This document shows, one piece after another, positions 1-64,000 of a DNA stretch of 64,000 bases; positions within the stretch are counted from its first letter, which is position 1; every line of letters starts with the position of its first letter. This DNA is from Trissonchulus latispiculum. Its lineage: Eukaryota; Nematoda; Enoplea; Enoplida; Ironidae. The DNA is taken from the NCBI GenBank assembly GCA_030248195.1, contig JASAND010024002.1, forward strand, positions 1-64,000, read 5' to 3'. Position numbers and translations under genes: made by a program. The notes under the pieces were generated by a model that ran no database searches, was not told the DNA's origin, and saw only the letters and a program-made list of their open reading frames with translations.

Positions 1-36
1 CATACGTTCCAAGGTGAACTTACAGACTCTGCTTCT

Positions 37-627
37 TTGCCAACCGTTACAGACTCTGCCACTTCACCTCTTTCATTTCTCCCCCCTACGTCAACAAATA
101 CTTCACACACTTCATCTTCATCTTCTTCTGCTTCTTTTGCCACATCTACATCCAAATCTATGATATATACTTCCGAAAATTGGACGAGTGACGATGCTTC
201 TTCCCTAACTTACTATTTAGACAAATATTTTCATTCAAGGGATTGTCTTCTCCCTGTGTTTCATGACTACGCTAACGAAGAAGACAGTCGACGAAAAGCT
301 GACATAAAAGCAACTGAACTTTGGGTGGCTGGCAAATCTGGTCAGCTAACGTCGTCCATTTCTCCAACTAAATATCTATGTCAAATGTGTATTTTGGCGA
401 AACCTCGAAAAAATTCGGTTACCCCATCCTTGCATAACCGACTGGCTCATGCCAGGCAACACGTCTGGTGCGAGAGCTGCAACGGCTCCCACGGGAAGCA
501 AGGTATGGCACAGCAGGCTACACCTGCGATGGTGCTGCACCCACCACTGCTTCCATTTCGATATTTCTCCTCATACTATTTATATTGGCAAACAGTCAGT
601 TTGCTGCATGCACGGCGTTGGATGTAA
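37..627 (+). CDS. Hypothetical protein, Ser/Thr-rich N-terminus
   Basis: I do not recognise this 196-residue ORF. The first 40 residues are a low-complexity Ser/Thr tract. Residues 45-110 look globular and charged. Around residues 114-150 there is a CxxC pair followed by His and a second CxxC, which could bind zinc. The C-terminal 40 residues look non-coding in composition and may not be real. It lies to the left of the Polinton morphogenesis genes and on the opposite strand from them, so it may be an element gene, a host exon or a chance ORF. The start is uncertain because the sequence begins only 36 bases upstream. Confidence 0.3.
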   Translation: MPTVTDSATSPLSFLPPTSTNTSHTSSSSSSASFATSTSKSMIYTSENWTSDDASSLTYYLDKYFHSRDCLLPVFHDYANEEDSRRKADIKATELWVAGKSGQLTSSISPTKYLCQMCILAKPRKNSVTPSLHNRLAHARQHVWCESCNGSHGKQGMAQQATPAMVLHPPLLPFRYFSSYYLYWQTVSLLHARRWM

Positions 628-703
628 GAAGGATACTGACAGATGTTGCAGCATAAATTGTGTTCACTTATCTCTCCTAAATGGGTGTTGCAAACACGGA
701 CAC

Positions 704-1620
704 TCATGCCAATACTATCAACCACATTTACCGGTTGGAATTTACTATCATAGTAGTTGAATATACTGTTTTGTTTAACTAAGGTTTGCATTTGCTTTAT
801 TGTAAAAATAATAAACACCGGACAAACTCCACTATATATGCAGCACAGAAATACAAAATATTACTTGTACAGTTTCACCCAAGTGAGTGGCTCAGATTTA
901 ATGCTCAGTAAATATTTAATAAAGTCATCAGCATAATTAAGTACTGAGTGAGGAGTAAAATTGTAAGGGGAGGTAGCATACTTTACGAGGTCTAGTAAAT
1001 TTGACAATTCTTTATTTTCAGCAATTAAGACTGCATTCCCTTCTGCAGATCTGCCTATTTTTCCTTGAATTGAATTGAACAGAATTTTTGCTTTAGCGCG
1101 AGATTGACGAGGTAAATATTCTGTCATCCAGGAAAATACGCTCATGCCAATACTATCAACCACATTTACCGGTTGGAATTTACTATCATAGTAGTTGAAT
1201 ATACTGTTTTGTTTAACTAAGGTTTGCATTCGCTTTATTGTAAAAATAATAAACACCGGACAAACTCCACTATATATGCAGCACAGAAATACAAAATATT
1301 ACTTGTACAGTTTCACCCAAGTGAGTGGCTTAGATTTGACTTTCAGATTTATCTTACCACTTCCAAAAGCTGATAAAGGAACATTAATGCTCAGTAAATA
1401 TTTAATAAAGTCATCAGCATAATTAGGTACTGAGTGAGAAGTAAAATTGTAAGGGGAGGTAGCATACTTTACGAGGTCTAGTAAATTTGACAATTCTTTA
1501 TTTTCAGCAATTAAAACTGCATTCCCTTCTGCAGATCTGCCTATTTTTCCTTGAATTGAATTGAACAGAATTTTTGCTTTAGCGCGAGATTGACGAGGTA
1601 AATATTCTGTCATCCAGGAA
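704..1620. repeat. Direct tandem duplication of the 3' part of a Polinton gene
   Basis: Copy 1 (about 704-1136) and copy 2 (about 1141-1620) are nearly identical direct repeats. They share the run starting CTCATGCCAATACTATC and the run ending CTGTCATCCAGGAAAA. Copy 1 lacks about 48 bases present in copy 2 (around 1338-1386), between short matching sequences. Copy 2 is continuous with the full gene 1299-1799, while copy 1 is a duplicate of its C-terminal half with downstream sequence. Divergence is only a few substitutions, so the duplication is young. Confidence 0.9.
861..1256 (-). pseudogene. Duplicated C-terminal part of the 166-residue Polinton protein
   Basis: This ORF repeats the C-terminal region of the neighbouring gene at 1299-1799. 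Residues from the SWMTEYLPRQSRAKAK segment onward are almost the same. It lacks the original N-terminus, which is replaced by translation of the downstream flank of the second copy. It also lacks an internal stretch of about 16-19 residues just before the C-terminal LTWVKLYK. It has no independent start context and is best read as a by-product of the tandem duplication. Confidence 0.75.
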
Positions 1621-1799
1621 AAATCATCAACCTTTTCGTTTCCACTATTACAAATTTCCAGTATTTCCTTTTGTTTCGCTTTATCCGTTGCATCCTTCTT
1701 ATTAATAATTCCCAAAACGTTTTTATCGAATTCAGAAGCGTTCTTTGTATAGGTAGGAAGGACACTTTCATGAAATAGAAAATATTTGTCATAGCTCAT
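1299..1799 (-). CDS. Small conserved Polinton protein of unknown function
   Basis: This is a 166-residue ORF at the end of the leftward morphogenesis block. It has a charged N-terminal half and a C-terminal segment with the pattern 'basic residues - LL/LF - I..KI....G..V - L..LV' followed by 'NVPLSAFG'. From memory of Polinton gene sets, a small protein of this general pattern accompanies the capsid genes in many elements, but its function is not established and I could not run a search. Its start overlaps the end of the next gene (1789-2154) by a few bases, consistent with compact viral packing. Its 3' half is duplicated at 861-1256. Confidence 0.6.
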   Translation of the reverse strand: MSYDKYFLFHESVLPTYTKNASEFDKNVLGIINKKDATDKAKQKEILEICNSGNEKVDDFSWMTEYLPRQSRAKAKILFNSIQGKIGRSAEGNAVLIAENKELSNLLDLVKYATSPYNFTSHSVPNYADDFIKYLLSINVPLSAFGSGKINLKVKSKPLTWVKLYK

Positions 1800-2154
1800 C
1801 TTGGCATGCTAATGTGGCACTGTCTATAGTCAGTGTACATATAAGCTTTAAAAGAAAAGGCTTTCGTTTTAGTAGCTGTTGCTTTCTGCGGATAGAAACC
1901 TTGCTGTTTGCTAGCAAGCGGATGTAACCTTTTTGCCGGCGTAGGCGAGCGATATGTTCCTGATGTATTTCAACTGCACCGTACAAAAGGTTGAAGCAAA
2001 GTTCGGTTATAGATTGAATAAATCCGACCGGTGATTCTTTTATTATTTCAACTATTCTTTTCCTACTATCTGAAATTGCCAGGATTCTGATAACTGACAA
2101 ATTGTTACAAACAACTTGAGACATTACAAATAAAAAATAAAGTTTTAATAGCAA
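1789..2154 (-). CDS. Small helical, basic Polinton protein
   Basis: This ORF of up to 121 residues is predicted to be largely alpha-helical with a strongly basic C-terminal half (RRQKGYIRLL, SIRRKQQLLKRKP). The Met at residue 11 (about position 2124) is an equally good start because the first ten residues are merely hydrophobic. Small helical proteins ending in an 'LRxLxxxK...RKxxLL' type segment are common beside the protease and capsid genes in Polintons; this is recall, not a search result. It overlaps 1299-1799 by 11 bases and is followed after a short gap by 2181-2627 on the same strand. Confidence 0.55.
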   Translation of the reverse strand: MLLKLYFLFVMSQVVCNNLSVIRILAISDSRKRIVEIIKESPVGFIQSITELCFNLLYGAVEIHQEHIARLRRQKGYIRLLANSKVSIRRKQQLLKRKPFLLKLICTLTIDSATLACQDEL

Positions 2155-2180
2155 AGTCTAAATACGGCAACATCTAATGT

Positions 2181-2627
2181 TCATTTAGATAATTCATAAA
2201 TGGTAGTTAAGTCCTCTCTTGTAAGATACATTAAACCTGCGCGACCAAACATCACCTGCTTGTCATCAGCCATACATAATTGAAAGCTAAATCGTTCTGC
2301 TATGAATGGACACATCAAATCGTTAGTTTCTGCAATGGGACAGCCTTCATGTCCTAGGCACTGCCAGAGAAAAGTTTGAATTTTATTAAACTGCTTTGCA
2401 GTATACTCCATTTGAAGTTGATCTTGCTGAATTGCCACCCTTCCGCCAGGTTTAAAAATCAATGATACTGGACCAAAATCAGGTTTTGTATTGTTCGCAG
2501 TTATAAATTTCCTTATGTCACAGTTAATAATTCCTCCTGTTAATCCTAGTATAACAATGAATAGAGTTATTATGATGCAATATGCAAGTCTCCATTGTTG
2601 AAAATGACGAGCAGTAGATGAGGGCAT
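2181..2627 (-). CDS. Single-pass membrane or virion-associated protein
   Basis: The 148-residue ORF has a short N-terminal tail and one clear hydrophobic segment at roughly residues 15-35 (AYCIIITLFIVILGLTGGII). A hydrophilic domain with several cysteines follows (C36, then near residues 90, 96, 106 and 118). This topology suggests a type II membrane protein or a signal-anchored virion protein with disulphides. Position between the packaging ATPase and the small helical protein, on the same strand, places it in the morphogenesis block. I do not recognise a family. Confidence 0.55.
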   Translation of the reverse strand: MPSSTARHFQQWRLAYCIIITLFIVILGLTGGIINCDIRKFITANNTKPDFGPVSLIFKPGGRVAIQQDQLQMEYTAKQFNKIQTFLWQCLGHEGCPIAETNDLMCPFIAERFSFQLCMADDKQVMFGRAGLMYLTREDLTTIYELSK

Positions 2628-2655
2628 TTTCCTAAAGGTTAAAGTATTACATGAG

Positions 2656-3322
2656 TTATTTAGGAACTAAAACCGTTTGTATAAGCTCCTCTGGTAACGA
2701 TGTTCGATATTGCAGATAGTTTGGAGTAGTGGGCGAAACGTCCACCCATAAAAATCCATACGGTTTCTCAGAAATAGCATCTTCATACATTTTCATAAAA
2801 ATTTTTGTACGAGTTGGCATGATTTGAGAACCTAGAATGCTTATACATCTTTTATCCCTTTTTGACGTGAGCAAGAACAAATGGTTAAATTGTCTGGATA
2901 TGGATGGAGCTAATTTTTGGCCAATAAATAAGGTTTGCCACAAACATATTACAGTAATGTTACGATGATGACTAAACACAGTTAGTAATTTGTAGACAGC
3001 TTCACTGGAAGCACTCTCCAGTTGTTGGTCATCAGCAATATGTACCGTTTTTTGGCCAATATGTTTCATCCGTTATCATGCTTTCGTTCAACCCTTCAAC
3101 AAATATAATGCCTGGTATATCATTTTTCATTTGGTCATACAGAGGTTGATAGACCAAATAAATGAATACGATTTTATCGAATAATACACCAAAATTTTTA
3201 AGTTGATTTTTCAGTAACAAATAGGTTAAATGTGTTTTGCCCGAACATGTGTTTCCGACGAGGGCAACTCGAGAAGGCACAAGTATGTGCAATGGATACT
3301 CGACAACTTTACAAAATTCCAT
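2656..3322 (-). CDS. A32/FtsK-like genome-packaging ATPase, split by a frameshift
   Basis: This protein powers packaging of the element's DNA into capsids. The N-terminal ORF (3032-3322) holds the Walker A loop GNTCSGKT near residue 22, and the C-terminal ORF (2656-3069) holds the Walker B run VHIADD near its start. The two ORFs overlap in different frames, and the switch lies in an A6 run (read on the minus strand) near 3050. Together they give about 220 residues, the usual size for Polinton ATPases. The frameshift could be a sequencing or assembly error, genuine decay or, less likely, programmed slippage. It sits directly downstream of the major capsid gene. Confidence 0.85.
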
Positions 3323-3376
3323 CTTGTAAATAACATGGTAAATGCAATTATATAAAATTGATAGTCTAAATGTTTC

Positions 3377-4693
3377 TTAGAGTTCATCAAAACTCGGTGA
3401 GCGTTCAGAATTCAATTTTAGAAGTATATCGAATTCACCAATTACAATGCATGTCATATTTTGTGGCACTTCATCAGTAAACCACAAACAGATTCCAAAT
3501 TTACCATGGCTAATCGGAGAAATATACTCATCACATGAACTAGATAAATCATCTGTAAGATCTGCTGTAACAATAAATTGGCCCTCTATCCATTCTTCCC
3601 TTGTGATTCCTTGGTCATTGTTCTCAAAATTCGTTCCTTTTAGGTAAAAGTAATATGCGAGGTTATAGTTTTTTCCGGCAGTATCAAGAGTTATCCCTTC
3701 ATTCATAAATAAAGGAATGTCATTCTTATAAAATTGGTATCTATTTATGGACAAGAACTGGAAATTGTATGGGTTTTTTTCAATTTTGTTTCCAAGGGCT
3801 GCATCAGTATCAACCATGACAACATAGACTCTTTTCGGTAGACGACCCAAGAAAACGGAATCCCAGGAAAACAGCTTGGTCCCTTTGAGTATGGTCTGAG
3901 ACCTCACGATAGGACGTAAAACTGGAATTTTAAACTGATCACTTGCCAAAAGCTTTTCTTGATAGCTTATAATTGAAGCTTGAGGTTTGAAGAAAGTAGC
4001 ATATAATTTTGCTGAGATTACCTTTATAATGTATTCTTTCCCAGCAGCAGCCATTAGACAAAACCGAGGATTATTCCGATGAAACCTGAAGCACATTTCA
4101 GTATTGGTGGGAAGGGCTCTAATGGATGCAAAAATGTCTGTGAATGGCTTCATGATTAAATCCACGGTCCTAGAACCTTTTATGTATTCTGCCCTAGTTT
4201 TCAATCCTTTGTTAATAGTAACGTCTGGAAGGGTGTAATCGTATGTATCCATGGCATAAGACGTGTCTTTTTTGTAAATGGAAGTGCTGAGGAGGAATTG
4301 CTTAGTAGGGCTACGGAAATTTATTGTCCCTAAAATGCAGCTAATATAACTGAAAAGTTGTTGGTTCGGAGTAACTTTCTGCCCCGAGATAAAAACTTCA
4401 ACTTCCGAGAACAAAGAATAAGCAAAAAAATTGACAGGACTGACAATATCTGTGTCCGTTATGTCGGTAAGGTCTGATTTCAGCACTTTCAGTGACAAGG
4501 ACATAAAAAACGAACAAGGATCAATAACCGCATCAGGAACTTTATCTAATCTAAATTCAAGGGGTGCATTGTCTGTTCTTGGCAAAGGAGTTATTAACGG
4601 GATTTCCCTTAGCTGGTTTGTGCTAATATCTTGTTGACTGGGTAGGTCATTTTTCCAGGTAAAGGATTCAACCGAACATTTAGTCGTGTCCAT
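3377..4693 (-). CDS. Major capsid protein (double jelly-roll, hexon-like)
   Basis: The 438-residue ORF is intact and forms the main capsid shell in this family. Near residues 45-110 it has the features common to Polinton hexon-like proteins: a PLEFRLD start to the first jelly roll, a 'YIDL-like' strand (VIDPCSFFMSLSLKV) and a PVNFFAYSLFSEVEVFISG segment. Length is near the low end for the family. It lies 3 bases from the basic core protein and about 55 bases from the ATPase, all on the minus strand, so one late transcript is likely. Identification is by pattern; a structure-based comparison would settle it. Confidence 0.85.
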   Translation of the reverse strand: MDTTKCSVESFTWKNDLPSQQDISTNQLREIPLITPLPRTDNAPLEFRLDKVPDAVIDPCSFFMSLSLKVLKSDLTDITDTDIVSPVNFFAYSLFSEVEVFISGQKVTPNQQLFSYISCILGTINFRSPTKQFLLSTSIYKKDTSYAMDTYDYTLPDVTINKGLKTRAEYIKGSRTVDLIMKPFTDIFASIRALPTNTEMCFRFHRNNPRFCLMAAAGKEYIIKVISAKLYATFFKPQASIISYQEKLLASDQFKIPVLRPIVRSQTILKGTKLFSWDSVFLGRLPKRVYVVMVDTDAALGNKIEKNPYNFQFLSINRYQFYKNDIPLFMNEGITLDTAGKNYNLAYYFYLKGTNFENNDQGITREEWIEGQFIVTADLTDDLSSSCDEYISPISHGKFGICLWFTDEVPQNMTCIVIGEFDILLKLNSERSPSFDEL

Positions 4694-4695
4694 AT

Positions 4696-4929
4696 TTAAA
4701 ATGCTTCAGTCTTCGATTTCTTTTTCTTCGACTTTCTAACAGCTTTTGGCTTACGAATAAGAACTTTTTTTGCAGCGCGAGTCCTCTTTAGCTGCGCTGA
4801 CGCCTTTGCTTTTGTTGTTTTCCTCTTTTTGGTTTTCTTTCGTTTTCTTGTTTTGGAAATGGGAGACAAAAAAGTAACTGGTATGACAGCTTTCCTTATA
4901 ATTCCGTCAATAAGTCTTCTGTACATCAT
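4696..4929 (-). CDS. Small very basic protein, possible DNA-condensing core protein
   Basis: This is a 77-residue ORF with a hydrophobic N-terminus and a C-terminal two thirds dominated by Lys, Arg and Ala (for example TRKRKKTKKRKTTKAKA). Such composition is typical of virion core or protamine-like proteins that neutralise packaged DNA. It sits between the two capsid genes on the same strand with almost no spacing. Assignment is from composition and context only. Confidence 0.6.
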   Translation of the reverse strand: MMYRRLIDGIIRKAVIPVTFLSPISKTRKRKKTKKRKTTKAKASAQLKRTRAAKKVLIRKPKAVRKSKKKKSKTEAF

Positions 4930-4994
4930 AACACAAAATGAAAAACCTTCATGAGATTATTGTATCTATATATAAGCACTAGGCTAAATTCATT

Positions 4995-5720
4995 TTAGAC
5001 GGAGGTAAGTACAAAGTTAAGTACAACACTTCCGCTGTAAAAATCTACTGGATCATCGCTGAGATCAGTTATTTTCACGGAAAACTCATTTAAGAAGCTA
5101 GTGCAGAAATTGTGATATTTCGGAGTAGGCGGATTAAATATGTTAACGACTGACAAATGAGTGATGGGTACAATAGCAAGTATTGGCTTAGTGCTTTCGT
5201 TAAACATTGAATGGTGAATGTTTTGAGATTGAATAAGCATTGCCGTAAGATGACCATTTATGTTCAGTTCATTTGTGCCAACCAGTGACTCAGACAGTGT
5301 TCCTCCCGGAACTCCAAGAATTTTCTGCAGTTTAGGGGAGAAATCAGCAATCTTTGCGTTATTTCGCAGAGTAATGGAAACAACGTTTTTGTTTACCGAA
5401 AATACTATGTTCTCTTGCTCACTTTCTGCTAAGCTCTGGTTTAATGCCTTTACTAAATCGGCAACAGAGTTAAATGAACCCTCAATAGAAACAGATACCC
5501 ATTCTTCGTTGCAATAATACTTAAAAAAACAGTTCCGCTTACTCAGTGAGTGAAAAGAAGATGGAATTACAGCCTGATGTAAACCAATCTTTGTTTTAGT
5601 TGTAATAGGTGTAGCTAGTTGACACGAAATGATACCTTCCTTATTTGGCTTGCCAACAAGATTAAAAAATTCCGCCATCAGATTATCAGAGAGCTGAGAC
5701 TGTGCTTTTATCATAAACAC
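4995..5720 (-). CDS. Minor capsid protein (penton-like single jelly roll)
   Basis: This 241-residue ORF is the first gene of the leftward block. Its strands and spacing resemble Polinton penton-like proteins: an N-terminal strand with 'CQLATPITTKTKIGLHQAVIP', a helix-rich middle (DLVKALNQSLAE), and a C-terminal part with HLSVVNIFNPP and a closing strand pair containing 'DFYSGSVVLNFVL'. The penton occupies capsid vertices. A second in-frame Met (AEFFNLVG context, about residue 15) could be the real start. It faces the PC4-like gene across a 266 bp divergent region. Confidence 0.75.
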   Translation of the reverse strand: MFMIKAQSQLSDNLMAEFFNLVGKPNKEGIISCQLATPITTKTKIGLHQAVIPSSFHSLSKRNCFFKYYCNEEWVSVSIEGSFNSVADLVKALNQSLAESEQENIVFSVNKNVVSITLRNNAKIADFSPKLQKILGVPGGTLSESLVGTNELNINGHLTAMLIQSQNIHHSMFNESTKPILAIVPITHLSVVNIFNPPTPKYHNFCTSFLNEFSVKITDLSDDPVDFYSGSVVLNFVLTSV

Positions 5721-5986
5721 ACTTTTTCCTATTAAGAGTTTGTCTCAATCCTACTCAGAGTTAATGACAAAGAATATGAATCTCAAAAAGAAATGTACTC
5801 AAATAAGATTTTAATGGCGTGATTTATCATACAAAATTATCCTAATTTAGAAGCAGATGATGTCTAAAAAGAAAATTTTTTCGTTGTAGATTGAATTAAG
5901 ATTATTCTCTGATAAGGTAGTTAAATTAAAATTGTGCATCACTGAGAGTCCAACATCGTTGTAATTTTGAGATATTTAATTCTGCA
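5721..5986. promoter_or_regulatory. Divergent intergenic region between morphogenesis and replication blocks
   Basis: The 266 bases between two outward-facing start codons hold no ORF and are AT-rich. They must supply leaders, and probably promoters, for the capsid block on the minus strand and the replication block on the plus strand. I see no convincing TATA box or palindromic operator. Confidence 0.5.
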
Positions 5987-6415
5987 ATGGCTTCTCCACC
6001 GAAACTGCCAAGGATAAGTGAAGATCCAGATACTGTCCCTCTCGAAGGAAATTTTTCAAATGCTGCAACACAGACTGATGAAATTCCTGAAGAACGAACA
6101 ATTTATACTGTGAACAATACACCAAATCTGCCAGTAGCAATACCTTCAGGATTTTTAACTATTGATGAATCGAAGCTTTTGTTTGGTCGTTATATGTTTA
6201 CAGGATGGGGTCAGTATATAGATTTGAGATTTTTCTACAGAGCTCGGGATGCAGGAAAGCAGTCTTTTCAACTGGACAGTGAAGGACGGTGTTTGCTACG
6301 AGGAGGCAAAGGCATCAACCTTACAGAAGAACAAGCAGTGTCCACAGTTAGAGTGCTGATAAAGATGTTGAAAAAATTAGGTCACACAGAAGCAACTATT
6401 TTTGAAGCTGACTAA
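5987..6415 (+). CDS. PC4-like single-stranded DNA-binding protein
   Basis: In this 142-residue ORF, the N-terminal 45 residues look disordered and acidic. The C-terminal half (about 60-135) has the layout of the PC4/Sub1 fold: a strand ending YIDLRFFY, a hairpin, then a Gly-rich turn with GGKGINLTEEQA leading into a final helix (VRVLIKMLKKLG). PC4 proteins bind single-stranded or melted DNA and act in transcription and replication. It is the first gene of the replication block, 58 bases ahead of the integrase. Match is by motif pattern; similar PC4-like genes are known in large DNA viruses. It could instead be another small beta-sheet DNA-binding protein. Confidence 0.5.
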   Translation: MASPPKLPRISEDPDTVPLEGNFSNAATQTDEIPEERTIYTVNNTPNLPVAIPSGFLTIDESKLLFGRYMFTGWGQYIDLRFFYRARDAGKQSFQLDSEGRCLLRGGKGINLTEEQAVSTVRVLIKMLKKLGHTEATIFEAD

Positions 6416-6473
6416 CTTTGAAGTAGAGCATTGAATATATATAAAAATATTTTGTACTGTCTTTTATTTAAAA

Positions 6474-7500
6474 ATGCGAACATTAACTAATAAACTTCAT
6501 TCTCGTGTATCAGAGCAGCTAAATAAATTATGGTATTCTCCTGAGTCATTTGCTGCATTTAGTGGAATTGATCAATTATATAAAGCTGCTAGGTCATCTG
6601 GATTAAACGTTACTAAAAGTCAAGTGGTAAAATGGTTGAAAAGTCAGTTGCTATATTCAAGAACCCGATTTCCTAGATATAAATTCAAACGATACCAAAT
6701 TATCTCAACTTTGCATCAAACTTGGGCAGTTGACTTAGCAGTTATGTTAAATTTAAAATCATGGAATAGTGGATTTAGTTACATACTAGTAGCAGTCGAT
6801 GAATTTTCTAGAAAATTATTCGCCGAACCACTAAACACGAAAATTCCCAATGAAATTATAAGAGCATTTGATAGCATTCTACTGAAATCCAACCTAAAGC
6901 CCTTTGCCATACATTGTGATAGAGGAAAGGAATTCACAGCATCAACAGTTAAAAGATACTTCAGTGAGAAAGATATCCACGTTTACTATGCAACCGATGA
7001 AGCCACAAAAAGTCCCATGGTTGAAAGACATATAGGAATCTTGAAAAAAAAGAACATATCGATTTTGTCTTGCTAATGACAGTTTCAAATATATTGATTC
7101 TTTACAACGCTTGATTGATGGTATCAACTCCAGGAAATTAAAAGTTTTGGGGGGGTTTTCTCCAAATTCGGTTTCACCAGAAAACCAGGCAAAAATTTAC
7201 AAACTGATGTATAAAAAGAAGAATCAAGCAAAAAATTATAAATTTGAAGTTGGTGACCACGTGAGAGTTCAGATACAAAAATCTGTACTATCAAAAGGTT
7301 ATACGCCAACATTTTCATCAGAGGAATTCAAAGTCGGTTCCAAAATGCACAGTCTACCACACAGATACAAACTCATAGACATTGACGGGAACCTTTTATG
7401 GCCTTCATGGTACAGTCAGGAACTAGAATTTGTTCCAAATCCTAATGAACAACACTTATCATCTTTAAAAGACATTCCTGTCACTAAAAGACGGATTTAA
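6474..7500 (+). CDS. Retroviral-type (rve) integrase of the Polinton, split by a frameshift
   Basis: The protein cuts and joins the element ends to host DNA. The first ORF (6474-7076) carries the RNase H-fold core: WAVDLAVM gives the first catalytic Asp, HCDRGKEF the second, and SPMVERHIGILKK the third acid (Glu). The remainder lies in another frame and runs to 7500 (ORF from about 7111), with the usual 'YIDSLQRLIDG' helix and a C-terminal basic SH3-like region (GDHVRVQI). The frame switch is at an A8 run near 7043-7050. An HTH-like N-terminus is weak. The frameshift sits after all three acidic residues, but the truncated protein would lack the C-terminal DNA-binding part. Confidence 0.88.
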
Positions 7501-7514
7501 TTGTTTTATTATAG

Positions 7515-10500
7515 ATGCCTGTTTGTGTGAAGTGTAATTTGTTCTTCAACGATTCCAAGTCACTTCTGCGCCATGTTCAAAGGTATCATGACGACGATTT
7601 GCATAAATGTAAAAAATGTGGTAAAGTTTTCAAACGGCTTGGAAATTTAAAGAAACATCAAGATGCTCATACTGATGACTCAAGTAGTATGGAAGCCAGC
7701 TTTGAAGAAGATACTCTAGCGAGTGTCGATGAGAAGACTGCAACTGGTGCTTCAAAAGATGAGCTTAAATCATCGAATTACACGGTAACCAAAATAGCTC
7801 ATCAAACAAGTGCACAATTAAAAACGTCGGTATTTGACTACAAGGTTGAATTTCATAATATAGAAAGCTTGTTTGGAAGTGAACTTTACGAAGAGCTGCA
7901 TAAAATATTACATGAATTATTCTCATCGCTTCAGCAAAACATGGCTCCTAATGACTATGTCAGAATTGTATTACAAAGTTCACAATTATCGCATCCAATC
8001 AGTATACCATATGTTAAGGTAGAAGAAAGCAATGTAGACATGATAATGGACAGAATCACTCATGTTTTAAATTCTAACGAAGATTTCAGGCTTGATGACA
8101 GCGTTTCAATCAATATTATCCATACAATTTTTCCTATGAAAGCAGGCAAAAGTGGTACTGGTAAGAGATACTTTAATTGGGAGAAAGCGTTCAAGAAGAG
8201 TATCATTTCAGTTCGCAATCGTGATGAGCTGTGTTGTGCTCGTGCTTTGGTAGTAGGTGTACACATAGCAGATCATCCGTCTCCTAAAGACCGACAAAAA
8301 TGTCTTCTATGGCCTAATTCTCAATTTGGTAAACAGTTTTTAGAGGCAAAAAATCTTCACCATAGGGCAGGTGTAAAACTTGGAAAATGTGGATTAGATG
8401 AAATCAAATCTTTCCAAAATTTACTCAGTAACTATCAAATCAATGTCTATTCAATGAAAATGCTGGGAAAAAGAATATTTTGTGGTACCAAAAATGCAAA
8501 ACAGATCAATCTACTCGATCTTGATGGACATTTTGCAGTTATTACATCTTTACCAGGATTTTTTAATTCCTCCTACTATTGCATTAAATGTGATAAGGCT
8601 TACGATAACTCTCATATATGTCCGGGTTCGTGTAGACTATGTAAACAGTCATACTGTGCCAATCTTTCCGACGAGAAATCCTATGAGGTTTGCATATATT
8701 GTAACCGTACATGGCCAACACACCAATGTTTCACTGCCCACTTCCAAAGCGAAACATGTTCCAGATACAGTAAATGTCTGCAATGCAAAAAAATTGTAAG
8801 AAGAACGAAACTTTCTCCATCAGATCATAACTGTGGATTAAGAAAATGTTCAATTTGCTTGGTTTGGTGTGAATTGCTTGAAGAACACAAGTGTTACTTG
8901 GAACCGCCTAAATTGTCTGACAAAAAATCTGAATTAGTTTTCTTTGATATTGAGTCAATGCAAGAAAATGGAATTCATATACCAAACTTGGTTATTGCTA
9001 TGGACTCAAAGTCTGAAGAAAAATGTTTTGTTGGTTTGTCTTGCATTCAGTATTTCATGGCGTGGCTATTTGAAAAAGCAAATCGTCGTCATCAAATTGT
9101 TGTACTTGCACACAATTTCCAAGGATACGACGCCTGGCCAATACTTCAATATTTGTATAAAAAAAGTATTAAACCAACAATAATTTTTCGAGGCGCTAAA
9201 ATATTGAGAATGGAAATTGGTAAATCAATAAAATTTCTTGATAGCCTAAACTTTATGCCAATGCCTTTATCAAGTCTTCCTTCAGCGTTTGGTTTCAGCG
9301 GAGCTTTAAAGAAGGGTCATTTTCCGCATCTACTAAACACTATAAGCAATCAGAATTATTGTGGTGATTTTCCAGGTTTAAAATATTTTATTCAAACGCA
9401 CATGAAAGAGAACGACAAAGAAGAATTCTTGTCCTGGCATTCAGCTGAGTCTGAGCGGTATTTATTAAATGGTCTCAAATATAATATGTTAGAGGAGCTT
9501 ATCGAATATTGCCGTCAGGATGTTTTGATATTGCGCAACGTTTGTCTTAAATTTGTTGAACTATTCAACTCAATAGTGGGATTCAACCCATTTGAAAATG
9601 CTACAACAATTGCTTCCGCATGCAACTTAGCTTTTCGCAAATGTTTCATGACTCCTCATACAATAGCTGTAATTCCTCCCGATGGATTTGACAAAAAAAG
9701 AGTAAGCTCGTTGAAATGTTCCGCTTGGATAAACTGGTTAGAACACATATCCAACTGTACAATTTCAAGAGAAGTTTATCTTGGAAGACTTTACGCAGAC
9801 GGTTATTGTAAAAATTTTTATGGAAAACCTACGATTTTTTGTTTGAAGGATGTTATTTTCATGGTCATAATTGTAAGTACGAACGAGATACACTAAATCC
9901 TACTCTCAATATGAAGATGGGAACTTTATTAAATCGTACACAGTCAAATTGTAAATATTTCCTGCAAAAAGGCTTTAGAGTTGAGGAAATCTTTGAATGT
10001 GAATGGGACAAAATGGTTGCAGAAAGCGTAAGTCTCCAACGTTTCATTTCTCAGAACAACTTACAAATTAAACCTATTCTGCCAAAAGATGCATTGTTTG
10101 GAGGTAGAACATCTCCCGTCAGACTCTATTGTAAAGTGAACGAAAATGAATTCATACGGCACTTAGATATTGTATCACAATATCCTTATGTAAATAAATG
10201 GAAAACTTATCCAGTCGGATACCCTGAAATTATAAGTCATGGATTTAAACCCCTTACTAACTACTTTGGACTCATAAAGTGTAAAATAATTGCACCACAT
10301 CAACTATTTTTTCCTGTGCTACCATATAAATGTCGCGGTAAGCTTTTATTTCCATTGTGTGCCAAGTGTTGTGAGGAATATCTGAACGAGTTTTGTCAGC
10401 ATACGGACGATGATCGAGCCATAACTGGAACGTGGACCACAGAAGAAGTCAAGTTGGCTGTCAAAAACGGCTATAAAATTGTTAATATTTATGAAATTTG

Positions 10501-11571
10501 GAATTGGCCGGAATCTCAAAGAAGCCAACATTTGTTTGACTCATTCATAAATGGATTTCTTAAACTGAAAGTGGAATCTAGCGGGTACCCTGTCCATATA
10601 AGTGATGACAAATCAAAAAATGAATACTGTAACAGCTGGCACAAAAAAGAAGGTATACAGATTGACCCTGAACATGTGGAAAAGAATCCTGGAAAACGAA
10701 CACTCGCTAAGTTGATATTAAACAGGTAAAGAGCCTTGTTTAGGTAAATTCTAGTATACACATACATAATCACACTGCTGTCGACCTTACTTTATAAAAA
10801 TAATTTATAAATTTAACCAATTTTTTTAATCCTTATTGTATCATATGTTTCAGCTTCTTGGGAAAATTTGGTCAACGCTCTAACATGCCAAAGGTTGATT
10901 ACATTACGACATACGAGAACTTGATTTCCTGCCTTATCGATGATACCAAAACAGTTACAGATGCCTTCCTTGTCAATGAAAACATGCTTATGTTAAACTA
11001 CCATCTCAAAGACGATTTTACAAGACCTTTTCCTTTTTCTAATGTTGTCATTGCTGCCTTTACTACATCCTACGCACGAATATTGCTTTATAAGTATATA
11101 TCACATTTGCAAGAGCGCTGTTTTTACTTTGACACAGACTCAATCATTTTTCTATCGACTGCTGATTCAGATGATCCTGATGAAGGAGAATTCCTTGGTG
11201 ACCTGAAGGATGAACTTGTTGACAAATACGGCTCAGGAACTTATGCTGTAGAGTTTTGGAGTGGCGGACCTAAAAATTATGCATATAGAATTTTGACTAA
11301 AAATTCAGAAATTTTAGATTACAAAATTAAAGGGATACGATTGACAGCTGAAACTAAAAAATTGATATCAGCAAATACAATGAAAGAAATGGTTCTTGGC
11401 TGCAAAGTACATAGAAGCGAAATTTATGTTCCCGTGTCCAGCATATGCAGAAACAAAGCAGACGGAATGTTGTATAACAAATATTTTGAAAAGAAATACA
11501 GAATAACGTTTGACAAGCGCATTTTACTTGATGATCTTACAACATTGCCAATAGGACATAAACAAATTTAA
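7515..11571 (+). CDS. Protein-primed family B DNA polymerase (Polinton type), with one frameshift and one intron
   Basis: This is the replicative polymerase of the element. The N-terminus has two C2H2 fingers (residues 4-52). A cysteine-rich zinc cluster follows around 355-460. The 3'-5' exonuclease motifs are FFDIES, HNFQGYD and YCRQDVLIL. The polymerase domain has motif A with LDIVSQYP, motif B split between exons, and motif C YFDTDS near 11130. The reading frame changes once at a T6 run near 9835-9840, where the ORF ending at 9896 hands over to the one beginning about 9839. A GT-AG intron (10726-10853) separates the last exon (10854-11571). Summed length is about 1,300 residues, usual for Polinton polymerases with an N-terminal extension. 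Confidence 0.9.
10726..10853 (+). other. GT-AG intron inside polymerase motif B
   Basis: The upstream frame reaches AACAG|GTAAAG and meets a stop two bases into the intron. The downstream frame begins after a pyrimidine-rich ATGTTTCAG. Removing the 128 bases restores the conserved motif B spacing in phase 2, which argues strongly that this is a real spliceosomal intron. No frameshift is needed here. Confidence 0.85.
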
Positions 11572-11701
11572 ATAATTTTGTTAATTGGATAACAAAATGC
11601 AAAGTTTAATTGTATCATACATATTCATAATCAATATTTATTAGCCAAAACAAAAATTAAAATTATTACTAATACTTTTAATGTTATATTTTATTTCAGC
11701 A

Positions 11702-12130
11702 ATGGAGACTATTCAAGTTAAACTTTTAAGTGCTGACGGATGCATTCCCATAAAATCTACGGATGGTAGTGCTGGTTACGATTTGTTTAGTGCTTACGAT
11801 TGTATAGTAAAGGCAAATATGGATCGTCAACTGATTTATACCGACATTTCGATACAATTTGACGGGGACATGTACGGTAGAATATCGGACAGATCAGGAT
11901 TAGCCATTAAATATGGACTTCATGTTATTGGTGGAATAATTGATAAAGACTACAGAGGAAATATTGGGATAATACTTGTTAATTTAGGAAATCGCGATGT
12001 TGAAATTAAAAAAGGTGACAGAATAGCACAAATATTATTTGAACAGATATCTGCAGTAAAATTTGATTTATGTGAAACATTGGATAAAACAACGAGAAAT
12101 TTTAATGGATTTGGCTCGACTGGGAAATAA
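11702..12130 (+). CDS. Trimeric dUTP diphosphatase (dUTPase)
   Basis: The enzyme hydrolyses dUTP to dUMP and pyrophosphate and keeps uracil out of replicating DNA. All five family motifs are present in order: GSAGYDLFSA, ISDRSGLA, GGIIDKDYRG with IGIILVN, GDRIAQILF and the C-terminal FNGFGSTG loop. At 142 residues it has the normal length. The start chosen is ATGGAGACTATTC at 11702. It lies 3 bases behind a splice-acceptor-like TTTTATTTCAG, so the mRNA may be spliced in its 5' leader. It follows the polymerase on the same strand. A dUTPase is an uncommon accessory gene for a Polinton and may have been captured from the host. Confidence 0.92.
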   Translation: METIQVKLLSADGCIPIKSTDGSAGYDLFSAYDCIVKANMDRQLIYTDISIQFDGDMYGRISDRSGLAIKYGLHVIGGIIDKDYRGNIGIILVNLGNRDVEIKKGDRIAQILFEQISAVKFDLCETLDKTTRNFNGFGSTGK

Positions 12131-12389
12131 CACTATTTTGAAAATATCATATAATGAACAATGTATTTTGACTTAAATATTATATTGTTGTACTTCAAAT
12201 TCTCTGTATCTTGTTATATTATTAAAGATTCTCAAATAAACTGATAAATTTTACCTTTATCATTAATAGATAGTTTTAAGTAAATAATAGAATAATAATT
12301 CAAATAATTTAGAATATTAGAAGTGCTAGCATCAAATATTACCAATATAATAACATGATGATAAAAATATGTAAAGAGCTAACAATTAG

Positions 12390-14395
12390 TCAAGGTACTT
12401 TGAGGGGTGAAGAGACGTAATTACTACTGTTGTCGTATGCTTTAAGTTCTTTGACTCTGTTTTTCACAAACACTGGCAACTTGTTTGAGCTGTATATTCA
12501 TTGAAGGGCGCATTGTGAATCAGAAAACAGAAAGTTTGACGTTCTTGGTAGTTTCAGTTGATCATGAACAAACTTGATACACCTAGCACCAACAGTAAGT
12601 GCCATCAGTTCCAGTCGTGGAATGGTGAGCTTTCGGATAGGTGCAGGTCGAGCTTTCGCAAACAGTAGGTGAACCTTTGACAACTCTGTTGTCCAAGATT
12701 TTAGATAAATGGTAGTACAGTAGCTTTGACTGGATGCGTCGCAAAATCCGACAAGGCCATAGTTAATGTTTGGAGACTGGGGTTGGTCTAGGTATCGAGG
12801 TATGAAGAAACTTGATATTCTTTGAAGATCTTCTACTATATTTGACCACTCTTCTGCGCGTGTATCTGAAATGACTTGATCCCAGTCGTTACCTTCCAAC
12901 CACAGCTTCTGAAGAAAAATCTTTGCTTTAATGGTAACTGGACAGAAAAAACCAAGCGGATCGAATTCTGCTGCGATCTTCTTGAGAATTAATCTTTTAG
13001 TGAGTTGGTTTGATTGACTTATCTTCTGGCCACACGGAACTCTAAAGCAATCTGAGCGGACATCCCATTTGAGCCCCAAAACCTTAACTTCTTCATCTTT
13101 GGCATAATCGGAGTCCGGCAAATTCTTTGTAAATATTGGGCAATTTGAGGTCCATTCTCTAAGATTCATTGAGGCCAGCGAAAATGCTTCTTTATCGTTC
13201 TTGTAGAACTTGGTCGCTTCTTCTGTGGATTTTACTGAAACAATTACATTATCAACGTAAATGTTTTCTTTTATAGTTGTGCATGTCAGGTCCTATTTTT
13301 CTCATATGACGATCCACTGTTGCAGACAGCAGGAAGGGACTGGACATGACACCAAATGGCGAATCTGTAAATTTGTAGGTTTCCCGTGGTATTAGGCACC
13401 TTCGGATTCTTTAGCCAAAGGAATCGGGTTACATCTCTGTCACTATGATGTAATCCTACCCACAGAAATGCTTTTTCAATATCTGAAACCAGTCCAATTC
13501 GGTTCATTCTAAATCTCATAAGCAGTCCACACAAGTCCCCTAAAATGACTGGACCTCTGTAGAGGCATTCATTCAAACTAGGATCAGCTTTGTTGCTTTT
13601 AGCAGATGCGTCATAAACGATGCGGACTTTAGTTGTGGTCCTTTGTGGCGTTATGACTGCGTGGTGGTGATATAGTGCACTTTGTTTTCTGTTTGGTTGT
13701 TTTCCACTGGTTCAATGATGCCTTTATTTAGTTGGTCCTGTATTATTGTGTCGTATTTGGACAACAGATCCTTGTCTACAGCTAGTTTCTTCAGCGGAGA
13801 CTTTAGGCGTCCTAGGGCTAAACCGTAGTTATCTGGTAGCTGTTGTTCTATATTTTTCCAAGGCCATGAGACCATATATCTTTTATTTTCTAAGTAGATA
13901 GAGTTTTCAAAATTGTTCAATACAGCTATATCAATTTCATCTTTAGGTTCGGGATGTTATTGATGTCATTGATATTCGATTTTGTTAAAGGATCATTTGG
14001 AGAATGCCATCCGTATGAATTTAGTATTTCTGGATTAACACCATGGACCAAGGTCAGCATGGACACTCATGGATGAGTCTGCTGAAATTCGGTTGTACGC
14101 CCGGTGAGAATCCATCCTAGCTTAGATCCTAACAAGTACAGACCTTCTTGGATTGTGAGCATTTCCCCCGTTATTAAATCGCAGTAGTAGTCTGCGCCAA
14201 TGAGGAGATCCACAGACTGGTTACTTGCCTGTTGGGGTATGGTATCTGCTAGCCCAAGCGATTCCCATAAACACTTATTTTGTAGTTGCATTTGTGCTTT
14301 GTGAACTGTTCCTGTTATTTTTGGAACGATGGTTGCAGTTAGTTTCACAGCACTGGCATTAAGGAGGTGTAATTTTAGTTCTGTTGAGGTAGACT
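12390..14395 (-). pseudogene. Pao/BEL protease end, reverse transcriptase and RNase H, broken
   Basis: Coding sequence persists in several frames: protease C-terminus (14067-14348, LIGADYY and LGSKLGWILTG), an RT N-terminal linker (13651-13920), RT palm pieces (13286-13576), an untracked piece around 13170-13290 with YVDN where YVDD is expected, and the peptidase A17/RNase H part (12498-13169, EFDPLGFF, RLELMALTVG). At least four frame changes separate them, and not all lie in homopolymers. This is true decay. The catalytic YVDD reads YVDN, so the RT would be impaired even if the frames were repaired. Confidence 0.85.
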
Positions 14396-16018
14396 TTAGT
14401 TGTTTGCAGTTGTCACTACCAAATGTGAAGACTGATAAAGTCTCCGAACGACCATTTTTAGATTCAACCGATTTGCAAGGTTTGTAGTTATATATGTCCT
14501 CTGGCTTGCAGAATCTAATAGAATGTTGATCTTCTGTGTTTTGTGGTTCACTGGATTTTCGACGAAAGCTTTAGCTGTTTGAAGAAGTACGTGACCGTTC
14601 TGACTGAGTAGTACATTTTGTTCTATGTTCTCGGGTTCATGTGTAACTGCGGTAGTTTCCTTTTGATAAGGGAACTTTGTAGCACACAAACTACGGTGGT
14701 GCGCTCCGAATGTTTTGCAATAGACACACTCTATTTTGTGGGGACATTGGCTGATTCTGTGGCCAGTTCTTAAACAACTGTGACACCTATCTTTAGCTTG
14801 AGTTTTCCTAGAGATGGCAGTGGCGAATTGTGTACATTCGTCGATGTAATGATTTTGGCCACAAAATACGCAAGATTTGGATTTTGATCTAGTATTCTTT
14901 TCGTTTGAAATTAAGGCTTCACTTGTTGAACGGTAGGGTTTATTATGAACGTTGTTAAGTGCATTATAGTTATTTGGCTTTGGCATCTGATACGAAGTAT
15001 TTTGTTGATCTGCAATTTCACGTGCTACAATGTATTTACGAATACCTTCACGCAGACTGTCGACGGTCCATTCTTTTTGGTCGTTTTGTTCTTCTATCCT
15101 TGTAATCACGTCTCTGGGTAGTTTGGACTTTAGCAAAGATACGACGTATAGGTGGGTTATATCCTGGTCAAGACTTTGTAGGGATCGTAGATGCCATTCA
15201 ATTTCATTGTAGGTGGTTCTGAGCTTTAGGATATTTGAAGTCGTGACCGGGGGTAGGTTGGTTAGAGAACTATAATGAGAATCAATGATAAGTTGAGTAG
15301 AACCAAATCGTTCCTTTAAGTAGCCAATGGCTATTTGGTAGTTATCTGCCGTTTGCTGAAGACCAGCAATCGTCTTTGCTGCTTCTCCAGTGACTTTGGA
15401 TTTGAGGTAAGCGAATTTTTGAATATCGCTTATATCTGGGTTATTGTGGACACTGATTTGGAACATGTCCCAACATCCGCTCCAACTTTGGATATCTCCG
15501 TTGAAGGTGGGAAGATCAAGCTTCGGTAACTTCGTCGAGTTGTGATTATTCCGTTGGGTAAACTCTCTTTCGTTGTTTTCGGCAATCTGTCGATTTCTGT
15601 TGTCTATGTGAATGTTGTTCTGGAGCACAGTATTCTTTCTGGCTTTTAACCTAGCTGACGTTTTTTCAACGTTATCTGCCAGGTCTTGAGCTTCTGTAGC
15701 AACTGGAGTAATGTGATCATCATCGAGGTCTTCCTTAAGTAGTTCTTGAAGAAAGTACTGGAGCTTTTTTAAGTCAGAGGTTAGAATATCATAATTCACT
15801 TCAATTCTTTCAAGATAGTTAGAAGTGTCATCTGGTATTGGATCTCTTAGCAGAGTTTCAGCAGTTTGAAGTTTAGGTTGGGAAGACTTTTTCAGAAGCG
15901 TGAGTCTTCTGCGGTAAGGAACAATTGAGGCCATTGGGAAGGCCAACAGAAGACAGATCAGATAGATACCATTAATTAGAAAAGTTCTGCTACCATGTTT
16001 TGGTTTCTGCATTACCAA
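14396..16018 (-). CDS. Pao/BEL Gag and aspartic protease, N-terminal part
   Basis: The ORF is 540 residues long. Residues 1-28 probably translate leader sequence; the Met in FPMASIVPYRRRL (about 15934) is a better start. Residues about 165-330 match the Pao Gag domain known as DUF1759 (LPKLDLPTFNGDIQSW, then AYLKSKVTGEA). Two CCHC-like knuckles follow (CVFCGQNHYIDEC; CHSCLRTGHRISQC) plus a third partial one. The retropepsin-like part (DUF1758) starts near 495 with ILLDSASQRTYI, where the DSAS variant replaces the usual DTGS/DSGS. The ORF ends in the protease, and the next fragment continues it in another frame. Confidence 0.85.
   Translation of the reverse strand: MVMQKPKHGSRTFLINGIYLICLLLAFPMASIVPYRRRLTLLKKSSQPKLQTAETLLRDPIPDDTSNYLERIEVNYDILTSDLKKLQYFLQELLKEDLDDDHITPVATEAQDLADNVEKTSARLKARKNTVLQNNIHIDNRNRQIAENNEREFTQRNNHNSTKLPKLDLPTFNGDIQSWSGCWDMFQISVHNNPDISDIQKFAYLKSKVTGEAAKTIAGLQQTADNYQIAIGYLKERFGSTQLIIDSHYSSLTNLPPVTTSNILKLRTTYNEIEWHLRSLQSLDQDITHLYVVSLLKSKLPRDVITRIEEQNDQKEWTVDSLREGIRKYIVAREIADQQNTSYQMPKPNNYNALNNVHNKPYRSTSEALISNEKNTRSKSKSCVFCGQNHYIDECTQFATAISRKTQAKDRCHSCLRTGHRISQCPHKIECVYCKTFGAHHRSLCATKFPYQKETTAVTHEPENIEQNVLLSQNGHVLLQTAKAFVENPVNHKTQKINILLDSASQRTYITTNLANRLNLKMVVRRLYQSSHLVVTTANN
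15986..15995 (-). other. Possible tRNA primer-binding site
   Basis: On the minus strand the Gag leader has TGGTAGCAGA directly after an ...AAAACA that could be an LTR end. This resembles LTR-retrotransposon primer-binding sites. Only about 150 bases remain upstream before unrelated repeat sequence, so a full LTR cannot be confirmed. Confidence 0.35.
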
Positions 16019-16149
16019 AATTTGAAGACATAGCTTTTAACTCCAAAGATACAGCTGTATATATGGCGATAATCCCGAAAGTAGTCAACAGAAAGTCTCA
16101 AAGTCTACAATATGATCAAAACGTTAGAAATTTCATCTTTTTAATTAGA

Positions 16150-17031
16150 TTTTTCATTTAAAGCATCGCTCTCGCGACACACCTCATTTTATGAAACTGG
16201 CAAAATTGCTTACTTTTTTGACATACCAGCAATATAAAGACCGTCGATTTTTGAACATCGATTACTCCAAACTGCAGAATCGGGCAAAAATTCTTTTTTA
16301 CCACGATAAGAGGGACATATGGGCCGAGGGTCATTTTTGATTTGGCTCAGTAACTTCTTATGCTCGTGAAAATCAGCCAAATCTGTAATGACACCAAATC
16401 TCATTCGCAACTGGCGACGTTTTAGCTCAAACCAAGAAACACGTCTCTCCGCAATAATTTTCATCCTGCCAAAGATCACGCAAATTCATAGTTTAAGTAG
16501 TTATTGAGAAATCGATGTTCAAAACATGTTCAAAGCAAAATAGTCGCAGTTTTGCCAAAATGTGTTTTCGGCCAAATCTTTAACCAAAAGCAGCGAACTC
16601 CAGCTAACAGGCTGTGATAACATGCGCAATTAGACTGCGTTTCAATTGAGTATGGATAAACCAAAATTGTCCTTAAGATTGGCAGTAATTTAGAAAAACT
16701 TGTTTCCTCGAAAGTGGCCATTTTTGGACCGTCAAATTCGTTTTTCGCTTATACTGACTGAACACAAGAGACAGCTCAGCCGTTCTAAAACCAAAAGTTT
16801 TCGTTTTCATTGTCGTGTCTTCTTTCCAGCCATACTTCCAATCCGGTGCCTCGTCTATGTACTGGGAGACTAAGGCCAAGAATCAAAAATTTCTTATCTT
16901 TTTACCAGAAATCCCTGACTGGTCCCAGAATGTTAAAAAGCACCAAAATAACATATTTGGAAATTTCATCTATTTTCAGAACATATTGAAGCCTGTAGGA
17001 TCGTATTTACACAAAGCGATACCAGAACCAA
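16150..17031. mobile_element. Degenerate copy of the roughly 1 kb TTAA-flanked MITE family
   Basis: The stretch aligns by eye with the elements at 17156-18153 and 27376-28381, sharing runs such as TTTTTGAACATCGATT and the right end ACAAAGCGATACCAG. The left end is lost and the right flank TTAA has mutated. No coding capacity of its own. Confidence 0.75.
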
Positions 17032-17155
17032 GCATTCAAATACAGTCACTTTGTTGAGTTAAAGGCGCTGATTCAAATAGAAAGTCGCAAATTAAATCAG
17101 AACCAGACACATAAAATCAGTATGTGGCATCACAGTTAGTAAAAATCACACTTAA

Positions 17156-18153
17156 GATGGTGGTGTCCCTTTGTGCAGTGCTTTTGTGGTGATTTTTTGA
17201 AACGCTATAACTTTCCAATTTTGGGAGTTGGAAAGAGCTTTATACATCGTTTTAAAGTTTATTATCTGTACATTCATATGAGCTTACGAAACTGGCAAAA
17301 TAACCAAAGAAATAGCAGAAATTTTCTGACATGCTGACATGAGGAACAGGATGAATATAGACCAAAAGTTTTTGAACATCGATTTCTCAAAACTGAAGAA
17401 TCGGCCAAAACTTCTTTTTGTTCCACGATATGAAGAACATATGGGCGTTTTTTGGATTTGGCTCAGCAGGTCTTAACGGTCGAGAAAACCGGCCAAATGC
17501 ACGGTAGCACTAAATTTCGCAACTTCGCATTGAGTTTTCTTGCTACTCGATATGTTTTAGCCCAAACCAAGAAAAATGTCCCTCCGCAGAAGTGCGAATT
17601 TCGATTCTGCAGAAAATCTCCGGAATCCCTCGAGTAGTTTTTGAGAAATCGATGTTCGAAACAAAATAATTGCAGTTTTGCTAAAATGGTTTTTAGGCCA
17701 TATCTCTATCTTAAAGCAATAAGTCCGGCTAATAAGCATTCATAAAATTGAGCATTTGGACGCTGTATCGATTGAATATAAGTAAGCCCATTTTGTCCTT
17801 AACATGTGGCAATAATTTTGAAAAAACTGATTTCCTCAAAAATGGCCATTTTTCGACCCTCAAAACAGTTTTTGCTTATACTGACTTAACCACTGCAGAT
17901 AGAGCAAAGATTGTAAAAGCAAAAATGTTCGTTTTTGTGTCCTCTTTCTAGCCATAACAACCAATCCCGTGTGTGTCTTGTCTACCTACTGGGAGATAAG
18001 GCCAAAAACCAAAACTTTCTTATCTTTTGGCCTAAAATACGGGACTGGTCCCAGAATTTTAAATAGCACGGAAATAGGCTTCGTAAGTTTTAGTCCTTTA
18101 CGTAAAGGATTAAAGCCGTAGGAATCAAAAATACCCGAAAGGAAACCAGCACC
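17156..18153. mobile_element. TTAA-flanked MITE (piggyBac-like target)
   Basis: This is a 1.0 kb non-coding element flanked on both sides by TTAA (17152-17155 and 18154-18157). The left end reads GATGGTGGTGTCCCTTTGTG and the right end CCAGCACC. Left-end interior TTTGTGCAGTGCTTTTGTG matches the copies near 27390 and 29300. A TTAA target duplication is the mark of piggyBac-type transposases, which must act in trans because no transposase is encoded. Confidence 0.8.
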
Positions 18154-18404
18154 TTAAGAAAGACCAAATCAGTGTTTCTGAATATAGTGCATGCTACTGA
18201 CGCACAGTCGCGTAAAAAGCAATCAGCAATCTAGCCTTCATGATGAGTACATTAGGCGAACAGTGGCAAATTGCAGTATATAATGTATATATTTCAATTT
18301 AATCACAGAATCTCCTACTGCTAATAATAATAAACTAAATCTGAACTTTTGTGAACTGACGGTTCTCTAAGCAAAAGTTCTCTGTATTCCCTTGAAGTAT
18401 TCCA

Positions 18405-21400
18405 CTATTCGTTGAAGCATTCCCAAAATATCTGCGGCGGACTCTTTGTGCAAACAAGTATACCCCTGCAAATAATAATAATAATAACGATGAAACTTAA
18501 ATTAGTGTTGCATTTCCTTTATTCCTAATAAAGAAAGTGTACTCTGTGCTTGGGACAGATCACACCTGGGCAATGGGGGGGTGGACGGGGGGTGGCCACC
18601 CCAGGTCCCACATACGCACCGAAATGATACCTATATGATTTTTTGGAAGAATTGACGCACCAAAATGATACCTACACAATTTTTTTGAAGATTCGGACTC
18701 AGAGGCAAATTTGACTTATCTACCTCTTTGATTTCACACATTATATTCTTCAATCTACACACAATTTTTGATATGTCTACACACTAATTTGCAAGCACGC
18801 GCTGGATTTCGGTTATCGAAGCATTGGATTTGGCCTACCTACGCACCGGATTTCAGTTGTCGACGCACCGGATTTGGCCTACTGACGCACCGGATTTCAG
18901 TTGTCGACGCACCGGATTTGGCCTACTGACGCACCGGATTTGGCCTACCTACGCACCGGATTTCGGTTATCCACGCACCGGATTTGGCCTACTGACGCAC
19001 CAAATTTGGCCTACCTACGCACCGAATTTGGCTTACTGACGCACCGAATTTGGCTTACTGACGCACAGGTTTTCTGTTATCGACGCACCGGATTTCGTTT
19101 GTCGACGCACCGGACTTGGCCTACGTGCGCACCGGATTTCTGTTATCGACGCACCGGATTTCGTTTGTGGACGCACCGGATTTGTCCTACCTACGCACCG
19201 AATTTCGGTTATCCACGCACCGGATTTGGCATACTGACGCACCGAATTTGGTTTAATGACGCACCGGATTTGGCCAACCTACGCACCGAATTTTGCTTAC
19301 TGACGCACCGAATTTGGCATACTGACGCACCGAATTTGGCTTACTGACGCACCGGATTTCGGCTATCGACGCACCGAATTTAGCCAACTGACGCACCGAA
19401 TTTGGCTTAATGACGCACCGGATTTGGCATACTGACGCACCGAATTTGGCTTACTGACGCACCGAATTTGTCCTACCTACGCTCCGAATTTCGGTTATCC
19501 ACGCATCGGATTTGGCATACTGACGCACCGAATTTGGCTTAATGACGCACCGGATTTGGCCTACCTACGCACCGAATTTTGCTTGCTGACGCACCGAATT
19601 TGGCTTGTTGCCATGGCAATAAAGTTGTTATCAGCAGCCTTTTCTCAGACAGACAGTGTTTTCTTCTTTGTGCTACACGGCATGTTTGCTAACATTTTGA
19701 CAAAAACAAATGCCGTCTTCATAGCAGGGAATACCTTATTCAAAAATTCCAAAATCTTTAGCGATCGTGAACTTTTTAACTTTTCAACTTTTGACTACAT
19801 TTCTCGTTTTCGAGTTTCGTATTCTCTGATTCGATGACTTTGATTTTGTATGTTATTTCAGCCGCCTACTGTAATGATTGGTTCTATTATTATTGCTATT
19901 GTCTACATTTATGTCAGCGGAGTTTACGCGGTTGTTCGTCCTACAACTCGAATAATCAATGAGTTGAATATTGACAATCCAGAAGCTGTTGAATCAAATG
20001 AGTTTGTGGAATTAAAGCTGGTTTCTTTTAGCACACTTGCCCACAATCCTCGGGCTAGAAGCAAAACCTCGTTGTACGGATACAAGCTTATTACTATCTC
20101 ATTTTTGCACGTAAATGGAGAACTACTACCAACAATACCAATGGTAGCTAATTTGCGACAGCAAAGTTTAAAAGCTACCAGCAGCTACCGGCGATGCTAC
20201 ATTACGTCCGCCACCGGATCTAGCCTTTAACTCTCCTTTCGTTCAGTCTACAAAGCACTATAAACACCTTGAATCAGGCAATCCAGAACAGTCTAGTGAT
20301 CTACCTAACGGCAATAAAAGGCCGCATGCAGTTGCTATCTTGCGCTGGAAAAATATTGATGACGAAACTTATGTTAAAATATCTTTATCCAAAGAGTCGC
20401 CATACCTAGTTATATTACATGAAATACAGCTAATCTTAAGCAGCCATCTAATGGATTATTTAAAATCTTTAACCCAGCTGACCTGCCAACAGAAGAAGCC
20501 AGTACTGGAACATTTGGCAACACTGAGATAGCTCAGCTGGCTTTAATACTAAATATGGACAACCCAGGGGAAGTTACCACACAGTGGACAAACTTGCTGC
20601 GTACTTTACTGCGCGATCGAGATTATTTTAATTTGCGTTGTGGAGATTCTATCAATTTTTGGTCCCACTATCTACGACAAGAACTTTTAGACTTGCGTCC
20701 TCAAATTCGTCAGTTGCTGCGATCGGTGCTAGTATTACCAGCTAGTTCTGCTGACACAAAGCGTGGATTCAGCATTCTCAAGCATATACGATACGATCGG
20801 CGCAGCTCACGTTCACCCGAGCACTTAGACGAAATCCTACGCATTCGGGTGAATGGACCCACTGAGATTGAAAAATTTAATGCCCTGAAATACGCCAAAA
20901 AATGGATAATAGCTGGGCACATGGCGACAGATGATCCGAGAAAGCAACGAAAAGCTGGAAAAGAATCAGCTCATACAGCATTTGAAATAGACGAGGAAAC
21001 GGACGATATAGTGTTTGAAGACTTTGCAACATCAAAGTTTCAAACCAGTTCACTTTTTTAAATGAAATAATATAACAATACTCTGTAATGGCTTGACAGG
21101 TTTTTTCTATGTTTGCAATCTTTTCTATTGTTTCTTTTACAACTATATGAGGAATATGAAAGCTTTTGTATAAACTTGCAAACGTAGTTTTTTACTGTCA
21201 AGCTTTAAAAAATTAGTTTTTGTAAATTTGTCGAATAAAATATTGTATTAATAAACAGTAATATGACACAGTACTGTAAGTAGGATATATACAACCAATG
21301 ATTTTTACTACAATTTTTTCTTTTAAAAAACAAGCTTGTAATCTCAAATTACGCACCAGATCATAAAGTACCCATTTGGAGGAAAACGCACCGGATTTCC

Positions 21401-22508
21401 ACCCCCCCTTCCGAGAAAAAGTCTGCCCAGGTATGGGACAGATGTACATACGCACTCGAATTGGATACATTATGACACCAAAACCTCAGCAATTCCCTGA
21501 TTTTACGAAAGAAGCACACATTTGCACTATTTGCAAATGACAGTCCTTCAGTTAATGATGACATTACTGCATTCTGTAAATGCAATTTTAAACTATATAT
21601 TCTGCAAATCGTGAGTTTAGTATACACAGTTGTGCTAGTGACTAACTTAAAGGTAACTGTCTTTCCATCCTTGTCCGTTCCTTTTCCGGCATATCGCGCC
21701 ACCACATGAGATCCACTCTCGAAAGCATCCACTATTTCACAGTCTTTCTCTTTTACTTCGGTGCCGGCAGAGGTTTTTTGTTGGTAGGCAAGAATTTCTG
21801 AAACAATAAAATGTTCTCCCATACCACAGATTGTATAAAAGCTGAACTCAAAGATTAGTTCTTTCCCTTTTTCAGTTATTTGCTCCGCTGTTGCTCATTT
21901 TATCATTTGTCTACTATTAAAAATTTTCCAGAAAATCTTAAAAATAATAAACAGGAATTAATAATGATTCTGAATGACAATAGTTCTTTAAGGTGGTGAT
22001 TCCTTTTGGAGACGTCAACTTTGAGCAATGATTTCTCATCTACCACAAGAATCTTCTTCTTCAAAAATCTTTTTGGATTAGCGAATTTTACCTTTCACCG
22101 TGAGTCTAATAAACCCATCTTTCGTTGCCTATTTACCTATTTTTCACGCGTTTAGCCACGCTTAGCCACGTTTTTACACAATTCTCAGAGAACCATCAAT
22201 CTGCACACCAAGTTAACGACAACAGAGCTAAGCGTGGTCAAAAAACTTTAGCTGAGTTGGTTTTTAAAATTTCGTTAACAATTCAAAATCGAAATTAAAT
22301 TTTTTAAGATGTGTGAGCGTAAACCTGTGTGGTAACCAGTCAGGTAGGCGTGCAATAAACCAACCTTTGCGTCCGATAGCGGGCGGAGCGCCTGGCGCCA
22401 ACAACACGGCATTCTCAGTGTAACAGGCATTCACTGCCTCTTCCTCCTTCATATCATTCCATAGTGAAAAGTATTTGGCAGCCACACTGAGAGCTAGATC
22501 TTTTGGAG
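18405..22508 (-). CDS. NTF2/SnoaL-fold (DUF4440-like) protein, at least three exons, hAT insertion in an intron
   Basis: Exons read on the minus strand are 22365-22508, 21648-21797 and 18405-18465; the first coding exon is not identified. Junctions use GT-AG sites and the phases agree (1 then 2). The peptide has the NTF2-like layout: helix (SVAAKYFSLWNDMK), AVNACYTENAVLLAPGAPP, GRK/EILAYQQ across the first junction, the strand-rich middle ARYAGKGTDKDGKTVTFK, and a closing strand WECFNE before the stop. This small alpha/beta fold appears in many ligand-binding or enzyme subunits, and the biochemical role is unknown. About 117 residues are accounted for. The last intron is 3.2 kb because a 2.9 kb hAT element sits in it; intron 21798-22364 carries a partial TTAA-type repeat. 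Confidence 0.75.
18793..19611. repeat. 22 bp minisatellite, about 37 units, inside the hAT element
   Basis: Units follow GACGCACCGGATTTGGCCTAC with variants (CGGATTT/CGAATTT; GGCCTAC/GGCTTAC/GTTATC). Single relatives of the core ACGCACC occur outside the array near both element ends (about 18613, 18655, 21352 and 21385), so the array seems to have grown from a subterminal motif. Long ORFs across it on both strands are artefacts of the 22-base period. Confidence 0.95.
19850..21061 (+). pseudogene. hAT transposase remnant, C-terminal dimerisation domain intact
   Basis: The recognisable part is 20555-21061. It contains the hAT dimerisation domain: a helix with LRPQIRQLLRSVLVLPASSADTKRGFS, followed by RSPEHLDEILRIRVNGP. 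The Ser-rich 'SSADTKRGFSILKHIR' region is the usual signature, with the tail acidic. Upstream fragments (19850-20230, 20340-20531) are in other frames and only weakly coding. The catalytic RNase H-like core with its DDE residues and the N-terminal BED finger are not visible. The protein is probably non-functional for transposition. Confidence 0.75.
21992..22110. repeat. Left end of a TTAA-type MITE (GGTGGTGATTCC family)
   Basis: After TTAA at 21988-21991 the sequence GGTGGTGATTCCTTTTGGAG matches the left end of the full element at 36685-37656. I do not find the matching right end, so the copy is truncated. It lies within an intron of the NTF2-like gene. Confidence 0.6.
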
Positions 22509-22631
22509 CTAAAACAAGCAAAAGTACCTGTAAAAATCATTAATAGCAGCAATTTCTTGCAATGAATCAGAAACACTTTCTAATCGCAGTGAAGCGGTAA
22601 TTATGACGTCTAGTTTTGGAAAAGACGTATA

Positions 22632-25208
22632 TATACATATGAGTCGATTTCTGAGAAATTCGACCGTGCTGCCTGTACTTCCGGACAACCTTCAAAAATT
22701 GATTTGGCTCAAACTTTCAGGACTTGTAGCAACCTGACGTGAAAGTAAAACCTCCAATTATTAGAGCTCAACTCCGTATATTCAGCGAGTTATAGCAAAA
22801 TTCGTGATTTTCGAATCTGCCACTAACGTCGCCGTAGGACTTCACCAATCAAAATTTTGCTCAGGTCCATAGAGAACAGTCAGACACTTCATATTTTAAC
22901 CATACAAGCACCACACATGGGGCACCTATCCCTGTCAGTTTGAGTTTTCTAGCATTCATATTCCGCAGTTTGCGACGGTCGAACCTTAGCATAAGCCTCC
23001 AAGCTCGGTAGGCGCATTTCCACATTTTTGACCTAGCGACCTCATTATGCCTTAGTACCACACAATTTTTATAAATAATATGTATCTATATGCTACCAAC
23101 GTAAAATATGAGGGAGCTAGGGATTTTAACCACTGAGCTCACGCCCCAAATTTTACAAGTGGAACTGTGCGCAAGAACGCTGACCAGCGACTGCGGGTGG
23201 AGATATTTAGTCCAGGCGGCTCTCTTTCCACCGACTTGCCTCGCCAAGGGGGGACGGGTAATTTTTGGGGGACGCCAACGGGGCGCCTAGCAAAAACGGG
23301 GGAACACACACACACAAATTAGACTCAGATACAAGTCAGCTCCGGGCTAATCCCAGAGCTCTACCTAGCTAAGAAAAGAGATTAAAGACTAGTAAAATTT
23401 AGTATTAATAATTAAATTCACAAGGCAAAAGACAACCGGCGGATTTATTAGGAAAATACAGGAGAAGGTTATGACAGGGAAGTCCTTCCGGCGATACCCA
23501 GATAGGACAAGCATAAATAGCGGGCTACCCGCACAGCAACAGAAAAAGGGCTCAAAAGGGAAGTACAAACAAAGGGGAGGGGACCAGCAACAAATTGGGC
23601 AATGGAAGAATACAATAAAATCGGGGGAGGGGAGTTAGCTAATAAAGTTAGACCCAGGGGGGGGGAACACAGGGGCAACCCCGCGAAGTTAGGTCGGAAA
23701 GGGGAGGGGGAAATGTTAGGAAAAAGAGGAGAAACGAATTAAAGGGGGTTAGGATCAAAAAGGGAAATTAGGAAATGTGAGTTTGAAAAGGTTTTAAAGG
23801 AAAAAAAGGAAAACTGGACACTTACGCTTTTAGGTGTAGACAGTCAAAGGGTGGGGCCCCAATCTCAGAAACCAACCGCTCCGTGACTTGACAAAACTCC
23901 CAACTGATGAAAAGATGACGAAATCATTCAAGGAGAATTTTGTTATGCGTTGGGAACGGGAGGGTCTATCTTCGCTAAGCCAACAACGATTGGAAATACG
24001 TGCAATGTTAAGTTTACGCTCGGAAATAAGTAGTTTTAAATAATTTTCAAAAGATGAGCATAAAGTTAGCACTGCACAGTATTTTAGGGGGAATTTTACA
24101 TACAAAATAATACATTATTATCGGACTTCCCAACAATTATAGTAATACAATATTTACAGGGAATTTGGGGGATTTTGGGGGAGTTTTTAGGAAAAACATT
24201 GAAAGTGGGAATTAGGAAAGGACTTGGAAGGGGGGTGATAGCGGGGACGCTATTGCCCACATTACACCAACGTCCATGCAAAGATGAGCAAAATCCCAGA
24301 CCCACTTTTGAGATATGGCTATTCAAAGTTCGAAAAACCAGCGATTTTCAGCCAAAACAGCGATTATGGCAACTTTGTCCCATTGTAGTCGGCTGAAGGG
24401 AACAATTATTGGCGCAATATTATGGGCAAATAATAGGTACCATTGACAACATTTTGGGTCAGTTTCAGCCAAATTTGCGGAATTTTTTTCGATTTTTCGG
24501 TCGCTTTTTGGGGGGTTGAAAAGCCGAAAAAAATAAAATTTCTCAGATTTGGCTGAAACTGACCCAAAATGTTGCCAATGGTACCTAGTTTATTTGCCAG
24601 AAATATTACGCCAATACTTGTTCCCTTCGGCCGGCTACGATGGGCCAAAGTTGCCATAATCGCTGTTTTGGCTGAAAATCGCTGGTTTTTCGAACTTTGA
24701 ATGGTCATATCTCAAAAGTGGGTCTGGGATTTTGCTAATTTTTTGCGTGGACGTTGGTATCATATAGATAAATAATATTTATAAAAATTGTGAGGTACTA
24801 AGGCATAATGAGGTCGCTAGGTCAAAACATGTGGAAATGCGCCTACTGAGCTTGAAGGGTTAAGCTAAGGCTCGATCGTCGCAAACTGCGGAACATGAAT
24901 GCTAGAAAACTCAAACTGGCAGGGAAAGGTGCCCCCTGTGTGGTGCCTGTATGGTTAAAATATGAACTGTCTGACTCTTCTCTATCGGCCTGAGCACGAT
25001 TTTGATTGGTGAAGTCCTGCGGCGACGTTAGTGGCAATGTCGAAAATCACGAATTCTGCTATTACTAGTTGAATATACGGAGTTGAGCTCTAATAATTGG
25101 AGGTTTTACTTTTACGTCAGGTTGCTACATGTCCTGAAAGTTTGAGCCAAATCGATTTTTGAAGGTTGTCCAAGTTATGGTCGACCCTACCAGAAATCAG
25201 CTCATATA
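22632..25208. mobile_element. Long palindromic (foldback) element, interrupted by a later insertion
   Basis: The right arm (about 24535-25208) is the inverted complement of two left pieces, 22632-23102 and 24266-24500. Marker runs are TCATTATGCCTTAGTACC and its complement, and CAATCTGAGA-type sequences near the loop. The left arm is split by 23103-24265. Without that insert the element is about 1.4 kb, with arms of about 680-700 bp and a short loop near 24500-24535. No coding sequence is visible. Ends lie in TATA-rich DNA and the target duplication cannot be fixed. Confidence 0.8.
23103..24265. mobile_element. Insertion with 8 bp target duplication, class unresolved
   Basis: The left palindrome arm reads ...ACCAACGT (23095-23102), then 1,163 unrelated bases, then ACCAACGT (24266-24273), while the right arm has the octamer once in the corresponding place. 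The arm therefore serves as an empty-site control. The insert is G-rich in its middle with CA and G runs and has no convincing inverted repeats. A minus-strand TGAGCTCAGTGG near 23137 resembles a pol III A box, but no B box follows. Confidence 0.7.
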
Positions 25209-27371
25209 TATAAGTATATAGTTTTATCTGTTTTTACTTTCCTTTTTTGCCATGCCTGCCTTACCATGAATTTGAATGTCTGACCGATCGAGCTAAATTA
25301 GGTATGTGTATGCTTTCGACCACGCTGAGTGAGAATATCGCAAAAAATGAAAAATTTCAGATTTCGCAAAATTCAAGGTTTTTCTGGCTCGCTGAACACA
25401 AATCTGAAGTCCGCATTTCGGTATAACTTTTCGTTAGAATGACCTTTCGCTGCACTCGGATTTCAGAATTGTGCCCTGCGAAAAAACTCACGTATGCAAC
25501 TTTTCTGCAAGATCGAAGACAAAAAATTTTTGGTTTCCTTGGTCCCTTTTTGCGAATCAAAAAATATATTCAAAATATTCGAACGCAGCGGGGTCGAAAA
25601 CATACCCAAACCCATACCAAATTTCATCTGACTGGACTGTTCGACTTTTAGAAATTTTATTACTTGAGAGGGGAGTTAAACTTGAAAAACGTTGTTTGTT
25701 ATGAGTAACTAATTATGAATAAATAATCGAAAATTTTAATCATATTAGTCATAACATGTCTGTGGTCTTAAATTGAAATCGTTGTTACCTACCTACAGAA
25801 ACAAAGTCTTACTTGACATAGCTAGTTCTTAAGGAAGGACGACTGTATGGAACAAAGTCTTTCAAATACCATTCAGTAGGAACTAATACAGAGTATAAAC
25901 TAAAAGGACTTATAACGAACAGTGATAACGAGGAGTGTAAAGGAGGCAGCACTTCTTGGGTGGGCCGGCGGTCTAAGAAAAATGAAATTTTCCACTTTTT
26001 GCACAAAAAACGGAAAATCCGGTTTTGGGAGGGGGCTAAGCTCCAGATCTTGGGGGGCCGAAACCCCCTCCCTCTTCCCAAGCACATGGTGGTATTAATT
26101 ACCGTTAGGAAAGAAAATTGTGTAAAGAATGTGTAAAGAAATGAAAATATTTCGACCAAACTTGGATTTTGTGCATTTTTTGTTTTTTAGCAAAATATCA
26201 AGGCTACTTATTCATAAATTTTTACGGTGCCTAGAAAATGCATCTCTGTAACTTCAGAAAAGTTCCCGAAATCCCTGCAGCTTCAAGTCAAAACTGAGAG
26301 AGACAAAATTGACTTTGTTGGCGTATGTTTGTTACAATTTATTTAAAACGTATTATGGTCACGCTGTAGAAAAAGTATAGACTTCATTTCAATTTGAAAT
26401 AGTCATCAAATTTTTACAAAACACGCTGACAGTTCCGACGTAGAGAATTATAAACGTATAGATTAAATTGCCACGGAATTTGCAATCACTGGTTATTTCA
26501 AGTTTCCTGCACTAATAAGCTGTTTAACATAAACTAGCTTCCATTGAGCATCGGTTCTGGACAAAAGAATGTGGTTAAAAAAGCTCCGATACAGTGTAGT
26601 TGATGTAGAAGCATGAAACCTTTAGCATTCCGCGGACACCAGTTTTGTCATGAAAAATAATGGAAGAATTCATGTGCGGACAGTGTAATGTAAAAAATGT
26701 AATGTAATGTTATTAATGTAAAAAAACGAATATGAACTGAAATATTCTTATCTTGTCTCTTCATAGTCGCATGATTTGGAGTTAAATTCTCCAAGTAATT
26801 CTCTCAAACCTTGAGGACAAGTTGAAAATTTAGAAATTAAAATTTCGAAATGAAATTTCAAATTCGATTAATTGGTTATTAATCAAGCAAATCAGAATGC
26901 TTCTGCACAATAAAGAAAGTCACTTGTTGAGAAAGCCACGTTTACAATTTTGTTTACAATAATAAAATTGAAACAAAACTGTGTAACTTGTAAAATTGTG
27001 TTACACAACAAAATTGTGTAACTTGTAAAATTGTGTTACACAACAAAATTGTGTAACAAATAACACAATTGTATAATAAAAATGTAAATTTACATTTTAT
27101 TTACAATAACTTTACAATTTTGAGCTAAAGTTTGTATTTAAAGCTTATGCAATCGGATAAAACCGAAATAGGATTATTAAAACATATTAAAGTGGTATCA
27201 CACAAACTAAAATTTTAATTTTAGTTTTAATTTAATTTTAATAATTTTAATTTAATTAAACACAAACTCCCGATAATAGAACACACGATATAATATTTTC
27301 GTTCACGTTCTGCATATTACAATATGCTATGCTCTCTTCCATTGATGGTTACCAAGACAGCCCAAACAAGC
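25209..27371. other. Non-coding interval with short tandem repeats
   Basis: No gene is recognised. ORFs of 60-116 codons here have no family features. At about 26983-27062 a 38-base unit, CTTGTAAAATTGTGTTACAC and following bases, is present twice with a partial third copy. AT-rich simple sequence occupies 27200-27260. Confidence 0.6.
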
Positions 27372-27375
27372 TTAA

Positions 27376-28381
27376 GGTGCTGGTATCGTTTTGTGCAGTG
27401 CTTTTGTGCGTATTTTTTGAAACGCCATAACTTTCGCAATTTTGTGAGTTAGAAAGAGATTTATACATCATTTTAAAGCTTATAATCTGCAGATTCTCGT
27501 GAGAGTACGAAACTAGTAAAAATCCGGAAATAATAGCTAACATTTTCTGACATACTGACATCTGACAGGCTGAATATAGACCAAAAATTTTTGAACATGG
27601 ATTTCTCAAAACTGTGGAATCGGCCAAAATTTTTTCTTGTGCTGTCCTATAAAGGACATGTGGGCCGAGGGACATTTTTTCGGATTTGGCTCAGCAGCTC
27701 TTAACGGTAAAGAAAATCCATTAAATGTGCGGTGACACAAAATTTCGCAACTTTACATTGAGTTTTCTCGCAACTGGAGATGTTTTAGCTCAAACCAAGA
27801 AAAATGTCCCTCCGCAATAGTGCGAATTCTCATTCTGCCAAAACTCACGCGAATCCATTGGGTAGTTTTTGAGAAATCGATGTTCAAAACAAAATAATCG
27901 CAGTTTTGCCAAAATGGTTTTCGGCCAAATCTCTAACTTAGAGCAACAAACTCCGGCAATAGTAATAGATAAAATGTGCAATGAGACTGTGTATCGATCG
28001 AGTATAAATAAACCAAAATTGTCCGTACGATTTGGTAGTAATTTTGAAAAAACTGATTTTCTCAAAAACGGCCATTTTTGGACACCAAAAATCGTTTTTT
28101 GCTTATGCTGACTTAACCACAAGAGATAGCTCAAAAGTTGTAAAAGCAAAAACGTTCATTTTTGTTCCCTCTTTCCAGCCATACCAACCAATCTGGTGTC
28201 TCGACTATGTGCTGAGAGAATAATGGCAAAAACCAAAAATTTCCTATCTTTGCACCTAAAAATGCGGGACTGGTCCCAGAATGTTAAAGAGCACCGAAAT
28301 AGTATAGTTGGAAAGTTTCATCCACTTTCATAAAGAATTAAAGCCTATAGGGTTAAATTTACACAAAGCGATACCAGCACC
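27376..28381. mobile_element. TTAA-flanked MITE, plus orientation, left partner of a pair
   Basis: The 1,006 bp element begins GGTGCTGGTATCG and ends CGATACCAGCACC, flanked by TTAA at 27372-27375 and 28382-28385. The interior matches 17156-18153. It contains no transposase. Confidence 0.9.
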
Positions 28382-28385
28382 TTAA

Positions 28386-29324
28386 GGTGCTGGTATCGCT
28401 TTGTGTAAATTTGACCCTATGAGCTCTAATTCTTTACGAAAGTGGATGAAACTTTCCAAATATACTATTTCGGTGCTCTTTAACATTCTGAGACCAGTCC
28501 CGCATTTTTAGGTGCAAAGATAAGAATTTTTGGTTTTTGCCATTATTCTCTCAGTACATAGTCGAGACACCAGATTGGTTGGTATGGCTGGAAAGAGGAC
28601 ACGAAAATGAACATTTTTGCTTTTACAACTTTTGAGCTATCTCTAGTGGTTAAGTCAGTATAAGCAAAAAACGAATTTTGGGGTCCAAAAATGGCCGTTT
28701 TCGAGACAATCAGTTTTTTCAAAATTACTGCCAAATCGTACGGACAATTTTGGTTTATTTATACTCGATCGATACACAGTCTCATTGCACATTTCATCAA
28801 TGCCTATTAGCCGAAGTTTGTTGCTCTAAGCTAGAAATTTGGCCGAAAAACCATTTTGGCAAAACTGCAATTATTTTGTTTTGAACATCGATTTCTCAAA
28901 AACTACCCAATGGATTCGCGTGATTTTTGGAAGAATGAGAATTTGCACTATTGCGGAGGGACATTTTTTGGTTTGAGCTAAAACATCTCCACTTGCGAGA
29001 AAACTCAATGCAAATCTGCGAAATTTTGTGTCACCGCACATTTAATGGATTTTCTTGACCGTTAAGACCTGCTGAGCCAAATACAAAAAATATCCCTCGG
29101 CCCACATGTCCTTTATAGGACAGCACAAGAAAATATTTTGGCCGATTCCACAGTTTTGAGAAATCGATGTTCAAAAATTCTTGGTCTATATTCAGCCTGC
29201 CAGATGTCAGTATGTCAGCAAATTTTAGCTGTTTTTTGCGGATTTTTACTAGTTTCGTACTCTAATGAGAATTAGCGTTTCAAAAAATACGCACAAAAGC
29301 ACTGCACAAAACGATACCAGCACC
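28386..29324. mobile_element. TTAA-flanked MITE, inverted, right partner of the pair
   Basis: The 939 bp element is the inverted copy of 27376-28381 and shares its TTAA (28382-28385). The outer TTAA is at 29325-29328. Together the two make an almost 2 kb near-perfect palindrome that could extrude as a cruciform. ORFs on both strands are shadows of one another. Confidence 0.9.
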
Positions 29325-29601
29325 TTAAACTGTAGGAAAAGTTGGTAAACAAACCAATTAATCATAGCTAATATTCAATGCAATTGAGCGATAAAACAAA
29401 AATGAAAATAGCCAGACCTAAAGTTAGGTATTAAAAAGCAAATGAACCAAGTGCCTAAATTTAGACATTAAAAACAACAGGCATGGAGTGAAGATGATAA
29501 ACAAAATTTAGCGGAAAATTTATGGAATTTCGCTCAATAAATACCAGAAATTTGTTTTACATTCTCCTATTCAACGTGTTTGACTCTGCCTTCTAAAGAA
29601 A

Positions 29602-29868
29602 ATGCATTCATCCCGACTTTTTGCAACCCTTATCCTATTGCTAAGTATGGTGCTGCAATCTTTGCAGCAACATTCCTGCATTCGTGAGTGCGGTCAACAG
29701 TTTGTTAAGGCTGGCAAAGCACCGGAGCGGGACTATGAAGACCTGTGCTTAGGTTTTACCTATATGATGAAATGTGCTCGAAATTGCAGTCCTGAAGCTC
29801 AAGAAGATATGCAGCGGGAAATTGGTGATACGATTAGGCATTTGGAATACTTTTGCTCCATGACATAA
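29602..29868 (+). CDS. Small secreted six-cysteine protein
   Basis: This is an intact 88-residue ORF. Residues 1-24 form a typical signal peptide (LFATLILLLSMVL core) with likely cleavage near residue 24. The mature part of about 64 residues has six cysteines at 26, 30, 49, 58, 62 and 85. The two CxxxC pairs (C26/C30 and C58/C62) lie in helical, charged sequence, which suggests a disulphide-braced helical bundle. An AATAAA at 29924-29929, 56 bases after the stop, supports a single-exon transcript. I do not recognise a family; small secreted helical cysteine proteins occur widely in invertebrates with varied roles. Confidence 0.7.
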   Translation: MHSSRLFATLILLLSMVLQSLQQHSCIRECGQQFVKAGKAPERDYEDLCLGFTYMMKCARNCSPEAQEDMQREIGDTIRHLEYFCSMT

Positions 29869-29923
29869 AGTGGATGTATATGGATAAGTATAAACTAAAT
29901 CTTGACTATTTTGATTTGTGATA

Positions 29924-29929
29924 AATAAA
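29924..29929 (+). terminator. Polyadenylation signal AATAAA
   Basis: A canonical hexamer lies 56 bases after the stop of the small secreted protein. Confidence 0.6.
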
Positions 29930-31430
29930 GAGGGCGTGCTAAGTGTAAACGTGGTAGATCGTACGTGTTTAAAGACACCTTGGCTTTGACCCTCTAAGGT
30001 CCAACTTAATTGCTTAATTACTTACCTACTAATTATTTACCTAGTTCAGACTGGATGTTAATCCCTGTATAGTCACAATGTTTAGTCCGGCGTCAGGGAA
30101 AAAGCGTAGGAAATTTCTTTCCTTCTAAATATTTGTTGTATCCGCTGGGTTTCAGTTGACAGATTTTACAGGAGAATAAAGTTTCTGTTGCCCAGTCATA
30201 TTACAGAATTCAAAACTAGGACAGAGAACCTGCATGGTGTCACAAGATTGCTTTTTGGTTGTTCCGTGTCGTGTAGCCGGCTTTGGGCCGGGCCAGGACC
30301 GAGCCCTGGCCGGCAGATGTTGTGGACACGGCCGGCCCGGTCAATTTTTTATCGGAACAACCCTATCCTGGATAGACTGAACGTGTACGCTCCCATGCCA
30401 CTCTTCCTGTGTAGGGACATCAACTAAAGAAGCTAGTTTGTTAGGTTCTGATCTGTAAATACTTGTATTATTGTTAATTAAATCTCATGACAGCCACAAT
30501 CATAACATATCAGAAGCTAACAAAATAGCTTCTTTAGCTAAAGTCACTTCATCCTGGGCTCTGTTTTTTATGGTACTCGACACCAGACACAAAACTAAAC
30601 TACTCTTTCCCGGAGAAATATGATTTTCCATCCTGTCTTTAACCTATTAAGCATAACCTCAACCTGTACATTTAATAAACTAGATTTAGTGTATTAGATT
30701 TAAATTGAACTACAGTAACCGCACGCTACACGGCAAAACTTCATTATGCATAATGACTGACAGACTAGTTTATTGTTGTTTAATTCAGGAGAATGACTTC
30801 AACTACGGCTTGCTGGGGAGATTCCAAAGAACTTTCTTTCAGCTTACGGTATTACTCAATAGCAGTTAGTTGTAATGTTATGGTTTCTTGACTTAAGGTA
30901 GACTGTCTAACTGTAATTAACCTAAACGATTTGACCCCCTGGTTACCTTAGGACTCTGTAACAAGTCATCTGGTACAGGCAATCAATTTAGGTATCTTGT
31001 TTAACTCTCGTCCCCAGCCTGACTTTAGTTGCTATGGTGCAACCCTAGTTCAACTTGTGCTTAACTTCTCCAGTAGTTATCCAGAATTGGCATAGCACTA
31101 GGTTTTAAGCACCACAGGTAAGTGGATAATTGAGTTGACTAGAATAGTGGCGCTGCTTTCCTCCCTTAAATCTTGCATAATTAGACTACGTTCCATTGTT
31201 TTATGTGTTTCTCAAATTTAGATCAGCGTATGAGATTGAAGGCTTCATAAACTCATAGACTAAACCAAACTGGAAATAACTCCAATTTCGAAGTTATGAG
31301 GTTCTCGATTAGTAGACTTTTGTGTGTATCTTGAGCATATCATGAAATGAACGATTGGTAAAACTAGCAGGTGCTAAATGGGAGAGATCTTAAGGGCTGA
31401 AGTTAACATATTCGACTTTTTTTTTTCCCT
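29930..31430. other. Intergenic interval without recognised gene
   Basis: I see no supported coding region. A GC-rich island around 30270-30340 (CCGGC and GGCCGG words) stands out from the AT-rich background but encodes nothing recognisable. Confidence 0.5.
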
Positions 31431-31750
31431 TAGTGCCACACCCCAGTTGCTTTCGCGATGAGGGGTAACGCCAGACTCATTTTGCTCAGGGTCCATAGTC
31501 TGGCGTTGAATAATTGCAAATGCAATTACCCGAGGCATAGGCAAGGCTACTGCCGGGGCAGAAGTGATCACGATGCGCTCACTGGATCCTGATCACCCGT
31601 TAGCTCCATTCAAGGGGTTTCCCCCTTGACTGGCCAACTCCTTGAAAATCTCGGATAAGTACACAACAATTACGGGGGGAATACTCTGGCACCACAGCGC
31701 CATGTCTACTCTCTAAACAATTTTGTTGCCGCCTGGCAACAGACAATTTT
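31430..31750. ncRNA. Possible structured RNA or SINE-like segment with several strong hairpins
   Basis: Several stems follow one another: AACGCCAGACT (31467-31477) pairs perfectly with 31497-31507; TCAAGGGG-TTTC-CCCCTTGA at 31610-31629; GTTGCC-GCCT-GGCAAC near 31727; and a palindromic ATTGCAAATGCAAT near 31516. The region is GC-richer than its surroundings and has no ORF. It does not match U1, U2, U4, U5, U6, 5S, 7SL or RNase P as I remember them. A short minus-strand resemblance to U1/U4 snRNA words is too weak to name it. A poly(T) run borders it at 31419. Confidence 0.3.
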
Positions 31751-33046
31751 GATGTTTCTTGTTTTGAGTTGCGAAAGCGGAGTACATCTGCATTCCTCCG
31801 CAGTCAACTCAAGTGTTCGCTTGTGTGTAAAAGTGCGCGTTTGTGAAAGCGTACCGTTTGGGAATTCAAAATTCTGCAGTTTAATTTATAAATAATAAAT
31901 TAATTTTAAAAAGAAAACTGACCCCAGTTTTCCAAAGCTTGGCTGCCTTGGCAAGGTCTGCTCTCCGTTTCTACGCCCCGAATGCCGAGGCTGGACGTGT
32001 TTTCCCTATCTAACCGAATAAAGACAGAGCGTGCAGTGTAAACCGAGCAATTTCAAGAAATAGAAAGTGATAATGCTACAGTAGATGCTGCTGTTGTTTT
32101 CAACCGCAAGGAGATGTCAAGCTAACTGATACAATCCTATGCATAGAAATTATTATTCATTTACCTTCTGTCCACGTACGAACGATATATATATGCATAC
32201 CGTACGCTGTCCCAGTAGAACTTAGCTGTGAATGGTCACGTATATTTCCACAGAGTGTAATTAAACCATGCTGCACCAGTTACTATTGTTATGGCAGTTA
32301 TTCCAAAAAATTCCATGTTATTCATGCAACGCCAGAAGTCAGAATATATGTCAGGAAAATAAGTAGCAGCTTTATCTGAAATTAACCAGGGATGTGATAT
32401 TAACTTACGTAATTAAGGCATTTAATTCAAACATTCGCAGATAATCCCGGATAGTGCGTTTCGGAAAGTGTTGGTAGTGCAGTGGTAGTGTTATATGAGT
32501 TTTCATAAACTTTTAGAGGCGTGCATGCACTGAAACAACCTGCAGGTTTCTCAAAAACGATTTTATTCTAATCTTATCTTTTATCCGACCAATCAGCGTA
32601 AGCATCGAATCTCCCTCAGTGAGGGTAATTTATTCAATCTAAATAAACGTTCAGAAAACTTATCTTTGTAAGCAGCCACTTTCTCGTCGTGCTGGATCGG
32701 ATCTCCAACTATTCGACTTTTCGAGAGTTCAAAAAATACTTAAGAACTTGCAATTCGAGAAGTCGAGAATATTTGTTCAACTCTATTGGTCCATTTTTGG
32801 TCATTTTTAAGACTTTAATTCCACATTTTTGTAGTGTTTTTAAATCGGTAAAGTTGTAGGAGTCTTAAGGGTATCTGCATATCATACTAAAGAACATTAA
32901 AAATGAGAACGGTTTTTCATTTTTCCCAGAGAAATATAATAACACAGGATGAAATGGACCAATCCAATCGGACTGGTGTTTCGGAACTGACAGCTGTAGG
33001 AATTAGAATTGGATTCAAATTCCGGTTGAAACCTTTTTCCACTGCA
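31751..33046. other. Intergenic interval without recognised gene
   Basis: The interval holds no supported coding region or structured repeat. Simple AT-rich DNA. Confidence 0.5.
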
Positions 33047-33114
33047 GCACCTATGGCTCAGTTGTTTAGAGCGACTGCAAGCAGGAGACGGCGGGTTCTA
33101 GCCCCGCCAGGTGC
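33047..33114 (+). tRNA. tRNA-like sequence (tRNA pseudogene or SINE head)
   Basis: The ends GCACCT and AGGTGC can form a 6 bp acceptor stem. A D stem GCTC/GAGC with A box TGGCTCAGTTG is followed by a T arm GCGGG-TTCTAGC-CCCGC containing B box GGTTCTAGCCC. The middle cannot form a proper anticodon stem and variable loop, since about five bases are missing. Pol III promoter elements are kept while decoding is not, which fits a tRNA-derived SINE or pseudogene. Confidence 0.5.
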
Positions 33115-33908
33115 ACGATTTTTTCGAGTGCCTGGCAGTGTGCAACTTTCTTACATTTTTAAATTATACTTTTTGGCCAGAATTCGAAAAATTTTAACAA
33201 GTTTTAAAGTATTACTGCTGAAACGTGCTGTGTAATTGGCACCACCAAATACTTCCAAAATTAATCGAAACTTTCAAAACAAGTTAGTATTTCAATTCCT
33301 ACAAATCGAAAAATAAACCGTGTAGATTCCACGGATTCGTTTCAACTTCGTTTCAACATATGCAGACTCCTATTTAAACGTATATTACAATCACTAATTT
33401 AATACTTGCAATTTTAACTTTAAACCACATTAAAATAGAATTTACAAAATCTTGGACTTACAAAAAATAGATAAAACTCAACTACATACATACGTCGGAA
33501 AAAGCCGAAACTGGCTTACGGTAGACAGACACCGCACTTGAGTTACACTATATATTCTAATGAAACTTATGAACTTTCGAATATTCTGGAATTCTCTTCA
33601 ACTTTGGTGGATTAAAAAATATTGCAGGGAAAGAGTTACTCTGAGCTCTACTAAAAACAAGACGATTATCTTGCACAAACATATCGTTGGATGCGTGACT
33701 TTGTGGAACAGCACAGGTAGGTATCACACTTATGCAACAGTATAACTATGTATCACTAACACGACAACTACAGCACTACACATTTATAATCTGTTTTTGT
33801 TATGACTTAAACTAATCCATTAGTAGACACAAACTTACATTTCTGCGAACTACAATCTGTAACAATTATTTAGATTGTGCTTTAGTTTTCAGCTCAGAGC
33901 ACCCAGTA

Positions 33909-36900
33909 ATGCTCAACGTTCTGTTCGGCATCTGTGTCATGTTCCTTCTTTCCATGTTTCTGCGATATCTGCGAGCCACCGAAGACCTGCCCCCGGCAGC
34001 GCCCAAGCACATTCCCTTTCTGGGCAACATTCTGTCCGTGGATGCCAAAAATGTGCACAAGCAGTTTGCCACCTGGGGCAAAAAGTTGGGTCCCATTTTT
34101 CGACTGGACGCTAACAATGGCGTCAACCAGGTCGTTCTGACCGGGTTCGAGCTGATTAAGCAGGTCCTCTTCAAGGATGGGAACAAATATGCCCTCCGAC
34201 CAGGGGCCACAACCGTCGTTTGGAATGTACCTGGTAACGGGTTTTTGTGTTTTTTACATTTGTGACAAAATAGAATTAAATGCATGGTTGGCAGGAAAAA
34301 AGTTTCAGAAGAGCATTATGTCAGAACTATGTGCTGGTAAAAATACTAATTACTGATAGTAAATACTGATTAATTAGACTAACCGCTGGAATCATTCATT
34401 GGCCGAAGCCGGAGCTGCTACACAAGAGTGTCTAAAAGCAGGGATGGAAACTGGGTCACTTTTTGTGACCCATGACCCACACAACCCAAACGCAGATTTG
34501 ACCCAGACCCAAGGCGACCCAAAAAATTTTAAAATTTGGTGACCCAGACCCAAATGACCCAAACGTTTTCGTGACCCAGACCCAACTGACCCAAGAATTT
34601 TTGTGACCCAGACCCAAATGACCCAATAGATTAACGTGCCCCAGACTGATTTTACCTAAACGTGGTTGTCCTTTTGTGCAGTAATTTTAAAACACCGTAA
34701 ATTTTGAAAAGAGGCGAGAATAAGAGATCTTTTACGCTTTCTTCCAGCCCTAACTTTTGTTTTTTTTGAATCCACAATAAGTACATTTCACTCTTTTTGT
34801 GAAACTAAATCGACAGTTTGTTTTTTACAAAAATCAGTTAAACATGGACCGGCGGTTTTCAATTTCGATTCATTAGATTTGCAACCTCAGACAAGGACCC
34901 GGTTTTTAAAGAAAATGTGAGACGAGGGATCTCTCGCGATTTCCCCAAAAGCCATAACTTCTGATTCTTTTTGTAACCTTTGATTAACTTTTGCTCGTCC
35001 TGGCCTATGAGGTCAACTAATGTGTGATAGTATAGACTAGGAGTGAGCGACACTCTATAGGTCCACTCCACACACTGCACATATGAGAACCCTATGCCGG
35101 TGGAAAGTTTGTAGCATGTATTCAAAAAGCTGATCACTCAAGATCACTGGTAAAAGCTAAGGGTCCTAACGAAATTTCAAAGCTTTTCTTGTTATGATTC
35201 TATATTTCAAAATCCATAGAAATGTGTTCACCATGTTACGTGGCTTTTACTATATGAACCCGCTGAAATAAAATGGCTGCCAAGGCAACTCACACTTAAT
35301 TCGACTATTTCTGCGAAGCGGGTAATAAATACAATAAAATGGTTAGTGATCGCGCCGAAGGCGCGAAAATTTTTTAAGGAACACTGGGTTTTATTTTAAA
35401 ATTGGCTAAATCTCCACCAGAAAAATTGAAACTGGAAGCTACTTTAAATATTGGCAAGACCCTATGACCCAGACCCAAAATGACCCACTAAAATTTGCTG
35501 ACCCACACCCAAAGTGACCCACAGGAAGCTTGACCCAGACCCATATTGACCCAACGGTTTCACAAAATTAGTGACCCAAGCAAAAATGGCGACCCAAACG
35601 ACCCATGACCCAATGACCCATGACCCAGTTTCCATCCCTGTCTAAAAGTATTAGTGGTTGCTAGAATCGCAGATCATAATTTATTTTTCACAAATTCTAT
35701 ACGCACATTGACGTAGGTCTGAAGCACTTCGTACCATCTCTCCGTAGCTATAAGTATCGCTAAAAACGCTGTTCATTGTATTTTATTTTATTTTGGATTT
35801 TTTATGTTTTCAGAAGAAACTGAGCATTGTGGTTTGATCGATGCCAACGGCGAGAAATGGAGCGATCTGCGTCACTGCTGTCAGAGCGCTTTCAAATCGA
35901 TTCTGTTCGATCAGGAAGCAACCTTTCAGGCAGTTTTCATCGATCAAACCACAAAATTGATCGCCTGGATTCAGGAAAATTTGACCGAAGTCGGCATGAC
36001 GACCATGGACCCAGAGAAACCGATGAAATTCTGCGTCGGCAATATTCTCAGCAAAGCCATTGCCGCTGCCGACTTTCAGGTCGGCGATAAAGAATTCGAG
36101 AAACTGATTCGTCGTGTTCACGAAATTCAGTTTCTAAATCACTCGGAGGGTTTGTGTCTGGCCAGCAATTTTCCGATTCTACAGCTTTTCCCTGGAGACT
36201 CTTTTAACGTCCACAAGTATGAAACTCTCAACAAAGAGTTGATGGAATACTTTCAGGGTCTGGTGGAGGCAAGGGAGGCAGTATTTGATCCAAAAAATAA
36301 GAAGCCGTCTTGCTTAATTGATGCGTTTTTGAAGTACAAAGAAGACGCTAACACAGCCAGCCGAAAAGCCCACTTTTCCAAGGGACAGCTGCTTGGAACG
36401 ATGGGTAAATCGCTCACTCAAATCGCTGTGAATGAAATGAAAAATAATTCGTTTGAGCCTGGCAATGTCTATTCCTATTAATTTCGATTTATCGGTGTTT
36501 CATGCAGGTGATAACAGAGATATTTGCAACTGTAACAAGAGAGAGACGGGACACCTAAAATGCAGCCTCTTCAATCTACACTATCAAATACTGGAGCTTT
36601 TAGTTCGAAACTACAAGGCAATGGATAACGCAAAACTGCAAGACCTTTGAGCGCTGCTCAAAGATTACACTCATATATACTTAAGGTGGTGATTCCTTTT
36701 AGAGACATCAACTTTGAACACTCATTACTCATTCATTCCTTGGAGTTAAATAGCCGTTTTTATATCGAAATGGAGCTTAACATTTTTGCTTTCTATTGAA
36801 TACAGTAAACCTAACTTTAGTTCTTGTAACTTATTTAAGTGCATTTTCGAAGTAATTTAATTTTCCAGATTTTTTGCAGACTAAAGTAAATTTTTTCATG

Positions 36901-38590
36901 AGGCGTCAGCCACATCATTCGATTCCACTATTAAATAGCTGGGGACACTTTTTTAATTATTATGAAACCGCTCTTCGTTATAAAGAAATTAGCTAAAATG
37001 TAAGCGCAACCCGGATTTCGCCTACTTTTCCCAACTTTAGCACGCGACCACTTTAGCTAGAAAGCAGCAATCGGGGCAACAAAAAAGGGTCCCTGGGCAT
37101 TTTTGTGTAAAACACGCCTAGTAAGTGGCAACCCTCTGGCTTACATAGTAAATGCTCCACAATCGCTGGAAAAAATTTGGTCATGTTTTTGCAAAAACTA
37201 CATTTATTAAGATTGCAGCGTACGGGATAGCAGTTAGAAGATTATAATATCACGGATAATCGGCCTCAATGAGACCTTCAAATTGACACCCTTTGTTTAA
37301 TTTTACGGCTTGCGTAGCTCAAGAAATGGCGGATTATTTGATTTCTGCAAAAATGACCAGTTTTTAACGCCAAAATAAGAATATCAGCTATATCTTACTA
37401 TACAGAAAAGCTAGAAAGGAACTTCAAAAAGCAAAAATGTAGAGCTCGATCGAGGGCATACAATTACAGCTATGCAGCTACTGCCTAAGTGTCAAAAATT
37501 GGCAAAAATCGCCCTCAACGAAGACCTCAAAGCTTTGAAGCGGCATTGCGCAGAGGGTGTTAGAATGCTGAAACAACTTATTTTGGAAAGTTTCATCAAA
37601 TTTCATCTTGATTTGAACCGTCAACCAATAATATGTGCCCAAAAGGAATCACCACCTTAAGCAACATATATATTAGGTAGCTAGGTACACAACTACGACT
37701 AGATTATGCTACATAGTTTATGCTCCCGCCCCTCAATCGCACTATTTAACGCAAGTTTTAAACCCACATGCCACATCTTTTTAATTCATTATAATAAATT
37801 CAGCGATATCAAATCCTTGCTAACGCGCTTCTTCTTTAAACCTGGGAAGTCAAACATTCTGGACACTGCAACTGCAGATACTTCTGATACACTAGATCAC
37901 AAAAACCATGTAATTGCTCAAACTTTTGTTCAAAGCAATTGCATATCTACTACAAATTTTCATGCGACTTCAGTATTCACTTTGTGTTTAGGTGACATCT
38001 GGGTAGCCGGTTTCGATCCGACAGTAAGTCTACTGCGCTGGGCCCTGTTGCTGCTATCCCAGCATGATCAGGTACAGATCCGGGTTCACGAAGAGATCGA
38101 TTCCGTGATCGGAAATCGCCACCCTTCGCTGGACGACCGGGATAAGATGCCCTACACGATGGCGACCCTGAACGAGATCTTCCGCTTCGGCAGTGTCATC
38201 GACCGCACCTCGTTCCACATCTCGGAGGAAGAGGTGGAATTGGGCGGATACACGCTGCCGGCAAAGACCTGCATCCTGCCCACCATCTACAGCGTCCACT
38301 GGGATGAGGACGTGTTTCCGGAACCGGATAAGTTCAATCCGGCCCGGTTTTTGGACGACCAAGGGGCCCTGAAGGAGGTGGAGGAGTTGATTCCGTTTGG
38401 GATGGGACCTCGGTCCTGTGCCGGGGAACAGATGGCCAGAGCCATGATTTTTGTGATCCTGATTTCCGTGTTACAAGCTTTCGAGTTGATGGTGGATGAG
38501 ACGAGACCGGAGCCCACTCTGGATCATCAGAGAGGACTCACGTTGGTACCGCCGACCTACAGAGTGGTGGTCAAGAAACGAAATGCCTAA
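33909..38590 (+). CDS. Cytochrome P450, CYP2-clan-like, three exons
   Basis: Exons are 33909-34233, 35814-36404 and 37992-38590. Both junctions are GT-AG in phase 1, and the joined reading frame is about 504 residues, the normal P450 length. Features in order: N-terminal membrane anchor (LFGICVMFLLSMFL), proline hinge DLPPAAPKHIPFLGN, C-helix WSDLR, I-helix AGFDPTVS, K-helix EIFR (ExxR), FNPARF, and heme loop FGMGPRSCAGEQMA with Cys as iron ligand. It would be an endoplasmic-reticulum monooxygenase using electrons from P450 reductase; the substrate is unknown. The I-helix has Pro where the conserved catalytic Thr usually follows the acid. Both introns are about 1.6 kb and each contains one MITE. 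AATAAA lies at 38865. Confidence 0.93.
34439..35640. mobile_element. hAT-type MITE in P450 intron 1
   Basis: The 1,202 bp element starts CAGGGATGGAAACTGGGTC and ends with the exact complement. The 8 bp target duplication TCTAAAAG is perfect (34431-34438, 35641-35648). Both ends carry arrays of GACCCA words, over ten on each side, in the same direction on the plus strand. No transposase. Interior contains CGCGCCGAAGGCGCG near 35350. Confidence 0.95.
36685..37656. mobile_element. TTAA-flanked MITE in P450 intron 2
   Basis: The 972 bp element has ends GGTGGTGATTCCTTTT and AAAAGGAATCACCACC, flanked by TTAA at 36681-36684 and 37657-37660. Its termini resemble, but differ from, the GGTGCTGGTATCG family, so two related TTAA subfamilies are present. 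Short ORFs inside are not supported. Confidence 0.92.
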
Positions 38591-38864
38591 ATTGACCTGG
38601 ATTACGGCAATGTTGTTAACAAATTTAGCTAAATGAGTCCAAACTGTTTCCGTGGTTTCTGTTCGTTTAGTTTTAGTAATGTGTACCTAATGTAATGTAA
38701 GTAATGTTTTTGTGGTCTGAACGATTCGTTTTAGTAATGTGTAGTGTACTTTTGTGGTAAACGTTTTGTGTCAGACTACAACCACTAACACTTAATTGTT
38801 GGGCTTTTTTGTTGTTCATTCTTCCTTTGCTTTTGACTCAAGCAAGTTTTCACAAAAATTAAGA

Positions 38865-38870
38865 AATAAA
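38865..38870 (+). terminator. Polyadenylation signal AATAAA of the P450 gene
   Basis: The hexamer lies 275 bases after the stop codon and about 50 bases before the giant inverted-repeat element begins. It is the first good signal downstream. Confidence 0.5.
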
Positions 38871-40029
38871 TAAGTAGTATACAAATACGGGTTCTAGGAC
38901 ACTTGGCTGCTCAATTGCTGCTAATTGGACAGCTCTGCCTTAATTGGTTTTTGATGGATTCCTTAATAGCTTTTGGTCAAAATTTTTAATTCCCCATTAA
39001 AGAGTAATTACTTTTGGGTTCAATTTTTAATTCCTCAAAGCTTAAGAGACATTATGGGCTAATATAGGATTCTTCAAAACATTGTTGCTGTGGTATTGAT
39101 GTGGGCTAATTTCTGATTCCTCAAACTTAATTACTCATTTGATTAATAGCTTTTGGGTTAATTTTCGATTCCTCAATGTCAAATATTTCAAAATTTGTGT
39201 GGGATTCTTGAAAGCTTGTGAGTTTTGGGCGAATTTTCAATTCCTCAAAGCTTGAGACAGAGAGATGATGTGGGCTAATATTAGATTCCTCAAGCTTAAT
39301 TGTAGGAAAGATTAACAGCCTTTTGGGTTGAATTCCTCAAACTTAATATCCTTCGGGCTAATGTAAGACAAAGATTATGCGATTAATTACTTTTAGGGTA
39401 ATATCGAATTCCTCAAAACTTAAGATAAGTATAAGATAACTTAAGATTAACGACTTTGGGATAATTTTCAATTCCTCAAAGCTTATAAGAAACTAATTAG
39501 GTGGGTTAATATAGAATTCTTCAAACGTCATATCTTTTGGGTTTAATGTAAAATTCCTCAAAGCTTATATGAATAATTACTTTTGGGCTAATATAGAATT
39601 CCTCATGTGATGTATGATTAATGAGTTTTGGGCTAATTTTTCGATTCCTCAAGTTAATATTTGGGCTAATATAGGATTCTTCAAACTGAGTTTCTTGAAT
39701 GATTCATGGGTTTGGGCTAATAAATGATTCCTCACATTAACATTTTGGGTAAATCTTCCTGAATGATTAATTGTTTTTAGGTTAATTTTCGATTCCTCAA
39801 TGTAAAGTATTTGAACTTTTGGGCTAATTTTTGCTTCCTCAAATGGAGATGTGGGTGTTGAATCCTCAGAAATTTTGGGTAAATTTTGGATTATTGAAAG
39901 GTTGTATAATGTTTGGGTAAATGTTTCAATTCCTCAAGGCTAAATCGCTTTTGGGTTAATTTTGGATTCTTGATGAATTTGCGTGAATCCTTAACGTTTC
40001 CGCATACAAGTTTAACTATAGAATGAAAA

Positions 40030-41900
40030 TAAAGACTAAGTAATGCAGTGAAATTCTAGTGTTAACTTCCAGTGGAATAAAACAAAATAAACGGAAAGTT
40101 AGCATGGAAATTTTGACACACACTGATAGAGCACATTCCCGACACCACTGCACGACACTCATAGAGCATCCAATTAGTTAGCAATAATTAATTAAAATCT
40201 GAACAAAGTAACGAAAACAGCCAAAATGAAAGTGGTAACTATTTTCCCAGTAGAATAAAGCATAATAAAATAAAAGTTATAATTATGCTTTAGTTACACA
40301 CCTATCAAGCACACTCTCAACCACACTGCACGACGCTTTCAACCTCATACAACAACTAATTAGTTTGCAATAGTTAATTAATGTTGGTGGAAGATAGTGA
40401 AAATTACCAAAATTAAGGTGGTAACTATTTTCCCAGCGGAATGAAATATATTAAACCTAACATTATCATTAAAAGATTGGTATCCCAGTATAGAGCACAC
40501 TCCCAACACCACTGCACGACATTTTCAACCTCATACAATAACTAATTAGTTTCCAATACTTAATTAATGTTTGAACAAAGTAACGAAAATTGCCAAATTA
40601 AGGTTTCCTCAAGGCTAAATCGCTTTTGGGTTAATTTTGGATTCTTGATGAATTTGCGTGAATCCTTAACGTTTCCGCATACAAGTTTAACTATGGAATA
40701 AAATGAAAATAAAGACTAAGTAACGCAGTGAAATTCTAGTGTTAACACAAGTTTAACTATGGAGTAAAATGAAAATAAAGACTAAGTAATGCAGTGAAAT
40801 TCTAGTGTTAACTTCCAGTGGAATAAAACAAAATAAACGGAAAGTTAGCACGAAAATTTTGTCACACACTTATAGAGCACACTCCCAACAACACTGCACG
40901 ACACTTTCATCCTCATAGACCAGCCAATTAGTTAGCAATAATTAATTAAAGATGGTGTTGGGTTGTGAAAAATGCAAAATTAAGGTGACAATAGTTTTCC
41001 CAGTGGAATTTAACATAATAAATTTAAAGTTATGACTATAATTTTATTACACGCCTATCACGCACACTCCCAACAACACTGCACGACACTTTCTACCGCA
41101 TAGAACAATTAATTAGTTAGCAATAATTAATTAAAATCTGAACAAAGTCACGAAAACAACCAAAATTAAGGTGGTAACTATTTTACCAGTGGAATAAAGC
41201 ATGATAAAATAAAAGTTATAATTATACTTTTATTACACACCTATCAAGCACATTCTCAACAACACTGCACGACACTTTCATGCTCATACAACAACCAATT
41301 AGTTTGCAATAGTTAATTAATGTTGGTGGAAGATAGTGAAAATTACCAAAATTAAGGTGGTAACTATTTTCCCAGCGGAATGAAATATATTAAACCTAAC
41401 ATTATCATTAAAAGATTGGTATCCCAGTATAGAGCACACTCCCAACACCACTGCACGACATTTTCAACCTCATACAATAACTAATTAGTTTCCAATACTT
41501 AATTAATGTTTGAACAAAGTAACGAAAATTGCCAAAATTAAGGTAACAATTATTTTCCCAGTGGAATTTAATATAATAAACATGAAGTTTCCACTGAAAT
41601 TTTTGTGTCATCATGTAGAGCACATTCTCAACAACACTGCACGACACTTTGATCCTCATACGGCTACTAATTAGTTAGCAATAATTAAATAAAGTTGGTG
41701 AAATATTGTGAAAAATGCCTAAATTAAGGTGACAATTATTTTCCCAGCGGAATTTAACATGATAAACTTAAAGTTATGATTATAATTTTGTTATATTCTT
41801 ATAAAGCAGATGTCCAATAACACTGCACGACACTTTCATGCTCATACAACAACTAATTAGTTAGTAATAATTAACTAAAGTTGGAGTAAAAATGGAAAAA
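40030..41900. repeat. About 184 bp satellite, nine units in the left arm
   Basis: Units are marked by CCAGTGGAATAAA-like words at about 40070, 40249, 40433, 40812, 41000, 41186, 41371, 41558 and 41751. Each contains AGAGCACACTCCCAACA, CACTGCACGACACTTTC and CTAATTAGTTAGCAATAATT. The spacing of about 180-190 bases is close to a nucleosome repeat. The right arm (51105-52070) has six units. Confidence 0.88.
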
Positions 41901-42220
41901 ATAGTGAAAATTTAAGGCGACCAAAGATGTTAATGGAAAATCATGATGTATAATAAAGTTGTCGCTGGAATAGAAGTCAAATTCGGGGAGTCAAAGTAGA
42001 GTTCAGGGAAACAAATACACCCTCAAGAATAATTAATGAAACCTAATTCAGTGATGCTGCAAACTAATTATATTACATTCTTGTATGTTCACATTTACGA
42101 CTTCTTTGGACGAATTCTAAACACAGGAAATTGATGTTAACCATTTGAGGACGGAATTTATATCAAATTCTGACGTATTGAATCTATCTTCTGAACACAG
42201 GAAATTTATCTTGACCAGAG

Positions 42221-43132
42221 ATGAACGGTAAGAAAGCATTCGTAATGATGGTTGATATATCACTGAAATGATACCCATTTGAAGGAAATTTGCAGATATG
42301 ACTAATTACCCTTGATTCACCTTTAATTTTTACCACCTACCCTTGTAAACTGTCCCTGTTTTAGCATGCCCTACATGTGGATCGACATTTGCCAGGAAAA
42401 GTGGTGTCACCAAACATATTCGCCAACAGCATCGAGTCGTTCATTGTGGAAGGTGTGGACAGGAGTTCCCTAACCAAAGGCTGCTGCGTAAACATGAAAA
42501 GTCAGATCATCAACCACTAACATGCCAGCATTGCAATCAGTCATTTGCCACACACACGGACCTGGGAGAGCATATCAGCGAGTATCATAGATGCGGTCAG
42601 TGCGATTTTCCTGGATCTCCTGAACCATCAACGCACACAACATCCACCTGATCCTCCTAGTTCCAAACCAAGGGAATTTCCAGATGATCCAGTATTTCCT
42701 CCACCAGATGCCAGTGATATCTATAGACAAAATTGGCATCGAATACGAACACACAAGAACGAGAGGAAGGTCATCCGCCAGTATAATTTCCGATTGGATG
42801 GTCAGGATATGGAAGAGATCACGGATGCTATAAGATCAGTTTACCCACAACAACGAAACAAGTCGAAGTAGAACATATCATTCGGATTCATCCTGCGCAA
42901 CCACCTGACTGAAGAGTCTATCTATTATTACGCCAGTAACAATACATCCATGTTCACATTCCCTCCCTTAATTGCTAATAGATCAGATCTGGAAAGATTT
43001 ATTGATAGGGTTGAAAGTCAAGATATTCTGGAATGGGCATTCCGGCAACGGCCCACTACGAAATATGTTGTTGAAAGAGTGACTAATATGTTGGTTACAG
43101 TATATGTTATCCTTGGCCATCCTATCGGTTGA
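42221..43132 (+). pseudogene. Left-arm copy of the zinc-finger gene, broken
   Basis: The copy mirrors the intact right-arm gene: mini-exon ATGAACG (42221-42227) with donor GTAAGA, acceptor CCCTGTTTTAG, and exon from 42365. Compared with the right arm it has a 5-base deletion near 42605 in the fourth finger, which shifts the frame, and a TGG to TAG change at about 42870. The two later ORFs (42545-42871, 42950-43132) are the remaining pieces. One copy decaying while the other stays open suggests selection on, or recency of, only one arm. Confidence 0.85.
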
Positions 43133-43358
43133 TTGTATTGCTGACAGTATTTTAACTTACTTACTGTACATTGTGTAAAAATATATCTATCTTGTGTTGT
43201 TTCATATGTGTTTGCTAATAGTACTGTATTGTTTGCTGTTTGTGTGGTGTTTGTCCTGTGTTTGTTGATAAATTGTTGGTTTTAATTCATTAAATTGGTT
43301 CAGATGGCTATAGAGTCTTAGAGTAGGTTTCTTGATACTGCAATAATTTCAAAAAATA

Positions 43359-43955
43359 CCTGGTCCTCTGAGTGTCAAGTGCTAGTGCATTACTTTTATT
43401 ACTGATCCACCTACAACCCTCCAATCTTTCTAACAACTCCATACCACCACCCGTCACACAAACAGGAGTATTATGTCGTTATCTTCACGGTGTTACGAAA
43501 TTAAATTAGCTCAATCTGCTGCGATGTTCAACAACCTCACTACAGTCTTAACAGTAACCAGCTTATTAGGAAAATTATGTAGTTTCCCAAGTGAAGGTTT
43601 ACGCTTCTGACAGAATATCTCAGTAACATATGGTAGGATGAATAATTAGCGCATACGTACTACTCTCATTTGAGACTAAACAAGAGTATGTTTAACTCCT
43701 CAAAGCCTTCACCACTATACCTACCTACCTGAAACAGTAAATAAAGAGTTTAAACTTCAAGTGCAAGAATATCTTGGTGAATCTTAGTGCAACTGTTGTA
43801 GGAGAAATCAAGCTTCTATACGTCTGCAATTTCTACACTTACACGTACGTTTCCTTTATTCGAGTATAAACACGATGAACATACAATATTATTCCATTAG
43901 AACTGTTAACGTCATGATATAGTCAAGCCAGTCATCTGCCAAATTCGTGGTTAAT
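43359..43955. other. Left part of the unique centre, no gene
   Basis: Simple AT-rich DNA between the left arm and the central zinc-finger ORF. I see nothing coding. Confidence 0.5.
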
Positions 43956-44294
43956 CTATGTATGAGCTTGTTGAATATGTAAATTCAGGTTCGATTTTCG
44001 CTGGAAGGTCTTCTGAAATTGATCGCACTGAAAGGTTTCTTCAGAATGTTGCTCTTTGATGTGGCGGTTGTAATTGGAGAAGTTGGAAAATTGTTCATAG
44101 CAAATATTGCACGTTGTATGATCTCGATTTCGATGGGTCATGAGGTCCTTCCTGGTAGTGAATATTTGTCCACAGATTTGACATGCTTTCGTAGTATGGT
44201 TCACTTGGATATGGCGATGAAGTGACTTTTTCCAAGTGTATGTTTTTCCACAGGTCTGGCAAGTGTAACTAACATTTGGTACTACTCCTGACAT
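43956..44294 (-). CDS. Central C2H2 zinc-finger protein
   Basis: The 112-residue ORF is almost entirely C2H2 fingers. Three are complete: CQTC...HIQVNH, CQIC...HRNRDH and CNIC...HIKEQH. The fourth reads CDQF, with Phe in place of the second Cys, then HIQQAH. The start ATG at 44294 lies two bases behind an acceptor TTTTTTCTAG, so an upstream exon may exist. The order and spacing of the fingers resemble the N-terminal half of the arm-borne zinc-finger gene, and a common origin is likely. It probably binds DNA, perhaps element ends. Confidence 0.65.
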   Translation of the reverse strand: MSGVVPNVSYTCQTCGKTYTWKKSLHRHIQVNHTTKACQICGQIFTTRKDLMTHRNRDHTTCNICYEQFSNFSNYNRHIKEQHSEETFQCDQFQKTFQRKSNLNLHIQQAHT

Positions 44295-44315
44295 ATCTAG
44301 AAAAAAGATGGGCAA

Positions 44316-47192
44316 TTAATCAAAGCAAGTCAATCAACAAGTCAAAGGTACATTAATCAATCATCAAAACAAACATCCTCATCATTATAAAAACAAACAT
44401 CACGACAACTAAGACTGTTTTATAGGATTATCTTGTTGAACCATTTTCTCTGTACAAAATTGGCACGTTCTGTTTTAGGATTTCTTCCACTGGTGATGGT
44501 GAAATCAGGGTTTGGAAATTTCTTGTTGGAAGGGTGTGCAGTTTCAAGAAAGGTTTCGATGGGAAAATGTTAGTTAAAATCGTTTCTTATATACGTAAAA
44601 TGACATATTTTACATTCGTAAGTTACATATAAGTAGTTTATGCAAAAGTCGTCAATCACATTAGTAAGTTCTTAACATTGTAAATCCACACGCTTTGTAA
44701 ACATTCAAAAACAGACACCTTTGATTTGAAATCAATACAGTCCTCACACTTCTAATGGGTTGGTATAAACTGACAAATTCTGAAAGAGATGCTTCACTTA
44801 TTAGAAGCTTAAGATGCACAGAAGTCTAATGATAAATGAATCTAATCCAACAGAAAAAGATGAAATAATGAAATATTAAATATGTTTAAATTGAGTCATA
44901 CAGCTGACAGGCAAACCAGTATAGCTTTCCAGGTCGTTTGTAACCAATCATATGCTCTTTTTCAAAATTTGGCACAGTTCTGTAGGAAGGCATAAAGCCA
45001 TTACATGTAACGAAATACTACCGAAATAGAGTATTACAACAGTAAAGTATATACGTACTTTCATAATTCAACAGTGATTATAACTTAGGGATTAAGCAGG
45101 TTTATTTTCTATTTAGCTAATAAAGTTAAGAAAAACATACGGCAAAGTTAGTACAGTAAAGGTTATATACCCAGTAAATTCACGAGAAATGAAAACATCT
45201 GCAAAATGTATAGTGTGTTTACCGTTATATAAAGAAGATAATTGCTTAGTGAACCTGATACAACTTTAACCTGCTTTTCTATGAGTGTGACCGCGTCTTG
45301 ACCACAACTTCAACGACGCCGTAGTGTGACTCACATAAATTGATCTAAACTCTGAATTGCTTCCGTTTCTATCTATTATACATAATCTTAACTGCTTAAC
45401 ATCCGCAATATGACTATACTCAGTTGTTCTGAGATTGAATTTGAAATGCGAAATGGCAGGTGCGCAATACTTTCGAATTCAACGGGGAGACCGATGAATT
45501 AAATTAAGTAATAGCCTAGATTCAAGCCGTCATCTGGCCTTCAATTTTGGCGTTCAGTTGGTGCCTAAATCGTGGATTTAAAGCGCTAAATACAAGTTAA
45601 AGTGTGATGCGAGCATCTGCGTTTTTCATAAAGAAGTCACACACTAACCTACCTCCTGCAGAGGCGAAAGGAGAGCGTATTGGGGTAGCGTTTCTATATT
45701 TTCAGTAATTAATGATTTGTCAAATTTGAGTCCTATTATTTGCATTTAAGAAATACGATGTTAATAATCATTTAGTTTGCATTTTCTGTCGAACGAAATA
45801 CGCCTCAACCTAATTTCAAATTCTGCTTTCAAATGTAAGTTGTTTCTGACTTGATCTACTTGGTTTGTTTATGGTCATGCTCCCGTCAGGGTTGGGAGTC
45901 TAGGTCTCGGTCTCTGAGATATGGAAAATTCGAATTTCCGAGCCACATGAAAAACATTCTGTAGAATATTAAGTGCTCCACCACTCTGCTTTCGAATTAC
46001 AAACTTCCAGGTTTTATTGATACAGTAACTTTTGAAGAATTTCTAATTAAATATTGATTGTTTTAATGGAAGTTAATAATGATTATTCTTGTTACTTCCT
46101 GCACGTATCAGGAAAGCTTGTGTTTATAGTAGAGATTTTTGAAAGCTACATGAACGGGAAAGGGACACTAACTTAGTCTGTTACCTCTTATCGAATATTA
46201 TATTTCAAACACCAAACACGATGTATGTGGTACTCCAATTCCAATAGAAGACCTGAAGAAATTAGCAATAGTTGGTTAGCAGATGGATATACACATTATT
46301 TGTCTTTATCTATCTATAAACTATTTATCTATCTTCTATTTACCTATTTTATCTATCAACCCCAACCTTTAAAAGCTGGTTGAATTGGAAAATTTTGGAA
46401 GTCAATGGATTTTAGTGTATTGAAACCAAAATTAAGCAACCATTCGTGAAAGATATCTGAGGTTCTGTTGTGAGTTGGACCAGTCCTAATTTGTTTAAAA
46501 TTGTTCTACAAATTTTTTGGTTAAAAATTGTTAGCAAAATGCCACCAACGTAAACTACATAAAATTGTTTTAACACCACCCAAGATGAGGAAAAACGTTG
46601 CTTTATGTTGGGTGTGTTTGGCAAATCCAAATACTTAAGATTTAACCTTACATAAAAGTCTACCATGTGCCAAAAATACGATCATATTGATATTGAATTG
46701 CTACACTATTGAAATCATCCGTATGTTCAACGATTGGCATCATGTATGCAAAAGATTAGGTCTCCTTAGTGTTTGCCACTGGTGATTCAAGGTTAAACGA
46801 TTAGAAAACTAATCATATTTATAAAATGTGAACAGATGTTGGTTAAACTGCTTCTATTGAAATTTACCGGTCAACTTAAAGTTTCATTCTGCTCCAAGTG
46901 CACCATATATTACTTTTAATATGGTTGTGGTACTTGTTTAAGCCATGAGGATTGTTTCCAGAATTTGTTTAAAGTTGAAAAAGCTAGATTTTACCTCTCG
47001 AGCTTGCATCGTTCAGCCCCTAGGCACTCAATCAGGCGTTAATCTTCCAATGTCTACACGGACACATGTAAGATCTAAACCATGGCTACTGAACTTGTTT
47101 AGTTATCAGACAACCTTTTTTTATTGACCAGATTTACTTTATTTACACTTCGACCAGAATTTGTATTGTATCTTTATTGTAATTTTAGATAA
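44316..47192. other. Non-coding centre of the giant element
   Basis: The stretch is 2.9 kb without a supported gene. An 84-codon minus-strand ORF at 46412-46666 has no features and is discounted. The region could hold introns or a long leader for the rightward ORF at 47193. Confidence 0.5.
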
Positions 47193-48263
47193 ATGGAGCA
47201 CCTATCCGGCCCAGTGGTGAATACTAATCCCACACCACTCCAACAACAACGCACTGCGTCTTCATCGGCAATGCCAACTGAACCTGTCAGACCCGTTCGT
47301 CGCACTAGTCAAGAAACAGGAGGGGCCGAATCCAGTGTATTTCCTAGAAGACGGAATCCCTCTTCGTTGGATTCTGAAATCCCAGAAGTTTTCGGAGCGC
47401 TTCACCAGGAAACACGAGTGCCTTTCAGTCGGGTTAATCAAATTTGCCGCGAAAACGGAATTCCATCATTCGGATCACCAGTACCAAATCGTGACAGTCA
47501 AGGTCCTGCCACCAGATTGCCCCCGCCATCATCTGCTGCTGCGCGACCAGTGGCTACGTCTCACCGTAACACCAGACCAGCTCCAAGACGTCACGTTGTT
47601 CATTCTGGGGCTCAGGCATCATCCCCACGTACAGACCGGACCGTTGCCGGCGCCAGTCGAATCGTCCACGATCCCAATCAATCCCCGGCCCACCAACCAG
47701 AGAGTTATCCTGGAGCGGTGGACCTGTTGCACATGATTCCTAGCGAAAATCCTTATCCAATTGGAACATTTTACGGACCTCTTCCCAATCCTCAGGGTCC
47801 TGAAGCTATTCAAATGCGAAATCTGCAGATTGAGTACGAAAATGCGGCACCCAAAGATCCTAGTATTCCTCTGCAGGACATTGTTCAGGGCGCGTTCCGG
47901 GAGTGCTACTTAAAAGCGCATCCATGGGCATCTACCCTTGGGGACCAAGCTGCATTCATTTCTTCTCTTGAGGAATTGCGGGGTACGATAATGCAGCTCC
48001 TTAATGACCGTCGATTCAAGACGATCAACAATTATCATCCTGAGCCTCCGTATGGGGAATTCCCCAACTATTACACCCGCCTGCAGGCCCAGGCCCGAGT
48101 CCCTCCACCAAGATACCCAATTAATCATTTTCATCATGGTCGAATTGGAGGGTATGACCAGCAACAGACGCCGTCCATTCAGCCGCAGACCGACAACTTC
48201 CTGTCGGCTAACACCCCGTACCCTCCACGTCGGGCACCCTCCACTGAGGAATCAGATGGTTAA
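47193..48263 (+). CDS. Proline-rich 356-residue protein of the giant element
   Basis: This is the longest intact ORF of the centre. Residues 1-180 are disordered and rich in Pro, Ser, Arg and Gln. Residues about 185-290 look folded (DLLHMIPSENPYPIGTFYG; a helical part with QGAFRECYLKAHPW and SLEELRGTIMQLL). The C-terminus is again Pro/Tyr-rich. No known domain is recognised and no catalytic acid triad is evident. The ATG sits 4 bases behind an acceptor-like TTGTAATTTTAG, so a 5' leader intron is likely. It has a GC content higher than its surroundings, typical of true coding DNA here. Confidence 0.6.
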   Translation: MEHLSGPVVNTNPTPLQQQRTASSSAMPTEPVRPVRRTSQETGGAESSVFPRRRNPSSLDSEIPEVFGALHQETRVPFSRVNQICRENGIPSFGSPVPNRDSQGPATRLPPPSSAAARPVATSHRNTRPAPRRHVVHSGAQASSPRTDRTVAGASRIVHDPNQSPAHQPESYPGAVDLLHMIPSENPYPIGTFYGPLPNPQGPEAIQMRNLQIEYENAAPKDPSIPLQDIVQGAFRECYLKAHPWASTLGDQAAFISSLEELRGTIMQLLNDRRFKTINNYHPEPPYGEFPNYYTRLQAQARVPPPRYPINHFHHGRIGGYDQQQTPSIQPQTDNFLSANTPYPPRRAPSTEESDG

Positions 48264-49692
48264 ACTAACATTTTTAATAACTTTTTTGGCAGTTTGTTTG
48301 TTTTTACTTATCTACTTTTATAAACATTAATGTACTTTATACCGTAATTAAGTTGTTCCTTTCTATGAATTTATGTTTTGCTTTGTAAATGCCATCTGAA
48401 CCAATACGTTTGTTGCAATTTTCAGCACGAACCAGAACCTTCGATTTGCATAGATGATTGAAAAAATAGTGGTAAAACATGGAACAAACGGCAAACAACT
48501 AGCTAGAATCTTGACCACAGTTAACTGAGTGTGGATAGTATGCACAGAGACAGAATTAAATATTTTTGGTATTATTTTGTTGTTTTTTGCTTTGGTATGT
48601 TTAACATTTTGAGAAAATGGTGAAATTTTTGGGAATTTTATATTGGAAAATTAACAGTTCGAGGAGTAGTTAAGTTAAATGAAAAGTTAATTAAGTTTTG
48701 GAGGAATTACACATTCAACAAGCTCATATATAGATTAACCATGAATTTGGCAGATGATTGGCTTGACTAAGCATTATACTAATGACAGTATGACATGGTT
48801 ATTTGTATAATAATTGTTTGCTATATTGTTACTAAGCGGTTATTACGTAAGATTATTGCACTGTGTACAGGCTTAGTAATTTTGTATATTTGGAATTGGT
48901 TATCTATGTTGCAATTATGTAGATGTAGACTTCTGTCGCCTATTCTTTTGTTAATTGCTTGTTATGCTTGTGAGGGTTTCAAGAAAAAGTCGTGTCAAAT
49001 TACAGAAACCCTCAAAAAATGTTGGCAGCAGTTTGAAATAGTAAAGGGAAGACATCACACCATATATAAAAGACTAATGTTGAGTGTTCTGTTTTTATAT
49101 CTATGTCGATTTGATTGATTGTTATATTAGTGACATTATCGGTTATTGACAAATCAAAGATTTGAGGAATTGACAATTTAAGGAATCGGAATTAGTAACG
49201 AGTTGGAATTGTTTTATTCTGTTCGTATTTTAGTGTATCAGTTATGGAAATTATATTGTATGAAAAGTAATATGGAATGGATCAATTAAATAATAACCGG
49301 CATTTTCCACATTTTTTTTCTTACTAATGGACAACGAAGAAGAAGAAATGTAAGCGTTCATACCGCGATTAGCAGAACTCAAGTCAGGGCCGCGATTGTC
49401 TAAAGACTAGTAATGTGATAATACTGAAGAAGAATGGGGTTGAGGAATCTGTTTATAAAGCAATAGAGATGGTTGTGGAGCAGACCCATAGAAGGTCGAC
49501 CTCACTTGAAAATAGAATAGAACAGCTTATTGAAATTAGAAGTTGTAGACAGTCTCTAAGCAAGACAGGGTAATCCCGCTGGGACCCCACCCAGCAAAAG
49601 AGAGTCGGAGTTTGTAGACAGTCTTTGGGTAAGAGAGGGTACTCCCGCTGGGATGAAAAAATACACTTAACACTAGTTAGTGGAGTGGATCA
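48264..49692. other. Right part of the unique centre, mostly non-coding
   Basis: A hydrophobic ORF at 48795-49118 (107 codons) lies here and is listed separately. Two near-identical segments near 49545-49580 and 49608-49645 (AGACAGTCT...CCCGCTGGGA) form a short direct repeat. Nothing else is recognised. Confidence 0.5.
48795..49118 (+). CDS. Possible small membrane protein
   Basis: The 107-residue ORF has two or three hydrophobic stretches (ICIIIVCYIV; LCTGLVILYIW; LLSPILLLIACYA) and a short Lys-rich segment. Hydrophobic ORFs arise easily in AT-rich DNA, and no family or start context supports it. Listed only because it is intact and in the right-facing direction of the centre. Confidence 0.2.
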   Translation: MVICIIIVCYIVTKRLLRKIIALCTGLVILYIWNWLSMLQLCRCRLLSPILLLIACYACEGFKKKSCQITETLKKCWQQFEIVKGRHHTIYKRLMLSVLFLYLCRFD

Positions 49693-52600
49693 GAAATTTT
49701 GTGAGATTATTGAATACTCAAGAAATCTAGGACTCTATAGCCGTCTGAACCAATTTATTGAATAAAAAACACAACAAGTTATCATGACCAAACACAACAC
49801 AACACTATTAGCAAACACAAAACACAAAGTAAGCACAAACCACAAAGTACAAACCACCTCCAGATATGAAACAACACAAAATAGATATATTTTTACACAA
49901 AGTACAGTAAGTAAGTTAAAATACTGTCAGCAATACAATCAACCGATAGGATGGCCAAGGATAACATATACTGTAACCAACATATTAGTCACTCTTTCAA
50001 CAACATATTTCGTAGTGGGCCGTTGCCGGAATGCCCATTCCAGAATATCTTGACTTTCAACCCTATCAATAAATCTTTCCAGATCTGATCTATTAGCAAT
50101 TAAGGGAGGGAATGTGAACATGGATGTATTGTTACTGGCGTAATAATAGATAGACTCTTCAGTCAGGTGGTTGCGCAGGATGAATCCGAATGATATGTTC
50201 CACTTCGACTTGTTTCGTTGTTGTGGGTAAGCTGATCTTATAGCATCCGTGATCTCTTCCATATCCTGACCGTCCAATCGGAAATTATACTGGCGGATGA
50301 CCTTCCTCTCGTTCTTGTGTGTTCGTATTCGATGCCAATTTTGTCTATAGATATCACTGGCATCTGGTGGAGGAAATACTGGATCATCTGGAAATTCCCT
50401 TGGTTTGGAACTAGGAGGATCAGGTGGATGTTGTGTGCGTTGATGGTTCAGGAGATCCAGGAAACTCGCACCGCACTGACCGCATCTATGATACTCGCTG
50501 ATATGCTCTCCCAGGTCCGTCTGTGTGGCAAATGACTGATTGCAATGCTGGCATGTTAGTGGTTGATGATCTGACTTTTCATGTTTACGCAGCAGCCTTT
50601 GGTTAGGGAACTCCTGTCCACACCTTCCACAATGAACGACTCGATGCTGTTGGCGAATATGTTTGGTGAGACCACTTTTCCTAGCAAATGTCGATCCACA
50701 TGTAGGGCATGCTAAAACAGGGACAGTTTACAAGGGTAGGTGGTAAAAATTAAAGGTGAATCAAGGGTAATTGGTCATATCTGCAAATTTCTTTCAAATA
50801 GGTATCATTTCAGTGATATATCAACCATCATTACGCATGCTTTCTTACCGTTCATCTCTGGTCAAGATAAATTTCCTGTGTTCAGAACAAAAGATAATAC
50901 AATATAAATACAATATATTCAATACAATATAAATTTCGTCCTCAAATGGTTAACATCAATTTCCTGTGTTTAGAATTCGTCCAAAGAAGTCGGAAATGTG
51001 AACATACAAGAATATAGTATAATCACTTTGCAACATCACTGAATCAGGTTTCATTAGTCTTGAGTGTGTATTTGTTTCCCTGAACTCTACTTGACTCCCC
51101 GAATTTGACTTCTATTCCAGCGACAACTTTATTATACATCATGACATTAACATCTTTGTCCGCCAATTTTCACTATTTTTTCCATTTTTACTCCAACTTT
51201 AGTTAATTATTACTAACTAATTAGTTGTTGTATGAGGTTGAAAGTGTCGTGCAGTGGTGTTCGACATCTGCTTTATAAGTATATAACAAAACTATAGTCA
51301 TAACTTTAAATTTATTATGTTAAATTCCGCTGGGAAAATAATTGTCACCTTAATTTTGGCATTTTTCCACAATATTTCACCAACTTTAATTAATTATTGC
51401 TAACTAATTAGTCGCCGTATGAGGATCAAAGTGTCGTGCAGTGTTGTTGAGAATGTGCTCTACATGATGACACAAATATTTCAGTGGAAACTTCATGTTT
51501 ATTATATTAAATTCCACTGGGAAAATAATTGTCACCTTAATTTTGGCAATTTTCGTTACTTTGTTCAAACGTTGATTAACTGTTGCAAAATAATTAGTTA
51601 TTGTATCAGGTTGAAAGAGTCGTGCAGCGGTGTTGTGCTCTATACTGGGATACCAATCTTTTAATGATAATGTTAGGTTTAATATATTTTATTCCACTGG
51701 GAAAATAGTTACCACCTTAATTTTGGCAATTTTCACTATCCTACACCAACATTAATTAACTATTGCAAACTAATTAGTTGTTGTATGAGGTTGAAAGCGT
51801 CGTGCAGTGTGGTTGAGAGTGTGCTTGATAGGTGTGTAACTAAAGCATAATTATAACTTTTATTTTATTATGCTTTATTCTACTGGGAAAATAGTTACCA
51901 CTTTCATTTTGGCTGTTTTCGTTACTTTGTTCAGATTTTAATTAATTATTGCTAACTAATTGGGTGCTCTATGAGTGTCGTGCAGTGGTGTCGGGAATGT
52001 GCTCTATCAGTGTGTGTCAAAATTTCCATGCTAACTTTCCGTTTATTTTGTATTATTCCACTGGAAGTTAACACTAGAATTTCACTGCATTACTTAGTCT
52101 TTATTTTCATTCTATAGTTAAACTTGTATGCGGAAACGTTAAGGATTCACGCAAATTCATCAAGAATCCAAAATTAACCCAAAAGCGATTTAGCCTTGAG
52201 GAATTGAAACATTTACCCAAACATCATACAACCTTTCAAGGAATCCAAAATTTACCCAAAATTTCTGAGGATTCAACACCCACATCTCCATTTGAGGAAG
52301 CAAAAATTAGCCCAAAAGTTCAAATACTTTACATTGAGGAATCGAAAATTAACCTAAAAACAATTAATCATTCAGGAAGATTTACCCAAAATGTTAATGT
52401 GAGGAATCATTTATTAGCCCAAACCCATGAATCATTCAAGAAACTCAGTTTGAAGAATCCTATATTAGCCCAAATATTAACTTGAGGAATCGAAAAATTA
52501 GCCCAAAACTCATTAATCATACATCACATGAGGAATTCTATATTAGCCCAAAAGTAATTATTCATATAAGCTTTGAGGAATTTTACATTAAACCCAAAAG

Positions 52601-53201
52601 ATATGACGTTTGAAGAATTCTATATTAACCCACCTAATTAGTTTCTTATAAGCTTTGAGGAATTGAAAATTATCCCAAAGTCGTTAATCTTAAGTACACG
52701 TAAGTTTTGAGGAATTCGATATTACCCTAAAAGTAATTAATCGCATAATCTTTGTCTTACATTAGCCCGAAGGATATTAAGTTTGAGGAATTCAACCCAA
52801 AAGGCTGTTAATCTTTCCTACAATTAAGCTTGAGGAATCTAATATTAGCCCACATCATCTCTCTCTCTCAAGCTTTGAGGAATTGAAAATTCGCCCAAAA
52901 CTCACAAGCTTTCAAGAATCCCACACAAATTTTGAAATATTTGACATTGAGGAATCGAAAATTAACCCAAAAGCTATTAATCAAATGAGTAATTAAGTTT
53001 GAGGAATCAGAAATTAGCCCACATCAATACCACAGCAACTATGTTTTGAAGAATCCTATATTAGCCCATAATGTCTCTTAAGCTTTGAGGAATTAAAAAT
53101 TGAACCCAAAAGTAATTACTCTTTAATGGGGAATTAAAAATTTTGACCAAAAGCTATTAAGGAATCCATACAACGGCAATTAAGGCTGAGCTGTCCAATT
53201 A
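49693..53201. repeat. Right arm of the giant inverted repeat
   Basis: Inverted complement of the left arm: intact zinc-finger gene (49939-50855), six 184 bp satellite units (about 51105-52070) and the outer TTGAGGAAT/ATTAGCCCAAAA block (52190-53160). It ends in GAGCTGTCCAATTA. Confidence 0.9.
49939..50855 (-). CDS. Arm-borne C2H2 zinc-finger protein with conserved C-terminal domain, intact copy
   Basis: Exons are 50849-50855 (ATG AAC G) and 49939-50711; donor GTAAGA and acceptor CCCTGTTTTAG join in phase 1. The product is about 259 residues. Four C2H2-type fingers occupy residues 4-100 (CPTC, CGRC, CQHC, CGQC). A Pro-rich linker follows, then a domain with DIYRQNWHRIRTH, a WNISFGFIL strand, YYYASNN, and a helix-rich end (LERFIDRV, ILEWAFRQRP). 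I recall proteins of this layout recurring in other invertebrate genomes, but cannot confirm it. The DNA-binding N-terminus plus conserved C-terminus make it the best candidate for the element's own mobility or maintenance protein. Confidence 0.75.
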
Positions 53202-53754
53202 ATTTTAATAGAGTCCTCAACATACAAAAGAATTGAACATATGGTAGGCACTAAGTCCACAATTGGGCAGATGGTAGGACACAAATAAGCCATAAGTTTA
53301 ACCACAAGTTTAAAATTCACCAGACAGATGATAAGCCAGAACATTAATTAGGTCATTAATTCTTGACAGCTAGTGACAGCTAAGTGTCAAATTTTGACAG
53401 GTCTGGGCTGATCCAAGAATGGAACCGGTTTTTGATCCCAAAGTGCTCCCATTTGAAGTCTCCTATACTACTTGAATAATATCTGGCCAAAAAATTAGAA
53501 AGCTAAATTGTTTGTCTCAAACCGCTTCAAAATAGCTACCATAAAGTATATACTTTCGGAACCGGCATAATGAGCCCTTTCGTTTCAAGAAATGTTTTCT
53601 GAAATTTTCTGTGCAACTTCAGAGGTTGCCGCTTTTGTAGTTCCAGAAAGATCGGTAAAGGGTTGAGTCAGAAAGGTTTCAGAAAATTCGTCACACTAAA
53701 TTCCAGTTTCTTTGGTTAAGAAAGCTGTTCTCGATTTGCAAAATCCCTTCTCAG
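53202..53754. other. Interval without recognised gene
   Basis: Ordinary AT-rich DNA between the giant element and a palindrome-rich cluster. No supported feature. Confidence 0.5.
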
Positions 53755-54080
53755 GGCCTTTTCATAAAATAATTAAACGGATTAACTTAGAAGTTTAATC
53801 ATTTTATGAATACGCTCACGGATTAAACGGATTAAAGTTTAATCCGTGACTTAAACGGACTAGTTTAATCCGTCGATCAAAAATCTTTTCATAAAATACC
53901 GACGGATTAAAGTTTAATCCGTGACGTATTCATAAAATCGCGACGGACTAAAAACTTGGCGGATTAAACTTTAATCCGCGGCCTTTTCATAAAATGATTA
54001 AGTTCAATCCATTTAGTCCGTCACTTAAAAAACAGTTCAAAAGCACTAAAGTTTAATCCTTGTTATTTGCGGGGATTAAA
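53755..54080. repeat. Cluster of short palindromes around GGATTAAA/TTTAATCC
   Basis: At least five interleaved copies of GGATTAAA followed closely by TTTAATCC (for example GGATTAAACTTTAATCC near 53962) alternate with TTTTCATAAAAT words. Many hairpins can form. The pattern suggests repeated insertion of a tiny foldback element into itself. Confidence 0.75.
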
Positions 54081-54106
54081 TGGATTAAATATCAATTATA
54101 GTAACG

Positions 54107-54153
54107 ATTCCGTTTGGAGACATCAATTTTAAATCGTTATTGCTCATCCATTA
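54107..54153. repeat. Partial GGTGGTGATTCC-type TTAA repeat, host of the TA element
   Basis: GATTCCGTTTGGAGACATCAA matches the left end of the element at 36685 and continues after the TA insertion at 55726. The rest of this copy to the right cannot be followed with confidence. Confidence 0.55.
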
Positions 54154-55723
54154 CACTCTTAGAAATACTTTAGTAGTTTCTACTGGAACAACTCCAGTAG
54201 CTCAGAAATACTAAAGACTTTAGTAGATTTGACTGGATGGTGGAGTAATAAGTACTGGAGGTAGTCCAGTAACAAGTACTGGAAATGTCTTATTAAGAAA
54301 TAACTGGTTTCTCCAGTAGTTTCTACTAAATATTTTAGTAGCATTTACTGGATTTGGGTTGTTAAACTTACTGGATTTTCCAGTAATTTTTACTGGATCC
54401 AGTATTAAATTGCACCAAACTCCTACAATGTGTCAAAACACAAAAATACTGGATTTCCAGTAATTTCTACTAGTTTGTCCAATAATATCTACTGGACTCC
54501 TGAAATACCCCGAGCACCAAAAATACTGGATTTTCCAGTAATTTCTACTGGTTTCTCCAGTAATATCTACTGGTCTCCTGAAATACCACGAGCACCAAAA
54601 ATACTGGATTTTCCAATAATTTCTACTGGTTTCTCCAGTAATATATATCTACTGGACTCCAGAAAAGCCCGAGCACCACAGATACAGGATTTTCCAGTAA
54701 TTTCTTCTGGCTTTGCCAGTAATATCTTCTGGATTCCTAAAATACTCCGGTCATCAAAAATATGGTTGAATGAAGATGCAGTGCTTTTCATTAGTTATTA
54801 CTTAACACTGGTACTTTGTTGTAAATTCACGTAGTGTTTGTTTGTGTTATGCTATGGTTTGTAAGGTTTGTTTTCCAAAAAACGCTATATAGGTAAATTG
54901 CAGTTGAGAATTAGTTTTCAGCGATCAGATTTTGGGCAAGTCATTTGTCCTGGTCTCTGCTTCTGTATCAACAGAAGTTAAGGGGCTCATTTTTGTAGCC
55001 GTTATGCACTTTCGTGGGTGCTGACGGCTGGGAAGGCAAAGTGGGGGATTTTCCAAGGTTGGGAAAATCACCCATTATGAATGGAGTGAAAATCCATTGG
55101 TGACTGGTAACCAATCTAATTGATTAGTATGACATAAAATCTCCATCGTAAGAGGTTGAAACGCATACAGTTTAGTTCCGAGAATATGTGTGCTTTCTAA
55201 AAATTCAGTATTTTTATAGGTGTTCAGACTATATTAGGAGTCTAGTAGATATTACTGGACAAACTAGTAGAAATTACTGGAAAATCCAGTATTTTGGGTA
55301 CTCAGATTGTATTAGGAGTCTAGTAGAAACCACTGGAGAAAGTAGTAAAAACTACTGGAAAATCCAGTATTTTTGGTACTCAGACTATTTTAGGAGATTG
55401 GTAGAATCTACTACTGAGTCCAGTAGAAATTACTGGAAAATCCAGTATTTTTGCCCCCGAAAAATTTTTGGGGGATCCAGTGTATAATACTAAATATCTA
55501 GTAGAAACTACTGGAAATTCCAGTAGTTAGTATGTCAAAGCAGTAAAGAGTTCTACATAGATTATCTAGTACAGTTTACTAGCTATTTCCAGTAGTTTTT
55601 AAAATACTGGACTACTTTAGTAGGAAAATACTAATCGCTCCGCTATGTCTTTATCGCACTGGAGCACTTTAGTAGGAAATTACTAAGCTTCCAGTACTTT
55701 CTACTGGAACATTTCTAAGAGTG
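54154..55723. mobile_element. Foldback MITE with TA target duplication (Tc1/mariner-like target)
   Basis: The 1,570 bp element begins CACTCTTAGAAAT and ends with its complement. The TA dinucleotides at 54152-54153 and 55724-55725 are the duplication. The flanks (CATCCAT|TA|CTTGGAG) rejoin to match the unbroken repeat at about 36731-36746, which serves as an empty site. The interior consists of many ACTGGA/TCCAGT palindromes, left-half motifs inverted in the right half. ORFs inside are repeat artefacts. Confidence 0.88.
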
Positions 55724-55725
55724 TA

Positions 55726-56438
55726 CTTGGAGTTAGGCAATCATTTTTCCTGCTGCGCCTCAGCGCAGCAGGTCTCTTCTGTTTGCTCGGCCCGAGCCCT
55801 CACACGCATTTTGCTTGATAAATGTACTCTTCACCATAAATGCGTGCAAATAATGGCTTAAGATAGGCCTTGCATGATTTATGTGTGAAATCTTGTTTTT
55901 CATTCCAAAGAACTTCTGATTCCGATTGATGTATATATTACGCATATGTAACTTTCTATTCCAAAATCGGAAATATCTATTCTCTGTTATAATTGACGAC
56001 TCATCGTTACAGTTAAACTTTTGTCATTAATTTCTCAGCAAAGATTTCTCAAATACGATAACATTTACTGGAACATGTGCTAATATACATATGAATGCTA
56101 AATAGTTTAACATTATTTTCGATATAAAAGTGAATTCCTCAAGCTTTATAAAAATTTTTAACAAGCTTTATAAAAAATCTTTAAACAATGTTTTGCACGT
56201 ATATTTTCTGCAGTAAGTAATTAAGAGCTCTCTTATAAAATAATTAGCTGCGCAGCAGGTTTACAATTGCTTAAATGTCCGTCCAGCGGAAACTGAACCT
56301 TTTGCTCAAAATGTTGCTTGTTATATCAAAATGTAGCTAAGTTTGATTGATGCTCATAATATATGTACGATGCTCATAATATATGTACAACATTCTACTA
56401 CTATTTAAAAACTAGTTCAGTATAGCCAGTCTGTACTT
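55726..56438. other. Interval without recognised gene
   Basis: The first bases continue the interrupted TTAA-type repeat. A perfect short palindrome CCTGCTGCGCCTCAGCGCAGCAGG lies near 55750. No gene is supported. Confidence 0.45.
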
Positions 56439-57647
56439 TTGGTGATGGTATCCTTTTGAGTAGTGATTTTTGAAAGCTATCAATTTTGCCATTTTAGGAG
56501 TTGGAAAGAGCTTTAAACATAGTTTTAAAGCTTATGATGAGTACATTCATATGATTACAGAAATTAGCAAGATTCCCAAGAAATTTTCTGACATACCGGC
56601 GAAATTGTCCGTCAAGTTTTCAACATCGATTTCTCAAAACTGTAGAATTGGCCAAAATCACTTTTTATACCTTGGTGTGAAGGACATGTCGGACATTACT
56701 TGGGTTTCGCTCAACACTAGCGTAGCCAGAAATAATTTTTTGAGGGGAATGTAAGAAATTTTTGGGGGTTTGGGGGGCGGACCGGAAGATGGAAAATTTT
56801 TGACCTCATGAAAATCTCGTGACCTTCGTGGAATTTTTACAAGGAATTCCTTGAAATTAAAAATACTTAGGGCCCAGCACGTATTCATGGACCGAATGCT
56901 GCAGAAGATGGTCCAAACACACCAAATAGGGTATTTGGAACTCTTTTTTGAGTGCGAAACACGTATTATGTTGGTGCAATTCACTTTTTCGCGCCGAAGG
57001 CGCGAAAATTTTTTGAAAAATGTGCGTTTTAACGTGGCAGGGGAAATATTCCTGGGGGGTCCACAATGTCGGGGGGACTCCCCCATTCCCCCCCCCCCCC
57101 GCTGGCTACACGCGTCAACATGTCTTAATGCTCCAGAAAATCAGCCAAATGTGCGGTGACACGAAATTTTGCAGCTTCACATTAAGTTTTTTCGCAACTG
57201 GACAAGTTTTAGCTCAAAGCAAAATGTCCTTCCGCAATAGTCCAAATTCTCGCCCTGCCGAAAATCACGCGAATCTTCATTAGGGTAGTTTCTGAACAAT
57301 TGATGCTCAAAACAAAATAATTACAAAATATATAGTTTTTCAGCCAAATCTATAGCTTAATGTAACTAACTCCAGCTAATAGGCATTGATAAATGTAGAA
57401 TCTGACTGTGTATCGATCGAGTATAAAATAAACTAAAATTGTCCGTAAGATTTGGCAGTAATTTTGAAAAACTAATTTCCTCGAAGACGGCCATTTTTTG
57501 ATCCCCGAAAAATGTGGGGCTGGTTCTAGAATGTTAAATAGCACCAAAACAAGGCTAATGCAGTTGGAAAGTTTCATCCGCTTTCATAAAGAATTGAGCT
57601 TGTAAGGTGAAATTTACACAAAGAGATTAATTAATTCTTGCAGCACC
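56439..57647. mobile_element. TTAA-type MITE with nested insertion
   Basis: The left end (TGGTGATGGTATCCTTTTGAG) is diverged, the right end is CAGCACC followed by TTAA (57648-57651). Interior words match 17156-18153 (for example GAGTTGGAAAGAGCTTT and TTCTCAAAACTG). It is interrupted by 56717-57114. Confidence 0.8.
56717..57114. mobile_element. About 400 bp hAT-like MITE nested in the TTAA element
   Basis: Ends carry GCGTAGCCAG on the left and CTGGCTACACGC on the right, flanked by TCAACA on each side (56711-56716, 57115-57120). G-rich next to the left end and C-rich next to the right end. It contains CGCGCCGAAGGCGCG near 56990, also found in the MITE at 34439-35640. The homologous run in other copies of the host repeat is uninterrupted. 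Confidence 0.65.
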
Positions 57648-57651
57648 TTAA

Positions 57652-58292
57652 ACACCTATTTCTCAAAATTCTGTTTGTGCATGATATAGAGGGCATTAGC
57701 GCAGACATTTTTTTATTTAACATTGCAATTTTTAATGCTCCGGGTACCAGCCATAAACTTTCAAATGATATAAAAACTGAATACTGAAAATTATTAAACT
57801 GCAAGAATTATAACAAGGTTAATAAAAAATCAAAAATCGGATTTTTGCTGCCATTTTCGAAAATAAGGTCCCATCGAAATAATTTTGGTATGTATCAACG
57901 GGTAATGATCTCCTGTATATATGGTACAAATTCAATGCCGTTAGCTTTTGTATAGCGAGAGTAACGAAAAGTTGTTGTGATTTTTGTTAACGAATTCACA
58001 GAAAAATCACGGGTTCGCAAAACAATCACCCACGGATCTAATCTCAGGATACAGTTGAGAAATTGGTGTACTGTTGCTCTAGTAAGCAAAGCACAAACAA
58101 TTTGGCATAGTAATTTCGCATCTATTTTGGCCACGTGAGTTGGCCCAGGGACAGGTGACCTTGGTCAAGGTCACATGACAGGTCAAAAATTGTATTTCAA
58201 GGCTCTGGAAGCCTAAAAAATTGCCTAGCTAGGTTTTTCCGGGCGTAGAATTCAAATGTGGCATTAGTTTTCATGTAGCTTTAGCTCACATA
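57652..58292. other. Interval without recognised gene
   Basis: No coding region or repeat is supported. The 79-codon minus-strand ORF at 57895-58134 has no recognisable features. Confidence 0.45.
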
Positions 58293-58301
58293 TGTGATCC
58301 T

Positions 58302-58775
58302 ACGTGTGTACACCTGGCACTCCCACTGAATGAGCCAACGCCAAAACAGATTGAGTCAAGCTTGTTAGGTCGCACAGTGATTGAGTCAAACATTATAAGG
58401 ATTGAGTCGCCTTTCGTTTGTTAGTAAAACACATTTAATTATGGGAGTGCTAAATGTCATTTATCACTCCCATGATTGATCCATGATCTGAAAATTTGTG
58501 AGTAAGTTATACAGAAAATCTGCTGATTGAGTCACCATTTCATTTACTATTGTTTGTCTCCCTTTACAACCAATTTAACTCAGAAGTTTCAAACTTGTAG
58601 TTTACTAGTTACCGGTCAATATAAGCAAAAGATAGCTACCTCAAGGCTTACCTACTGTCAATTCGAATTGCAACGAGTAGAATTGAATTAATATTTCATT
58701 TATTAAATGGGGATTGCTGTGAATACGATTTTGCCTTTGTAACGTCGCAATCTATCTATAACTAAATTTTAGTAA
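58302..58775. repeat. Left terminal inverted repeat of the MULE
   Basis: Pairs with 62410-62885. Contains repeated GATTGAGTCA and its complement, several copies per arm, which could be subterminal binding sites. Confidence 0.85.
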
Positions 58776-60097
58776 TTATGCGCTTTACAAAAGATGCTGC
58801 ACATTGTATTTTTCACAGGGGGCCTCCTTGAAATTGACCTGTGACCTCCCCCCCAAAAATGCCTTCTTCCCCCTCAAAATCGCCCCTCCCCGGGATGTTT
58901 GCTTCCACCCCGGGATTTTTTGGTACCCAAATTTTTGCCAAAAGAAGGCAAATTTTCCAAATTTATAAATTTTATGCGTCTCAGCCGGTGCCGAAACGAA
59001 GCCAATTACTTCTCCCAATATATTTATATATTTCGGCGGTTTGCCATTGACAACCTCACTCGAAATTCACAGCATTTCCCTGAAATATACATTTTCGTTT
59101 TTCATGCCGAGCTTCTTATATATTATGAAAGATGTTTTTATCAATCGAGGCAACTGTGGTTTATACTGTGGAAAAGAATTGGATTTTTTAAAATTTCAAT
59201 TCTTTTGCACATCAGAACTCAGTTCCTCTGTTCAATACGGTATTTGGATTTTCATCACTGAAACAATTTTGAATCAGGACTGGGTAAGTATTGTGTTTTT
59301 GGAATGTATATACGTATATACGTTTGCTTCTGCATGGGTTTGTTTATTTACTAAAATGTGCAGGTCATGGATTTTTCTCTCATTTTCGCACATGAATTAA
59401 TTTGTTCATTTTCACAAAAATAGTCAGGGACAAATTGACAGGAGGCAACTGCCTAAACCAGCTTTGAAATAAATTTACTTTCTTCAACCTAATGAAATTG
59501 ACATGCATAACAGTTATGAATGCTAAGAGCATAGTATCAGCCAAAACCAAATATATAGGTTAGGCATGCACGTATTATATTATTATAATATGGATGTAAA
59601 GACGTCTGCGCGGCCCTCTGGAGACCATGTTGACCTGGTGGCAGCTAATCAGAGATCCGAGAGGGATAAAAATCTTACCATCGTAAAGAACACGAGTATT
59701 ACTAAAAACTACCACCATACTTTTGGATCGAATTCGAAACTTCGAATTTTTGCACTAGGCGATGGTTATATACGTGCGTTTGTTTTTTCTCGGTGAATAA
59801 CGCCTTTTGGAACTGCATTTTACGGCTGTGTTGGAATGATGTAGGCATTTTGGACCAATACTACCTGGCATTTTTTTAGGGTTTTGAAAGTGGGGGGGGG
59901 CGAGTCCAAGGTATAAAACACCAAAATTTTTAGCGAAAAAGTAGCATTTTTTAGGTAAAAACACAAAAAAATCGCTGTTTTTAAGCTTAAAATTAACTTA
60001 TAAGTCCATAAATTAGCTAAAAATTGAGAAAATTTTTGAAAATTTGACCTCAAAAACTTAATTTTTCGACACTTTTGGGCGACCCCCGAAAAAGTGG

Positions 60098-60175
60098 GGG
60101 GGCTTGCCGAAAAGTGGGGGATGAAAGTGGGGGGCTGCCAAAAGTGGGGGGCTGCCAAAAGTGGGGGGGGGGGCT
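60098..60175. repeat. Short G-rich tandem repeat
   Basis: Units like AAAGTGGGGGGCTGCC repeat about four times. Long ORFs crossing it are compositional artefacts. Confidence 0.75.
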
Positions 60176-61823
60176 TTCGAAAAGTCAACAGTCAACAGGG
60201 TCAACTTTGGTGTGTCACCCTGAACTACTAGAAAGACCAGCCCAAAACAGATTACAGTTCCACAGAGGGTATATACGTATGTCTCGAACTTCACGGTGGT
60301 ATACATATGCTATATATTTGGCTCTAGTACCTGTGGTTGTGCAACCTGGGGTGACCTAGACTCGGCGGGATAAAACCCATGTGCGGGAAAAAACCGCTAA
60401 GGAAAAATTCATGCGTTTCTTAACTGAATAGAGCCTCTTGTTCAATTTGGTATAGATTTATAGATTTTACCTAAATTCAACCTTCTATGTGTGGTCCATG
60501 TGGCCATTCCCTATGTGACAGGATGCCTATTAAAGAGCAGAAATTACACAATTTTTTCAAACTTTGCCAGAACGCGTTAAACATATATTTTTAATGTCAG
60601 TTTGACATGTGTTTTGCAAACATATTGATGTTTCTGATGTAGATGTACTAAAAATGACGCGCTCTTTCGAATGGTATAGTCAAAATTGTTCTGGCTATGC
60701 TTCCAGCAAAATATGCGGTTGAGGTTTTTCCGGCCGCTGGGTTTTTTCGCGCATTGGGTTTTTTCCCTACTGTTTGGTGGTAAAAGTTCTCACCAACCGT
60801 AAGGGCTAGAGAAATGTTTTATGGCGCATTTTGAAGCTGTTCGCAAGGCAAGGCCTCATGGTAGTTATCGTCAGATTTTCGATTTGTCACGTAATAAAAA
60901 AATTAAGCCAAAAATCGAAATTTTTTATAGGTTTTTAATTCTCACCGCGATATATATTCGACTGAATTATTTCCAGAAAAACCCAACCACTTGCCATATA
61001 TCAACAATAGCAGAAGATACCACCCACCACAGGTGGACAAGGGGGGAAATCCCCCCTCGGCGAAGTGGTCCACAAGGGGTCGCAAAATTGCTCCCACAAG
61101 GTTAAGAAATAAGAAAATTGGCCACAAGGGGTAAGAAAGTTGCCCAAAAAATAGGTTTGACGACTGAAATTTCCAAAAATTTTCCGGCTTCGCCAGAATT
61201 TTTCGCTTAAAATCACTATTTTTTGCTAAAATACCTCCGAAAAACATGTTTTGGCTAAATAATTGCTGTTTTTTGTTAAAAAAATGGCAAAAATCGCTTT
61301 CAAAGTACCCCTTAGAGAAATCGCTCCCACAATTGGTACCCAAATTTGCTTCCACAAGGGTCAGTGAAATTTGACCTCCCGTTCAGTTATGCCACCCACC
61401 CCTGCAAAACATCACCTAAAATATGCCCAGCCCAACCACATAGTATATATACTTCACTGCATTACGATTTCTAAATCATATAAAAATCCAAACGAATATA
61501 TACATACACTTACCCAACAAAATTCGATGATGCCGAAATTCCAACAGTGTGCATTAGCTTGTTATGAATATATATAGTAAAATTCCAGAATTGAATAGAG
61601 GAACTGAGTTCTGATGTGAAAAAGAATTGAAATTGTAAGCAAATCCAATTCTTTTCCACAGTATAAACCACAGTTTCCTCGAATGATAAAAACATGCTTC
61701 ATAATATATAAGAAACTTGGTTTGAAAAATAAAAACGTATATTCCATTCCAGGGTAATGCTCTGAATTTCGAGTGAGGTTGGCAATCATAGGTGTAAGGA
61801 GGGAGTGGGGTCCGGGTCGCAAC

Positions 61824-62315
61824 CATAGGTGTAATTGGGGGCGGGGGGGCTAACCCACCCATCCATTATTTCAAACCACTTCCAAAAATTTTTGGGGGCC
61901 CCGAGACCCCCACCCCAACTGAAATTGAAACTGAACAATTGGCCAAAAATTTGGTGTTTTAGGGTAAATTTTGCAAAATTTTTCAGAAATGTCCAAATTA
62001 TTGGCTTAAAGTGTTCATTATTTCATTATTTTTAACAGTAGTATGGACTTTCTAACTAAATATTGACCTTATTTTGGGGTTAGATACATGCTGGCAATCA
62101 AGTTTTCGAGTTTAAAAGCCCTATCTAATGTTAAAATTATATACTTCATGGATGGATGTTTTCTGGAATTAGCATTTAGCAATGGCTGAAAATGCGATTT
62201 TTGGCATAAAAGTAGAAAACATTTTTTGGGGGAGGTTTGGGGGGGTCGTGGTAGGGGGCCCGCCCCAAAATTTTGGGGAAGGGGGCCCCCACCCCAAATC
62301 CCCGTTACACCTATG
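61824..62315. mobile_element. hAT-type MITE nested in the MULE
   Basis: The 492 bp element has ends CATAGGTGTAATTGGGG and CCCCGTTACACCTATG, and a perfect 8 bp duplication GTCGCAAC (61816-61823, 62316-62323). A further CATAGGTGTAAGGAGGG at about 61786 looks like the left end of an older relative into which this one jumped. No coding capacity. Confidence 0.85.
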
Positions 62316-62409
62316 GTCGCAACCAAACCAAACCAACTCCCCCCCCCCCAGATATTCGGCCAAAAAGTGCTAAACGTTTTTGTACAGCATCGTTTAAAAC
62401 GCATAATTA

Positions 62410-62885
62410 CTAAAATTTAGTTATAGAAAGATTGCGACGTAGCAAAGGCAAACTCGTATTCACAGCAATCCCCATTTAATAAATGAAATATTAATCAATT
62501 CTACTCATATTAGTTGCAATTCGAATTGGCAGTAGGTAAGCCTTGAGTTAGCTATCTTTTCCTTGTATTGACCGGTAACTATTAAACTACAAGTTTGCAA
62601 CTTCTGAGTTAAATTGTTTGTATAGGGAGGCAAACAATAGTAAATGAAATGCTGACTCAATCAGCAGATTTTATGTATAACTTATGCACAAATTTTTAGA
62701 TCGTGGATCAATCATGGGAGTGATAAGTGACACTTAGCACTCCCATAATTAAATGTGTTTTACTAACAAACAAAAGGTGACTCAATCCTAATAATGCTTG
62801 ACTCAATCACTGTGCGACCTAACAAGCTTGACTCAATTTGTTTTTGCGTTGGCTCATTCTGTGGGAGTGCTAGGTGTACACACGT
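62410..62885. repeat. Right terminal inverted repeat of the MULE
   Basis: Inverted complement of 58302-58775 with small differences. TGACTCAATC words recur here in the opposite direction. Confidence 0.85.
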
Positions 62886-63165
62886 TGTGATCCTGACCAC
62901 TCCTTTGTTCCGAGGGTTGGGGTGATGGCTAACAGCCGGTCAGGTCCAGAATTAATCTATGTACGCATTGTACTAATAATCTCATAGTAGCAATCTATTG
63001 TTACTGGTCTAATGATCAGTTAATTCTCAAGCAAGCACTTCAAAAAACCAAACCAAAAACACATCGTTGTAAAAACGCTGCAAAGTTTGATATGCACAAT
63101 GAACAACGTTTATCGTAGATGTTAGCTATAGTTTGAAGTAGGACTTTGTCACTCATTAACTGAAG

Positions 63166-63543
63166 CAAGAGTACATAATAATAAGAGTATGCCACTAGGC
63201 ACACTCTATGTTATCAGAGCAAAAACTATGCTCTGCACGCTAACGGCCCACCCCCCCCCCGCAAATCAGACCCTAGTGACCCCCCCCCGCAAATCAGTAC
63301 CTAGTCGAAACGGGGGTACGCTCACTCGCTCTATGTTCATGTGCTTAAGCTCGAAAACACAAGCACTGCGTGAGCGAATTTTGTGCCTGCTTCGAGCTTT
63401 AGAACATAAACATAGCGCTCAAAATTCTTTGAAGTGAAGGGTCTAATTTGCGGGGGGGGCGGGCCGTTAGCGAGCAGAGCATAGTTTTTGCTCTGATAAC
63501 ATAGAGTGTGCCTAGTGGCACACTCTTATATTATGTACTCTTG
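63166..63543. mobile_element. 378 bp hairpin MITE
   Basis: CAAGAGTACATAATA on the left is matched by the complement on the right, and inverted identity of roughly 100-110 bases runs through GCCACTAGGCACACTC and ATCAGAGCAAAAACTATG. The flanks share ACTGAAG (63159-63165 and 63544-63550). The centre also has a weak inner inverted pair (TCTATGTTCATGTGCTTAAGC against GCTTTAGAACATAAACATAG). Confidence 0.85.
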
Positions 63544-63550
63544 ACTGAAG

Positions 63551-64000
63551 TAATATGCTTAAAATTTACAATTGTAGCATCAATCAGCGAAATTAATATT
63601 AGATCGGTTCCACCACGTGCATGAGACTGCCGCGCAAAATGAAAATTTTTAAGAATGTTTTCGTTCGATCTTTAATCCTTACCGTACATTTATGTTGTCC
63701 CGACCCGATGTATCGGAACAGGAGTTGCGGTCCTGTGATTCTTTTGCGAGAACTCGATGACTTTTGCCTTTGCAGCGGGAGGAATAAATCCTGAGTGAAG
63801 TGAGTGAAAGGTGAAAGAAGCTGAGCATTTGAAATGGTGCAAACAAACCAGCTACTCCTCTTTCGACAAAGCATGGATGCGTCTGTACTTGAAAACTGGT
63901 TACTGCTGCTTAAAGGATTCATCTGTCATTTGGCCATATTAACGTCAAGGGAAGGTTAAGAAATGCTAGTCAGTGAACCTTTGATGGCCGTTGTTTCAAT
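63551..64000. other. Right edge, no supported gene
   Basis: A 107-codon minus-strand ORF (63599-63922) is Ser- and Arg-rich in its first half and ends near a run of basic residues. It has no recognisable family and no splice or start support. It could be part of a host gene continuing outside the window. Confidence 0.3.

What the first reader, a model, noticed from the sequence alone, without database searches (positions are those of the whole stretch)
38922..53201. Giant 14.3 kb inverted-repeat element whose arms carry satellites and a zinc-finger gene, with no known transposase
The arms are far longer than those of common DNA transposons and each includes a complete spliced gene plus two classes of tandem repeat. 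The centre encodes a second zinc-finger protein and a proline-rich protein. None of the ORFs looks like a DDE transposase, tyrosine recombinase, integrase or polymerase. Either it is a non-autonomous giant element or its mobility protein is of an undescribed kind. The arm-borne protein with fingers and the FGFIL-containing domain is the prime suspect.
Basis: partly seen in the sequence, partly recalled or inferred. Interest (0 to 1): 0.9.

Follow-up and report, generated by a model that had tools for sequence, protein, structure and literature searches.

The report
Maverick-like satellite with own replication primer
This is one of many copies of a large mobile DNA element in an animal-type genome that has the end signature of Maverick (Polinton) virus-like transposons, seems to lack their polymerase and integrase, and instead carries in its long arms a stand-alone copy of the protein domain thought to start their DNA replication, which points to a parasite of those elements.

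Summary
The inverted-repeat element is real, but its ends are misplaced: other copies in the same genome put the right end at 53472 and suggest a left tip at 38873. The ends carry the Maverick/Polinton signature, 5'-(AGT)2...(ACT)2-3', with 6-bp target duplications in three of five comparable copies (5/6 in the window, none in one). The arm protein (fingers plus 'FGFIL' domain) is not a transposase. It matches the N-terminal part of a protein-primed DNA polymerase: fingers, then the D1 domain proposed to be the terminal protein, then vOTU, then polymerase. In 14 of 16 copies readable there, a stop codon falls at the D1/vOTU boundary. The gene is under purifying selection and has Thr in the column where the DNA-linking residue is expected. 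No fetched stretch matches the polymerase, integrase or capsid-candidate queries. Best reading: a non-autonomous, Polinton-derived element encoding a free terminal protein, one gene per arm (the left copy is broken here), and borrowing polymerase and integrase. Priming and trans-mobilisation are inferred. The genome search for an autonomous partner did not complete.

The parts
38873..53472 (.). whole element in the window (14,600 bp)
   Evidence: right end from alignment with other copies; left tip from AGTAGTATA plus 5/6 match of the flanking hexamers TAAATA / TGAATA
38873..38921 (+). left tip: (AGT)2 end; its first ~36-39 bp match a different repeat also seen at L028:727-765 and L010:5320-5355
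   Evidence: blastn-short of 38873-38922, sequences read
38922..43369 (+). left arm
   Evidence: blastn self-comparison
40158..41886 (+). ~186-bp satellite array in the left arm
   Evidence: Tandem Repeats Finder
51193..51975 (-). ~186-bp satellite array in the right arm
   Evidence: Tandem Repeats Finder
50849..50855 (-). predicted exon 1 (ATGAACG) of the right-arm gene, donor GTAAGAA
   Evidence: exact ATGAACGGTAAG in 17 places, in 14 loci plus the window
49939..50711 (-). exon 2 of the right-arm gene, intact: C2H2 fingers plus terminal-protein-like D1 ('FGFIL') domain, 259 aa with exon 1
42221..42227 (+). predicted exon 1 of the left-arm gene copy
42365..43132 (+). exon 2 of the left-arm gene copy, broken (frame disruption and premature stop)
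43956..44315 (-). central C2H2 finger ORF (119 aa)
   Evidence: Pfam zf-C2H2 3.5e-16; found in seven other copies
47193..48263 (+). central proline-rich ORF (356 aa), no relative found outside this genome

Best explanation
It is a multicopy, non-autonomous element of the Polinton/Maverick lineage. It keeps the ends that a Polinton integrase and a protein-primed polymerase recognise, and it encodes a stand-alone terminal protein (TP). Proposed cycle: the arm gene makes a free finger+TP protein; fingers bring it to element DNA; the hydroxyl of the Thr in R-P-T-T-K-Y (T233 of the 256-residue exon-2 product) takes the first nucleotide from a protein-primed DNA polymerase supplied by a complete Polinton; synthesis starts at the (AGT)n repeats and runs to the other end; a retrovirus-type integrase, also supplied in trans, inserts the linear copy with a 6-bp target duplication. 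Shown here: the end signature, target duplications, copy number, a TP-type predicted fold, the stop at the TP/vOTU boundary, purifying selection, a conserved exon 1, and no match to the tested Polinton proteins in the fetched stretches. Inferred: the priming activity, the linking residue, what the fingers bind, the splicing itself, and mobilisation in trans.
Confidence: 0.7

Rival explanations
1. The free terminal-protein-like protein does not prime; it is an inhibitor. By binding Polinton ends or polymerase without being a productive primer it interferes with complete Polintons, either as selfish interference or as a host-kept defence.
For: A domain kept apart from its polymerase, with fingers, under selection, would also fit a dominant-negative protein.
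Against: The predicted linking column is kept as Thr and the R-P before it is kept; the gene sits inside arms with Polinton-type ends and target duplications, so the element itself integrates by that route.
Confidence: 0.12
2. The element is autonomous and moves by proteins of an undescribed kind: the proline-rich protein, the central finger protein, or the ~360-aa ORF carried by two copies.
For: The proline-rich protein has no relative at E 0.1 among 2393 candidates and yet is kept in two subfamilies at 42-48% identity; centres differ between copies.
Against: The 6-bp duplication and (AGT)2 ends are those of Polinton integration and need no new enzyme; C325, fetched over its whole length, shows no proline-rich ORF yet has a 6/6 duplication.
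Confidence: 0.1
3. These are only decayed Polintons: the terminal-protein fragment is what is left of a fused polymerase gene and has no function.
For: The Polinton in this window has its polymerase split over three ORFs and no TIR was found for it; several arm genes are broken.
Against: Purifying selection, a conserved exon 1 and one shared stop at the domain boundary.
Confidence: 0.05
4. The inverted repeat is a fold-back or segmental duplication that spread without an integrase.
For: C910 arms without a duplication; satellites in the arms favour recombination.
Against: Sharp common ends in 22 of 23 cases and three 6/6 target duplications.
Confidence: 0.03

Closest known systems
Polinton/Maverick transposons (polintoviruses)
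   Same: 5'-(AGT)2//(ACT)2-3' ends, 6-bp target duplications, size (14.6 kb) within the 12.7-24.6 kb of intact vertebrate Mavericks (PMC8097293, passages), terminal-protein-type D1 domain
   Different: No match to polymerase, integrase or capsid-candidate queries in the fetched stretches; arms of ~3.8-4.4 kb against TIRs of 46-1,447 bp in those Mavericks; arms hold a gene and satellites; D1 is a separate protein
Adintoviruses / MELD viruses
   Same: Best structural matches of the arm protein and of its fused relative
   Different: [quoted passage not shown] none of these was found here by the queries used
Adenovirus and PRD1 terminal proteins
   Same: A stand-alone terminal protein; same fold class according to PMC11071308 (section 7)
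   Different: Those have helical extensions and lie in genomes that encode their own polymerase; here C2H2 fingers precede the domain and no polymerase was found
Linear plasmids pGKL1/kalilo
   Same: Protein-primed ends with a D1-type priming domain (PMC11071308, sections 6, 7 and 9)
   Different: Their priming domain is part of the polymerase chain (cut off in pGKL1)

Membership tests
Polinton/Maverick | 6-bp target site duplication | tested here: met
   6/6 in 3 of 5 comparable copies (one of them on two contigs), 5/6 in the window, 0/6 in C910
Polinton/Maverick | 5'-(AGT)2//(ACT)2-3' end motif | tested here: met
   22 of 23 ends; motif as in PMC8097293
Polinton/Maverick | protein-primed DNA polymerase B encoded by the element | tested here: not met
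   window Polinton PolB ORFs, P0067, P0013 and P0010 by tblastn on 33 loci and the element: only finger and TP parts match; copies cut by contig ends were not seen whole
Polinton/Maverick | retrovirus-like integrase encoded by the element | tested here: not met
   window integrase ORF by tblastn, no match at E 0.01 in 33 loci and the element; one query only
Polinton/Maverick | capsid genes | tested here: inconclusive
   two window Polinton ORFs taken as capsid candidates (identity recalled, Pfam gives no capsid family) found no match
Polinton/Maverick | packaging ATPase and cysteine protease | not tested
   no ATPase or protease query was used
Terminal protein / D1 domain of protein-primed PolB | little-finger (LF/PAD) type fold | tested here: met
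   [not shown]
Terminal protein / D1 domain of protein-primed PolB | linking residue with a hydroxyl, near Pro/Gly, between alpha2 and beta4 | tested here: met
Terminal protein / D1 domain of protein-primed PolB | covalent attachment to 5' DNA ends | not testable with these tools
   needs biochemistry
Adintovirus | PolB with OTU domain, hexon, rve integrase | tested here: not met
   PolB, OTU and integrase queries found nothing beyond the TP part; an adintovirus hexon was not used as a query

The most novel reading that the evidence does not exclude
A two-component, protein-primed replication system in an animal genome: a Maverick satellite that has split off the terminal protein as its own gene, placed it in both arms, and competes with complete Mavericks for their polymerase and integrase, while its centre swaps cargo genes between subfamilies.
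Probability: 0.45. Interest if true: 0.85.

Novelty: new variant of a known kind. Interest (0 to 1): 0.72.

Why it matters
Mavericks are thought to be integrated viruses; I saw no satellite that parasitises them in animals in the listings of eight paper searches (open-licence papers only). A free, selected terminal protein with no polymerase found beside it gives a small, testable protein for the question whether the D1 domain of Maverick polymerases really primes DNA synthesis. [quoted passage not shown]

Tried and rejected
Homologues of the proline-rich protein: none at E 0.1 among 2393 candidates. Viral contig scans with the arm protein, alignment A1, the window PolB and P0010: no relative. 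The ~360-aa ORF of C2328/C18130: no Pfam match for either and no PDB sequence match for the C2328 ORF. A direct hhalign of the arm-protein family with the window's Polinton polymerase aligned only the fingers, so the link to polymerases rests on the fused relatives. TIRs of the window's own Polinton were not found. PHROGs gave only weak or finger-type matches for the arm protein.

Full report
What was checked. The window is C16240:1-64000 of an unnamed 734-Mb genome in 21,732 contigs. It holds a P450 gene (Pfam p450) directly left of the element and a Polinton at about 3-12 kb (integrase rve 2.7e-11; DNA_pol_B_2 1.9e-21 and 1.5e-13 in two of three ORFs). The reported inverted repeat is there: 97.2% over 1,685 alignment columns and 92.6% over 2,305, with the satellites.

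Ends. A search of the same genome with window 38922-41000 listed 125 matches, with 40 of 162 candidates scored, on 33 contigs by my count of that table. Twenty stretches were fetched and five short ones later. In the window this is 53472. On the left, AGTAGTATA is at 38873, but the next bases match another repeat, seen at L028:727-765 and L010:5320-5355; so the left tip is chimeric or replaced. Of 23 ends read, 22 begin AGTAGTATAGG; C18392 differs at the first base.

Target duplications. C325: ACTCTC on both sides; C15663: GTCAAC on both sides. C8329 and C8253 are contig ends with 99.7% identical terminal 1.5 kb; taken as two ends of one copy, GCCGAG flanks both sides if the C8329 end has three AGT units. 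That two contigs form one element is my inference. Window: TAAATA and TGAATA, 5 of 6. C910: no match. The left terminal of C17885 was not found in what was fetched. Intact vertebrate Mavericks have 6-bp duplications and most commonly 5'-(AGT)2//(ACT)2-3' (PMC8097293, passages). A three-base step at the tips is what a jump-back start of protein-primed replication would leave; that mechanism is recalled from adenovirus work and comes from no call.

A separate protein. 125 of 127 relatives that reach the arm protein's end run at least 20 residues further, median 281; P0003 and P0008 do not and may be fragments. Of 16 gene copies in this genome that could be read to residue 250 or beyond, 14 have a stop right after residue 256; in L028 the stop follows residue 255, and in L027 the frame is lost near the end. 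No match of a fetched locus to P0067 goes beyond residue 265. So what other elements make as one chain, and are thought to cut, is here a gene of its own.

Selection and gene structure. Eight full-length arm genes compared in 28 pairs gave dN/dS 0.09-0.46. One of them (C325) has a stop and was masked there. Left out were partial or frame-broken ones seen: the window's left copy, the second and the right C325 genes, both C17885 genes, the right C14639 gene, C18130, C18392, C4971 and the cut C8329 piece. Four disjoint pairs, picked by me from that table, sum to 42 nonsynonymous and 64 synonymous changes where 78% nonsynonymous is expected (p 7e-18). Predicted exon 1 with its donor, ATGAACG|GTAAG, is exact in 17 places, in 14 loci plus the window; in 14 of the 17 the acceptor was found 71-189 bases on, in 3 (L016, L024, L028) it was not found in the form sought. 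Splicing itself was not observed.

The rest of the element. The proline-rich ORF has no relative outside at E 0.1, but copies C17885 (one stop) and C15663 (from residue 21 on) carry it at 94-96%, C910, C14639 and C1816 carry a form at about 42%, and C18392 carries pieces with a stop (alignment). Its dN/dS is weaker: 0.72 and 0.34 in the two pairs that are not saturated. The central finger ORF is found in seven other copies, one with a stop, dN/dS 0.08-0.57 except one pair at 2.34 on seven changes. C2328 and C18130 carry a ~360-aa ORF with SLDTEGLD, exonuclease-like by eye only; Pfam finds nothing in either and the PDB sequence search nothing for the C2328 ORF; dN/dS 0.84. C4971 holds a LINE-like insertion (by reading).

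What is missing. tblastn of the window's Polinton polymerase ORFs, integrase and two capsid candidates, and of P0067, P0013 and P0010, against 33 loci (185,468 bases, some overlapping) and the element found only finger and TP parts at E 0.01. Several copies are cut by contig ends, so absence is for what was read. The search for other elements with the same terminal 271 bp did not complete (calls listed under Tried and rejected).

Reading. The element has Polinton ends and duplications, and a selected free terminal protein, but not the enzymes as far as read. The simplest account is a non-autonomous, Polinton-derived element replicated and integrated with borrowed polymerase and integrase, primed by its own terminal protein. 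It works like a Polinton at its ends; it fails the gene tests of membership that were made. I did not see such an element in the listings of the paper searches, nor in the passages or sections named above.

Noticed in passing
window 3377-11571: Polinton with capsid-like ORFs (identity recalled), rve integrase 6474-7076 and a polymerase split over three ORFs; the window starts at the contig's first base and no TIR was found.
   Followed up: partly
window 38873-38911; L028:727-765; L010:5320-5355: A second repeat family with an (AGT)2 tip (AGTAGTATACAAATACGGG...), which supplies the left tip of the window's element; may be another Maverick-type end.
   Followed up: partly
L023:5448-6527 and L024:5675-6766 (minus): A ~360-aa ORF with SLDTEGLD in the centre of two copies; no family match.
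   Followed up: partly
window 27493-29272: A 1.8-kb palindrome (93.7%) with relatives at 16405-18158 and 57115-57513.
   Followed up: no
window 54441-55453: Arrays of 78-bp units with TACTGG/CCAGTA motifs in opposite orientations.
   Followed up: no
window 18826-19606: About 35 copies of a 22-bp tandem unit.
   Followed up: no
L011 left flank and L025 left flank: The same sequence flanks the left ends of the C910 and C16780 copies, differing by one base next to the tip.
   Followed up: no
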